Shown: piece after piece, positions 1 to 64,000 of the stretch
Position numbering within the stretch: the stretch's first letter is position 1
How the letters are laid out: each line of letters opens with the position of its first letter
From: Bryopsis sp. KO-2023
Lineage: Eukaryota > Chlorophyta > Ulvophyceae > Bryopsidales > Bryopsidaceae
Reading direction: 5' to 3'
DNA length: 64,000 nucleotides
Assembly (NCBI GenBank): GCA_030272585.1
Contig: BSYQ01000006.1
Span: 377,001-441,000, forward strand
Made by a program: the position numbers and the translations under genes
Notes under the pieces: generated by a model
Databases searched by the model: none
The model's input: only the letters and a program-made list of their open reading frames with translations
What the model was told of the DNA's origin: nothing

Positions 1-333
1 ATAACCAAAGGTTTGATCGAGCTTGCGTCGCGTATGCCCGTTTCAACTTTTCTGGTGGGAACCGGACATCCCTCCAAAATCCCCTCAGGAGGGTGTGGGT
101 TTTTTTTCGACCCATGGGGCTGGCCAGGAACAAGATTAGTGCTTCGTTTGTGTCCTCAGATAACCCTCAACAACACTTTACAAAATCCAAGCTGTTGACT
201 ATTCACAATGTGGGAAACTCCAAACTCAATTCTCTCTTTGCAAAGATGCTCCAGAAAAAAGGTAGCCACTGCGTTGTCGTAAGCGTACTCCCATCACTGG
301 GTTTGTCATTCTTCAAGCATTTATTCCATATAC

Positions 334-899
334 CTGGCTTGTTGCCAATACAAGTGAGCGAAAGAGTTTTCGACAAAGCACTTTTGACTCCTCTGTCAAT
401 AGTTCCAATTGAGCGTCCACCTCCACGCCTTCGGACGCCATTTTTTCCAGGGAACTTCTGTCATAAGTTCCACAATGTCGTGTCATTCTACGGTGAGCCT
501 CCACATCTCTGGCTGTCCCCACGAAAGAGGGGCTCAACAAGATTGACAAGCACAGATGACTTACTCAGTCAGTTTGAACTATTAAACACATTTGTGAGCA
601 GGAATTGAGAAGACCAACACTTGCTCAACCAGGAGTACAAGTTTGTGGTACCACCATATCTGGTCTTGTGCTAATCTAACTCCCTGTTTCTCAATTCGTC
701 TTTTCTAAACGAAGGCTGTGTGGTTCCTGTTCTTTGTTGATGTTGTATATCGTTTTTCGTTATTCGTAACAAGACCATCTCTCCGATCACGTCAGCACCA
801 CCTTTCTTCAATGTCAAATGGTTTTTTGTCTAATGCATGTATGTCAGTGGGGCGAGTTTCTGGTGTTCTCACCACAAAGTCTCGGAAGAGCTGAGCAGC
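334..899 (-). pseudogene. CHUP1-like gene fragment, frameshifted
   Basis: On the minus strand a splice acceptor before 899 opens an exon reading AAQLFRDFVV, matching VAELFREFVV in the CHUP1-like gene at 12.0 kb. About 100 bases on, the homologous motif (VIGEM in the intact gene) continues in a different frame, so a frameshift separates the two parts. A second block near 550-334 reads PSFVGTARDVEAHRRM, matching the PYFLGIAKDVQTYRNM stretch of the intact gene, and ends at a good GT donor. The acidic segment and LLTEESKVL are kept, but the usual tryptophan-containing motif after it is not. The middle (770-552) does not align. I read it as a decayed or rapidly diverging paralogue; no promoter or N-terminal exons were found upstream. 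Confidence 0.6.
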
Positions 900-1893
900 C
901 TGGAAAAACTTCAAACAGCACAATATCCTTTCAAAAAAGCAGGGATGTAGATTCCATTCACTTGCTGGTATAATCCAACGTTTTTCAGTGAAATGAAAGG
1001 ACAACAATTGATTGGAAACTCTGAAAAGAAATAAAGTTTGTGTGTGAAGTGCACACGACGTCTTGGTTTCGATCCATCATCCAACTTTTTTCATTAATGG
1101 GAAGATCTGCACATCTTCTTTCAAAAAGTTCATTCTGCCTAGATTTATGTTTGATAATTTGGCCAAAAATTGTGCCAAATCAAAATCGATGTTGTTAAAA
1201 AGTTTGTTTTCCAAAGATGCAAGGCTAGTGGTACTGGTGAATGTGTAGGCTTCTTTTTTGAGTTGGGTTATGAAACAACGATACATTCTGAAGGATATGT
1301 CTGACCTGCAAGAGGTGTGATGGATGAGTTTTCTCATCCACACGTGTTGAGTTATTTATCAACAGTTATGGGGGAAATACATGTGAGATTGCCGTTTTCC
1401 TTTCACTTCTTCAAGTGAATTATATGGTAAATAAACGAACTCCACGAATGGAGAAAATATCTGGTCTGATATGAAATAGATAAATTAAAGTTGAAACACA
1501 AAATGAAAACTTCAGTAGGATGGTTTAAAATTGAGACAAAAAAATATATCTTGAAAAGACAAAAACAGTACCATTCTTGCCTTCAGTCCACTGTTCGAAG
1601 GGATCTGAACGTTTTTTTTGTCTGTCCGCAGACATTCCAGCTGGTTTCCATTGTTAATTATTTCAATTGTTTGTATTGTAATTTTATTTTTTGTTTTGTT
1701 TTGTGGGGGGCACATTGTCCTCCAACACTTACAAAGTTGGATTAATTTGCGAGCTACATCAGGGTTCTTCTTGCTGTTTTAGATCAAATTAAGAGTTGAT
1801 TCAACCATTTTTTCGGGTCAGGGGGTTCAGGCCAAAAACAAGGTTGGGTGGTTTTGAACAAGACCTCCAGGTCGAGAGTTGATTATTCCACAG
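900..1893. other. AT-rich stretch, no recognised gene
   Basis: Short open frames occur on both strands, but none shows paired splice signals, a recognisable domain or similarity to another part of the window. A 61-codon plus-strand frame at 1063-1248 and the antisense frame over it are mutually exclusive and neither is convincing. Confidence 0.4.
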
Positions 1894-2640
1894 GGCGTAC
1901 GTAATCACATCCTCAATATCAAGGCTGAGCTCGTCGTGAGAGGAGCTGCTTTCTCGATTGAGCTGAGCAGCGACCTTTTGGAGGTCATTAATGATAATAT
2001 TGCTTCCATGAAGCCAAATAGAATTGCTTCTGGAGCTTCTTTATTTACCCAGGTAGGCTGACAATTGCCCTGGACCATCCAGCTGAATCAGCATCATTTT
2101 GGTGATTGCACCCAGTTTACTATGCCATGTCCTGAGCACGTCTTCGATTTTTCTCAGCAAGTTTGCGGCAAACATTCTAAAGCAAGCAACATCATACCCA
2201 AGTTTGTTGTTTTGAATGGTGCATATCATCACGGCTGCCGGTTAGGATGAACCTGCCAATATTTACACTTGTCAATGTATTTCCTCCCAGGCATTGCCCT
2301 TGCTGGTGTGGAGAACAGAGACGTACTTGCCCTGATGGAAACCATTGTTCCGGCTCAGCACATCGTGAAACATGCACATTCGGCATACAACAAGCTTGTG
2401 GTGTGGGTGGAGGAAACAGGGGTGGGAATAAATGTCAAAATCTCCAAGAAACTGATGGAAGAAATGCTTGTCGGAATCATGGGGCATGCAGGAGGCAGCC
2501 GGAATTTGTTCACTACATTCCTGGAGTATTTGAACAAGTTGATCCCTGCGGATGACTTTGTCAAGGATATTGTCAAGGCGGCATTCTTTCCATCCCCGTC
2601 GAGAAGCCAATACATCTTCAACATGAGAGGTCCAAGCTGA
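1894..2640 (+). CDS. Unrecognised protein, two exon-like blocks
   Basis: The first block (1894-2052) follows a CAG acceptor, reads 53 codons with a regular helical pattern (ELSSDLLEVINDN) and ends at CAG before GTAGGC. The second (2291-2640) follows TTCCTCCCAG, reads about 115 codons with alternating hydrophobic and charged residues (VENRDVLALMETIVPAQ, LFTTFLEYLNKLIPADDF) and ends in TGA. Their reading phases do not join directly, so an exon may lie between them or one boundary is wrong. No initiating exon was identified. The helical composition looks like a real soluble domain, but I do not recognise the family. Confidence 0.35.
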
Positions 2641-3342
2641 TGATGTTACCTGACCCCATTAAGGATATTTCGAGAATTGATGTTCCATATGAGAACGGAG
2701 AATGGAGGTACACAAGAATATCTGAGTAGAAGGGGGGAAATCCAGAGCATGCAAATAATCCTTTGGAAAAAGACTGCTGACCACACTCCGAATGATTCCG
2801 TTGGCTGGAGCAGAGATGGGTGCACTCATCATTGCATGTTTTTGTGTTGAACCTTTCTTATGACCTTATGTGTCCCTGATTGGGAGGAATGGAATGTGCT
2901 ATTATTAGACAAGCTAGCGTTGGCGGAGTTCGCTCGAGTGGTCCACCGAGTGATGACACGGGATGTTGAGACATATCGAGACAGTTTGGGTTGAATTTAT
3001 TCGAGAATGGGAATATTTTGAGACATGTGAGAGTCCGTGGGTTTTCTAGGATTTTGTTTCCGAAGGGGAACATTTGTCTGTGCTGATATGCACCTGTGCA
3101 CAGCCAGACTTTAATCAAATCCAATTCAAATCAAATGGCCATTGTCAATTCATGTTCGTTGTGTTTACTTGTTCAGATGTCCAATCACCAAATTAAGGTC
3201 TCAAGGCTTGCTTTCATTCAAGATCCAAAGGACCCCCCAAAAAACATCATAAGGGGGTATTTTAGATGTGTTCCTTCCCACAACTAGATGTTCATCCCTT
3301 TTTCCTGTTGGTTTTGAAGGGGGTGCAGGACAATGTTATCAA

Positions 3343-3516
3343 TTTTAGCCCTCCCAACTATGTTGAACTAGCTCTAAATAGTTTAAAGTTTTGGGCATTG
3401 GATTTATTTTCCTTCATGGAGCCTTTTCATTTTAGCCCTCCCAACTATGTTGAACTAGCTCTGAATAGTTTAAAGTTTTGGGCATTAGATTTATTTTCCT
3501 TCATGGAGCCTTTTCT
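3343..3516 (+). repeat. 87-bp direct tandem duplication
   Basis: The block starting TTTTAGCCCTCCCAAC at 3343 is repeated from 3430 with two or three differences. A partial third start (CATGGAGCCTTTT) follows near 3522. The period is divisible by three, so an incidental ORF runs through both copies (3266-3619), but it has no other coding signs. The rest of 2641-4010 shows no recognised gene. Confidence 0.85.
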
Positions 3517-4010
3517 TTCTCCATGGAGCCTTTTTTTTCTCTCGTCGCAGTTTGTTGGGTTTTCGGCCAAAGATTGGGTGACCTGGCCTCAATCTCATGA
3601 CCTCCACCAGGTTTATTAGATCAACGTGTTTACTTAATGTGTTTGTATACTCCCCACTACTCCCATGTGACTAGTAATAGTCGATAAGCCTGGATGTGCA
3701 GTCATGGGACAAAGATTTTCCCAAACTACCCTCGAGTGTGATGATGAGCTCCAGACAGAACGACTACATCTTCGATTGACCTTTATGTTTTTTTATGGGT
3801 TTTCTTAGAAAAAACATGCTGGATTTACTGATCTTTCCAAAGACTATTTCTTATTTTGTTGGGACGAAAGAGAAAGAAGAGAATGGGAGGTGGCAGGGAG
3901 AGACGCACCACAGAAACTTTCCCAATCCATCCTCAGAATATTCAATAAACCAACAAAAACAGTTAAGCGAAAATCACTACCCAAGTTAGCAGCAACTGTT
4001 CTTTGTCTGG

Positions 4011-4727
4011 TTAACAAAAACATTTCTGACGGCTTTTGCTCTCGAAGACGCTCTTGCCGTCGTCGGTGGGGTCCATTCTCACCCAAGGACCGTCGCAGTT
4101 TTCACAACGGCAGAGATTCCTCTTGAAGTCGGATGCACAGCACATGGTTTTGCCAGGTCCCGAGCAGGCGATGAGCTCCTGCTTAAAAAAATTAGAACAA
4201 AAGCATTTCTGACGGCTTTTGCTCTCGAAGACGCTCTTGCCGTCGTCGGTGGGGTCCATTCTCACCCAAGGACCGTCGCAGTTTTCACAACGGCAGAGAT
4301 TCCTCTTGAAGTCGGATGCACAGCACATGGTTTTGCCAGGTCCCGAGCAGGCGATGAGCTCCTGCTTAAAAAAATCAGAACAAAAGCATTTCTGACGGCT
4401 TTTGCTCTCGAAGACGCTCTTGCCGTCGTCGGTGGGGTCCATTCTCACCCAAGGACCGTCGCAGTTTTCACAACGGCAGAGATTCCTCTTGAAGTCGGAT
4501 GCACAGCACATGGTTTTGCCAGGTCCCGAGCAGGCGATGAGCTCCTGCTTAAAAAAATTAGAACAAAAGCATTTCTGACCGCTTCTGTCCTCGAAGACGC
4601 TCTTGCCGTCGTTGGTGGGGTCCTTTTTGATCCAAGGACCGCCACACTTTTCGCAACGGCAGAAATTCCTATTGTAATCGGAAGCGCAGCACATGGTTTT
4701 GCCAGGTCCCGAGCAGGCGATGAGCTC
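4011..4727 (-). repeat. Four tandem 8-Cys domain repeats, about 183 bp each
   Basis: Repeat starts lie near 4727, 4547, 4364 and 4181. The last three are almost identical in DNA; the first is diverged. Cysteine pattern: IAC, MCC, LCRC, ENC, KCFC. Units are joined by a stretch translated Phe-Phe-Lys-Gln whose DNA (TTTTTTAAGCAG) closely matches the intron acceptor before the first unit (TTTTTTATGCAG), so the duplication seems to have carried the splice acceptor into coding sequence. Confidence 0.85.
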
Positions 4728-7326
4728 CTGCATAAAAAAATAAAATTCATGGCCACCTTCGTTAACAAAGGGAAATCTTATCCCCTCCCCAAATGAAAAA
4801 GAACACTGCAGTTGATCAGAGAAATATTTTGATTGTCTGAGAGTTGCCCGCAAAAATTGCTGGAGGTTCTTTATTCAGTCTATCACAGTCCTTCCAGCAT
4901 TTCACCTCCTGTTCAAAAAAGATACCAAGGCTGAGAAGAAGCAAGCGTCCAAAATAAGATAAGAAATTTCTTTGGCTGTCAAAAACAGGATTTTGGAACA
5001 GTGAAAACATGAAGTGAAATATCAACCGATCCTTATTAATGCTCACACAAGTGTTGAACAATTGCTGCCTGACGAGTAGAAAAATGAGTTTCTTCGACCA
5101 GTTTCAATCACAGGTAAATTGAAGTGTGGAGAAGAGTGCAAGGGAGTTACATACAACAGAAGGTATCAGTCAGCTCTTTTACCAGTTATAGTGGCCAGCA
5201 TGAGGTCTCTCTTGAGAAATATGGACTAAATTGATGCTTAACTTCACCTTGGAAAAGCTTTCAGATGAAGTCGGTGGTCTACTCGGAGTCCTGGAAAATC
5301 CCATTACAGATCCGCTCGGAGGCGGGCTTTTGGGCGAAACTCGAGGTGCCCTCGGAAGCTTAGGAGGTGGGCTTTTTGGTGGAATCAGGGGTCCAGCTGT
5401 AGACTCAAGGGAAACATCTTCATCTACACTTGCCTAGAAAAATATAGGATAAAACATTAGCACAAGTCAAAAACAAAATCCCGAAAATATATGTAGAGGA
5501 GATTGGAAACTTACATACCATCTTACTCACCATCTTTTCATCAATCCATTTCCGGAAACTGCTGACTCTGGTGAACACACCAGGTGTGTGTGTGCCCACA
5601 CTTGTCTGGCCACAATCGTCTGGACCAAACGAAACAATTCCCACAATCATATCCAGCTCTGGGCTGCCTTCGGTTATGTAATCGCCCCCATTGGTGTCAG
5701 GAATCACCAAGGGGCCTCCAGAATCACCTGCGTGCACATTTTCCACAAAAGAGATACTATGTTCACAATGAAACAAAAGGAATAAAAGCAGAGGTGCAAT
5801 GGTCTCTGTAATTCTTCTCTATTCCACAACCAAAACCACGGACGTCTTGCACCTGGCTGAACAGATAGAAAGACACTGTTGGTTCTATCATCTTTTTTGC
5901 TTCTTGGTCACCATTTATTTGAGATTAATTACCGCGGCATGGCGCTTGCGAACGATCATGTGCACAAAGCATATTTTCTTGGACTTTTTTCCACACATTC
6001 TTGCAATTTTTGTTGGCAACGTATTCTAGGCTGTCTGCCATCTGAAGCACTTCTGGAAATGCACCAAACTGAGAAGTTTTCCCCCACCCCAGAGCCACCA
6101 CAGTTTGGCCAGGTCCGAGACCCTGGTCACTGTGGGGTAGCTCTGCTGGTTGTCTCGTGGAGGGCTCCTTGAGAAACAGCAAGGCAATATCGAATCCATC
6201 CTTGTAATTCCCATTGTAGTTCTCGTGGATGAAAACATTTTCTGCTTTTATCACCTACACAAAATAAAACACTTAGAACGGGAATTACACCTGTAAACTC
6301 AACGTTCAAGTTTTCTTTGTGAAACTATTGTGAAATTAGAGCTTTTCAACAGCACCGGTGCTGTTGAAAAAAGGGTACCCTTTTTTCAGACACTGAAAGT
6401 GGTACCTCTGCAGAAGCATCATCGTTGATTCCATGGGCGCCCACATACACAACCGGTGTTGGTCCCAAGGAAAGTTGCCCCTCGACACAATGTGCTGCTG
6501 TCAAAACCCACCTGGGTGCAATCAATGTCCCCCCACAACCGTGAGTTCGAGGACCCAGCGTTCTCAAAGAGCATGCATATGGAAATCTGCCTTCGGGAGC
6601 AGGCTTCCCCTACATTCATCATTGCAGACAGTCACTGCTCACCTTTGTTATCTGAAAATTACAATAGAATCCTCGATCAACCAAAAAAAATGAAGTGCAA
6701 AGGATTGATACTGCAGACAGTGATCCACAAGATCCTGTAGATTCTTCTTTTGATCTCTTCCAACCATACAGCCATTTGAACTTTCTGTATAATCTCCACA
6801 GCCACTCCACCTACAACAATCAATGCAGCACTATTCTGTAGCAGCTTCCGAATCGAAGGGTCGACCCTTGACCAGCCCTCGACATACTGAGTTGCCGGGT
6901 CACCCTGTAGTAAGAAGACAATACCAGATCCATCAGCTGGTCGAAACCGGGACCCAGCAACGCAAAGTTCGAATGGACATTATCACACCTGCTGAGGATC
7001 GCTGCCAACCGCCAGGTCTACGCAATCAAACCGAATTCAACATTTTGTAGAACAGCAACAAATAACGGTCCCAACACTGACCCCGATTTGCACTTCACAA
7101 CACTAAACTACGCTACACTACAACCAAATGTGTCCCATCGTTCAAATGCCTTCTGCTGAAACTGGGCTGCCGCCGCAATCGTCTGCGGACGATTGCACCA
7201 GAACGCAGGATGACTGCGAACATTGGGTAAACCCCTTCAACAAATTGACTCACCTATCGCTGCAGCATACGAAACCGTTCGCTGGAAACAGCACCAGAGG
7301 ACCGACACGATCAAGACAGGGATCAT
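4011..7326 (-). CDS. Secreted trypsin-like serine protease with four C-terminal 8-Cys repeats
   Basis: Likely an extracellular S1-family protease. Exons: 7326-7254 (signal peptide from [18 protein letters not shown]), 7017-6989 (29-nt mini-exon), 6904 to about 6700, 6609-6406, 6254-5933, 5727-5531, 5433-5248 and 4727-4011; every junction with both ends defined agrees in phase. The triad is present: His in LTAAHC, Asp in DIALLFL, Ser in [18 protein letters not shown] resembles the start of a mature trypsin domain; a 9-nt micro-exon (I-T-K, about 6651-6643) would supply its N-terminal Ile. After the protease come a proline-rich linker ([10 protein letters not shown]) and four repeats of about 61 residues, each with eight cysteines, ending KCFC-stop. 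The 3' end of exon 3 and any extra exon between 5248 and 4727 are uncertain. The leader is shared with the genes at 17.3 and 56.0 kb. Confidence 0.85.
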
Positions 7327-7590
7327 CGCACGCCCTCAACGCCGTGCTTATATGCATATATCCAAGAAGTCAAGTTCCGAATATAATCAGACAAAATGAA
7401 GCAGGGATCGGACGCAGCGAAAGAAAACGCTCGCCAAGCTCATCACAGGGGCAGGGGCCCTCTGCTCTGTTCCCCAGACAGAACCACTTTTGTGCTTTGC
7501 TGACAGGTGGATGGGTTCGATCTTTGCCCCAGCGGCACCTCGGAGAATTGGTCGCTCCAATCATCTGGTTTCGAAGTCTCATCTTTCTCG
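7327..7590 (-). promoter_or_regulatory. Promoter and 5' leader of the shared secretory module
   Basis: Read on the minus strand, this DNA aligns with the sequence upstream of the start codons at 17,325 (-) and 56,026 (+), for example GCAAAGCACAAAAG, TGGTTCTGTCTGGGG and CCCCTGCCCCTGTGATG. The match begins about 260 bases before the ATG and continues through the signal-peptide exon, intron 1 and mini-exon 2. Three different loci therefore appear to use one ancestral promoter. No TATA position can be assigned with confidence. Confidence 0.6.
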
Positions 7591-7925
7591 TCGGGGGTCT
7601 CTGTTGTGATGGTGCTGGATACTGCGCACGCGAAAATCGCACTCGATGTCGGTGGCGGTGGAGGCTGTGCAGGCAGGCAGAAGCGTTTGATCCTGCCGAT
7701 CCCACGTGGGCCGCCACGTACAGGCCCTTTCTAAAATGCACGCTTGAAGGCCCTCCCAAGGCGCTTCAACCCGACCACGCACCGGCACCAAAACTTCACC
7801 ACGCCGTCATGGCCCTTGGCAAACACACATTGCCTGAGATTTCTTGCCACACAAAAAAAGGCATGCACCGAGCTTGTGTTCCACGCATCAAAGACTCGTT
7901 CTGTTGCGAGTTTTTTTTTCCTTGA

Positions 7926-8802
7926 ACTGACCTCGTTTGCGATATCCTGGTTGAGTCTTGCAATCGCTTCTGTGGCGATGGAAATGCTCGAAGTTTTCTG
8001 CAGCTCCCCATGCAAGGCCTTGCGCGCACGCAGCACATGGCGTTAACGCGCGCGCGTACAAGTATTGATGGCATGAAAGGCGCGAGTAAGGCTCACACCG
8101 CATTTGCACCAGAGAAAAACCCTGCGCATTGAAGCTCGCAAACGGCGTAATAGATCACACGAAACCACTCCAAAGGCTTCGTATTCAAAGAGGTCTGGCT
8201 CATGGCCGCCATTCCGGCGTTCGATTTCATACTTCTCCATACAGGCATCATCATATCCCAGGCAGGCGAAGCAATCACCCGGGGAAAACAATATTACCGC
8301 GTTCAGTGCTTTCTTACGCTTGGTTCTGCATCATACCACCGACAACCAATCGCACTGAAAAAACGGATGAACAGATAAGCGGACGAAGCGATAAGGACGA
8401 TGGCGTGTTGTCTGTGGAAAAAGCGTTTGGAAGAAACAGCCTTCTCTCTTCGCATACCTGACCCAAACGTGTTCTCCTCCTGACTGTTAACTGTCGTCCT
8501 CGAGAACACTCCGCCTGCGAAACCATGAGCCCGTATGATGCCAAGCATTGCCTTAAACGCAATGCGACCCGCAGGGCACCTCGGATCTGACTCCACAATC
8601 GCAACGAGCAGCCCTCTATCTCTTTGATGGAAACAGATCTGGTGATCTTCACGACGCATCCCATGACGTGACCCCATCTCTGCGTTGTCCCTTCTACGCC
8701 GAGGCCCTGTCCTCTCGCACTCGCCCGATCAAAAACATTTCGACCAAGGATTTCAGGTTTCAGATCGAAAAGGGAAGGGGTTTCTTGCAAAGCCAAGCCC
8801 AC
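7926..8802 (-). CDS. Possible unrecognised multi-exon gene upstream of the protease
   Basis: Several GC-richer open blocks lie on the minus strand: about 8680-8470 (GLLVAIVESDPRCPAGRIAF), a 37-nt exon at 8354-8318 (VRLVVGGMMQNQA) with clean CAG and GTAAG borders in matching phase, a block near 8280-8110 whose frame is ambiguous, and about 8036-7931 (ALHGELQKTSSISIATEAI) ending at GAG before GTCAGT. The composition looks coding, but I could not settle one consistent chain, a start or a stop, and I do not recognise the product. Confidence 0.3.
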
Positions 8803-9962
8803 GATGTTCTTTTTTGTCGTTAAATTGGTGGTCGTTTCTTAGGAATCTTAGGATTCTTTGGTAGGTATACTGATGGCGGAATTTTTGTTTCTGGGGAAAC
8901 ATTTCGAAATGTTTGGCTTTTCAACCCACGAAGTAGGATATCGAATTTTCTCCGCAAACTTCTTGGGGATCTACATTTCCTCCTTTCCCTCTTTTTACTC
9001 GACTTGCGCACACCCAAGCGCCTGATAAGAACACACTGCAGCGTTTGGTTCTCCATAGCACAGTTGTGACAATGAAGTTTCGGAACTCAACCAGCTACAG
9101 GGAAGGCAGATGCGCGTGCGGAAACATGGTGATACATGTATCTCACAGCATCAACTCCAGAAATTGCTGCTGAGAACGCTGTTTGTAAAACAGAGTGTGC
9201 GCGAGCTCCACAACACGGAGTTCCGCCCGTCAGCTTTCGCAAACAACACAGCCCGCGGTCGTGGTACACGTTGTGTTGGTTTTGTGTGTTTTTGTTTGGG
9301 CGTTTCGACAATGAGTGTCACAGAGGCGTTAGAACGGTTAGGAGTCATACAAAAGCACGTTTGACATTTTCACACTCCTTCTGCTCGCAAAAACAACACC
9401 TGCAGGTAGGGGGTCCCCTTGCTGTCGCGCCACAGAGAGAGGCTGTGCGCTTTTCTGAGCAGTCTCACGACGAGCGCATACAGCTTTTAACGAGCTCTCA
9501 TTTGTTGGTGCTGCAGAAAAGTCCATGAACGAGACACAAGTTCACGGAAAAACGTACGACGGCATGACGAGAGAGGTAAGGAAAACACATTTTGCGAGTG
9601 TAAAACTGCGGAAAGAAGGAGGCGTCGCTCTCAGAATCCGGACCCAAAGCAGCAAGCATACTGTGACGTGTGTTGTGCAGGAATGCATGTTGACAGCAAC
9701 ATATCTATAAAATGGGGTTCTTGACTGTGTGATGGAGTGTTGGTTTTGTTGCTGCAAAAGGAGGAATTAATTTCCCTTCATTGAGTGCATGTATAATATT
9801 GGGATGCACTCCATAATTTTGCATGTTGCTTGTATCAGACTGGGAAATGTTTCTGGTGCATGACATGTTTGCATGCCTCTTATGTTGAGAGCCATGCTAT
9901 ATTTTTCACAAAATCTTGTGAATCACTGTGGGTGGTCTCATATTTGTGTGTGGTTGCAATAG
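8803..9962. other. Intergenic region before the CHUP1-like gene
   Basis: No supported gene. Small overlapping frames on both strands near 9.1-9.5 kb have no splice signals that chain. The last few hundred bases presumably hold the promoter and 5' UTR of the gene starting at 9963. Confidence 0.4.
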
Positions 9963-12900
9963 ATGCCTGGCTGTTTTCCGGCGCTTCGCTTAGCGAAGTC
10001 GCTCGGGAGGCGGCTGAAGAGAGTATTCCGGAAGGCCACCCCCCACCCACCAAGATCTGATGCGGCAACGGCTGGATCAGAAATAAGCTGCTGCTCCTTC
10101 AACAACAATGTAAGTAATGAAGCATTGTCTTTGAATAATTTGAACCCATTCTTTAAATATGTTTGAAGAATCAGTAAACTTTTTTAAACCCCACAGGAAT
10201 CTGTTTCATTGTTCTCATTCTGTTGTGGTCAGTATTGTGTTCCTCATCCCTAAGAGAGGGTACTCTTTTATTGCACTGTTTTGGGGACCTAACACATATG
10301 TTCCAGTCAAGAGACGGCATTGATTCAACACCCCGCATCAAATAATGTTTCATTGAGGGCTGTTGGACTAGTTTTTGTTTTGGAATTTTGAAGTTCTATT
10401 CTGTTTGTTTATTTCCTGACTTACAGATGGTGCAGGGTGGCATCCCAACATGGCCATCGGGGGTCTATCTTCCTCCTCAATACAAGATCTACCAAACGCA
10501 TGATGTGAGTTTTCTTTTCATTTTTCTCACCTTTTTTCATCAATCGATGCTGTCACTGTGTGCCTCATGTTTGTCTTCTGTCAATCGTAGTGGAGCCTTA
10601 GAGCGTTACCCAGCATCAAAAGAAGCCCAATGCGAGGTAATTGTTGGCAACCCAGAGAAACAAATAGATTTCTTGGTCGCAGCCCTACATCAATGCTCGA
10701 AAGAAATATGTATCGTCAAATATTAGCTCAGTAAACACTCTCTTGATTGCCTCAGGCCAATTCTCGTGTGTTTTTTTAGACAAATCATCAATTTTGCATT
10801 GTGTTTTGGGATGCAGTATTGCTTGTCAGGGTCTGATGCAACAAAGCAAAACAAAATATAATATATAACATATTTGTGAGGCGTATATTAATTCTCGCAC
10901 TTTGCATGTGTTTCAGGATGCATGGGCTACCCAGTTGCATCAGTAAGTCCCCCTTCACCTCCACCAAGAAGCCATCAAACTGCCACAGCAAAATTCCCAC
11001 TGCCAGAAACCAGGAAGAAACCAGAGGAGAAACCAGGCCCATCCACTCTGAGGGGTGAAAAACCAGTCCAAGTCTCTAGATCACAGGTGGAAGTGGGCCT
11101 TTCAAAATCTGTGGCAAATGCCACGGGTTCCCAAGCTCCAAAATCGGTGGGTTTTTTTCATGACTTCATCTGAGTTTTCTCTCCTTTGTGTCCATCTTGT
11201 CAGTCAATGGCACGTCACTGTGTACTCAGTTGTTTGTTTTTCCTGTCAATTGTAGTGGAGCATCAAATCGGTGCCGGGCAGCACCAAGGAAAGGGCCAAA
11301 CCAGGTGATAGTTGTTCCGAAAAAAATCAAATGCTTGATCCCATGGGGAATGTTCGAAATTGATCACCCTGTTTTTGTCTTAGGATGTTGTATGCGAATA
11401 TTTGAAGGATTCTTCAAATCAATGTAGTTTTCTCCATCGTACAAGAACCTTTGATTAAGCTTCCATGTTCAATGCATAAAACCAGGACTGAATAAGTGTG
11501 GAGGCTAGCTATAAGTACCTTGTGCACTCTTCCATGTGTTTCAGGAGACATTGGTTCCTCGATCCCATCGGCAAAACACCCTTCACCTCCACCAGAAAGT
11601 GCCACGTCTGACTCCCCAAAGCCGAACTCAGATCCATCCCCTTTTGGTGCCACAGAAAAAATCCAGGTCCCAAAACCAAACCCGAGTGCTCCAGTGCCCT
11701 TCCACAGTTCTCCAAAACCACCCATTTCGGCTCCAAGACCCATCTCGAAGGGGGTGACAGTCAAGAAGCTTCCGCCCCCTTTGCCAAGGGCCAGCCTGCT
11801 CCAAAGAAAGCGCATCTCCAGGCAGCCTCAGGTATATTGTTTTCTTATCCAAAAAATTCCTGCTAAGGAGTTTAAACGAATGTGTTGAAATAAGAACATT
11901 CAGGAAAACATCAAATGCAGATTTCTATTTGCTTGTTACTTTTTGTGTTGAAATAAAAACATTCAAGAAAACATCAAATGCACATTTCGATTTGCTTGTT
12001 ACTTTTTCAGGTTGCAGAACTGTTTCGGGAGTTCGTTGTTGGTGTTCCCGAGATTCTTTCTAGCACACCCAGCCAAAAGAGCAAGGATTTAAATCCAAAG
12101 AAGTCGGGGCTGGGTGTGATTGGAGAGATGGCATCAAAGAGCCCATACTTCCTCGGGATCGCCAAAGATGTCCAAACCTACCGGAACATGATTGAAGATC
12201 TCATCGCAACAATCCGCCAATTCCAACCGAAGGACATGGATCAAGTGGTCAGCTTTGGAGACTTCGTAGATGGGAGATTGGCACCTCTCACTGATGAGGC
12301 AAAAGTCTTGGACGCGTTCGACTGGCCTCCTCGCTACAACCACATCAGAGAAGCGGCTGGTGTGCATCGACAATTGCTGGAGGTGGAAGAGGGCTTCTTG
12401 CATTGGGTGAGGTGCCGTCTCACCGTGGAGGATGAGTTGCTGGCTATGGAAAAACATTTGGTAAGTGGAGCTCCGTCACAAATGAAATGTCTCCAAGAAA
12501 CAAACAATGCACCAGAAAGTTAACCTCATGTCCAGCAATATAAGAAAACTACAATGGAACTTGTTGGATGGTTAAGGTCCAGTCCACTCTCTTGAATGGG
12601 TAAATGGGTCTTGAATCTCTATGTGATGTACGACCAGCCGCTATGTTTGTTCTAGATTGTTTTTCTAGCAGTTCTTTCAAATTCAGTGGGATGTGTAAAA
12701 GAAAACTGATTGGAATCGTTCCTCCGACACGTCCAGTATTCTCACTGATCTTCAAATGAAGGAGGCCTTCATCTGTTAAAAAAAGAGTAAGGAGGGCAAG
12801 AAATGAAAAGGAAAAAAAGAAACTAAAGAGGGAGAGTGTCTCCGTCTGCAATGAAATAAAAATATGATTTTTTGTGGGATCAAAACAGGGTGCGATGATC

Positions 12901-13309
12901 GAAAAGCTGGATCTGCTCCTAAAAGACCAAGAGGCCATGGAAAAGAGATTTAAGGATGCGGCGCTTCCATGGCATACCTCGGTTTGGGTCAAGACGAAGC
13001 AAGCATCCCTTCAGTTGTTCCTGGCATATGCTTCGCTTGCAATCCCAGAGGTGGCAACCAGCAGCAGCAAAAAACGCTCGCAAAGCCTCCTGAAAAGTAA
13101 GCAAATTGGGCTGCATATTTTCTCAAACAAAATCCTGTTTTTAATACGTGAATTCGTTGCTAAGTATTTTTTTTGGTCAACTGTGGTTTGTAGGGATAGT
13201 GGAGTTTGCGTATAAAGTCCATACGCTGGCTGCAGGTTTCTGTCCGCAGTGTGTGACCAAGTTCGAAGAAATTCGAGCTTTGGTTGCCGCTGCAAGGGCA
13301 GGAGACTGA
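9963..13309 (+). CDS. CHUP1-like chloroplast-positioning protein
   Basis: CHUP1 family proteins tether chloroplasts to actin in plants. Nine exons with fully consistent phase: 9963-10109, 10427-10504, 10591-10636, 10917-11146, 11256-11304, 11545-11831, 12011-12460, 12889-13096, 13194-13309 (stop TGA), about 536 residues. The N-terminus is basic (MPGCFPALRLAKSLGRRLKR). Exons 4-6 are proline-rich. Exons 7-9 carry the conserved C-terminal region: VAELFREFVV, IGEMASKSPYFLGIAKDV, VSFGDFVDGRLAPLTDEAKV, FDWPPRYNHIREAAGVH, ALPWHTSVW and VEFAYKVHTLAAGF, in the family order. The long N-terminal coiled coil of land-plant CHUP1 is missing, so the protein is about half the usual length. Exons 3-4 and 5-6 look like an internal duplication. 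A decayed copy lies at 0.3-0.9 kb. Confidence 0.85.
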
Positions 13310-13476
13310 CTGGGAGGAAGAAGTCCAAAGATTTTTTTTTTCCTCCACAGGGCAAGATGTTCCCATGGAATGTTCTGTCAGGTGGAGGTTTTTTTTTCAA
13401 ATCTTTGGAGCTTTCATATGTTGCAAGGAAACGATGTAAGAAAAGCTTAATGCAACTGCTCTTCAAGTAAACTTGT

Positions 13477-16004
13477 GATTTTTCTCAACAAGTTCAGGGA
13501 GATGTTTGTTGCGATGGGGAGTGTTGGACCATGGGAAGCCAGCTGGATGAAGCTCTCCAGAAATGCAAATTGCAAGGCCAAGGATCTGATGGGGACAAAT
13601 CACCTTCTGTGGGAACACCGTTTCAATCAGCAAGTCTCAATATATACGAAGTACATGGTCATGCTAGTGGTGATGAGCTTCCATCCATCACTGTTACAAC
13701 CCTGGACTCCTTTGGCCAGATTGCTGTGGAGGATGTGAATCTGCGAATAAAGGTGACAACCCCTGGAGGACGACTCTTTGGTGGCCTTGCAACTGGCGAG
13801 GGCATGCTGATGAGCGGGAATATTACTGTGGCTGGTGTGATTCTGAGTGGTCTGCCAGGGGAGTACAATCTGACCTTCCAGCTGACTTCAGAAGATGGCA
13901 ACAAGGTCCTGAAGGAGTCCATGAGGGTGTATATTCGAGAGTGCCTCATTGAGGAAGTGTCCAGAGAAAATGGCCTGCGCTGTGACACTTGTGGGGCAAA
14001 TTTTTTCAGTTTCGATGTGACTGATGAGGATTGTACAGCTTGTCCTATCAACATGGCCTCATGTTCAGGAGGAAGACTGGTTCCTGTCGCTGAATTCTGG
14101 CACTCCGGGCCCCTTTCCTCCCAGCTCCATCCATGTTTATCCACAGAAGCATGCACCTACGAGAATCGAACGGAGGATCTGTTCGCATCATCAAACTCGT
14201 CCTCCACCCTGAGTCTGACGGCTTTTACTGAAGACTACCCCCTGTGTGCAAAGGTGACTACAAACAAAGTAATCTGAAGGGTATTTGAAAATCTGCATTC
14301 CAGAAAACTCACACCAACTATGACCTGTGTGTGTAATTCGCAAATTCGCTGTGTTTTAGGGGTACAAGGGGGTGTTGTGTGGGAGCTGCGAGGCGTCGCA
14401 TGGGAGGAGTGGCATGGACTGTAGGGAGTGCAAAGGAAAAGCGCTTGCCGGGTTATCGATTGGAGGGGCCATGCTTGCTTTGGCGGTAGTGTCCTTGATT
14501 TATGTCAGAAATGCTGCCAAATTTTCACAACAAGCGATGGTTGATGGCCATGCAAATGACACCGGGTCAGATTCTATCCCTCGAACAAAACAAAGGCCAA
14601 CAGATATTTTCAAGGTGAGCGATCTGGACAGTGAAAAACCGAGTCCTACGACCCCTGTTCCCCTTTTCCCTCTTCCTGTCCACCCAGAGTGAGTTGTGTG
14701 TCGTTGGGCAGATTCTGGTGAATTTTATGCAAATTACTGGATCGGCTGCAGCTATTAACGTGGGTTGGACGAACTACATGATGGCCATATTCACGAGTTG
14801 GGGTAAGTAACCAGTTGCGAATGATTCCGTGTGATTCTTTATTCTCAGTTGCTGCCAGGCGTGACTTTTCTTATGCAATTCAGGTACGATCTCTGGAGGG
14901 GCGGATGGCAACAGCTTTTTCGCGTTCGAGTGTGCGTTTTCGTCGGAGAAGAATGGTCTTGCTCGATCCGTCAAGACAACGGTCCTGTTGGTATTCGTAC
15001 CCTTCGTAGTGTGGGGAGCGTTTGTCATACTCTACGCTGTGGACTTGAGGCTCTGGTCGGGCATCGCATTTCGGGCCGTGTTGCAGGCAGCCTACATCAG
15101 GTGGGGAACTTCTATACGTTCAGCTTTCTATTTCTCTTCTCGCTGTTATATAGCTGAAAATGATGTGGGGGGGAAACATGTTGATGCATATCTCTGTGTT
15201 CACAGTGAGACGAAAGCGTTCATTCGGATTTTCTATTGCGTGCGCGCCAGCCCTTTGGATGGTCTGTTTTGGGCACAAGACACGAGTTTGACTTGTTACA
15301 GAGGATCGCATGCGCTTCTGGTTCTTCTTATCGGGTTGCCCGGCTTCTTGTTGATATCGATAGGGTTCCCAGCCTGGCTTCTCTACAAACTCACACGAAC
15401 CGACACTCTCGAGCAAGAGAACGTGATTGTTCGATACGGTTTCTTGTATAAGTTATACAAAAGGGAGAATGCTGCTTGGGAGGTGGTGATTTTGGTTCGG
15501 AAAGCGTTGTTTTCAGCAATCGTTGTGTTTGGGCGACCGCTGGGGGGTGGAATTCAAATCAGTCTTGCCTTTTTCATTATGATAGCTTCTATACTTCTTC
15601 AAACACACTTCCAGCCTTTTATAGAATCCAAGCTCAACAATTTGGAATTGGGATCATTGGTGATTTCTACATTCGCTTTCATTATTGGGAATTTGGTGAG
15701 CCAACCCGAAATGGAGGATGGAGGAACAATGGTGATATCTACCATCTTCATTTGCGGTGCTGGGATCTACATTGGATACACTGCACAGCAGATTCTCGAT
15801 GTGGTCTTCTCCGGGCTGGAAGAATGGGTGGAGAAACACAATCCAGAAAGTGAATTGCCAACCACCAGATATGGAGTAGTAACCAAGGCAGCTAATAGCT
15901 TGTCAAAAAAGTCCAAGGAGATTCTGATTAAAAAGAAGAAAGCCTACCTTGAGAAGTTATCTTCTCGTTTTCTCAAGACGTCTGATCTCGAATCAGATTC
16001 TTAA
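13477..16004 (+). pseudogene. 3' half of a Pmp-like multi-pass membrane protein gene, cut from its 5' half
   Basis: Five exons in consistent phase: 13477-14253, 14360-14614, 14712-14802, 14884-15100 and 15206-16004 (TAA). They match exons 8-12 of the intact gene at 41.2-47.7 kb. The first part is a Cys-rich ectodomain (CCDGECW, CDTCGANFFSF, LCGSCEASHG) and the rest holds several hydrophobic membrane segments (IGGAMLALAVVSLIYV, TTVLLVFVPFVVWGAFVI, LVISTFAFIIGNL). Homology begins abruptly at 13477, exactly where the 5' half at 18.4-22.6 kb ends. A 10-codon in-frame deletion removes the loop before DLRLWSG. No start codon or signal peptide precedes it; the nearest in-frame ATG is 13531. Reading frame and splice sites are intact, so the damage is positional. 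Confidence 0.8.
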
Positions 16005-16439
16005 ATTTTGCGTCTAGGAGTTTCAATTCTTGATTTTTCAATTTGTTTTGATAGGAAGTGTTATTATTGGTTGTGTCGTTGAGCATTGCGGGCAGTTTGG
16101 TTTACTTGGCAGTCTTCAGTTTTTCTTGTTTGGGGTTGTGGGCTAAAAGCATCAATGTCGCTGCAGGGAGGGGCTGTTTTTTTTGCTTGAATAATCGTCT
16201 TTCAATTTTTATCTTCATTATCTACATCATGAGGGATGTTCATATTTCAGTACTGGGCTTTCAAAATATTGGTTCTGCTATTTGTTGTTGAGGGCAATTT
16301 TGTTCATTTTTTGCATCTCTTTTTTTTTTCTATTTTGGGGTTGTGGGTTGCACACTTTTGTTGAGGGGAGGACTGTATTTTTTAAAATTTGTTTGTGGGG
16401 AAAATTTTCTTTTTTTCTTGCATTCATCGTCACTATCAA

Positions 16440-17325
16440 TCAATATCAAACAAACAAAATTTTATGTGGAGATGCCGCCCGGAAAACACCCTCATGATAT
16501 ATATGGGCTTCGCATTGTCCATCTGTGCTTTGGTCATCAGGAAGGCCAGAATCGGAATGTCAGCCCCGGATGCTCTGCTACTGCTGAAAATTGAATATTC
16601 AACCCACTTGGTGGTGTTGTCTAAGAACGACACCGGCTGTCGAACCATGTAATCAACTGGCACCGTCTGCTCAACGTCCAAATGTTTTTCATCCGATCTG
16701 TAGCAGTCCTTCGGGAATTCACATGGTGCACATTTGCGACAAATTGACATATTCCCTCCCTCGGAAAAAAAAAAAAGAAGTCTCTGAATTGCACTGATAG
16801 TGGTCCCAGCTCGCCAAAAGACCAGATGTGTCAAATCACTAATAAACTATCTTTATCCAGTCATACCACCTCGATGACACTGGGACGTGTTTCAATAAAC
16901 GTAAGCAATAGAGCAAAAAACGATATAATAAAATTAATGGAATTCGCCCCCCCCCCCACTCTCTGGATTTCTTCTTGTGTTTTTTCTTTTTTTTTCCCAC
17001 CCATTTTTTGACAGCTGATGATGGGCAGCTGGTCGAAAATCGGGATTCAAGCACCTCAAATTCGAATGGGTGGAATCACACCTGCTGAGAATCACTGCTA
17101 GCCGCCGGGTCTACAGAAACAAAGCGATTTCAAAATATCGCGGAACGGCGACCACCGCACCCACGTGCGTCCCAAGAATCAAACGCTTTTCCCCAGGACC
17201 GCGCAGACTGTGCCGAGGGCTGCGTTCAAAAGTTGGGCCAACTCATAGTGAATCGACCCACCTGTATCTGCAGCAAACGAAACCGTTCCCTGGGAACAGC
17301 AGCAAAGGAGCCACACGATCAAGAA
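16440..17325 (-). pseudogene. Truncated copy of the type I membrane protein gene at 56 kb
   Basis: Starts at ATG 17325 with signal peptide MIAFLIVWLLCCCSQG. The 29-nt mini-exon follows (about 17105-17077), then a block near 16780-16490 reading CYRSDEKHLDVEQTVPVD and FLMTKAQMDNA, nearly identical to exon 56681 onward of the 56-kb gene. Homology stops right after MDNA, where 3'-flank sequence of the Pmp-like gene begins, so the membrane and cytosolic exons are missing. The acceptor that precedes ACACGTCC in the 56-kb copy (TTAG) is changed here. This copy probably makes no functional product. Duplicated flank continues upstream to about 18265. Confidence 0.7.
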
Positions 17326-18412
17326 GGCGATCATCGCAAACTGTTTTCGAAAATTTGAGAAAACAAGGTTCCAAATTTGATCAAGAACAACGAAACAGGG
17401 ATCGGACGCGGCGAAGGAAAACGCTCCATCACAGGGGCAGCAGCCATCTGTTCTCCTCCCCCAGACAGAACTGTTTATGTGCTTCGCTGATAGGTGGGTG
17501 GACTCAACAACATGATTACACAATGGTGGGTGGATTCGGTCTTTGCCAGATACCTGTCGCCCCAGCGGTACCTTGGAGGATCGGTCGCTTTAATCTTGAG
17601 GTTCAGAAGCTCTATTTTGGGGCCCATCGACATACGTTTTCAACATGTTATGTGTTTTTGGGGTAGCCACTGAAGTCTCTCCCGAGGTGGGTGGCTGAAA
17701 GTACTGGACTGTGTTTCACGTGCTTCCTGTTCGGTATCAAGTCGACAGGGCCGAGGAGCTGTGGGAGTGGGTTCGAAAATTCTGCACGAGGGGTTGACTA
17801 CCTGGATCGCACTTGGGGATAGAAAATGAAATTATCTAGGCATTGAAATTACGGCGTTTCGTGTAGTGCCCCAGTAAGTTGGGTGATCTCTTTTACAGCC
17901 ATGAACGAATCCTCTTGTGCTTGTTTCTGGAAAAGGGTAGGACAAGGATGAGCCTCTCAAATGATGGAATTTTCTTTTTTCTAAATTTGACTGAAATGGT
18001 GCATCACATTCGACCTCAAAGCATATTCGGTGTTCTTCGTACATTTGTGAATTTGCTTCATTGAATGGTGGTTATGGTGTGATAACTGTGACAGGCCAAA
18101 AAGACTGGCAAGTGTTCCTTACAATTCTTTTCTTTCTGGATTCATATATTATTTATATATATATTGATTCATGTTTAGCAAAGTATGACGCCTCCTCAAA
18201 AAAATCCTAAATTGTTTGAATTCAATGTTTTCCCCAAGTCAATAATCAAAATGTGTATTGTACAGGTACGTTTCTGCATACCAGTCTACAACAAAAGGGG
18301 GCTCTCTCAGCCAACCTGTTCTGTGTAAATACGTGCACACGTGTTCGCTGGATTGCCTTGTTACAATCTCGGATTGGACCCACGATTTGCAACTTCAGCC
18401 AATGGTAAATTC
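17326..18412 (-). promoter_or_regulatory. Duplicated promoter and flank of the truncated copy
   Basis: Minus-strand sequence from 17,326 to about 18,265 aligns with 55,440-56,025. The part next to the ATG also matches the protease leader. No separate gene is supported; the conserved plus-strand ORF at 17,070-17,666 is antisense to this module. Confidence 0.5.
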
Positions 18413-21195
18413 ACCCGACTTCCATCCAATATTTCCCTGAAAGCTGGTCTTGTTCAGCACCACCTGTTGATCGGACAGATCAGACAGAGGATCATAATTC
18501 TTGCAATGTGCCAAGAACTCAAAATAGGAGCCATTTTTTTTTGCTGGCGAAGTGGCCCCCAGGGATTGGCATTCTTCAGCAACAGAGTTGTCACTTGAAA
18601 AATGTATTCCTCCTGCAAAAAAGTACAACAAAGCAAAGATCCCCACATCAGAGTGTCCAATTATGCTATGAAAGAGAAGTGAATTAGGATCAAGGACCAT
18701 TCTTCCTTTGTTTTTTTTGTTTTTTCCTTTTCTCCTTTAATTTTTTTTTTCTTTTTTTTTCCCCTGCATGAATGATTTTAGCGAGACCTTTCTAAAGCGA
18801 TAGATCTTTTCACTGCAAAATACAGGAAAGGCATCAAATGAAACTATCAAAAAAGGTGTGCTTTTACCTCCTGTTGCAGCCTTGTTCCCACTGAACAAAC
18901 AGGACTCACATTTCCACCGCTGCCCCGATGCACGAGCCTCAAAATGCATGGCAACGCCACCTCCACTTTTGTCAGCAGTGTTGTTCATGGTGGTAAGATT
19001 CGTCCCACTGAAGATTCCACCCTCAATATAAACCCCCCCTCCTGATTGTGTTGCTGTGCACCCAGTGATGCTGGCATCTGTAAGATACAACAGGCAGTCT
19101 GACAAGGCTCTTATCGCTCCTCCCACCCCAATTGCATGCCTTTCATCCCCAGCACTGTTGGAATCAAAATGGCAGGAGGTACATAGCAGCCTTGTCTCTT
19201 CCATATCGATGGCCCCTCCTCCATCCGTCGCAAGGTTTTCCAAAAAGTGTGCTTGTTTGACGATAATCAGAGGAAACGGAGCTTTGGATCCGGAGTAAGT
19301 GAATGAGGCAGCACCTCCCCACCTTGCTTTGTTTTTTGAAAATACATTATTTTTGAATGATGCTCCGAAAGAAGCCCCACCGACAACTGTCAGTGCCCCT
19401 CCTGTGAGGGCCAACCCCAGCGAAAAATAGGAGTCCTGTACTGTCAGGTCCCGCACATCTTCACCATACAGGGCTCCTCCACTTCCGGCCTCATTTTTTG
19501 AGAAAGTACAGTTCTCAATTCTTGAATCCACCCCTCCCTCTCTCATCATCACAGCCCCACCCTTCCCATCAAAGGTTTCTAGTTCAACGGCATGTCTCAC
19601 TCCAGTGGCCTTGTTTTCGAAAAAGATCGAAGAACGAAGAGCAATTAAGGAGGGTTTCTTCGAAGAATTCTCCCCCCCAGCCTGGAAAAAGAAAAGGATC
19701 AATAGTTCAGAAAGAAATGAATCTTGCTCAGATTTCCTAATGTTGCAGCCGCAAATTAGCTCTGAAAATTTAAGCAAAGGAAATATGAAACAAACAAAGA
19801 CAGAGGTGGTAAAACTATGAAGAGGAAACCCAGTCTAGGCATCAGTCAAAATCCTTATTAACAAGAATTGCACTACACCATTACTGTTTGAAATTTATGC
19901 TTCCGAAAATACGTTTTCTGCTGTTCTTGCAGGACACATGAATCCAAAAGGGCAGTTGATGTCATAATGTGCAAGGATATTGTTAGGGCGCTTACTGTTG
20001 CATACAAGGCTCCACCCCCATCCCAAGCTATGTTGCCCTTGAAGGAGCAATCATCAACATAAAGATCCCCACCATAATCCAATATGCCTCCACCCTCTTT
20101 ACCTTGATTTTCGGTAAAATTCATGGATTTGAAGGTTGCATTCAAATAAGCACCCTGTAAAAACATTCAAAGTATGTTGGATAGAGAATTGATGCATTTT
20201 TTCCTCGAAAGCTTCAGCACAACAACAATTTCCCTACCTCATCTTGGGAAAGCCAAATACCTCCTCCTCCTTCAAAACGCGCCCTATTGCTCTCAAGCAG
20301 GCACCTTTTCATTTCTAGACTCATGCTAAGTGCATCAAAACCATCAACGTTTTCCGCCAATGCATATATAGCCCCACCAGCTAGATGTGCGAAGTTTTGG
20401 GAAAATTCAACATCATTCATTTTGGCAACCGTCCTAGACTAAAGACACACAAGAGCTGCCCCTTCGATTCCTACTACTTGCAAGCAATTCCATGATTGAA
20501 AAACTTCATACAAGCTCTAATGAAGTGGATTTCACCAAAAACACAACAAGAAGTGACCCAAGCATTCTGGTCTCGGACCTTTTTTGAAACGGCGCTTGGT
20601 CTTTGTTGCCACAATGATGCCAAAGAACTTGCAATACTGTTTTTCCTTTTTTAAAAGCATCATGAAGCAAGTATGGAAACAAGAACCCCATATTTACTCG
20701 AACCAGACAGTTGCTGTAGAATAGTTTTCTGAATGGTTGGAAATGTGGACTTGTAAGCTTTATAACTCACGAAAAAGAGAAAACGAGAGAAAGGATATTT
20801 TCACACCTGTATGGCCACAGCTCCACCAGCGTCACCGTGGTTTGATTGAAAGAAGCTCTTGGACACATCCAAGACTGCACGAGTTTCAACAGAGGAAAAA
20901 AAAATACCACCCCCTCTCCCGTTTTTTGCTTCTCTCGTTAATGCGATGTTCCAAACAAATGAAGAATTGAAAATTTCGAGTTTGGACAATTCTTTGACAT
21001 AAATTGCACCACCCCTGAAACCCTTGTTAAGTTTAAAGTTGGAATTTTTGATTGATACTTTCAAATTCGAGCCAGATAAATACAGGCCACCCCCCTGTTG
21101 ACCGGGACGAAACTCTTCTTTTCCAGGTCCATTGTTTTCAAATGTACAACCAATCATATATACTTCAGAGTTTTTCTCAACGTCCAGAAACTAAT

Positions 21196-21237
<42 letters not shown>

Positions 21238-22628
21238 AAGGAGTTTGCTTGAGAACGTATGTTAGATTCAGAAAAAAGTGGCAACTGGAGATCAGTGCCA
21301 ATTCTTGGTATCTCGCCAAGATGAAGTTTTGAAAATAAAACATTCATTTGTTACAAGGTACAGTTGGAAAACAAAAAATGAAGAAAAAACAATTCAACAA
21401 GGAAATGGAGCATTTCATTATTTGAGGGCAAACCTCCCTGTACATCATGTAAAAATTTTGCTGGCAAATTTCGAATATCACGTTGGAATGATATTTCACA
21501 TGCCAAAATAAACAGTGTCCGGAGGTGAAAAAAATCTGTTGCTTGCCTTTCCCCCCCTGTCCAAATCTGCGTTAGAATTAATCAAATATACTGGCATGGT
21601 GTTACCTCCAAATTTTAGCTGATTTACCTGGGCATAAAGTGCACCTCCTTGCCCACCAGCCTTGTTCCATTCAAATGTACTCTCCCTAATTGTGACATTG
21701 GTCTCTTGCAAATAAATGGCACCTCCATTGTTGCTCAAAGCTAAATTTCTGGTGAAATTGGAATTCAATATTGTTGCTTGTGAATTATCCAGAGCAGCAA
21801 TGACCCCTCCCAAAGACCCATTGTTGTCTATGGCTGTCACATTCAACAGTGTGAATTCAGATTCGGCAGCTGAAAGCCCTGCAGGTCCTCCACCAACATT
21901 TTTGTTTTCCTCGAAATCCACATGTTTCAGAGTGAAATTCTTCGAGTTTTGCACATGAATCAAACCCTCTGTAAAATTCAGGAAGCACCCGTTGAAATTA
22001 AGGCCTGAAAGTGTCACATCATCAGACCTGGTTTCCACAACCAAACACACCCAATTCGACATGGAGCATATTTCCTGAAGGACATTCAACAGGGGAAATC
22101 AGTCCAAGCACCTTATCTGAAAAGCTCCTTTGCCCTGGTCACCAGGACACTGAACTGATGCCCCGTTTCCCTTGATGGTGATGGGACTACTGAGTTCCAC
22201 GGAATTCTCCAGCACCAGTTCTGGCAGATCGAATTCCAGGACTGCGCCAGCAGGCATGCAATTTGCCAGCGTCTCAACATCGTTGTCCAGCTCCTTCAGT
22301 GCGGCGGAGTCAAGGCTCACTCGCGCAGAAACTCCGACTACCGCGCGCACGGCCTCGCACCCCGACCCACCTGAGATCCAGCCGTACAAGGCGTTTCATT
22401 CCAACCGTTGCGTTACGTTTTGAATACGGAGCCAAAACGTAACGCCAGAAAAGCTTGACCCACCATCCGCATGTGAAGGGACGCGCAAGGAAGTATACAC
22501 ATGGAAGAACAAATCTGAACGACCCAACACTCACCAGCAGAGGCGGATTGAGGGAGGCCGATAGTTGTAAGGCATGCGACCACAAGAAACGCTGACAGCA
22601 GGCTGCCGGCAGACCGCAGTTTGCACAT
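18413..22628 (-). CDS. 5' half of a Pmp-like membrane protein gene, truncated at the inversion edge
   Basis: Exons: 22628-22535 (signal peptide, MCKLRSAGSLLSAFLVV), 22370 to about 22110, 22074-21628, 21190-20807, 20438-20238, 20154-19996, 19681-18868 and 18612-18413. Phases agree except at exon 2-3, where an in-frame TGA (22099-22101) lies between the blocks. The protein is built of degenerate Pmp-type beta-helix repeats (GGAIY, GGALYA, FxxN) and so is probably an extracellular right-handed beta-helix. Homology to the intact gene stops at GWKSG (18413). Beyond the break the frame adds a few foreign residues and ends at TGA near 18400, so a secreted form without membrane anchor could be made. 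The missing part is at 13.5-16.0 kb on the other strand. Confidence 0.8.
21198..21237 (-). repeat. (TG)n microsatellite beside a 3' splice site
   Basis: A pure CA run on the plus strand (TG in gene sense) ends eight bases before exon 4 of the 5'-half gene, where the polypyrimidine tract would be. The paralogue has the same repeat in the same place (46288-46355). Confidence 0.9.
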
Positions 22629-25076
22629 TGCTACGGTTGCCGTGGATAAGTTGGTCGGGGATTTGGCTGCGTAGGCACCTCCACTGTTTTGGGTTATCAT
22701 ACACGCGATCACCCTCCGGGATCATCGCGGTAACGCGCTTGGAAACGCCACGCTGGCGCCCCCCGTCTCACGATCGCGTCACCCTCATCGCACGTTTCCG
22801 TCCCACCCTCCCTCACACCCTCACTCCCACAGCAAAAAACCCTCACCGCTCGCCGTTGTTGCTGCTGCTGACCCCGAACCCGCCGGGGGGCCTCTCCTCG
22901 CGGGACGGCGTGGCATCGCTCTTCCGCCCGCCCCGCCCCTTCTCCCTCTTCCACGCATCTGCTTCTGTGGACTTTCTGTGGAGGGGAGCAATTTCGCCAA
23001 GAAAAGAGATCTGGGGGGTCTGGAAACAAGATCGCTGGATGCGGTAGCCGGCGTTAAGTATCCCGACGCCGAGGACGCCGAGGACGCCGAGGGGACTTGA
23101 CGCGAAAGGCCGGTGCATGGGTGCTCGGGCGGGTTCGATTCCCGAGCCGGTCGAATCTGTGGAACGGATGGAGAAAGGGACGGGTGGTGCGTGCGTGCGT
23201 CGATTTTTTCCCTCTGCGATTGTTCGGATGGAGAAAGGGACGAGAGCGCGCACAGACGGTGTCGGGTGGTGCGAAAAAAAAAAATAAAGCTTTTTCTCTC
23301 TGTTGAACTGTTTGGGCTGGTCCAAAAAGATAAAAGGAGATAGAAAGGTTTCTTTCTCTTTTTCTTTGCCCTTGTTCGTTTTTGTTTTTGCTGCTTTTAT
23401 TATTTTTTGCTTTTATTTTTTTTTGCTTTTGTTTCTTTTTTTGGTGAGGGAGGCCTTCTCCCCCCCCTTATTTCTCTCTCTCTTCTCTCATTTCTCTTCT
23501 TTTCCTTCACAACCCACAACCCACAGATAATCAGGGGCCGTTTCCCTGATTTTTGAGACAAGTGAGAGCTTGTGTTTTTTTAAACCCACAGATAATTAAA
23601 CCTCAAGCTTTTCAAACAGCCAACAGGATGAACAGGACCTGTATTTATTTTTATTTTTATTTTTTTTTTGGGGGGGGGGCAGGCCTTCTCCCCCCCTTGT
23701 TTCCCTGATTTTTCTAGAGAAGTGAAAGCTCGAGTTTTATTCAACCTGACTATTTTTGTTTTTTAAGCTTTTGAAACAGCCAACAAAGCCAACAGAAGCT
23801 GTCTAGGAAAATCTTTCTTCTTTGAAGAACTTAAATGGAGCAGCAGCGAGAGCATAAACTATGGTGGAACACGGAAGGAAGTCTTAAGGGATGGCAGCGC
23901 GCGTCTGGTGGGGCATTCTCTGCCGTCTTTCTCTTTTTTTTTGGGGGGGGGGGACAGGCCTTCTCCCCCCCCTTGTTTCCCTGATTTCTTAAGAGAAGTG
24001 AAAGCTTGATTTTTTTCAGGCCGATTTGTTTTTTTTAAGCTTTTCAAACAGCCAACAAAGCCAATAGAACTTGTCTTGTTTTTTTGTTTTGTTTTGTTTT
24101 GTTTTTGGAAGTCTATGCTTCCAGTTCTTCCCACCTCATTTTGTTTATTTTTGTTTATATGTATTCTGAAGAAATAACTTTTTAACAGTGAATAACTTTT
24201 TACTCTTTTTATTTCTTTGTTTATTGTGTCATATTAGTTTTCACATGCAGGAAGTGTGGTCTCAACTGGGCAACCTCTTACTGAATCTTCCTTTCTTACT
24301 CTATCCCACAGATAACCGGAACTTGGAGCAAGAGATTGTAAATGAAAAAAGGCTGTTTTTTAATAGCAGAGAATATGCATGCGGAGGAAATTCTGGCGGG
24401 ACTGGTGAAGGGACTTGGTTCAAGGGCGAAAATGAGAAACGGGGATGTGCGATATAATGGAAGACCCGAACGGATGGAGAACATGGTGATTTGGACTCGT
24501 CGGCTCAGAATGTGGAAGCAACACGTGCCCCAAGGGTGTCGAGAAAGGAGCAGAACAAAACAAAGGTTTTGGTGTGTTTTGGGTCGCTTGCAGTTGCAGT
24601 TCCAAGGCTGGTCCTGTTTCCAGACCCACAGATAATTAGGGGCCTGGAAAAAAACAAAAAACAAAAGCAAAAACAGAATCCACAAAAAAAGAAGGGGGCA
24701 GGTGGGTCCCTCGAGGTGGCAGTTTTACCCACAGATATTTGTATTAGTATTTTGAACACAGTGTCTGCCATGTATGAAGGACACACCCCCCCCAAAAAAA
24801 AAAAAAATAAAACAAAAAATTAGTGGCATTGCCAGAATTCATCAGGGAACAAGGCCGTGCCCCCTAGGTGGGCCTGTTGTGTGTGTTACAAGGGCCAAAT
24901 CACCTCAGTCAATTTTCTGCTTTCTGTTTGGTTTTTCTTCTTTGTTCGAAAACACAAAATCTTCATGTTTTTTTTTTCCCTCTTGACAAATAAATATCCT
25001 TGCAATTTTGTATGTAACAACAGATTTCCCACAGATAAAACAGATTGAACATCTTTCTCTGCTCCAGTTGGTATTT

Positions 25077-25107
<31 letters not shown>

Positions 25108-25121
25108 CAACTGCCTTCAGG
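22629..25121. other. Divergent intergenic region, GC-rich then homopolymer-rich
   Basis: Near 22.7-23.2 kb the DNA is GC-rich with a short GACGCCGAG tandem run (about 23067-23095); this is probably the promoter side of the Pmp-like 5' half. From 23.3 to 25.1 kb it is T-rich with long poly-T, poly-C and poly-A runs and the tandem block listed separately. A 25-bp T run at 25073-25098 precedes the end of the next minus-strand gene. No gene is supported. Confidence 0.5.
23445..24090 (+). repeat. About 240-260-bp degenerate tandem repeat, three copies
   Basis: Each copy contains GGCCTTCTCCCCCCC, then TGTTTCCCTGATTT, then GAAGTGAAAGCT, then TTTTCAAACAGCCAACA. Copies start near 23447, 23680 and 23953 with length variation in the homopolymers. 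The motif CCCACAGATAAT is embedded near 23523 and 23584 and recurs near 24302 and 24623. Confidence 0.7.
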
Positions 25122-27850
25122 TTAGAGTTCCCTGGCAAGGCGGGCCATGGTGGGTGGCTTCCCGGCTTTTCTTCGGGCCTCAAAGTCGGATATCATCCGA
25201 ACGAACCCCCGGTCCTTGTAGGTCGCCTCCATGGCCTTCCACAACTTCCGCCGCCTACATAATAAAGTTCGCATCGCCTCGTCGCCCACTCTCCACAACT
25301 CAGGATTACCCAGCCCCTCAAGATCACGAAGCGGTGGACTCCTGCAGAAAAAACAAGATAAGTATTTTTCCCTTAACATTTTTTTTCGTGTTTCTCTTGA
25401 GTTCAAGGTATCCAATCGTTTCCCCACCTGTGATCTGCCAAAATGATCCCCTCTGTCCACTCGCTCCACAAAGCTCGGGCATCCATCACTACAAGATAAC
25501 ATGTTTTTTGTTATTACGTTTCATTCTTTTGTTTAATTTTTTTTTAATCACCTTCGTCGAGTCACTTGGATCCCAAGTATTCGAATTCCCATTATCCTTA
25601 ATGCATTCTTTACGTGAATGCACAAAATATGCCTCACATTTGAGTGTTTTGAAGTCTTGTTTTTGCAGTCGAATGGCGGGAAGAGGGCAACCACCAAAAA
25701 ACTGGGGCCGATCCAGACTAGGATGTGCTGCAAGGGGAGGAGACAGCGAATTTGATGGAGCATGAAGGCCTCGATTCGGGCCAGGAGGTGCTGGAGATGC
25801 AGCGTGTTGGCCAAGGCTGGGCTGCAAGCTCGCTGGAAATGAAGCATGAAGGCTGCGATCCAGAGTAGGAGGTGCTGGAGGCTGCAGGAGTGGTGGAGGA
25901 GAAGTGTGAAGGCTGGTTCGAATGTGTGGGCCAAGCACGGACTGCAAGCTGGTTGGCAATGGAGCATGAAGGCCTCGATTCAGGCCAGGAGGTGCTGGAG
26001 ATGCAGCGTGTTGGCCAAGGCTGGGCTGCAAGCTCGCTGGAAATGAAGCATGAAGGTTGCGATCCTGAGTAGGAGGTGCCGGAGGCTGCAGGAGTGGTGG
26101 AGGAGAAGCGTGGAGGCTGGTTCGAATGTGTGGGCCAAGCACGGACTGCAAGCTGGTTGGCAATGGAGCATGAAGGCCGCGATTCAGGCCAGGAGGTGCT
26201 GGAGATGGAGCACGGAGGTTGGCTTCCAGATTTGCTGCTGGGATGGAAGATGGAACATGAAGGCCAGCGTGGGGGGCCTCCATTCCAGAATGGAGGGGAG
26301 TGGGAGCTCCGAGTGGGTCACGTGGGGGAGCTCGGAGTTGCTCTGTGCAAGGAAAAGAACGTGTGCGTTGAGAGAATGAATCATCCATCCGCTTTTCAAG
26401 AATGCTACATCATAAATGATTTATATGAAAATAAATTCGGCTGGATTTTGGAAGGGTTGGGCGAAATCACATCGTTGTGCACGTTTGCCTAGTGTAAATT
26501 ACTCATTCATTCATATGTTTAACACACACCCTTTGCCTCCCGAAGCGCCTCCTCTCTGACTCTCCTTCCCATTCCAATCTGTGGGTCCTGGAGATCTTCG
26601 AGCTCGTGAACTCTGTTGCAGTAGGTGAGCAAGAACTGCTTCCACTGCAAAAACTGGTCCCAATGCATGCGCAATTCCGAAATTTGGAAAATCTCATGTT
26701 GTGGGAATCTGTGGACATACGGTCTTGATGTTTAGAGTGCTGTGTTTTTCATGCTGAGTGTAAGGGTGGTTTGGAAGAAATATTTTAGTTGGCAGCCGTT
26801 TAAAAATACATTAAGAATAATTTAACCGTGCAAAAATAAATCCAGATGGGAGATGCCTATTTCTACAATCTGGAGAATTGTCGATCGACCGTCGTTGAAT
26901 TGCCAAAGAGAGTGGAAATAAGTGTTTGAAGCGTTTTGGCGAAAATGAAGTGGATGTGGTGTCTATTACAATCTGGATACTCGTTTATCGCACTGTAGGG
27001 GTATGGAAATTGAAACTGTATGAGCACCTCAAATTGTGATTGGGTTGTACACAGGTTGTACTCGAATGTGCGGAAGGTCAGAAAAGAGGTTGGGTACGAA
27101 GATTCATACCTTTCGTGCAATTCTGGGAGACCTGCAAAAAAGCACTGGCGAAGAAATCGCTTGCAACTGAGGAAGTTCGCCCCCGACACGTCGCGGTACG
27201 CAGCTTTGTAGGTCAGATTTCTCTGAAGGAAAGTGTGACAGAATACGACATAAATAAGGATAACAATCAGGTGGAAGAAAAACAAAAACGATGAAAAAAA
27301 TTGGTGGGACTAAAGTTAAAAAAAAAAAAAAAAAAAAAAACGGTCGGACTATATATAATATGTGGTAGTTGTGAAGATATTTCCGCTAGAAGTTTGTAGG
27401 GGCAAAAAAAAACTGGTTGGTGGACGATACATAAAACGATGAAAAAAACTGGTTGGTGGATTATATATTAAAAAAACTGGGGGGATTATGTATATCATAT
27501 AATATATATAAAATTTGTAGGGGTAAAAAAATACTAGTAGGAATTGAAAATCCTAGTTGTGGTGTTGGTAAGATACAAAAAGAAAAAAAAAACAGGGGTG
27601 AAAAAAATAAAACAGTCATCACCCTATTTTTCGTGGCAAGTTGGGCTTCGATATTCGGAAAAATTGCTGACGCAAGCTGTGGAATGACTTCCATAGGATC
27701 CACTTCAAGCCTCGGGAGACTGTGGTGGTGTCGGTCGGACGGAAACCCTGCCATGAGGAGGACAGCGGAGGGGGGAGGGAGCCTGGCGTAGCTCAATTCG
27801 GAGTCATCCCGGCTGTGGAGAAGCATACTTTTTATTGTGTCCAAGTCCAT
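25122..27850 (-). CDS. Unrecognised protein with proline-rich tandem repeats
   Basis: Six exons chain in phase: 27850-27623 (ATG, MDLDTIKSMLLHSRDDSEL), 27222-27110, 26708-26530, 26342-25566, 25488-25428 and 25341-25122 (TAA), about 525 residues. N-terminal exons look globular and helical (NFLSCKRFLRQCFFAGLPEL, ISELRMHWDQFLQWKQFLL). Exon 4 encodes 68-residue proline-rich repeats with recurring LHA and SLQ motifs. The C-terminal 100 residues are charged (LWRVGDEAMRTLLCRRRKLW). The donor chosen for exon 4 (CCAA before GTGACT) is the one that restores phase; the stronger-looking AAG before GTGATT does not. No signal peptide or known domain is visible, so the function is unknown. Intron 1 and the upstream flank hold short repeats. 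Confidence 0.65.
25761..26230 (-). repeat. 204-bp coding minisatellite
   Basis: CATGAAGGCC starts at 25761, 25965 and 26169, a period of 204 bases (68 codons). Within each unit three smaller repeats of about 22 residues alternate. The period keeps the reading frame of exon 4. Because units are nearly identical, copy number may vary between strains or be collapsed in assembly. Confidence 0.85.
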
Positions 27851-28430
27851 CCTGTCGAGGTAAGTGTTCCTTTGTTTCAAATCTCATTGCATTGAAAAAA
27901 AAAAAAACACTGGTTGGTGGACTACATAAATTAAAAAAAAAAAAAACTGGTTGGTGGATTATATAAATAAAAAAAAAAAAAAAACTGGTTGGTGGATTAT
28001 ATAATTAAAAAAACTGGGTGGACTGTTTCGTTTCTTTATTCATTCGGAAAAGTGATTTCTTTCGGTCACCCAAATCTCATTGCATTGAAAAAGAAAAAAA
28101 CATGTGGAAGAAAAACAAAAATGATGGAAATAATGATTGGTTGGATTATATTTATATAAAAAAAACTGGCTGGTGGACTATATATATAAAAAGGCTAAAA
28201 ATTGGAACTGGAATTGGAAACTGGTTGGTGGACTATATAAATAAAAATAAAAATAAAAACTGGTTGGTGGACTATATATATAATCCACTGGTTGGAACTG
28301 GTTGGTGGATTATATAATTAAAAAAAAAAACTGGCTGGTGGACTATATATATAATCCACTGGTTGGAACTGGTGGATTATATAATTAAAAAAACTGGGTG
28401 GACTGTGTATGATATATAAAGATATTTCTG
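27380..28430. repeat. Scattered minisatellite, A-run plus CTGGTTGGTGG unit
   Basis: At least ten copies of a unit made of an A run, then CTGGTTGGTGGA, then TTATATA or CTATATA occur between 27.4 and 28.4 kb, unevenly spaced. They lie partly in intron 1 of the 25-28 kb gene and mainly upstream of its start. In the sense of the flanking genes the unit reads TATATAATCCACCAACCAG plus a T run, resembling a repeated polypyrimidine and acceptor context. Confidence 0.8.
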
Positions 28431-28565
28431 CTAGAAGTTCGTAGGGGCAGGAAAAAACTAGATGATGGCCTATACACAATATATAGAATATAGAAAAAAT
28501 TATGCTAGAAGTTTATAGGGGTAAAAAAAAATCGTGCCCACCTTTTCATACGCAATTCGTTTGCG

Positions 28566-29076
28566 CCACTCACCCTACAGCAGTGTGTAGGGTGAGTGGT
28601 TGCAAACCCCACCGCTTGGCCGGCTTTTTTCATAGCCAAGCGGTGGGTGGTGTATGAAATTTGGGCGGTGGCCTCACTCCCTTCAAAAACATGTAGTCCG
28701 TACCACCCCCCCCGTTCACCGAGAACATTAGGGGGTGTTTTTTTTTCCCGATGTTCTCGGTGAACGAAGAGCAAGGCAAGCGCGAATAGGGGGCACAGGA
28801 AGACATCCCGCGCCGAGACGCAAGATAAATGGTCCACTCCCCCATTCTTGTTACATTTTCCCTATAAAACATATAAATTGATAATTATAAATAATTATTA
28901 TTGTTATTGAATTTTCTGTTGTGTTTTTATGATGCTTTAGGTCAACCTGATGTTTTGTAAGAAAGAGGACGGTCGTCGAAGAAGGGGAGAAAAAAAACTC
29001 GGCGTCGTAGGTGCGGTGGCTCAGATCGCACAGCTGTAGCATTCTGAGGTCGTCGCCGCGACCTAATGTCGCGGCG
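28566..29076. other. Cluster of four perfect hairpins
   Basis: Perfect inverted repeats: 28566-28579 with 28586-28599 (14 bp, loop 6; extendable by GTTTGC/GCAAAC past a small bulge), 28608-28620 with 28635-28647 (13 bp, loop 14), 28713-28728 with 28751-28766 (16 bp, loop 22) and 29054-29062 with 29068-29076 (9 bp, GC-rich, loop 5). They lie between two minus-strand genes. The rest of 27851-29765 shows no gene. Confidence 0.8.
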
Positions 29077-29472
29077 GAAAGGAGGAAGAGTGCCCTAAAG
29101 AAGGTAAAAAAAAAACACAAAAAAACTGAGATATGAAGAAATAACAAAAGAACAGAATCCAATAATTCATAGACAAAAAATCAGCGGTCGAAAAATGAAG
29201 TGTTCGTAGATGAAATCATGTTTATATGTTCAGAAACATATGTATCTAGTTGATTAAACTAAATACCTCATTTGCAATGCCGGGCCTGTCCCTTGCAGGA
29301 GAAAAAACTCCTGCAGATTTTTTTTTTGTGATAAATTATATCCTTCCCCAAGGCCACGGGCCTGTCGGTCTAAAAACTTCCTGCACAAGACAAGCAAGCT
29401 GCAAATTTTTAGGGCTGCAAAGTACCTCGATAGTTAAGTAAACTTTCTTACTCTAGAAAGGAGGCTTCGTGA

Positions 29473-29700
29473 TATCTTTAGAATTTTTCTGGTGGTTCAG
29501 TTTCGATGGTAATTTTCTGGGTATCTTTAGAATTTTTCTGGTGGTTCGGTTTCGATGGTAATTTTCTGGGTATCTTTAGAATTTTTCTGGTGGTTCGGTT
29601 TCGATGGTAATTTTCTGGGTATCTTTAGAATTTTTCTGGTGGTTCGGTTTCGATGGTAATTTTCTGAGTATCTTTAGAATTTTTCTGGTGGTCCGGTGGA
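29473..29700. repeat. 49-bp tandem repeat, four and a half copies
   Basis: TATCTTTAGAATTTTTCTGG starts at 29473, 29522, 29571, 29620 and 29669, an exact 49-bp period with one or two substitutions per unit. The array ends at about 29700 beside a tRNA-like T-arm. Confidence 0.9.
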
Positions 29701-29710
29701 ATGATATTTA

Positions 29711-29737
29711 CTCGGGTTCGAATCCCGAGTACGCCAT
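29711..29737 (+). other. tRNA-like T-arm and acceptor 3' strand (B box)
   Basis: CTCGGG, TTCGAAT, CCCGAG forms a 6-bp stem with a canonical 7-base T loop, followed by a possible acceptor strand GTACGCCA. GGTTCGAATCC fits the pol III B-box consensus. No matching 5' acceptor strand, D arm or anticodon arm lies in the preceding 80 bases, which are the 49-bp repeat. It looks like the tail of a tRNA-derived repeat rather than a tRNA gene. Confidence 0.45.
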
Positions 29738-29765
29738 TTCTGTTCTCAGAAAACAGGTCGAAGGC

Positions 29766-31359
29766 TTACTCCATTAGTCTGTGCGCGACATCAGCGCACC
29801 ACCTTTTGCGCCAAGAAGTGAAGGTTGCATCGGAGCTGAGGGGGGGCTCCAAAGTGGCCCCAAGGAGCATTTGCTGAAGTCGTTGTAAGTTATTGAGGGC
29901 CGCGCAATACCCTTTAAAGTCGTTTTTACCAATCTGAAATTGAAACAAGAAGTTAAAGTTTTGCAGAAATCTAAGAATGTTCTTTGCACATATTTTAGGG
30001 GGGGAAAACTATATTCTTTTTATATTTCCCAGCTCAAAATATTGTTTCCCAGTTTTTGCAGTCTAAATCATTATTATCTTTCAATTGTTGCTTACTTCAT
30101 GCCGGTCTATCGCAGGATGTTCCTCGATGCCAGAAGATGGGTGCAAGGGCTCCTCCACGGAAACTTCCACCTCCCGCAACAGACTCTCGACCACCTCATA
30201 GGCGTCGAACTCGAATGCTTCGACGTCTATGAGATAGTCGAGCACCCGCACATCCTCCGGGGTGATTTCCTCGACTTCGTGCTTCAAGTCAGTTCTTGCA
30301 ATTCTCTTACCATTTGATAGGTGTGAAAGATCAGTCAAAATTTTTTTGAGACTCCGTTCTACCTCCCCCGAACTTGGTTGCTCCGTCTCTGGAAAAAAAC
30401 CCACAGAATATATTAAAATCTGTGGGATCGTCATCATTTTTTTTCCCAAGGAATATTTTGCCTCGTGTGTGTGTGTAATAGTTGATATGTTTTTCCACCC
30501 AACTGGCCAATAGATAAAAACAATTAATATCTTTAATTAAAATTGTTTTGTTTTGTTTTGCATGGGGGGGGGTGGGTGGGGGTGGGTCGGGGGGTGGGTC
30601 GGGGGGTGGGTGGGGGTGGGTCGGGGGGTTCTAGTAGAAAACCCTGCCACAACGACAATGAATACGAGCATCAGTGGGAGTTGGTGCTGAAAATAAATAC
30701 GTGTTTGTTAATCTTTTTTATATTTTTCATATTTTTTCTTACTAACGCATCTGAGAATCGACCAAGCAGCATGTTTTAAAAATGTTTTTGATCAAAAACA
30801 ACTTAGAACTTGGTAATGTTCTGTAGAAACTTCCAGTGTTCTTTGCAAATAAAATTAGAAAGTTGTTTTCATAAGCAGTTTTAACATTGGGACTGTTTTT
30901 AACACTCCTCTTGATGTTTCTCTCCTATCCTTCACCTTGCAGACCTTTCCGTTGCTTCGGTCTGACCGATGCTATGACTATCTTCAATGCAAGGGATTTC
31001 TCAGTGGCAAGTGCTTTTTATCTTCTTTTTCGGGTAGGCACACAAACTTCTGTTGCTTTAATTTTTCACGTGAACTTTTTTCTGGCTTAATGTTTTGTAC
31101 TTTAGTTAATTTGTTTGTTTGTTTATTTCTATTTATTTTCTTTTATATTTCAGAATACACTGACGCTCTGAAATTAAGGGAAAATTTGTAAACATTAATC
31201 TGTAGAGTATAATTACCTTGGTCTTCCCTCCTCTGTTGGGCCTCCCTCTTTTTATTCGAATCAACCCAAGTCAAAAACGAGATGGCCCAGCCTGGTCGAA
31301 CAAGGTAATTTCCCTCTGAGGAGAGGCCTTGACGCCGCATCCAGTCCTTAACACAAAAA

Positions 31360-31434
<75 letters not shown>

Positions 31435-32917
31435 ATATACAACAAAAGAGATAAATATATAACAAAATAGGTATAAAGTGTTGGATGTTTTTTTTTTTAC
31501 CAGATACATGAGCTGCCGGCGAAAATAGCTTAATCCCGTGTTGGCGTTCATGTCACGGAGGTCCTCCAAGGCATTCTGCCTGCTTTGGCAGGCAGTGACC
31601 CTGAAGAAAGGTGTACGCAAAAATCAGGTGGGTAATGAAAACATGATTTGCTGTCGGTAAAAAAAGTAAAAAAAGGTGTACGCAAAAATCAGGTGGGTAA
31701 TGAAAACATGATTTGCTGTCAGTAAAAAAAGTAAAACTAAACTATAAATGATTACCAAAAAATAAGGAAAAAAAAACATTTTTATAAAAAGAAATCTAAG
31801 AAATAAAGAATTTTTTTTATATAAGTTATAAATTGTAAGGCTGTCTTTGTCTTTTTTTTTTTTCCAAATTCAGTGAGCCAATATATTAAAACAACTTCCA
31901 AGAAACATACATCATCAAGATAAATAAAACAAGTGAAGAAATATTTTTCGAACGTGTGTTTTTCTTAAAAGGACAGAATTCTCATTGTTGCAACGCTGTT
32001 TTTTTTTTTTTTCTTGGCCTCACATCCCGGGGCTGATCCCCGTTGGGTTGCGAACATTCTCCACCCCGAGCGTCTTCGCAACCTCCACCCAATTCCCCGA
32101 CGAGGCGTTGGTTTGGAGGTTGCGGAAAAGGGTGGCTGCAGATTCTGATCAAACACAACCAGAAAATTTTAATTTTGATTTTTTTTTTTAATGAATCGAC
32201 GAATGTTTCTGGTGCAACCACGTTCGATTCGTGGGACATTCTTGGCAAATCAGTGGGCCTTATTTGTATTTGTTTCTTATTCTTTTTAATGCTTAAATTT
32301 CCTTGTGTTTGAATCTACTGTGTAAAAGTGGGTTGCCAACTTGTTTTCGAACGGCATGTGGACGGTCGTGACTTTTCTCCAGTGAGTATCAATTGAGTTC
32401 CTACCAACTGTGAAAATCAGTGATAAAATCAGTGGCCCCCATATTTTTTTAAATTGTTTTTAATTTGATGTGTTTATTTTTATTTTTATTTTCAGTGCAT
32501 TTGAAGTATCAAATGATTTCCCACCCACTGTGAAAATCAGTGATAAAATCAGTGGCCCCCATATTTTTAGTTTTGAATTTTTATATGTTTATTTCTATTT
32601 TTATTTTTAGTGCATTTGAAGTATCAAATGAGTTCCCACCAACTGTGAAAATCAGTGATAAAATCAGTGGCCCCCATATTCTTTTAAATTGTTTTTTCTT
32701 TGATGTGTTTATATTTTTAGTTTTTTATTTTTGTATGTTTATTTGTATTCTTATTTTTAGTATAAAATGAGTTCCCACCCAGGACACCATCATCGTCAAT
32801 CGACGACTCTTGCGAGTGACTGGCGTCACTCGACGAGTCTTGCGAGTGACTGGTGAAACTTAGATTTTGGACGTCGCCCATTTCCTTGCTCGAACTCACG
32901 GGGTCGGCGGGTGAGGT
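29766..32917 (-). CDS. Unrecognised multi-exon protein, N-terminus unresolved
   Basis: Exons chaining in phase: 32917-32779, 32144-32032, 31600-31501, 31346-31217, 30388-30096 and 29933-29766 (TAA), about 313 residues without the first exon(s). The start is Ser-rich and acidic (HSQDSSSDASHSQESSIDDD). The next part (NWVEVAKTLGVENVRNPTG) faintly recalls a helix-turn-helix or ARID-type fold, an impression only. After a basic stretch (NKKREAQQRRED) comes a long acidic region (EEITPEDVRVLDYLIDVEAF), and the end is helical (RKRWCADVAHRLME). A nuclear protein would fit, but this is inference. Introns are repeat-laden, including a TAAA array and a triplicated block. The true start is probably upstream of 32,917. 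Confidence 0.6.
31356..31437. repeat. (TAAA)n microsatellite
   Basis: About 20 uninterrupted AAAT/TAAA units directly upstream (gene sense) of the exon at 31346-31217, within the preceding intron; in gene sense it is a (TTTA)n tract leading to the acceptor. Confidence 0.95.
32379..32779 (-). repeat. Tandem 115-120-bp intronic repeat that includes the 5' splice site
   Basis: GAAAATCAGTGATAAAATCA recurs near 32412, 32532 and 32647. In gene sense each unit carries a GGTGGGAACTCATTT-like start (one unit GGTAGGAACTCAATT) that matches the real donor after 32779. The intron has therefore grown by repeated duplication of its own 5' end, leaving several cryptic donor sites. Confidence 0.75.
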
Positions 32918-33529
32918 CTGTTTCAGAGTTCGTTACGTAAGTTGTCTTGAGGAGGTGTGAGAACGCGGCGACGTCGGACACATTGGACAGACTGGGAGGA
33001 CTCCCAAATTACGTTTGTTACCAGGCGGACACATCGGACAGGCTGGGAGCATGCCCAAATTACGTGTGTTACCAAGCCGTGTCCAGATCGTTACGATCCT
33101 GTTTCCAGGCCCCTGATTATCTGTGGGTTCTTGCTGCTGACGGGAAAGTCGTGACCAATTTGTTATGATCCATGCCCGTTGGGCTATGTCGGGCACCGTG
33201 GGGAAAAAGATATGAGGGGGCCTCATTTTTCCTTTTGTGCGTGAATCATCATGCTGGGCTGCAGCTGCGCTCACTCTGATTGATTTCTCTTCTGGTTTTT
33301 GGTTTCAATTGGAAGCTCGACATTTCTGCTCCGCGAGGGCAGGAGTTTTTTTGTTCGTGTTATTTTTTTCGCGAACAGCAGCTATATTGCATTCGACCCA
33401 ATTCGACATCGAGGAGATTCAATTCGACGTCGAGTTGCGTCAGCTCGAACCAGGGTCATCTCGGTACAACAGTTTCCACATCTCCTCCTACATTAGCAAG
33501 CAATTCTTAAATCAAACATGTTTTTCTTT
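32918..33529. other. Region upstream of the 29.8-32.9 kb gene
   Basis: Probably holds the missing first exon(s) and promoter. A short duplication (CCCAAATTACGT at about 33003 and 33054, each beside a GGACAGRCTGGGAG motif) and a reverse-oriented CCCACAGATAAT motif (about 33110-33124) are visible. No exon could be fixed. Confidence 0.4.
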
Positions 33530-34060
33530 TTCAAACAAACAAACGGTTTGGGGATGATTGTGGTTAGACTTTGGGCCCAAGGGTATAGGCGTAGATTTCG
33601 GGTTGATATGTTGGAACGGGCTTCTGTGCGGGTGAATCGTTTTTATGTCTTAATAAATCCAGGTTTCTCGAGAAGTAAGGGGTTGCAGATTTCGGATAGC
33701 CAATTGCGCTTATTTTATACTAGGTCTCGGGTTGGACTTCACGATTTACGCGTATATGGAGGAAATGATCATCGATATCCTCGAGATCAACGGCTATGCG
33801 TTTTTTGCAGCTTAGGGGTCCTTGAAGATGAATTTCACCATCTTTTTGTGTGTCCGCGTTTTCGTCATATTCATTTACGATACGGTGATTTGTTTTGTCT
33901 TCGTTCCCTCAGACACCTTTTCGGTCATTCAGATTTAATTCGAGTGGCTCGTTTTCTTTTTGATTTATTTCGGTTTAGGGTTCATTTTATGACGACTGGG
34001 TAGGTGGCATTCTTTGGTTTGGTATGATCTTTATACAAGGAAATTTTTGTCGTTGCAATA
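33530..34060 (+). mobile_element. Non-LTR retrotransposon 3' fragment (reverse transcriptase C-terminus)
   Basis: An open frame to the stop at 34003 ends with the zinc-knuckle pattern typical of the region after LINE reverse transcriptases: CVFC, then EDEFHHLFVCPRF, preceded by RVGLHDLRVYG. The coding part starts abruptly after an AAAC run (33530-33543), as in 5'-truncated insertions. Codon third positions are AT-rich compared with neighbouring host exons. The polymerase domain itself is missing. A related but different fragment is at 48.1-49.1 kb. Confidence 0.7.
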
Positions 34061-34891
34061 GAGGCTTGATTACACAAGTCCGTATCTACAAACAAAGGAT
34101 TGTCATTAAAAAAAGAAAAACGATATCACCCCCTCTCAAAAGAAATCGAATCACTAAAAAACGATGACCGTTCAAGCAAAGCACAAGCTTGCGAACGGTG
34201 TAAAGAAAGAGACAGCTTTTGCCAAGCCCTTTCCACAACTATCGACGTAGGAAGATTTTGAAGGGTAGCAACCATACGTGATAAAGAACAAACTAATGTT
34301 TGACAATCAGACGAAAAACCTCCAAAAGTTTCCACTGCGAAACAAATAAAATCCAAACCCAATTCATCACATTTCGTTGCAACCTCTCGTTTTCGATCCA
34401 AACCGCGAAGCAAACCAACCCCAGCTTCTCTAGTGGCTCTCATCAAACTCCGTGATTGCAAAGGATGAGAAACAGTGACATCAATCACACATGATTTTTC
34501 AAAATGCCAAGTGGGAATGAAAACATCCGCTGGGCGCGCAAAAGACGAGTCAACATGAACCTCCAAACGGGGGCGAACCCCAGCGGCTTTTGCCAAATGA
34601 AACACTGCATCACGAACAGCATTGTGGCGAGCCAATACTCCCCCCCACACATGACACATAACGGCATGATCCCCAAAAGTGTCCATCGAAGCATGACACA
34701 AAGAACAACATACCCAAGCGCCACCGAAGCAAAACGTTGAAGACATTGGACGACAATTGCGTCCCCAGAGTGCGGCTGGGAAGCGCAGCCAAAAAAGCTC
34801 CACTGTAGGGTAGGGACAAACTTCGCAAACGCGCCTCATCCCGATTTTCGCCCAACGGAAGGAGCTCCTCCCACCGTTTCTGCCCCACCAA
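34061..34891 (-). mobile_element. Non-LTR element 3' end with restriction-like endonuclease domain
   Basis: Minus-strand coding from 34891 (RLRSLSLPYSGAFLAALPSR) shifts frame near 34720 and continues to the stop at 34126. It shows a Cys/His knuckle (CSLCHASMDTFGDHAVMC) followed by PADVFIPTWHFEKSCVIDVT, the PD-D/E-x-K-like signature of the restriction-like endonuclease at the C-terminus of R2-type and related elements. The reverse transcriptase is missing, so the copy is 5'-truncated and frameshifted. Its 3' UTR (34126-34061) is repeated at 35279-35423. Confidence 0.7.
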
Positions 34892-35278
34892 AGGGTTAAA
34901 GATAGAGGCTTTTAAAGATAGAGGCCTAGGCTTCTACGCATGTATTATTGATTGATTGATTGAAACAAACAAACAAACATCGAATTATTTTAATAGTTTT
35001 AATTATTATTTTTAACGGACAACTATTGAGAGACTCGACCTTTTTCAACTGCAAGAAACCACAGTGGTGGAAAGAACAGTGGTGGTTCGTTGAACTTGGA
35101 CAAACTAGAGCACACACATGTGACTACATGAAAAAGATATGAGTATGAAGAAAATCAAGCTTGTGATCCATGGGCAGTTTCTGCCCCTGGAGAAGCTTTA
35201 CTTCCTTGGAACCACCTTCTTCGATATAGAAATCCAATCAAGCAATCATCCGATTGGTGTTTTAGCACGCTTGCACAG

Positions 35279-35423
35279 AGGTTTGATTACACAAGTCCGG
35301 TTCTACAAACAATGAATGTCAATCAAAAGAAAAAAGAAAAAACGATATCAACCCTCTCATAAGATATCGAATCACTGAAAAGCGATGACCGTTCAAGCAA
35401 AGCACAAGCTAGCGAGCGGTGAG
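35279..35423 (-). mobile_element. Severely 5'-truncated second copy of the endonuclease-type element
   Basis: This block matches 34061-34200: TTGATTACACAAGTCCG, AACGATATCA, GATGACCGTTCAAGC and GCAAAGCACAAGC. It contains only the last 25-30 codons (ACALLERSS, SDSIS) and the 3' UTR. Homology stops after GCGAGCGGTG at about 35423, where alanine-rich coding sequence begins. Confidence 0.8.
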
Positions 35424-36121
35424 GTGAGGCGTTCTCCGAGGAGTGGGCGCGGGCTGCAGGCTCCATGTTCGTCTCAGGAAACGGCCAGGCGGACTCCCGC
35501 GCCAGGGCGAGCGCAGAAGCGCAAGCCAACATCTTCGGCGCTGTTGCGGACGCAGTGAACGAAAAGAACTTCGTTGGCTCCGGTGTGTGCGCCGAAGACG
35601 TGGCGGCTGCGATCGTGCGCGACACCGCCAACGTGGAGGTTAAACTGTCGACCTCCCAAGGATTCGCAAAGGCCACCTCTGAGGCCACCGCGAGGGTCGT
35701 CGCAACCGCCACTGTCGAAGCCATCGGAGAAGCCATCGCCGTCACCGTCGACAGTGAGTTCGTGTGCTTGCCAACTCCCTTCAACAAAAGGTATAATGTG
35801 GCTGAGGAGGTGACTGACTTCCTGCTTGTTTTGTTACCAGATCGTGCCGAGACTGAGGCAGGGGCCGTCGCCCATGTGCAAGTGGACACCCAGGAGGAGG
35901 ACGCCAACGTCAGCACCAATGTGGATGTTTCTGGGGATAGCTCCGCCGATACGGACGCTGCTGCCGAGACTGTCGCCCAGAGGTGGCCCGTATGCTGCGG
36001 AGAGGCCGCCGCCTGCTGCGGTGCCCGGAACCAAAGCTTCTGCGGAAATTACAGCAGAAACCATATCGGAGCCGTTAAGGGCTGGAGGGAAAACAACTCG
36101 GATCAATCATGCGAGTGCTGA
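35424..36121 (+). CDS. Alanine-rich secreted-type protein, 5' end lost to an insertion
   Basis: Exon 35424-35751 reads straight out of the element junction (EAFSEEWARAAGSMFVSGNG) and ends at GACA before GTGAGT. Exon 2 (35841-36121) joins in phase and ends in TGA. The middle is alanine-rich with regular spacing (SEATARVVATATVEAIGEA) like the protein at 37.7-38.8 kb. The last 45 residues are Cys-rich (CCGEAAACCG, CGNYS, SCEC-stop) and resemble, weakly, the 8-Cys domain of the protease. No ATG or signal peptide is present before the break, so the gene is probably decapitated by the retroelement. Function unknown; an extracellular matrix or wall role is only a guess. Confidence 0.6.
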
Positions 36122-37662
36122 ACTTATTCAAAAACACTTATTGTCTTATTGTTGTTTTGCTTGCCTGGTGTGGGCAGATCGAATGCTTTTTGGAATTGGT
36201 TGGAAGAATGGGTGCATTCTGTAGGATATATTCTGTAGGATGTGTGGGGAGTTCTTTCAAGATCAAGTTTGAACAAACCCGTTTGGCTGTTCTAAAATAA
36301 AATGCCTGTGGGCAGCATATCTTGGGAAATGTCCCAGGACCAATGTTTCCACATGGAAATGCAAGGCTTCATATCTTCTCGATTTTTCCATCCTAAATGC
36401 CGCCTCATCGTTCTTTTCAGTTTCTATCTGAACCAATGTGAACTCTCCAGAACTCCCCAGAAAACTTCCACCAAGCACCGAAAAATGTCTCAACCTGGCT
36501 CACATTGGGATCGCCTCCCCCAAGCGAAGTTCTCCAATGTCAGACCGTTTCAAACGGTTCATAAACCGTGGAGTCTCTTTTCTTTAACTATTGTTATAGC
36601 TCTGGTGCTTTTTTTACATCTTGGATAGGAGGATAAATGAGTTATGGCCGTTGTGTCGATTTAAATCGAACGATAAACGAACACAAAACATATTCTCCCC
36701 CCCCGCCCCCCCAAGAAAATATGAAACTGTCGACCACTGTCCAGGAGTGAGTTCAACAACTGCTTCATCCTTGATTCTTGACAGGATGGGCAGGTTGCCC
36801 TAGTGCTAAAACCCGAGTCTTCCGATCGGAAGACCTATGCATTTCCTTGCTTTTGTTTGCCCCCTCATTTTTCAGCCAGCCTGTGGCTGCTGGCCAAAAC
36901 ACATGCCTTTCCTGACCATCCCCCCAAAAAAAAGATCCACAGAAGCCCTCTTGCCTGGGTGTTCTTCCTTGTCGTGCTGATTTGGGTTCGATCGTCTTGC
37001 CTTGGTCCCTCGAACCACACCGAGTTTGCCAACGTGGGGGGGGGGGAGGGGGGTCGGAGCCAGAAAGAACAAAGAGCTTCTGTGGAGGTGGCAGCCGTTG
37101 GTATGTAACGACTTCAGCCCTTGATGCGTTGAGTCGTGCTTGCGATTTCGGGCGTTTTAGGGCAGAGTTGGTTTGCGCTCTGCTTCTTGGTGACCATCAT
37201 TCGAGAATGCATTTCATGGAGCATTGTGCCCAATCTTTTACCACTTCTCCATGTAAGTCCCCATGTAATAGCTATTATTTCGTGCTGTGCATCTTGGTAC
37301 ATGTTTTTTTAATTGTCCATCGATACTCATGAAAATCTCTCAAACAAAAATCTAATCCAAGGAAAAAACCAGAGGCTTCCTTGGGAAGGAAATACCACAG
37401 GAGGGCTTCTTCTACTAGGGTTGAATTTCAACCCCCAAATCATTTAAAATCATATAAAATAAAACAAAATCCGTCGGATAAGGTTTATAGCTGTAGCTGT
37501 TTGAAATTGCCTCATTAAGCTATTTCCAAAATCAATCAAATCGAAGAAAAAAGCAAGTCTCCTTATCTAACCTAACAAATGCGAGCAAAAAAAAAGCCAC
37601 AAAGTGGTAATCCATCAGCGGCACGTTGTTTGTTTGAACAGTTGAGAAATGATTTTCTTAAT
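36122..37662. other. Intergenic region between the two alanine-rich genes
   Basis: No gene recognised. It contains an 18-base perfect palindrome, GTCTTCCGATCGGAAGAC, at 36817-36834, and homopolymer tracts (G run at 37036-37050). Both flanking genes end toward this region. Confidence 0.5.
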
Positions 37663-38822
37663 CTAGGCACAGAAGCATTTCTGGCTGCTTTTGTTCTCGA
37701 AGACTTTCTTGCCATCTTCGGTGGGGTCCTTCTTTACCCATGGACCGACACAATCCTCACACCGGCAGAAACTCTTCTTGAAATCGGAAGCGCAGCACAT
37801 GGCTTTGCCGGGTCCCGAACAGGCGATAAGCTGGCTGGCGCCGCCGCAGACGTCCCCGCTCTCGATGACCTTCTCTTCGGTTCCGGAAGTGGCGTCACCA
37901 GTGCACAGACTCTCCGCAACAACTGAGTCGCCCTCTGAAATGGTTTCACAAAAAAATTCGTCAGGAAATGCATCAGATTCATGATGAGTAAAGAAGACTT
38001 GCGTGAAGAAACTCACTGTTGCACGCGCTGGCGGATGCTGTGGCGAATGCATTCGCGATGGCTTTGCTAACGGCCTTAACGTACGAGCTCTCGAAGTCCT
38101 CCTTCGTCCCAGAGTTGTTCACGCAAACGTCCGCCTGCGCCTGCGCCGCCGCCTCGGCAAGCGCCACAGACACGGCGCGCACATCAGCATAGCAGAAGGC
38201 GGTGGCGAATTCGCCGTCAAAGGCATCAGCTGCGGCTTGGGCCAGCGCTTCGGCGAAACCCAATGCGAACGTGTTACCCCCTGAGGCGGACCAGCCGCAT
38301 GCAAAGCCCCTGCCGTCGCACGTCACCTTGGCGGCAGCGTTCGACCAAACCTCGGCGATCGCGGTTGCGACTGCGGTGGCGGCGGCCTCGACCTTTCCAC
38401 CTTCGCAGGCATCTTTTCCCTCGCCCCACCAGTCGGCATAGGCTTCCTTGAACTTGCTCTGAGAGCTGGTCACCGCCTTTAATTAACGACCAAAGAGCAC
38501 CAAAGTCAATTTGATTCGATTCTCTGGCAAAAACGCATACACCAAAAAGGGACCACCTCGCAACAGAGATCACCTCGCAATCGGCGCCGGCTTGGCCCTT
38601 GCAGTTACCCGCCGTCACGAAAATTTCCAAGCTGGCGAAAGCATTGCAGCTCGGGTCGGCCGCACCAGGGCAGTCCACGGCCAGGCCGCTTCCTGAAAGG
38701 TAAACCGAGCGTTAGAGAAAACTTGATCACTGCGTCCAACCAGCACGAACTTGCCCTCTTACAAGAGACTACCCACCACACAGGAGCGCCACCAAAGCGA
38801 TGCAAAGAGCCGATTTCATCAT
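37663..38822 (-). CDS. Secreted alanine-rich protein with C-terminal 8-Cys domain
   Basis: Four exons in consistent phase: 38822-38777 (signal peptide MMKSALCIALVALLCG), 38692-38574, 38476-38017 and 37934-37663 (TAG), about 298 residues. The mature N-terminus has a small Cys-containing segment (VDCPGAADPSCNAF). The central 150 residues are rich in Ala with even spacing (AAATAVATAIAEVWSNAAAK, FATASASACN) and contain a few Cys. The last 60 residues form the same domain as the protease repeats: [36 protein letters not shown]. Sharing this tail with a protease suggests a common partner or matrix attachment. I do not recognise the family. Confidence 0.8.
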
Positions 38823-41177
38823 GGCGTGCGGATGCTTCCTGTCAAGTTATGCCCAATCTACAAGTACTTTAGACACAAGAGAACTCGCCAGCTGGATTGT
38901 TGTTCGTTTCGAGTCTTTGCTACTTATACCGCCAAAACGGCGAAAACCACGCGTGCAAATGCGTACACAGGCGTACGTGCGATGGGACAGCAACTTTGAG
39001 CTGGATCAACGCATTGAATGGAAGAACTGCCATAACTTCGTTGAGTGATGGAAGCGATCGCTTTGTGAACGTAAGATGCAAATGAAAACTCCCCTCTGTG
39101 TAATCGAAACGAAGTAATTTGAGCAAAACACAAATTTTTGTCTTTTTTGCATAGACCCCCTGCACAAAATATCGGATATCTGAGCAAAAAATGCTTCCCT
39201 TCGAAGACACTGCTTCAAGCAATAACAAAACGAAAGGTACATGTTTTTTTTGCCACGTCCAGAAGAAAGTTATCAGAACATGATAATCTTTTTTCCTTAC
39301 AGATTTAGAAGATTAGAGTTTTGCTTGGGGCATGGAAATTGAGGTAAGAAAAATTGTGGTATTGACGGTCTTGGATATGGTTCTGAATTGGAAAACATCA
39401 CCATCGATTGTTTTGACTTTTTATTATTTTTATTTGTTGAACTGCTTCTTGGACGAAGTTTGAGCATATGCCATATAGCCTGTGGCTGATATGATTGCCA
39501 CTGTGTTTTTTGCGCTATACATGCAGCTGCATTTTCTTTTCTGAGTACATCAAACTGAAATATTCTAGGGAGGGGTTTGAAAATAGTAAAGCGGTGGCTG
39601 AAGAGGAGACAACTGCTTTTCAAACCCCTCCCTAGAATAAGATTGCAATTTGATTTCGGGGGGGACGGTTTACTGAGCACAATATTGCCCAGCAGGGTAG
39701 ATCCAGCCCATCTTCCGAACTCCCACTCAAAAACACAATAATGTTGAGGCTGGTATGCATGGCTATTCTTTGCTCCTATACCTTGACTGGTTTTCTTCTA
39801 AGCACGCGTGACTCGTCATCTCAAGGCTAGCTTTTACTTAACCTCCAGAGATGTTGGATGTGCTTTTCCTTGCATGAAGTCCTTTTTTTACCTTGTCGAA
39901 GTGGCGCACTGCGCAACAATATAGGGGTTTCTGCGTTTTAAGTCTTGCACAAGTTTTTAGTCCGATGTGTTGCCGCTTGCTGTAATCTTGTTATACGAAC
40001 CAATTGTGCAAGACTCATTGTTTCAAATTTATCGGCGTGGGAATCTTGGCAGCCTTACCATACAAGTGCTCTGGAAGCCCTCCTTCTATTCTGTGTTGTT
40101 CTCACAGACGTCCGACTCTGCCCCATTCCAACCACCAAAGTTGAGGCTACGTTTGAGGAGTGGAATTTGACGATACAGTAACAGCAAGATGTTTGCTGGT
40201 TGCTCACGATAGAGACAAAGGCACGAGTTTGAAATGTGCATCGAGTCTCCTGGTGCAATAAGGTGCAATAAAAAAGAATGGCGACAGGATGAAAATCATT
40301 GTGCTTTTTCGTTCCTCATGAGTTGGGGTGACAATATTGGTTTGCGAATCATTGGACGGTGTCAAACAAACAGACATCGAATTACACTGTGAAGGAGATG
40401 CTACTCTCCTATTTTTTGACGGTGTTGTCTGTAGGAAGCAATGTCTCTTTATGCACCTGTGTGGAGAATGGGGAGTTTGAAGGCGATGGATCAAGAAAAG
40501 GAGGGTTGTATGATACAACTTGTATCCACTGGTGCCCTGGTCTGACGGAGGGGACTGGACTGCAGTGACAATACGACACCCCAAGCTCAAACGAACATCC
40601 AAGTGTTGACCTTTTTATCTGAGTCAGATCTGGTACAAGCGTAACTTCTCTTGTTTGTTTTGTTTTTTTGTTTTTTTGTTTCTTTTTTACCGCGATTTTG
40701 GCCAAAACACAAGAGCACAAAAAGTTTTTTTTTTTTTTCGTTCCGAATTTTTTTACAACGGGTTGCGCATGCGGATGGTAACTTTCTGGGGCGGCGACGG
40801 AGCTGAACGGGTGCTTTCTTATTTCTATCTTTCTTTCGACGTTTGTGACTACGGTAGTGATAGTGACGATGAATCCGAGGAAAAATAAAGATATTCCCCA
40901 CAACTTGATCTTAAGAAAGGACACCTCCCCTCAACAAAGGTGTGCAACTCATAACCCCAAAATAGAAAAGACTGCAATCTTAGGCAACCCCTCCCTGCAG
41001 CAAAAATGTTTCCGTCAACCCCATTACCCCAACAACAGAAGAAAAAAAATAAAATGCCAAAGTGGACGAAACTATCCTCAATGCCCAGCAACACAACCAC
41101 TAATAAGACTTGTAACCCCCAAAAAATGAAAAATCTTAAGAATTGAAACTCCTAGACGCAAAATTTACGACTCTGAT
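38823..41177. other. Intergenic region and 3' flank of the Pmp-like gene
   Basis: 38,823-39,250 is the presumed promoter of the alanine-rich gene. 40,260-41,177 (minus) is 3' flank of the Pmp-like gene and is homologous to 62,045-62,960; CATCCGCATGCGCAACCC is shared. The inverted repeat at 39561 is listed separately. No gene is supported. Confidence 0.5.
39561..39639. repeat. 23-bp perfect inverted repeat with 33-base loop
   Basis: 39561-39583 (TATTCTAGGGAGGGG...) is the exact reverse complement of 39617-39639. The full stem-loop is 79 nt. It does not border a visible gene or element. Confidence 0.9.
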
Positions 41178-44100
41178 TCATACGTCAGAAGAAAACTTCT
41201 CCATGCAAGCTTTCTTTTTTTTGATCAGAATCGCCTTGGACTTTTTCGACAAGCTATCAGCTGCCTTGGTTACTACTCCAGATCTGGTGGTTGGCAATTC
41301 ACTTTCTGGATTCTGTTTCTCCACCCATTCTTCCAGCCCAGAGAAGACCACATCGAAAATCTGCTTCGCGGTGTAAACAATGTAGATCCCGGCAATGAAC
41401 ATGAAGATTATGGATATGACCATTGTTCCTTCATCCTTCATTTCGGGTTGGCTCGCCAAATTCCCAACAATGAACGCGAACGTAGAAATGACCAATGAAC
41501 CCAATTCCAAATTGTTCAGCTTCGATTCTAGAAAAGGCTGGAATTGTGTTTGAAGAAGCATGGAAGCCATCATGATGAACAAGGCAGAACAGCTTTGGAT
41601 CCCACCCCCCAGCGGTCGCCCGAACACCACAATCGCGGAGAAAAAAGCTTTCCGGACCAAAATCAGCACCTCCCAAGCAGCGCTCTCCCTTTTGTATAAC
41701 TTATACAAAAATCCATATCGAACAATCACGCTCTCTTGATCGAGGGTGTCTGTTCGCGTCAGTTTGTACAGCAGCCAGGCTGGGAACCCTATTGATATCA
41801 ACAAGAAGCCGGGCAACCCAACGAAAAGAGCAAGGAGTGCATGCGATCCTTTGTAGCAAGTCAAAGTCGTGTCTTGTGCCCAAAACAAACCATCCAGAGG
41901 GCTGGCGCGCACGCAATAGAAAATCCGAATGAACGCTTTCGTCTCACTGCAACCACACAGATATGCATCAATATGTTTTCCCCACACTTCATTTTCAAGT
42001 ACCTTACAACAAGAACAGAAATGTGGAGATCGACTTGTAAAAGTTCGTCACCTGATATAGGCTGCTTGCAACACGGCCCGAAATGCGATGCCCGACCAGA
42101 GCCTCAAGTCCTGTAGGGATTTTTTGGTTCGCAACGCATGCACAGCGTAGACTATGACAAACGCTCCCCACACGACGAACGGTACGAATACCAACAGGAC
42201 CGTCGTCTTGACGGATCGAGGAAGACCACTTGTCTTGGACGAAAATGCACATTCGAACGCAAAAAAGCTGTTGCCATCCGCTCCTCCAGAGATAGTACCT
42301 GGATTCCATGCGAAAACTCATGGTTTTAGCTTGCAAGTAAATTAAAGCTGACAAACCACATCATCTCCATTTTGGAGAATAGTAACTCACCCCAGCTTGT
42401 GAATATGCCCATCATGTATTTCGTCCAACCCACGTTGATGGCCGCAGCCGATCCAGTAATTTGCATGAAATTCACGAGGATCTGCCCAGAAACACAAAAC
42501 CGACTTGGTAGAGAGAGATCGAGGTAAAAGGTGCATGTAGCATTCGGTTTCCATCCGTTGAATTTCTCACCTTGAAAATATCTGTTGGCCTTTGTTTTAT
42601 TCGAGGGATAGAATCTGACCCGGTGGCATTTGGATGGGCATCGGCCATGGCTTGTTGGGAAAATTTAGCAGCATTTCTGACATAAATCAGGGACAATACT
42701 GCTAGTGCAAGCATGGCCCCTCCAATCGCTACCCCAGCACGCACTTTTCCCTTGCATTCTCTGCATTCCAGACCACTCTTTCCATGAGATGCCTCGCAGC
42801 TCCCACACAACACACCCTTGTATCCCTGCATAGGTCACAGTTAGTGTGAATTTTCTCAAAACGCAGGTTTTCAGAGTACCCGAAACTGTACTTTGCTTGA
42901 TGTCACCTTTGCACACAAGGGGTAGTCTTCAGTATAAGCGATCAGACTCAGGTTGGAGGAGGAGTTTGATGATGCAAACAGATCCTCCGTTCGATTCTCA
43001 TAGGTGCATGCTTCTTTGGATAAACATGGATGCACATGCGAGGAGTGGGGTCCAGAGTGCCAGAATCCAGCGATAGGAACCAATTTTCCCCCCGAACATG
43101 AGGCCAGCTCCACAGTACAAGGCCTGCAATCCTTATCAGCCACGTCAAAGCTGAAAAAGTTCTCCCCACAAATGTCACAGCGCAACCCATCTTCTCTGGA
43201 CACCTCCCCAATCACACACTTTCTGATCTCCACCCTCATGGACTCCTTCAGGGTCTTGGAGCCATCTTCTGAAGTCAGCTGGAAGGTCAGATTGTACTCC
43301 CCTGGCAGACCACTCAGAATTACACCAGTCACAGTAATATTGCCACTCATCAGCATGCCCTCGCTGGTTGCAAGTCCACCAAAGAGTCTCCCTCCAGAGG
43401 TCAACACCTTGATTCTCAAATTCACATTTTCCACAGCAGTATGTCCAAAGGAGTCCAGGGTTGTGACTTTAATGGGCGGAAGCTCACCACCGCTAGCATG
43501 ATCAGCTAGTTCAGATGGATCAATCTTTGCTAATACAAACTGTGTCCCCACAGAGACTGATCTATCCCCCTCAGAACCAAAGGTTTGTAGTTTGCACATC
43601 TGGAGAGCTTCATCCAGTTGGCTTTCTGTGGTCCAACATTTCCCATCGCAGCAAACTTGTTCCTTGAAGTTGTCGAGAAACAAGTCCGACCCAGACTTCC
43701 ATCCAACATTGCCGTGAAAGCTGGTCTTGTTCAGCACCATCCGTTCCTCAGACAGAGGCTTGTAGTTACCACAATGTGCGAAGAACTCAAAACTGGTGTC
43801 TTTTATTTTTACTGGCGAATTGCCCCCCAACGATTCGCATTCTTTAGCAACAGAATTGTCACTTGAAAGATGGATTCCTCCTGCAGAACAGTAGATATCC
43901 CAGCATCAGATTGCCTAATTATGCCATGACAAAGAGGTGCATTAGAATCAAGGACCATTCTTTTTTTGCTCCCTTTTTCTCTGTATCAATGATTTTAGCG
44001 AAATGTTTCTGAAGCAAAGATATTTCTCACTTGGGAAGTAATCAAATTCAACTATGAAAAAAAGGGTATGCTTTTACCTCCTGTTGCAGCCTGGTTTCCA

Positions 44101-46296
44101 ATGAACCAACAGGATTCGCATTCCCAACTGTACCCTGATGAACGAGTCTCAAAGTGCATGGCAACACCACCTCCGCTTTTCTTAGCAGTGTTGTCCGTCG
44201 CATTAAGATTTTGAACATTGAAGGTTCCACCCTCTGCATAAATCCCCCCTCCTGATTGTGTTGCTGTGCACCCGGTGATGCTGGAATTCTTGAGGGTCAC
44301 CTCTGAACCCGATTGGACTCTTATCGCACCTCCCACCCCCATTGCATGCCTATCATCCCCAGCACTATTAGAATTAAAAAAGCAGAAGAAACACCTCATG
44401 CCCCCCTTTTTCATATCGATGGCCCCTCCTCCATCTGTTGCAAGGTTTTCCAAAAAGTGTGCTTGATCAATCACAGGACTCATAATCCAGCACTCTTTGG
44501 TGCAAGTGAATGAGGCAGCACCTCCCCACCTTGCTTTGTTTTTAGAAAATACAACATTCTTGAATGACAATCCATATGGAGGCCCACCGACAGCTGTCAG
44601 TGCACCTCCTGTGAGGGCCAATCCCAGCGAAAAATTGGAGTCCTGTACTGTCAGGTCCCACACATCTTCAACATACAGGGCTCCTCCACTTCCGGCCTCA
44701 TTTTTTGAGAAAGTACAGTTCTCAATTTTTGAATCTACCCCTCCCTCTCTCATCATCACAGCCCCACCCTTCCCCTCAAGGGATGCCAGCTCATCGGCAT
44801 CGCTCACTCCTGCCTTGTTTTCGAAAAAGATCGAAGAACGAAGAGTGATTGTGGACATTTTATCCGAAATCACGCTTCCCATCGGTACCTAGAAAAAAGA
44901 AAAGGATCAATATTTGAGTAGGAAATAAACATTGCTCAGATTTCCTATTGTTGCAACTGTAAGTCACACAATTAGCTCTAGGTAAATATACAAAGGAAAT
45001 ATAAAACCACCAAAGACTGAGGTGGTAATAGTATGAAGAGGAAACAAGGGCGGTTGATGTACATACTACATGTAGTATGCAAGGGCATTACTTGTGCAAA
45101 CAAGGCTCCACCCATTATCAAAGCTACATTCCTCTTGAAGTAACAATAATCAACATGAAGATCCCCACTATACATCCCTACAGCTCCACCCATGTCAGCT
45201 TGATTTCTGATGAATCTCATGGATTTGAAGGTTGCATTCAAATGAGCACCCTGAAAATGACATTCAAAGTATGTTAGATAGAGATTCAGTAATTGTCTTA
45301 AAGCTTCAGCAAAAATTTCCCTACCTCCTCTTGGGAAAGCCAAGTACCTCCGCCTCCCTCAATCGCCCTGTTTATCTCAAGTAGGCATCCTTGCATTTCT
45401 AGGCTCACGCTAGGTGCTCCAAAACTATCAACGTTTTTTGCCAATGCATATACAGCCCCTCCCACGACCTCCGCGAAGTTTTGGGAAAATTCAACATCAT
45501 TCATTTTGACAATCGTCCTACCCTAAAGACACACAAGAGTCCCTTCAATTCCTACTACTTGCACTCCCATCATTTGAAAACTTCATACAAGATCTTAATG
45601 AAGTGGATTTCACCATAAAAAGAATGACCCAAGCATTCTGGTCTTGGAAGTACAATTTTAGGCAGGGTACAAGTGAAGCAGGAAACTTTTTTTAATGGTC
45701 CTCGAGATCATTGGCACCATATTTCGAGAACTTGTTTCTCTATCTTAAAAGCACCATGGAGTGAGTATGAAAATAAGAATTCCATACTCGTAAGACACAG
45801 ACAGTTGCTGTAGATTGCATCTGAATGGTTGGAAATGTCAAAGATTGTGAGTCACAAAAAAGACAACACGTTCTACAAGATATTTTCACCTGTGTAGCCA
45901 CAGCTCCACCAGTGGCAGCAGCGTTTTCGCGAAAAAGGATCTTGGACACATCCAAGACTCCACGAGTTACTTCAGACTCAAAATAAATTCCACCCCCCGT
46001 CCCCTCAGCGAGAAACCAGCCGTCTGATTTATTCTCAACAAATGAAGAATTGAGTATTTTGAGTTTGGACAATTCCGTGGCATAGATGGCACCACCCTTG
46101 TCCTTACTCCAGTTACCTTCAAAGTTCGAATTCTTGACTGATACTTTCAAATTCTGGCCAACAAAAAACAGGGCACCCCCCCGCCCCCCCCTCAGTGGAT
46201 TCCACCCTCTTTCAGCTCGATTGTTTTCAAATGTACAACCAACAATATCAACTTCTGAGTTCTTCTCAAAATCCTGATTCTAATATGACACACACA

Positions 46297-46357
<61 letters not shown>

Positions 46358-47668
46358 AGAAGAAGTTTGTTTCAGATACTATGTCGAATTTGGAAAATAA
46401 ATCAGCCACTAAAGATCAGTGCCATTTTTGGTATCTCACCAACAAAAAAAAAGCATTCATTTGTAACAAGATATAGTTGGAGATGAATCAATCCCACAAG
46501 GAAATGGAAAAAAGTTTCCCACAGAGATTGGATATGAAAAAATGTTGCATCTTGCTTTTCACCCCCTGGCCAAATCTGCATGAATAATTATCATCTTTCC
46601 ATGCAATCAACACTGGTATGGTGTTACCTCGCATTTTTTTCTAATTTACCTCAGCAAAAATTGCACCTCCTTCCCCGCTAGCCTTGTTCCATTCAAAGGT
46701 GCTTTCCCTGATTGTGACAGTTGTCTCTTGCAAATAAATGGCACCCCCACTTTTCAAGGCTTCGTTTCTGGTGAAGTTGGAATTCAATATTGTTGCTTGT
46801 GAATTATCCAGAGCAGCAATGACCCCTCCAAAAGACCCATTGTTGTTTCTGGCTTTCACATTTAACAGTGTGAATTCAGATTCGGCAGCTGAAAGCCCCG
46901 CAGGTCCTTCACCAACGTTTTCGTTTCCCTCAAACTCCACCTGTTCTAGGGTGAAATTCTTTGAGTGTTGCACATGAATCAGACCCTCTGTGGAATTAAG
47001 GAAGCACCCCTTGAAGAAAAGGGCTGAAAGTGTCATATCATCAGACCTGGTCTCCACAAACAAACACACCCAATTGAACATGGAGCTTATTTCCTGAATG
47101 ACATTCAACTGGGCAAATCAGTCCAGGCACCTTATCTTGAAAGCTCCTTTGCTCTGATCGCTTGGACATCGAACTGATGCTCCGTTTCCTTTGATGGTGA
47201 TGGGACTACTGAGTTCCACGAAATTCTCCAGCACCAGTTCTGGCAGATCGAGCTCCAGGACTGCGCCAGGGGGCATGCAATTTGCCAACGTCCCAACATC
47301 GTTGTCCAGCTCCTTCAGCGCGGCGGAGTCCACGATCACTCGCGCAGAAACACCGAAAACCGTGCGTACGGCTTCGCACCCCGACCCATCTGCGATCCGG
47401 CAATACAAGACGTTGAATTCTCATTTTGTGCGCGTTGGTGGCGGCTGATCTCGGAACCAACACCAGGGAAGAAGCCAAAAAAAGGTGTCCGTCTGGAGCT
47501 GCTCAGTCGACGATGTATTTTCAACGGCCTCGCAAACGTAAAAAACGAATCAATCTGAAGGGGCTAAAACTCACCAGCAGAGTCGGATTGAGTGAAGCCG
47601 ATCGCTGCATGGTCTGCGACTACGAGGATCATCAACAGCAGGCAGCCCCCGGACCATGGTTGGCGCAT
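41178..47668 (-). CDS. Pmp-like beta-helix ectodomain protein with multi-pass C-terminus (intact)
   Basis: Probably a large plasma-membrane protein. Twelve exons: 47668-47575 (signal peptide, GGCLLLMILVVADHAAIGF), 47389 to about 47121, 47093-46650, 46279-45893, 45522-45325, 45250-45092, 44888-44078, 43880-42907, 42825-42571, 42481-42391, 42298-42052 and 41946-41178 (TGA). All phases agree except exon 2-3. Exons 2-8 encode degenerate Pmp-type repeats (GGAIYL, GGAVYAL, GGALFAQ) that should form a beta-helix. Exon 8 ends in a Cys-rich module (CCDGKCW, CDICGENFFSF, CLSKEACTYENR), and exons 9-12 carry roughly seven hydrophobic segments. Similar fusions are known among algae and protists, but ligand and function are unknown. 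Two partial relatives lie at 13.5-22.6 and 59.3-62.0 kb. Confidence 0.85.
46288..46355 (-). repeat. (TG)n microsatellite beside a 3' splice site
   Basis: The CA run on the plus strand (one interruption near 46298) ends a few bases before exon 4 (46279). Position and gene-sense (TG)n composition match the paralogue at 21198-21237. Confidence 0.9.
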
Positions 47669-48061
47669 TGGTATGCTTGCCATGGAGGAATTGGTTGCAG
47701 AATCTGGTGCTCAATTCAGCCACTTCTTTTAAGGCACGTCGAGGCCTTGTGTGTGCTCTTGAGGCTGGATCGACGCCTCGTAATCAAAGGGCAGTCTGAC
47801 ATGCATGCATTTTCAGCATGGTCGAGTTCACATTACTTCAACCAGACGGACGATGTGCTTGGATGTAATTACGCGACCAAACTGACGCACTTAACAACCT
47901 TGGGCCAAGGCTCCGAGGGTATCCCTGCTTGGATTCGTAAACCTGTTCGAGACTCCGAGTGGGCTTCATCTTAGAGCTTTCCCAAGGTGAACTTAAGCAT
48001 CAATTTATTCCACATTTCTCAGGAGAGACTTCATGCTAGCACTATAACTGGTGAAAATACT
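47669..48061 (-). promoter_or_regulatory. Upstream region of the intact Pmp-like gene
   Basis: The only DNA between the start codon at 47668 (-) and the LINE fragment that begins near 48062 (+), so it probably contains the promoter and 5' UTR. The long plus-strand ORF across 47426-47974 is antisense to exon 1 and upstream DNA. No core element is assigned. Confidence 0.35.
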
Positions 48062-49190
48062 AGCTGACCGATCCCATGGATTTTATGGTAACTCGCCTGC
48101 ACTCTCCCAATATCTATTCAGGTCAGTCTTTTCGTCCAAAAGATAAAGTTCGTTATTTGGGATTTCATTTTTCTGCACGTGGAAATATATTTGCTGACCA
48201 TTTTAAATACATATTGTCGAAAGGTCGAGCAGATTTGGGAAGATTATGGATTTTATTAAATAAGACTCAAGTTTTTTCCCCACGTGTGGCTGTTGGTTTA
48301 TTTCGTCAATTGGTGCAAGGTCGTCTTTGTTATGGTTGTGAACTTTGGTTTGTTTTTGCTTCTAATAACATAAAAAGGGAATTAGATCGCATTCAAACCA
48401 CGTTTCTTCGATGGTTATTGGGTCTTTCTCCGTCGACTCCTAATTCCTTAATATTGTCGGACCTCAAAGTGAAACCTCTTCATTTTTATTTTATTCGACA
48501 AGCTTTTCGTTTTTGGAATCATTTGGTCAATCCTTCGGTACAAAATATGGCAGCTCGATTGTTTGCTAAAGGCAAAGATTCTGGGACGGTTATGTGGTTT
48601 CAAAAAATGAGGCAATTGTTAGATTCTTTCACTTCCAGTTCATCATCTCCTTTATTATTAGAGTTCTATTGACATTCAGGCTTGGCAAAGAGCGTACAAG
48701 GTTTATTGGGTTTCTCAAACGTTTGATTCGGCTGGTCGATATCCTAAAGTTGAGTCCTATTTAAATTCTTTTTATTGTGGGCGAGATGGTTTAAAACGTT
48801 TAGAGTCAATTGGAGATCGAAGTCTTCGCTCTTTATATATGAGGTTTAGATTGGGATGTTCTGTTTTGGCAATAGAAACTGGTCGATACGAAAATGTGGA
48901 CAGACAACGAAGATATTGTCCTTATTGTGGTTCACCTTGGATTGAAGATGAATCACATTTTATTTTTATTTGCCCGTTATATAATGGTTTAAGAAGATCA
49001 TTTTCGGATTTGTTTGTTTTTCGAAATATCAAAGGGTTTTTTAATCAACAAAACGTTTATCGGGTGGCTTTTTATTTACGAAAGGCAATTCAGATTAGAC
49101 AATTGATTCTATGGGAATAGATTGGATCATTATATATTCGTTGTAATAGGAGAGCGGCATCTCCTACACAATGTAAATGTTGTTTGTTTG
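48062..49190 (+). mobile_element. LINE fragment, reverse transcriptase C-terminal part, frameshifted
   Basis: 48076-48672 reads YLGFHFSARGNIFADHF, then RVAVGLFRQLVQGRLCYGCE and ELDRIQTTFLRWLLGL, the familiar region after the LINE polymerase active site. A one-base shift near 48665 moves the frame, which resumes at SIDIQAWQRAY and continues to the stop at 49120 with the zinc knuckle CPYCGSPWIEDESHFIFICP. The catalytic YxDD motif is upstream and missing. Codon use is very AT-rich. The 3' end after 49120 has a short TTG/TGTT run (about 49178-49190). Confidence 0.8.
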
Positions 49191-49690
49191 TTTGCACTCT
49201 CCCTAATTAGTGGTCGCAGAAATTCAATTGTCTACTCACCGTGCAGCAATTGTTCAACACTTGTGTGAAAGCATTATCCTTCCTTTAAAAGGAAGCAAAT
49301 CTTTCGAGTAGTGTTTATTATTATTATTGGTTGTGTTTTTGCAAATCAAACTGAGGAATACTGCCAGATCTGTGGACACTCTCTACTGGAGTGTTCTTTA
49401 GGCTAAAGAAAGTCACATCAAGTCCTGGACTAAATTTTGGTGGTGGGGTAAAGTTGAAGGGGACCGTCACCTGTTCTACATATATTCTGAAAATGCTGAC
49501 ATTCTCTGGCCATCTGTCAGGGCATTTGCTCCAGCTCAGGACAAGGTGTAAGGGGCTAAGATTGAACACTCCGTGAAAGAACAATGCAGTTAACAACACC
49601 CACTTTCGTCTTTACCCCCCCCCCCCCCTCCCTCCTTAAATGAATAATGCCCTATCAAAACAGGGGTGGCTACTTGTGTATGTAATGCAG
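49191..49690. other. Spacer between LINE fragment and dehydratase gene
   Basis: No gene recognised. It presumably contains the 3' UTR of the minus-strand dehydratase gene; a C run sits at 49616-49628. Confidence 0.4.
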
Positions 49691-52600
49691 TCACATGTCT
49701 GTCACACACCCAATCGATGCCGAGGAGACATTTTTTATGTATTTAAACAGGGTTCCAGATTCTGCCTTGAGGTCTGGGGCGGCCCATTCACTTTTCCGTT
49801 TCTCCATGTCTCGGTCAACGACGTCCATGTGAATGGTTCTCTTCTCAGCGTCAATTGTGATCAAATCCCCATCTTTGACCAAACAGATCGGACCTCCAAC
49901 TTGAGCCTCGGGGGTTACATGCCCAATAACAAAGCCATGAGATCCGCCAGAAAATCGACCATCCGTGACCAAAGCACACTCTTTCCCTAAGGAGGAACAT
50001 TCATTTGTATGTGGTTGGTTGGCTTTTGATTTCTGGGAAATACCTTGGTCAAAGGTGGGGCAATCAGGAGGCGGAAAAAAAGTGGAGCGTTTTGGGTTTC
50101 ACCAAAATTGTGCTGGTAATGCTGGTGGAGACATGAATCATTAAGATCAACCATCAAGTCTTCTTCAGCCTACCTAGACCAGCACCCATGATCGCTGAAG
50201 TCAGGGTGAGCATCTCTGGCATTCCAGGTCCCCCTTTCGGGCCTTCATAGCGAATGATGATAACTTTTCCCCTGAAAATCTCTGCATCGTTCGCAATCTT
50301 TTCCAGCATGTCCTCCTCGCAGTCAAAACACAAGGCTGGCCCAGAAAATCTCAGACCTTCTTTCCCTGTTACGACCATGAATTTGCTGAACAAAAGATTT
50401 TGCATCAAGTTCTCCTAGGACAATTTTTCAGTTTCAAAGAACAAAACAAGCTTATTGCATGATCAATTGTTGGGCTCCAAGAATCCTCTGTGGGAAAAAA
50501 AAGGAGTTTTTTCCCCGGCACCTGTGATTTTTGCAACCGATCCTTCAGGTGCAAGATTCCCATAAAGAATTTGAATGTGTCCACTCCTCTTGATCGGGTT
50601 GGCCATCGGCCGAACCACATCTTGGCCAATCGTCAACTCTGGCACTGATTCCAAGTTTTCACCAAGGGTTTTCCCAGTGACAGACATGCAATTCCCATCC
50701 AGAAGGCCCTCTTTCAAGAGAAGCCTCAAAACAGCTGGTACACCCCCGACCTACAAAGAATCACCTTGAAAAAATTCAACTAGTGAATACATAAATCAGG
50801 GTGTTTGTATCCACGGTCTGGAACTACCTTGTGCAGATCTTCCATTGCATATTTACCACTCGGTCGAAGGTCAGCCAGAAATGGAACCCGATCGCTGACT
50901 GTCTGAAAGTCATTCAATTTGAGATTGATCCCCACCGACCTGCAGCCACATGCAAATTAGTCATGCTGTTCCTTCCCCCAACATTTCCAAGCATCTTGAA
51001 TAGCATGAAACTGATTGAATGAGGCAACCCTGGATGGTCAGTTGGGATGGTTCACCTTGCAACGGCGATCAGATGGAGGACAGAATTGGTGGAACCCCCC
51101 AGGGCCATCACGAGAGTCATGGCATTTTCAAATGAAGCTCGAGTCATGATATCTTGGGGTTTGATGTCCTTGTCAATCAGCTCTAGAATGACAGCCCCAG
51201 CTCGTTGGCATTCCTGTGTCTTGCCAGGATCCATCGCTGGTGTGGAGGAACTGTAAGGCAGAGACATGCCCAGAGCCTCGATCGCCGAGGCCATCGTGTT
51301 TGCAGTGAACATACCCCCAGTGGCCCCTGGCCCAGGACAAGCGTTTCGAACAATATCGAGCCGTTGCTCTTCAGTAATCATACCTGCGGTGTATTCCCCT
51401 GGTATGAAAAGAACACCAGTGTGAGTCATCATTTCTTGGTCGGCCCAGCCTGGATGGGTAGGTGAGTTTTTTAAAACAAGAAGGATGGGGTTTCCACGAT
51501 AGCTCACCATAGCTTTGACATGCCGATACTACATCCAGGGGTTTTCCAGTCAGCTGGCTCTTCCCAGGCTTCGTTGCCCCCCCATAAATCATCAGACTTG
51601 GGCGATTTAGGCGACCCATGGCCATCACCACCCCAGGCATATTCTTATCGCAGCCTGTGCACCGAAACAGCAAAAATAACACCCAGTTTTTCAAAAAAAA
51701 CTATTGAGAGGATGGATTCGCATATCACAGCTGTCCATATCGACGAGACCTGTCAACTGGCTACATTCTCACAAAAAAAGATATTGCATGAATTCTGCCA
51801 TTATTGGATTAACATTTTGCTCTGAACCAAGTGAACTGGGTTTTCCAGGAGGGCCGTTCTTTCCTCACACCTGGCAAAGCAATCAATGCATCATACCACT
51901 GGGCTCCCATGACAGTCTCAATGCTATCAGCGATGAGGTCCCTGGATTGCAAACTGTAGCTCATGCCCTCTGTTCCCACAGTGATCCCATCGCCCACTCC
52001 GACAGTGTTGAACCGAAAGCCCACCAAACCAGCATCTTGAACCCCTTTCTTGACAGTTTCTGATAGATCAAGCAAGTGCATATTGCAGGGATTGCCCTCA
52101 AACCACACTGATGATATTCCAACCTGGCCATTTTCGAGCAAAGAATCAGCACCAGGCAGGTAATGAGAAGGCTCACCATACCCATACAAGACATGTTTAA
52201 CGAGCTATTTCAAGTACTAGTAACATAACCGAAAAAGAAACCTGACCATTCTTTGTACAAAGGCCATGCTTTGAGGCGAAATAAGGATGAGAGGTTTCCG
52301 GGTTTTCAAACACAATCGATTGTGGGCAGGGTGATCAATGGTGATATTTGTGAAAGCCATCCTTTTAAAGAATTGCCAATCCCTTTCTGATCTCTTTTTT
52401 GGAAAAGGAGGGGGGGAGGTACATCGAGCAATGGTGAATGCGTGCATGTCACACTTGAGGTTTCTTCATGTCTTCTTCCGACAATCCGGTTGCATACAAC
52501 ATAGCTTGAGACGCCCCTTGCGATTTTGGCTGAGTAATCCTGCGGCTGTATTTGTTCTTTTTCCCTGCAGAGCCATTACGTAACCGCTCAATGCGCAGCA

Positions 52601-52808
52601 AACCCGCCCATCTCTGTTCTTGTTGCCAGTGTGCAGGAGAAGCGATTCATTCATAGAACCCACCACCGTTTTGTTTTGTTATATCTTGCGAGGTGGCCGC
52701 CTGATCTGGAGCCGCACGGGTGGGTGTGAAACATATCGATCGACCCAGGGTGCGGGAATTCCTGATGCCATTCGAGAGGGCGCTGGAATTGAGCAGAATG
52801 CCCGCCAT
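49691..52808 (-). CDS. ilvD: Dihydroxy-acid dehydratase, probably plastid-targeted
   Basis: Third common step of branched-chain amino acid synthesis: dehydrates 2,3-dihydroxy-isovalerate and its methylvalerate analogue. Core exons in consistent phase: about 52212-51871, 51654-51508, 51398-51056, 50939-50828, 50750-50522, 50365-50174 and 49986-49691 (TGA). Family motifs: [100 protein letters not shown] and [16 protein letters not shown] leader beginning at ATG 52808 ([20 protein letters not shown]) looks like a transit peptide. The exon that should carry the [15 protein letters not shown] segment was not found, so the N-terminal third is incomplete. The third iron-sulfur ligand cysteine is replaced by threonine (see findings). 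Confidence 0.9.
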
Positions 52809-53144
52809 TGATCCCCGCTGATTATTGGCCAGTGATAAGAGTTCCAACTCTCGCCACAAAGTCCGACGCCCCCGTTTCAAAATGTTGGGGTTTTTTCAAA
52901 TTGGTGCTTCAGAGGGTTTGTTAATTAGTAAGCGAAGCCGTACAAATGTAAGGATGTGGTGGGAGTTGTGTTAGTGTAGGAGAGGAGTGACTGTATGTTA
53001 CAGTCTTATCATTCAGTTAGTCTCGAGGTAGGATATCAGAGTCTTGTTTGGTGAGGTGCGTCTCTTTGGGGCCTGCATCCTGGGGCACGGAAAATGTACC
53101 ATGGCAGTTACAACGCCCTCTCGCTATAAACTACGTCTCGTTAA

Positions 53145-53220
53145 AAGTCGCCAAGGACCGTGGTCCCATGTCCGACGAATGTCGCACATAGGAGCCGTCC
53201 CTGGCGACTTGTAAACTTAA
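53145..53220. other. 76-nt foldback with near-continuous stem
   Basis: AAGTCGCCA (53145-53153) pairs with TGGCGACTT (53212-53220). Inside, GGAC pairs with GTCC, then GGTCC with GGAGCC around one bulge, ATGT with ACAT, and CGAC with GTCG around a GAAT loop. Size and shape resemble a pre-miRNA or a short foldback element; no expression evidence can be read from DNA. Confidence 0.5.
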
Positions 53221-53278
53221 CAATTAATCTATCAATTACAGCAAAAAGAGGCCATCACCCCCCATAATGCCAGAGTAA
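53221..53278 (-). repeat. Short interspersed repeat, 3'-tail type
   Basis: Minus-strand GTGATGGCCTCTTTTTGCTGT followed by GTAATTGAT matches the block at 55080-55140 and, in part, the small insertion at 59590-59628. All three end in a simple A/T/G tail, as expected for a non-LTR or SINE-like 3' end. Confidence 0.6.
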
Positions 53279-53650
53279 TACAAGGTAACCCACACAAAAG
53301 AAAAGTCCCTGGACAAAGAAACTTAACATCCACACAAGAATGTATGAGACACCACTTTCACAAGAATGGCTGGTTCGACCCAATTTTGGCTATTCAATGA
53401 AACTTCCAATGCCTTTTCAAGGGCCGAATTCTAAAACATCAAAATAAGAATATCCTCAAGGAAAAAAAAATCCTGCTCTTGCAGACCAAAAATGTAAACC
53501 CCAGTTTCTCTACTCCTAACCTTTTTTGTGAACAATTTGTTTATAAATGGCGAAAAGAAAAGAAGGGCTCGTGTTCAGAGTGGCTTACAGAGAGCTACTT
53601 TTCCCCTAGACCATCAAAGTAAAAAGCTAACTTACCACAAATTTTCCAAG

Positions 53651-53707
53651 TGTCTACGTGGCCCAACGGAGAAGGCGGGCTGCAGGTTCGAGTCTTTCCG
53701 TAAACGG
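53651..53707 (+). other. tRNA-Arg-like relic lacking the anticodon arm
   Basis: GTGGCCCAACGGAGAAGGCG matches the D-arm region of a eukaryotic tRNA-Arg (A box) and is followed directly by GGCTGCAGGTTCGAGTC, a T-arm with B box. The anticodon arm is absent and the acceptor strands do not pair. Likely a decayed tRNA or the head of a tRNA-derived repeat. Confidence 0.4.
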
Positions 53708-53911
53708 TTTCTACCGCACAAGGCCGAGTTCTACAGATAACGAGAAAAAGCCCCCCGGTCAGATGACCTCTACGTTTTGCTTGTTGTCATTGCAAGAAGA
53801 GAAAAAACCTCAAAATCAGCTGAAAAAGAGCAATGTTCATTCTGGAATGTTAAGGACTCAAACGAATACGACAGAAAGCCAAAACAGACCAAAACCAAAG
53901 CAGTCTCATCT

Positions 53912-54537
53912 TCATACTTCATCCAACCATTTGCAAATCAGGTTCTCTGCTGAGTTCTCGTTGAAGTAGCCAGTATCGTCTTCATGACAGTCATCCGACC
54001 AATAACGGTCACCCGACCAATAACAGTCACCCGACCACTGACAAACCCCTGCTGATTCTCTGCTACTGCAGTTGCCCGTGTCGTCGTCTTCGTAGCAACA
54101 ATCCAGCCGTTCGCGCTCCTGGTCCCCTGTTGATTCATCGCGTATGTAGCCCATATTGTCGTCACCACAACCATCCAGCCATTGACGATATTGTTTTTCC
54201 GCTAAAATTTTTCTTTTCAAATCAGACTCTCCATTCATGACCTCCCGCCAAGACTTTGCCACACACGAGCATCTAGCAAGTGAATCGCCAGGAAGCCTTT
54301 GAAGAATATCGACGAGGATATCTCTGGGCAAGTCGCATTCGATGGAAGGGAGAGCGTTCAGGAGAGCATGGTCAAGCGTTCTCAAAACCACCCGCCACAC
54401 TCTGTCGATCAAACCTCCAGTCCCAAACAGTCCCCTGAGGATGCCAGCTCTCACAGTGCTGCGCAGGCCTTCACCTGTTTCGGAACGAAATCGTGTTGGG
54501 CTCCAGCTTGTGCTTCCCCAACAATTAAACTCTACTC
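53912..54537 (-). CDS. F-box protein
   Basis: F-box proteins recruit substrates to SCF ubiquitin ligases through Skp1. The F-box is clear: DLPRDILVDILQRLPGDSLA, then CSCVAKSWREVMNGE. It is followed by an acidic, Cys- and Trp-rich C-terminal part with a short tandem pattern (SGDCYWSGDRYWSDDC) and the stop at 53912. An in-frame ATG is at 54454, but the frame stays open to about 54537, just after a TAG acceptor-like site, so an upstream exon is likely. No known substrate-binding repeat is visible; the degenerate C-terminal repeats may serve that role. Confidence 0.75.
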
Positions 54538-55799
54538 AAGCGAAATTCAGTTTCAACAAAAGCGCCGAAGCAACCTCCATGCGAATAAAATCAAGAGGAG
54601 TCCCCCTCACCTCGCAGGGAGCGATCCTGACTGGTGGACATGGACCATCCAAACCTTTAAGACAAGTTGTCTGCTTTCAGGTGTCTCACTCCAACAGAGT
54701 TCCTCTAACTTCTTGATTGCAGGACGTAAGTTGCGTCAACAAGACTTGTTTCAACTGTGGAGCTGTGAGAAATATGTAAGCTGTGGGGTCCGCGAATTTT
54801 TGTTTTCTATCTTCAGACTGTCGCTATCCGTCGCAGTCGCTCAGAGAAGACTTCCAAAGACGTATCTTGTTGTCATCGTTTGGGTCGACCACGCAACCTA
54901 AACTGCGCGTGTTCAACACGAGTAAGAAAAAAGGGAGTTGAATTGAATTGAAAAAAAAGGGCACTAGGGTGTGAAGTGGAGGCTGAAAAGAGAATCGTCA
55001 AAAAGTTCAATTCGTGGTCCCTAGTGTAGTAGCAGGCAGGCAGGAACAAGGGAAACCTTCTACGGCTTGCGTCTGCGCTCAATCAATCAATAATTACAAC
55101 CCACAGCAAAAGAGAGCCATCACCCTCCATGATGCTGGAACAAAAACAAAAAACCTTAGAAATATAAACTTGCTGATCGTAATGAAGCCATATCATTTAG
55201 GATTAAAGCTAATCTTCCTGATGGCACCCGACTAAAAAGATCCTGGGGGTTACCCCAGCAAAAAACATCTCTATGCAAAAAGAAAAAGAAAAAAAACACC
55301 GTCTGCGCTCACTTCTCTACTCCTGTTTCAAAAGAGGTAATGTTCTACACTGGCCTATAGATTTGGGGGATCAGACGACTAAGTGAGGGGGAAGATTATA
55401 ATCTGATCAGTTGGATCCTTGAGTTTCCCGAATAACCAAAAAATCTAAAAATGTAAGATACTCTTAGTGTGTGTTGTACAATACACATTTTGATTCTTGA
55501 CTTGGGGAAAACATTTAATTCAAACAATGCAGCATTTTTTTTGGAGGCGGGAGAGTACGTACTACTGCATGAATATCTGAATCAATATTGATTCATGCTT
55601 ATCAAAGTATTGGAATCCACAACAAAAAGAGTTGTGACGCACATTTGCCAGTTTTTTTTTTGGCCTCTCACAATTGTCCCACAATAAACACCATTCATTG
55701 TAGCAAATTCTTATTGTAAGTTCGGCAAACCCCAACAACACATAACATGCAAAAAACGTCTGTCGATCGCCCCCCAAATAGAACTCCTGAACCCCAAGA
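54538..55799. other. Intergenic region, duplicated flank on the right side
   Basis: A repeat of the 53.2-kb type lies at 55080-55140. From about 55440 onward the DNA is the reverse-oriented counterpart of 16.4-18.3 kb. The conserved minus-strand ORF at 55562-55867 is also conserved as DNA at 17.5 kb but looks like promoter flank rather than a gene. Possible upstream F-box exons are not resolved. Confidence 0.4.
55080..55140 (-). repeat. Short interspersed repeat, second copy
   Basis: Minus-strand GGGTGATGGCTCTCTTTTGC, then TGTGGGTTGTAATTA, then a (TTGA)n tail. It matches the repeat at 53221-53278 and the insertion at 59590-59628. Confidence 0.65.
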
Positions 55800-56025
55800 T
55801 TGAAGCGACCGATTCTCCAAGGTACCGCTGGGGCGACAGGTATCTGGCAAAGACCAAATCCACCCACCTATCAGCGAAGCACAAAAGCGGTTCTGTCTGG
55901 GGAGGAGAACAGATGGCTGCTGCCCCTGTGATGGAGCATTTTCCTTCGCCGCGTCCGACCCCTGCTTCGTTGTTTCTGATCAGATTCGGAACCTTGTTTT
56001 CTCAAATTTTCGAAAACAGTTTGCA
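55800..56025 (+). promoter_or_regulatory. Promoter and 5' leader of the shared secretory module
   Basis: Aligns with the regions upstream of the ATGs at 7326 (-) and 17325 (-): GCGAAGCACAAAAGCGG, CTGTCTGGGG and GCCCCTGTGATGGAGC. With the copy near 17.5 kb the match extends about 360 bases further upstream. Confidence 0.6.
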
Positions 56026-58164
56026 ATGATCGCCGTCTTGATCGTGTGGCTCCTCTGCTGCTGTTCCCAGGGAACGGTTTCGTTTGCTGTAGATACAGGT
56101 GGGTCGATTAACTATGGGTGGAGCCAATTTTTCAACGCAGCGACCTGGCACAGTCTGTGCGGTCCTTGGGAAAAGCGTTTGATTCTTGAGACGCACAAGG
56201 GTGCGGTGGTCGCTGTTCAACAAATTTTTGAAAACGCTTTGCTTCTGTAGACCTGGCGGCTGGCAGCGATCCTCAGCAGGTGTGATAATATCCATTCGAA
56301 TCTGAGTTGTTGGAGTCCCGATTTTTTCGACCAGCTGCCCATCATTAGCTGTGAAAAAATGGATGGAAAAGAGAAAGACAGGAAACACACCGAAAAAGGA
56401 ATTTCAATTTTCAATTTTTTTTAAGATCAAAATATTAGAGAGGGGGTGGATAAAGTTGCATGGCTTTTTTTATGTGTTGTTTTTTTCTCTCTTTCCTGCG
56501 TTTGTTAGACACGTCCTACTGTACACAGGCTGGTATGACTGGATAAAAATAGTTCATTACTCATTTGACACATCATCTGATCTTCTGCCGGGCTGGGATC
56601 ACTGTCGGTGCAATTTGGAGAGTCCTTTGTTTTTTTCCGAGGGAAGAAATGTATTGGTGTCTGACTATGGATTCCTACAGGAGGTAAAATTCCAGAAGGA
56701 CTGCTACAGATTGGATGAAAAACATCTCGACGTTGAGCAGACAGTGCCAGTTGACTTCATGGTTCGACAGCCAGTATCGTTCTTGGACAACACAAACGAG
56801 TGTGTTGAATATTCAATTTCCAGCACCAGCAGAGCATCCGGGGCTGACATTCCAATTCTGGCCTTTCTGATGACCAAAGCACAGATGGACAATGCTGATC
56901 TGGTCAGGGTGATGACTGTTGTGGCTGGAAATCTACTTATAAAAAAAAGTTAAATGATTAGATGAGTCATTTTCAGCTCTCACCAGCTTCAGTCAATCAG
57001 TCCATCATTCCGTCATTGCAAACTGTATTGTGCATCAAAATCAGTAATGAGAGTCTTGCGGTCTCTCACGAGTTTTCTGCGCGTTGTCCTGCTTTCTTGA
57101 TCAATCGAAGTGGCTGTTTTGACAGAATTCTCTATCTTTGGACTACATTGAGGGAAGCGAATGTGGGAAAGCCAACTGCACAAAGGTGGTAAAAATTCCA
57201 AAAAATGGAGATGTTTGGCCTTTCTTTTGGGTGCTCGTTAATGCAGACCACGCCAAACCAGAGTTCGAGCAAACCAAAGAAGAAGATGTGGATGTGGGCG
57301 TATCTATCAATGGTGAGCCTCATGGAATTGATATGGAGGTGTATGAATCAAATAGGCCTCAACCCTGGAAAGAGTGGCAGAAGATTAAATTTAAGAACAG
57401 ACAGAAGCACAGAAAAACCACTCCTTGATACCAGCCAGAAAATTTATTTGCTCAGAATGTTGGTCACTTGATCATATTGAGCAGAACCAGGGTTGTCATC
57501 GCTGTGTGTGTGTATGTTTGACTTTTTAGCAATCGGGTGCCTGTCCCCTGGAAAGCTACTGGAAAAAAAGAAGTCTGGAGCAACTGGGATGGTTATCGTC
57601 GTTCCTGTGGTGGTGCTCTTCATTATTGCTGCTGGTTTTGTCAGCTTCCTCGTCATGAAAAGGAACCACAGGTAAAGCATCACATAATGCCCCCCCCCCC
57701 CCCAAAAAAAAGAACTCTGGGTATAGAAAAATAATGAGGATAACGACAACATTCTGTCTACTAATGTACTGTTTGTGTGCCTCTTCAGGAGATCCGTTAT
57801 GCCCACTTCAACAAAAGACAACTTTCATGCAGATAAGAAATCCCCGCTGGCCCTGGCATCACGCCCCTCAAAAAAAAGCAGCCTCCATAACAGGAGTTCC
57901 ACACCACCTACCACTCTCTCTATTACCGTCGTTGCTGGTGATGTTGACGCCATTGAAACCCTAGAAATGCTCTTTGCAGCCAAGGAAGCCCCAGACCTGC
58001 TGGTTAATGGCCCCATTCGCCCACCCAGTTTTGAGCCTCCACCCACCCAGAACTTGTTCAATGAGGACCACGTGTGCGAGCAGCGTCCGTGCGCAGCAAA
58101 CACAAGTGGAATTACAAAAACATGCTCTGAGGTAAGGCTGATCTCTGTCAGGAAATGTCAGTAG
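56026..58164 (+). CDS. Type I single-pass membrane protein, receptor-like
   Basis: Starts with signal peptide MIAVLIVWLLCCCSQG (56026-56098) and the 29-nt mini-exon (56251-56279). Further exons: 56681 to about 56911 (CYRLDEKHLDVEQTVPVD, IPILAFLMTKAQMDNA), 57126-57312 (CGKANCTKVVKIPKNGD), 57530-57671 with one clear membrane span (MVIVVPVVVLFIIAAGF) after a lysine-rich stretch, and 57789-58131, a cytosolic tail rich in Pro and Ser. Phases agree from 57126 on. A good donor after 58131 suggests more exons; otherwise the frame stops at 58164. Exons between 56280 and 56680 are uncertain. The ectodomain may be beta-rich; I do not recognise it. A truncated copy is at 16.4-17.3 kb. Confidence 0.65.
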
Positions 58165-59329
58165 GATGAGAATGATGGTTAAGTTCTCCAGCTGGAAGAA
58201 TCAATATGCACTCTTGGATACGAGTGATGCGTTATGGTTTTTGGCCAAGTACCAACATACTTAATAGGAGAGTATGAATTAAAGAACTGATGCACCAAAT
58301 CAAAGAATGACAGCCTACGTGCAGGAATAAGCTCCCTTGACTCCGAGGCAACGGAACATCAGGCTGTTGAGTGTTCAAAAGAAAGGCTTTTTCCTTTGAA
58401 AGTGTCTTCAAAAAGTCCCTTCAACTGAAAAGAGGGAGACGGGCGAGAGCTCGCAGCGAAACAGCACCGTGATGGGGACGAAATTTTATATATATTTGAA
58501 ATTTTATGAAGAGGATGTTGGTCCAGCTGTGATTGTGAGATTCCAGCAGTGATGACAAGAATTGAGATGCAGGGGTGAGGTTGACCCCCTTTCCTCTTAC
58601 GTTCTATATTTTTTTGGGGGGTATATATATATAGGGGCCGGCGAAAAATACCCCTTTTTTGCCCGACAACACGTCCATGACAGACAGTTTGTTTTGTTGG
58701 TGGTGAAGGCTTTGCTTGTAAGCCTTCACTTTGTAACAATTTTTTTTGACCTGTGTGATTTGAGCGCTGAACAGTGGGGGATCGGCACATTGTAATTGAA
58801 GATCAATCTGACATGCCTTCTCATTATTGTTGGCTCTGAGCTGCAGCCTCATATGCACCAAACCAGAGTATTCCACACAGCCTGGTTGTATCAGGAGACA
58901 GTTGGGTTTTTTCAAAAGTGTATCGACTTGTTCCCCAAAATGCCAAACTGTAATCACTCTTTCTTTTCAACCCAGTTTGGCAAGTTTCTCCCAAGCGATT
59001 CATAGAGACTGGCACCGCACATCAACTGGAAACGCTGACTCTTATGGACTTGCTTCTGTGCATGTAATTTTTGGTTTGGTTTATGGACTTGGTGTACCAT
59101 CGCGTGGTAGCATTGATCAGTCAGCATCCTACCCTTCATGTTTTCACCCAAGCAAAATGTATTATTTCCTTTTTCAAATTTTTTTTAAACTCTTCATTGT
59201 GGGAGTCTGAAAAATAAAAAATTGAAAAAAATCATCACCCACAACTTTTTCACAATACACACAAAAAGTGTCAAAAATGTCACCGTCGACCCCCAACTCC
59301 CCAAAAAAAATCAAAAAAAAAAAATCTGT
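58165..59329. other. Spacer before the decayed Pmp-like copy
   Basis: May contain the last exon of the type I membrane protein. A 10-bp hairpin (58703-58712 with 58720-58729) and an A-rich run just before 59330 are visible. Nothing resembles the 5' half of the Pmp-like gene, so that part is truly missing here. Confidence 0.4.
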
Positions 59330-62044
59330 CTGATCTGTCCGATCAACGGGTGGTGCTGAACAAGACCAGCTTTGAGGGAAACGTCGGGAGAAAGTCTGGG
59401 TCCGATATTTTTCTGAACAAGTTCAAGGGAGTTGTTTGCTGCGATGGAAAGTGTTGGGACCATGAAAACCCCGCTGGAGGCAGCTCTCCAGAAATGCAAA
59501 TTACATTCCTATGGATCCGAGGGGGAAATATCATCTTCTGTGGGAACACAATTTCAGTCGGTGAAGATTGATCCATCTGAAGTGAATGGCTCTCTTTTGC
59601 TGTGGGTTGTAATTATGATTATGATTATGAAGTGAATGGTCATGCTAGTGGGGATGAACTTCCACCCATTAACGTGGCAACCCTGGACTTTTTTGGTCAG
59701 ACTGCTGTGGAAAATGTGAATCTGCAAATCAAGGTGACCACCCCTGGAGCGCAAATCTTTGGCAGTGTTGCAACCAGCGAGGGCATGTTGATGAGCGGGA
59801 ATATCACTGTGGCGGGTGTGTTTCTGAGCGGTCTGCCCGGGGAGTACACTCTGACCTTCCAGTTGACGTCGGAGGATGGATCCAGGACCCTGAAGGAGTC
59901 CATGAGGGTGAAGATCAGAAAGTATGTGATTGGGGAAGTGTCCAGAGAAAATGGTTTGCGCTGTGACATTTGTGGGGAAAACTTTTTCAGCTTTGACATA
60001 GATGATACGGATTGCACACCTTGTACTGTGGAGCTGACCTCATGTTCGGGAGGAAAATTGGTCCCTGTCCCTGGATACTGGCACTCTGGACCCCACTCCT
60101 CGCATGTGCATCCATGTTTATCCAAGGAAGCATGCACCTATGAGAATCGAACGGAGGATCTGCTTCCATCATCAAACTCCTCCTCCACCCTGAAGATGGT
60201 GGCTTATACTGAAGACTACCCCTTGTGTGCAAAGGTAGCTACCCTACATGGTATTTTGAAAATTTTTATTCTAGAAAACACAGACTTACTATGGCTACTA
60301 TGACCTCAGTGTGTGGAAATTTGCTGTGGTATAGGGCTACCAGGGGGTGTTGTGTGGGAGCTGCAAGTCATCGCATGGAAAGAGTGGCATGGAATGCAGA
60401 GAATGCGATGTAAAAGCGCGTCCTGGGATAGCGATTGGAGGGGCCATGCTTGCTTTGGCAGTATTGTCTCTGATTTATGTCAGAAATGCTGCCAAATTTG
60501 CTCAACAAGCCATGGTTGATGGCGACTCAAATGTATCCGGGTCAGATTGTATCCCTCGTATCAAAAAAAGACCAACAGATGTTTTCAAGGTGAGCAATTC
60601 AACGGGTGGAAACGAAATCCTATAAGCACCTTTTCCCTCACTCTCTCTCCCTACCAAATCCGTTTTGTGTTTCTGGGCAGATCCTCGTGAATTTCAAGCA
60701 GATTACTGGATCAGCTGCAGCAATCAACGTGGGTTGGACGAAATACATGATGGGGCTATTCACGGGCTGGGGTAAGTCACCACTCTCCGACATGGAGATG
60801 ATGATACATCAATATTATTACACCAATAATTGGCTTGCAAGCCAAAGCATGACTTTTCGCATGGAATCCAGGTACTGTGTCTGGACTCCAGACTCTGGAG
60901 GAGCGGATGGCAACAGCTTGTTTGCGTTCGAGTGTGCATTTTCGTCAGAGAAGAATGGTCTTCCTCGATCCGTCAAGACAACGGTGCTGTTGGTATTCGT
61001 ACCCTTCGTAGTGTGGGCAGCGTTTGTCATTGTTTACGCTGTGCTTGTGTTACGAACCAAAAAAGCCCTACAGGACTTGAGGCTCTGGTCGGGCATTGCG
61101 TTTCGGGCCGTGTTGCAAGCAGCCTATATCAGGACGCATATGTGTCCATTCTGAGACACATGCTGTACCAAACCTTATACCTTATACCTTGTACTTTTTC
61201 CTCTTATTTTTTAAGAAACACTGTATTTTGAAGTATCATTCTGTGTGGTTGCAGTGAGACGAAAGCGTTCATTCGCATCTTCTATTGCGTGCGAGCTAGC
61301 CCTCTGGAGGGCTTGTTTTGGGCACAAGACACGAGTCTGACTTGCTACAAAGGATCCCATGCGCTCTTGGTTTCTTTCGTTGGGCTGCCGGGCTTCTTGT
61401 TGATATCGATAGGGTTCCCAGCTTGGTTGCTCTACAAACTCACACGAACTGACACCCTCGATCAAGAGAAGATAATTGTTCGATACGGATTCTTGTACAA
61501 ATTGTACAAGAGCAACACCGCTGCTTGGGAGGTGGTGATTTTGGTCCGGAAAGCTCTCTTTTCTGCGCTCGTTGTGTTTGGGCGACCGCTTGGGGGTGGA
61601 ATCCAGAGTTGTCTCGCTTTGTTCATTATGATGGTTTCTATACTTCTTCAGATGCGTTTCCAACCGTTTGTGGAAATAAGGTTAAATGATTTGGAATTGG
61701 GTTCATTGGTGATTTCTACGTTCGCGTTCATTGTTGGGAATTTGGCCAGCCAACCCGAAATGGAGCATGCAGGAACAATGGTGATATCTACCATCTTTAT
61801 TTGCATGGCCGGGATCTACATTGTATACACTGCGAAGCAGATTTTCGATGTGGTCTTCTCCGGGGTAGAAAAATGGGTGGAGAAACATAATCCAGAAAGT
61901 GAATTGCCGACCACCAGACATGGAGTAGTAATCAAGGCCGCTGATAGCTTGTCACAAAAGTCCAAGGCGATTCTGATTAAAAAAACGAAAGCTTGCATGG
62001 AGAAGTTTTCTTCTCGTTTTCTCACGTCTGAATCAGAGTCTTAA
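59330..62044 (+). pseudogene. Decayed 3' half of a third Pmp-like gene
   Basis: Homology starts abruptly at LSDLSDQ (about 59330), inside the region encoded by exon 8 of the intact gene, and continues to TAA at 62044 and into the 3' flank. Defects: no 5' half; one extra G in the TGTTGGGACC stretch near 59455 shifts the frame; a 50-base insertion (59590-59639, one target repeat included) brings a stop at 59636-59638 in the shifted frame. The two lesions add up to 51, so the original frame returns downstream. The donor after the AAYIR exon near 61132 has changed from AGGT to AGGA. Later exons (61256-62044, SETKAFIRIFYCVR) are well preserved, which suggests recent loss. Confidence 0.8.
59579..59639 (+). 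mobile_element. 39-nt retro-insertion with 11-bp target-site duplication
   Basis: GAAGTGAATGG occurs at 59579-59589 and 59629-59639, flanking 39 bases. The inserted bases begin CTCTCTTTTGCTGTGGG and end in an (ATGATT)-like tail, matching the 3' end of the repeats at 53221 and 55080. The intact paralogue has one copy of the target and no insert. Confidence 0.75.
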
Positions 62045-63706
62045 ATTTTGCGTCCAAGAGTGTCAGTTTTTGATTTTTTCCTTTTTTTTGTTTTGGAAGG
62101 CTTATTAACGGTTGTGTTGTTGGGCATATATATATATATTGAGGGCAGTTTGGATAACTTTGGCATTCTATTTTTTTTTCTTTTGGGGGGGTATGGGTTT
62201 ACAGCATCAATTTCGTTGCAGGGAGAGGTAAGCTGAGACTTTCGTCTTTTTTTTTGCTGGAATAATTGTTGTTCGAACATTATCCTTTTTATTCCCATTC
62301 TCCTCGTTGTGAGACGGGTGGATATTTTTGTATGAAAATTATTACGGGAATTTGATTTTTTTTTTTTTTATTTTCTTTTGTGGTTCTACTATTTGGTGTG
62401 AGGGTACTTCTTTTTGGTCTTGCTTTTTTTTTCTATTTTGGGGTTGTGGGTTGGACACTTCTGTTGAGGGGAGGTGTTGTACTTTTTTAAGATCAAGTTG
62501 TAGGAAGGAAACATAATTACATAATCGTCACTATCACTGCTGCAGTCACAAATAAACGTCGCAAGAAGGAAGGCAATCATTGCCTTACGATAAGAAAGCA
62601 CCCGTCCAGCTCAGTCGCCACCCCAGAAAGCGACCATCCGCATGCGCAACCCCTTTTATTCTCTTGTGTTTTGGCCAACGACCTTCCAGGAAAACGCGCT
62701 AAAAAAAAGACATACGAACAAGAAAGCTCACACCAGATCTCACTGAAGGTCTGACTGTGGTTGCTCCAACACTCAACACTTGGATGTTCGTTTGTTCTTT
62801 GGGTATTGTATTGTCACTATAGTCGTCCCCTCCTTCAGACCTGGCGTCAGTAAATACAACTCTCATTTTCGTTATCCACCGCTTCCAAACTCTCCTCCTC
62901 CACACAGGTGCAATAAGGGACAGTTGTTCCCGTCCCAACAGAGGAAACTATCGTATCCTCAAAATCTTGGTGTCTGTAGAAAAGTCTTATCCACAAATTG
63001 AAGGCATGGAGTGCGGTGCTGAGGTGGTCCCTCGCCCCACACGAAGCTATGGCCAAAACATTCTTCCAATTCGAATTCCAGATTATATTGGGTCTCTTCT
63101 CGCCGCCATATCCAGAGGTTTTTATTCTCGCTCCCTAGATATTCAATTTCACGATCGCTACCCTCGGCTTGTGGTCCAGCAGATCAAATGCTATATTTCG
63201 CTACTGATGTATGTCTTTTATCATGAAAGATACTGTGGTGGTGAGAGACGCAGAAATTCAATGATAAACGCGGCCGTCCTGCCGAACAACTTTCCACAGG
63301 GCACATTCGATGCTGTGTGGTGATTTCGTCATTGCAAGAATTACACAACACACACAAGAATACTATATGCAGAAAGGATTCAATCCTTCTAAGGCGAGTA
63401 ACGCCGAGAAACGAGACTTTTTGACAAACAAACAAACAAAAATCGGATTACATTGTGGAGGGGAATTACCGCTATCTCCTTTAACAATGACTTTCAAAAA
63501 ACAAAATCCAAAAATGTTCATGTACGCTCAGTTCTAGAGAATATGACCCCCGAGAGGATATTCCGACAAAAAAAAAGCTGCCTGCCCTTGATCTGGTCCA
63601 CTAAGAAACCCCCTCAAAGATCGACAAGCAAACAAAACTTGAGTCTCCTCGACACACCAGACCTTTTTCGTATAATTGCTCGATTAATCGAACCATACTT
63701 GCGCAT
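62045..63706. other. 3' flank of the decayed copy plus unrecognised DNA
   Basis: 62,045-62,960 matches the 3' flank of the intact Pmp-like gene. Beyond it an open frame at 62967-63323 (YIGSLLAAISRGFYSRSLDI) has some coding look but no recognisable domain or splice partners. 63,400-63,706 shows nothing recognisable. Confidence 0.35.
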
Positions 63707-64000
63707 TTAACGGCAGCAGACTTGATATGTGTCCGGGTAATTAATTTGTGTTGATGGATGGCCGCCCCGTTCGCATTCGTCTAAGTCCTGGTAGAGCCTA
63801 TACATGCAAAAGTCATCCGTGTGCCTGCAGGTGATGCAATTGCCTGCAAAAACAGTTTCACCACGTCAATTACTTGCATACGCTTCGTGCTGCGGACACA
63901 CCACCCACCATCGATAACACCAAAAAGAAAAAAGAACGGAGAATCACACAAACCGATAAGGCCGAGAACGATGGGTTTCGTTCGTGTGAAATGCAGGTTC
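63707..64000 (-). CDS. Small Cys-rich secreted protein, start beyond the window
   Basis: The last exon runs 63843-63707 (TAA) after a TTTGCAG acceptor and reads NCITCRHTDDFCMYRLYQDL and then DECERGG, ending YQVCCR: seven cysteines in 45 residues. Upstream, minus-strand bases near the window edge read TKPIVLGLIG followed by a GT donor in the phase that joins the exon, consistent with the end of a signal peptide. The initiation codon lies beyond 64,000. It resembles no family I can name; a short secreted disulfide-rich protein is the simplest reading. Confidence 0.5.

Follow-up and report, generated by a model that had tools for sequence, protein, structure and literature searches.

A Pmp-like gene probably divided by a small, recent inversion in Bryopsis sp. 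KO-2023

How does a gene with open exons come to lie in two parts on opposite strands? The window, a stretch of 64,000 nucleotides (C6:377001-441000, in a genome of 91.09 Mb in 28 contigs), contains such a case. A sequence-only reading of it proposed that a 4.9-kb inversion had cut one gene, and that the inversion was very recent, polymorphic or switchable, unless the assembly was wrong. The explanation that we favour, with a probability of about 84%, is a recent, one-off inversion that broke the gene and was sealed by end joining. We are thus probably looking at a newly broken gene rather than at a reversible switch.

The two parts of the gene and their relatives

The genome is eukaryotic, judging by its spliceosomal introns, and the window sits within a cluster of intron-rich Pmp-like genes, as found by genome-wide DNA matching of the gene's two parts. 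The exons were tracked in this way since the 19-residue model PF02415, run against all six frames of the genome, gave no matches at E 0.001, which we take to reflect the low power of so short a model. The 5' part of the gene (18417..22628, minus strand; delimited from exons, PF02415 and hydropathy) consists of E1 (22628-22535), E2 (22370-22112), E3 (22074-21628), E4 (21190-20807), E5 (20432-20238), E6 (20154-19996), E7 (19681-18868) and E8a (18612-18417). The 3' part (13477..16004, plus strand; exons and hydropathy) continues with E8b (13501-14253), the start of which is ambiguous at the inversion edge, E9 (14360-14614), E10 (14712-14802), E11 (14884-15100) and E12 (15206-16004). All these borders were placed by hand. 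There is no stop in any of the 13 exon pieces, of which the eight at 22628-18417 are on the minus strand and the five at 13501-16004 on the plus strand. Splice donors are GT in 11 of 11 cases and acceptors AG in 10 of 11, E5 beginning one base past its AG. The sequence-only reading had every exon border intact in phase save that between exons 2 and 3; the pieces are indeed open, but in the hand-placed model the phase also fails to fit at exons 4-5. The relative at C6:364 kb has similar sequences at exons 2-3 and 4-5.

An uninverted paralogue in the window (40985..47695, minus strand), which served as reference for the sequence-only reading, aligns to both pieces. Positions 13481-16176 align to the minus strand of 43680-40985 with 81% identity, and 18414-22655 align on the plus strand, in four pieces, to 43691-47695 with 72-79% identity. 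The alignments bear out that the pieces are on opposite strands and that each corresponds to the part of this paralogue which the other lacks. DNA matches also place a third family copy in the window (59334..62493, plus strand), in which the 3' part is complete and the 5' part is matched over its last 75 bp only.

The 5' part has a signal-peptide-like start followed by Chlam_PMP repeats, and when spliced it matches PF02415 with an E value of 2.9e-18 (64.4 bits against a cut-off of 20.6). Apart from the signal-peptide-like stretch it has no hydrophobic segment above the threshold, and the 3' part has 7-8. The products foreseen by the sequence-only reading, a secreted part with the beta-helix and, separately, a membrane part, would follow from this, since the only signal-peptide-like stretch belongs to the 5' part and all other hydrophobic segments to the 3' part. 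Chlamydial Pmps end in an autotransporter barrel; no such C-terminal barrel was found in the 3' part with Pfam and hydropathy. No Pfam family reached its cut-off there (Ephrin_rec_like alone was listed, E 0.034), a PDB search with E8b-E11 gave weak matches (best E 0.14), and a protein search with E12 found one relative of 172 aa with 37% identity over 34% of the query.

The edges of the inverted segment

From the matches to paralogues at the near site, inside exon 8, and to a 1.2-kb locus, L061, at the far site, the inverted segment spans 13477..18416, about 4.94 kb, and contains, besides the 3' part of the Pmp-like gene, the flank that follows it on the 3' side and a small stretch resembling a gene (16436..17589, minus strand). 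The latter, a putative gene, has open frames and, near 17.3 kb, a start that resembles a signal peptide, and is an 80% match to a paralogue at window positions 55729-56895. Outside the left edge lies another presumed gene (11957..13310, plus strand), recognised by its open frame and a collinear copy at C6:769255-770423.

The two gene parts are contiguous on one strand in 18 other loci, with their matched ends 7-33 bp apart. Sixteen of these are on C6 (near 226, 283, 359, 368, 420, 436, 484, 645, 700, 709, 742, 761, 872, 941, 1093 and 1322 kb), one is on C23 and one on C8; in a nineteenth locus, on C2, 92 bp separate the two matched parts. Around the cut the paralogues typically read AAGTC, then about ten bases, then a run of T. 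A pattern for this cut site fits 11 of the 19 loci tested, including the paralogue at 40985..47695, and L006, L007 and L011 among the eight loci that it missed have similar sequence. The window has AAGTC at one edge of the inversion and (G)ATTTTTCTC at the other, so that the near site is short of some 8-10 bp in comparison with the paralogues, and the halves are not as perfectly complementary, with a few bases absent, as had been claimed. At the left junction (13470..13484, plus strand) the far flank ...AACTTGT is joined to gene sequence (G)ATTTTTCTC..., one overlap base being ambiguous, and at the right junction (18409..18424, minus strand) the gene's ...AAGTC is joined to the far-side GGGTGAATTTACC....

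The far site can be read as well. In L061, ...AAGTAAACTTGT is followed immediately by GGGTGAATTTATCATTGGCTGAAG, which are the two far edges of the inversion in the window, adjoining and with no base lost. The flank left of 13477 matches C6:770430-770598 at 86%, the homology stopping at the edge, and the end of the inverted segment has its match on the minus strand at C6:770846-771520; the collinear copy of the neighbouring gene leads straight into this unflipped far site. A stretch of about 100 bp (18266-18368) occurs also on C23 and C13 and is absent from the corresponding position in L061. We take the unflipped order as ancestral and the arrangement in the window as derived, because both ancestral junctions are known elsewhere in the genome, the far one from a single paralogous block (C6:769.3-771.5 kb). 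With the near edge unflipped in 18 loci and the far edge unflipped in L061, the proposal that an inversion split one gene is supported.

We considered whether the pieces are two independent fragments and rejected this: both break off at one point, to within about 10 bp, and a single unflipped far site matches their opposite ends. The sequence-only reading had held that an intact gene at a third locus would make them independent. Contiguous relatives do exist, the nearest among the matches listed being C6:364-371 kb, whose 5' part is 86% and whose 3' part is 81% identical; none of them is the same gene, so their existence gives no reason to call the halves independent. No closer copy or second allele was found among the matches listed.

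The comparison with L061 moves the right edge, which had been put at 18412/18413. The GGGT at 18413-18416 is present also on the far side in L061, and the edge is therefore best placed at 18416/18417. The paralogues carry a near-site GGGT too, but with one extra base before it, and parsimony would assign the GGGT to the far side, which needs no further event. This matters for the reading frame, as the re-joined gene is in frame at the cut first proposed and out of frame at both of the cuts in which GGGT falls to the far side. The out-of-frame reading is partly due to a one-base deletion some 20 bp inside the right piece, seen in the alignment to the C6:364-kb sister. This deletion could predate the break, in which case the gene would already have been damaged beforehand. 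The seamless in-frame re-join is thus probably a coincidence, and such a re-join can mislead as long as the far junction is unknown. As assembled, the 5' part reads GWKSGEFTIG and then stops, and the first in-frame ATG of the 3' part is at 13531.

Age of the break and other readings

The scarcity of decay has to be explained by any reading. Compared with the copy at C6:364 kb, the non-exon sequence of the window gene has 467 substitutions in 2305 aligned bases and 20 indels of frame-shifting length, a count from which three indels close to or at the edges and two terminal alignment gaps are excluded. For the 1548 codons, 3.4 stops or frameshifts are expected per 1% of neutral divergence, and away from the edge no lesion is seen in the window gene. 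Coding indels relative to the 364-kb sister are all multiples of three except in two one-base cases, namely the deletion near the edge and a difference near the C-terminus, which we read as belonging to the sister since the window's ending resembles that of the copy at C6:703 kb. The neutral divergence since the break then has a 95% bound of 0.88%, or of 1.40% when the one-base deletion is counted, both figures assuming neutrality. The inversion is probably recent, which the lack of decay supports.

This would fit a recent break as well as constraint on both parts, and we favour the former. Against the C6:364-kb copy, dS is 0.16 in the 5' part and 0.42 in the 3' part, and dN/dS is 0.52 and 0.23, respectively. 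By three-point arithmetic, dN/dS in the 3' part is about 0.25 on the window branch and 0.21 on that of the relative, and there is thus no visible relaxation in that part. dS per exon varies from 0.03 to 0.63, and in trees of five exon sets the two gene parts do not stand beside the same paralogue; E7 and E8a together group with the C6:364-kb copy, and neither E8a alone nor the 3' sets group there with support. The discord and the spread in dS look like gene conversion, and for this reason we did not rely on the trees to show that the two halves had formed a single gene.

The window is not the only place where this large surface-gene family appears rearranged. The 200 matches to the gene parts fall into 52 clusters, 25 of which (counted by eye) are matched over 2 kb or more; the nine loci of mixed strand are all among those 25. 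One of the nine mixed-strand clusters also contains an ordinary locus. They can be sorted into four inversion classes, the first being the window locus, and the three others comprise eight further loci. In the second (C6:701.73-703.36 kb), 7 bp have gone that are present in an intact relative, where the sequence runs on; this copy is without the usual splice donor at the edge, its frame changes in E12, and E1 to E6 are absent among the matches listed for it. The third, in which the flip takes in exon 2 and a portion of exon 3, is found in four loci (near C6 718, 1520, 1550 and 1728 kb), and the two copies compared are 90% identical with the same edge sequence, so the flip must have been inherited. 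In the fourth, found in three loci (near C6 1507, 1562 and 1708 kb), a piece of exon 6 of about 180 bp is flipped, as read in two of the three. Copies of the third and fourth classes have no 3' part among the matches listed. Several of the examined loci of these other classes carry lesions. The Pmp-like family seems, from these comparisons, to be prone to inversion, at break positions that differ in the other classes, and the recurrence within the family is the most interesting aspect of the case. With four inversion classes in one family, small inversions may be a notable means by which tandem surface-gene families of this genome are broken up and remodelled.

Could the flip be a product of the assembly, so that the true chromosome holds an unflipped gene? 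A single assembly is our only witness, and it shows the inverted segment in one orientation only, but we find such an error unlikely. The window is without Ns and its inversion edges have no inverted repeats that could confuse an assembler, a flip made by software would not be expected to cost 8-10 bp at the near edge, and each of the third and fourth classes is found in several copies at separate places, so that real inversions do occur in the family; the edge sequence shared by the two compared copies of the third class speaks for the same. Just as unlikely, on the present comparison, is the idea of the gene cluster as a hot spot, with breakage and inversion so frequent that they act as a generator of diversity. 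If so, beta-helix surface proteins with a membrane anchor would repeatedly become secreted ones along with separate membrane parts, and some of the split parts would persist as new genes.

A little less probable again is a gene fission kept by selection, with both parts now separate working genes. Both parts are open, the dN/dS of the 3' part is low compared with relatives, and copies with only the 5' part matched exist at C6 1.5-1.73 Mb. However, dN/dS should mostly reflect the time before the break, the 3' part has lost its original start, and of the four 5'-only copies that were partly examined, three have stops (L053, L054/L058 and L062; none in L063). Least credible is a reversible switch, in which a recombinase would flip the 4.94-kb segment at short inverted sites and turn an anchored surface protein into a secreted one: GT and GA adjoin at both edges in matching orientation, the cut first proposed re-joins in frame and there is little decay, but that re-join hinges on the assignment of GGGT, inverted repeats near the edges are no better than chance, the exchange is not conservative against L061 and the paralogues, several earlier small deletions would presumably be needed, all beside the future edges, and among the matches listed there is no unflipped allele, the best being 86% for the gene and 86% for the far flank.

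Probable mechanism and comparison with known systems

The locus is a clean case in that both ancestral junctions can be read and the scar of the split is visible ahead of decay. Between the edges the best exact inverted repeat is 8 bp within 80 bp, which 109 of 300 random pairs equalled or bettered, and when the comparison is extended to 1.5 kb on each side it finds nothing better than an inverted match of 13 bp in low-complexity sequence. The scar is asymmetric, with about 8-10 bp lost at the near site and none at the far site. Since bases were lost at one break only and there is no inverted repeat beyond chance, the simplest explanation is two double-strand breaks and end joining. Comparison with the relatives shows that one break fell inside exon 8 and the other 2.4 kb beyond the 3' end of the gene, between the small gene-like stretch and the neighbouring gene, and that the 4.94-kb piece between them was put back turned round. 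The scars themselves point to non-homologous end joining, possibly helped by the short GGGT at both sites. The gene is left as a reading frame for a secreted-type beta-helix, which runs on for a few codons beyond the edge before it stops, and as a membrane part severed from its original start; too little time has presumably elapsed for much decay. Intact ancestral counterparts of both junctions, minimal homology between the edges and a small deletion at a joint are features of end-joining inversions, and all are found here.

Among the open-licence papers listed for this subject we found no report of this Pmp-like family or of inversions in it. The 5' part resembles Chlamydia Pmp proteins in matching the repeat model PF02415, and the Pmp repeat has been linked to the beta-helix in the part of the source used here (PMC11166332). 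In contrast to Chlamydia, the gene is eukaryotic and rich in introns, and 7-8 hydrophobic segments come after the repeats.

Invertible sites, as treated in the sections of PMC5903667 on which we draw, have short terminal inverted repeats as their hallmark, typically of 10-20 bp and with mismatches allowed. The present locus shares with those of C. difficile a short inverted segment that affects a surface-type protein, but it lacks terminal inverted repeats beyond chance and has lost bases, and unlike the genes of such bacterial switches the gene is eukaryotic and intron-bearing (PMC5903667). A closer likeness is found in Drosophila, where breakage and end joining have been described as a mechanism of inversion (PMC3355041, in the passages available). 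There, as in the window, two non-homologous breaks are rejoined in reverse, no repeats are needed, and the genes at the edges may be altered. As far as those passages go, the present flip differs in being only 4.9 kb in length and cutting within an exon, in having a small deletion at one edge and in lacking the inverted duplications left by staggered breaks (PMC3355041).

Other inversions in the gene family

The large family of Pmp-like surface genes to which the split gene of the window belongs has a second member with an internal inversion, at 701726-703360 of C6, the contig that contains the window (fetched loci L018 and L024), and there too the 3' membrane part has been separated. At the cut of this inversion 7 bp are missing, and the member shows signs of decay. 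Further rearrangements are found in other copies on the same contig. Exon 2 together with part of exon 3 is inverted in four copies among the matches listed (near 718, 1520, 1550 and 1728 kb), and the edge sequence is identical in the two of them that were fetched (L062 and L063). A piece of exon 6, roughly 180 bp long, is micro-inverted in three copies among the matches listed, near 1507, 1562 and 1708 kb (L053 and L054).

Other irregular copies

Among the matches listed, the copy most similar to the split gene, L032 (C6, 364-368 kb), may itself be broken, since its exon 3 match has an in-frame stop. Two stretches, one of about 4.8 kb and the other of about 7.7 kb, break up the 3' part of the copy at C6:941756-956788. 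The third family copy of the window, at 59334-62493, is almost without a match to the 5' part, and its 3' part is complete. Directly upstream of the intact paralogue lies an open frame (48064-48669), which by its appearance we take to resemble a piece of a reverse transcriptase.

Flanks of the window inversion

Close to the right edge of the window inversion, a stretch of about 100 bp (18266-18368) has further matches on two other contigs, C23 and C13; sequence comparison gave no match to it at the corresponding position in L061, the C6 block with the unflipped far site. The left flank holds a perfect 11-bp inverted repeat with arms 64 bp apart (13324-13409), and the stretch that encloses it recurs at seven places on contig C2 among the matches listed, which from the sequence suggests a hairpin-like 3' element or a small repeat.
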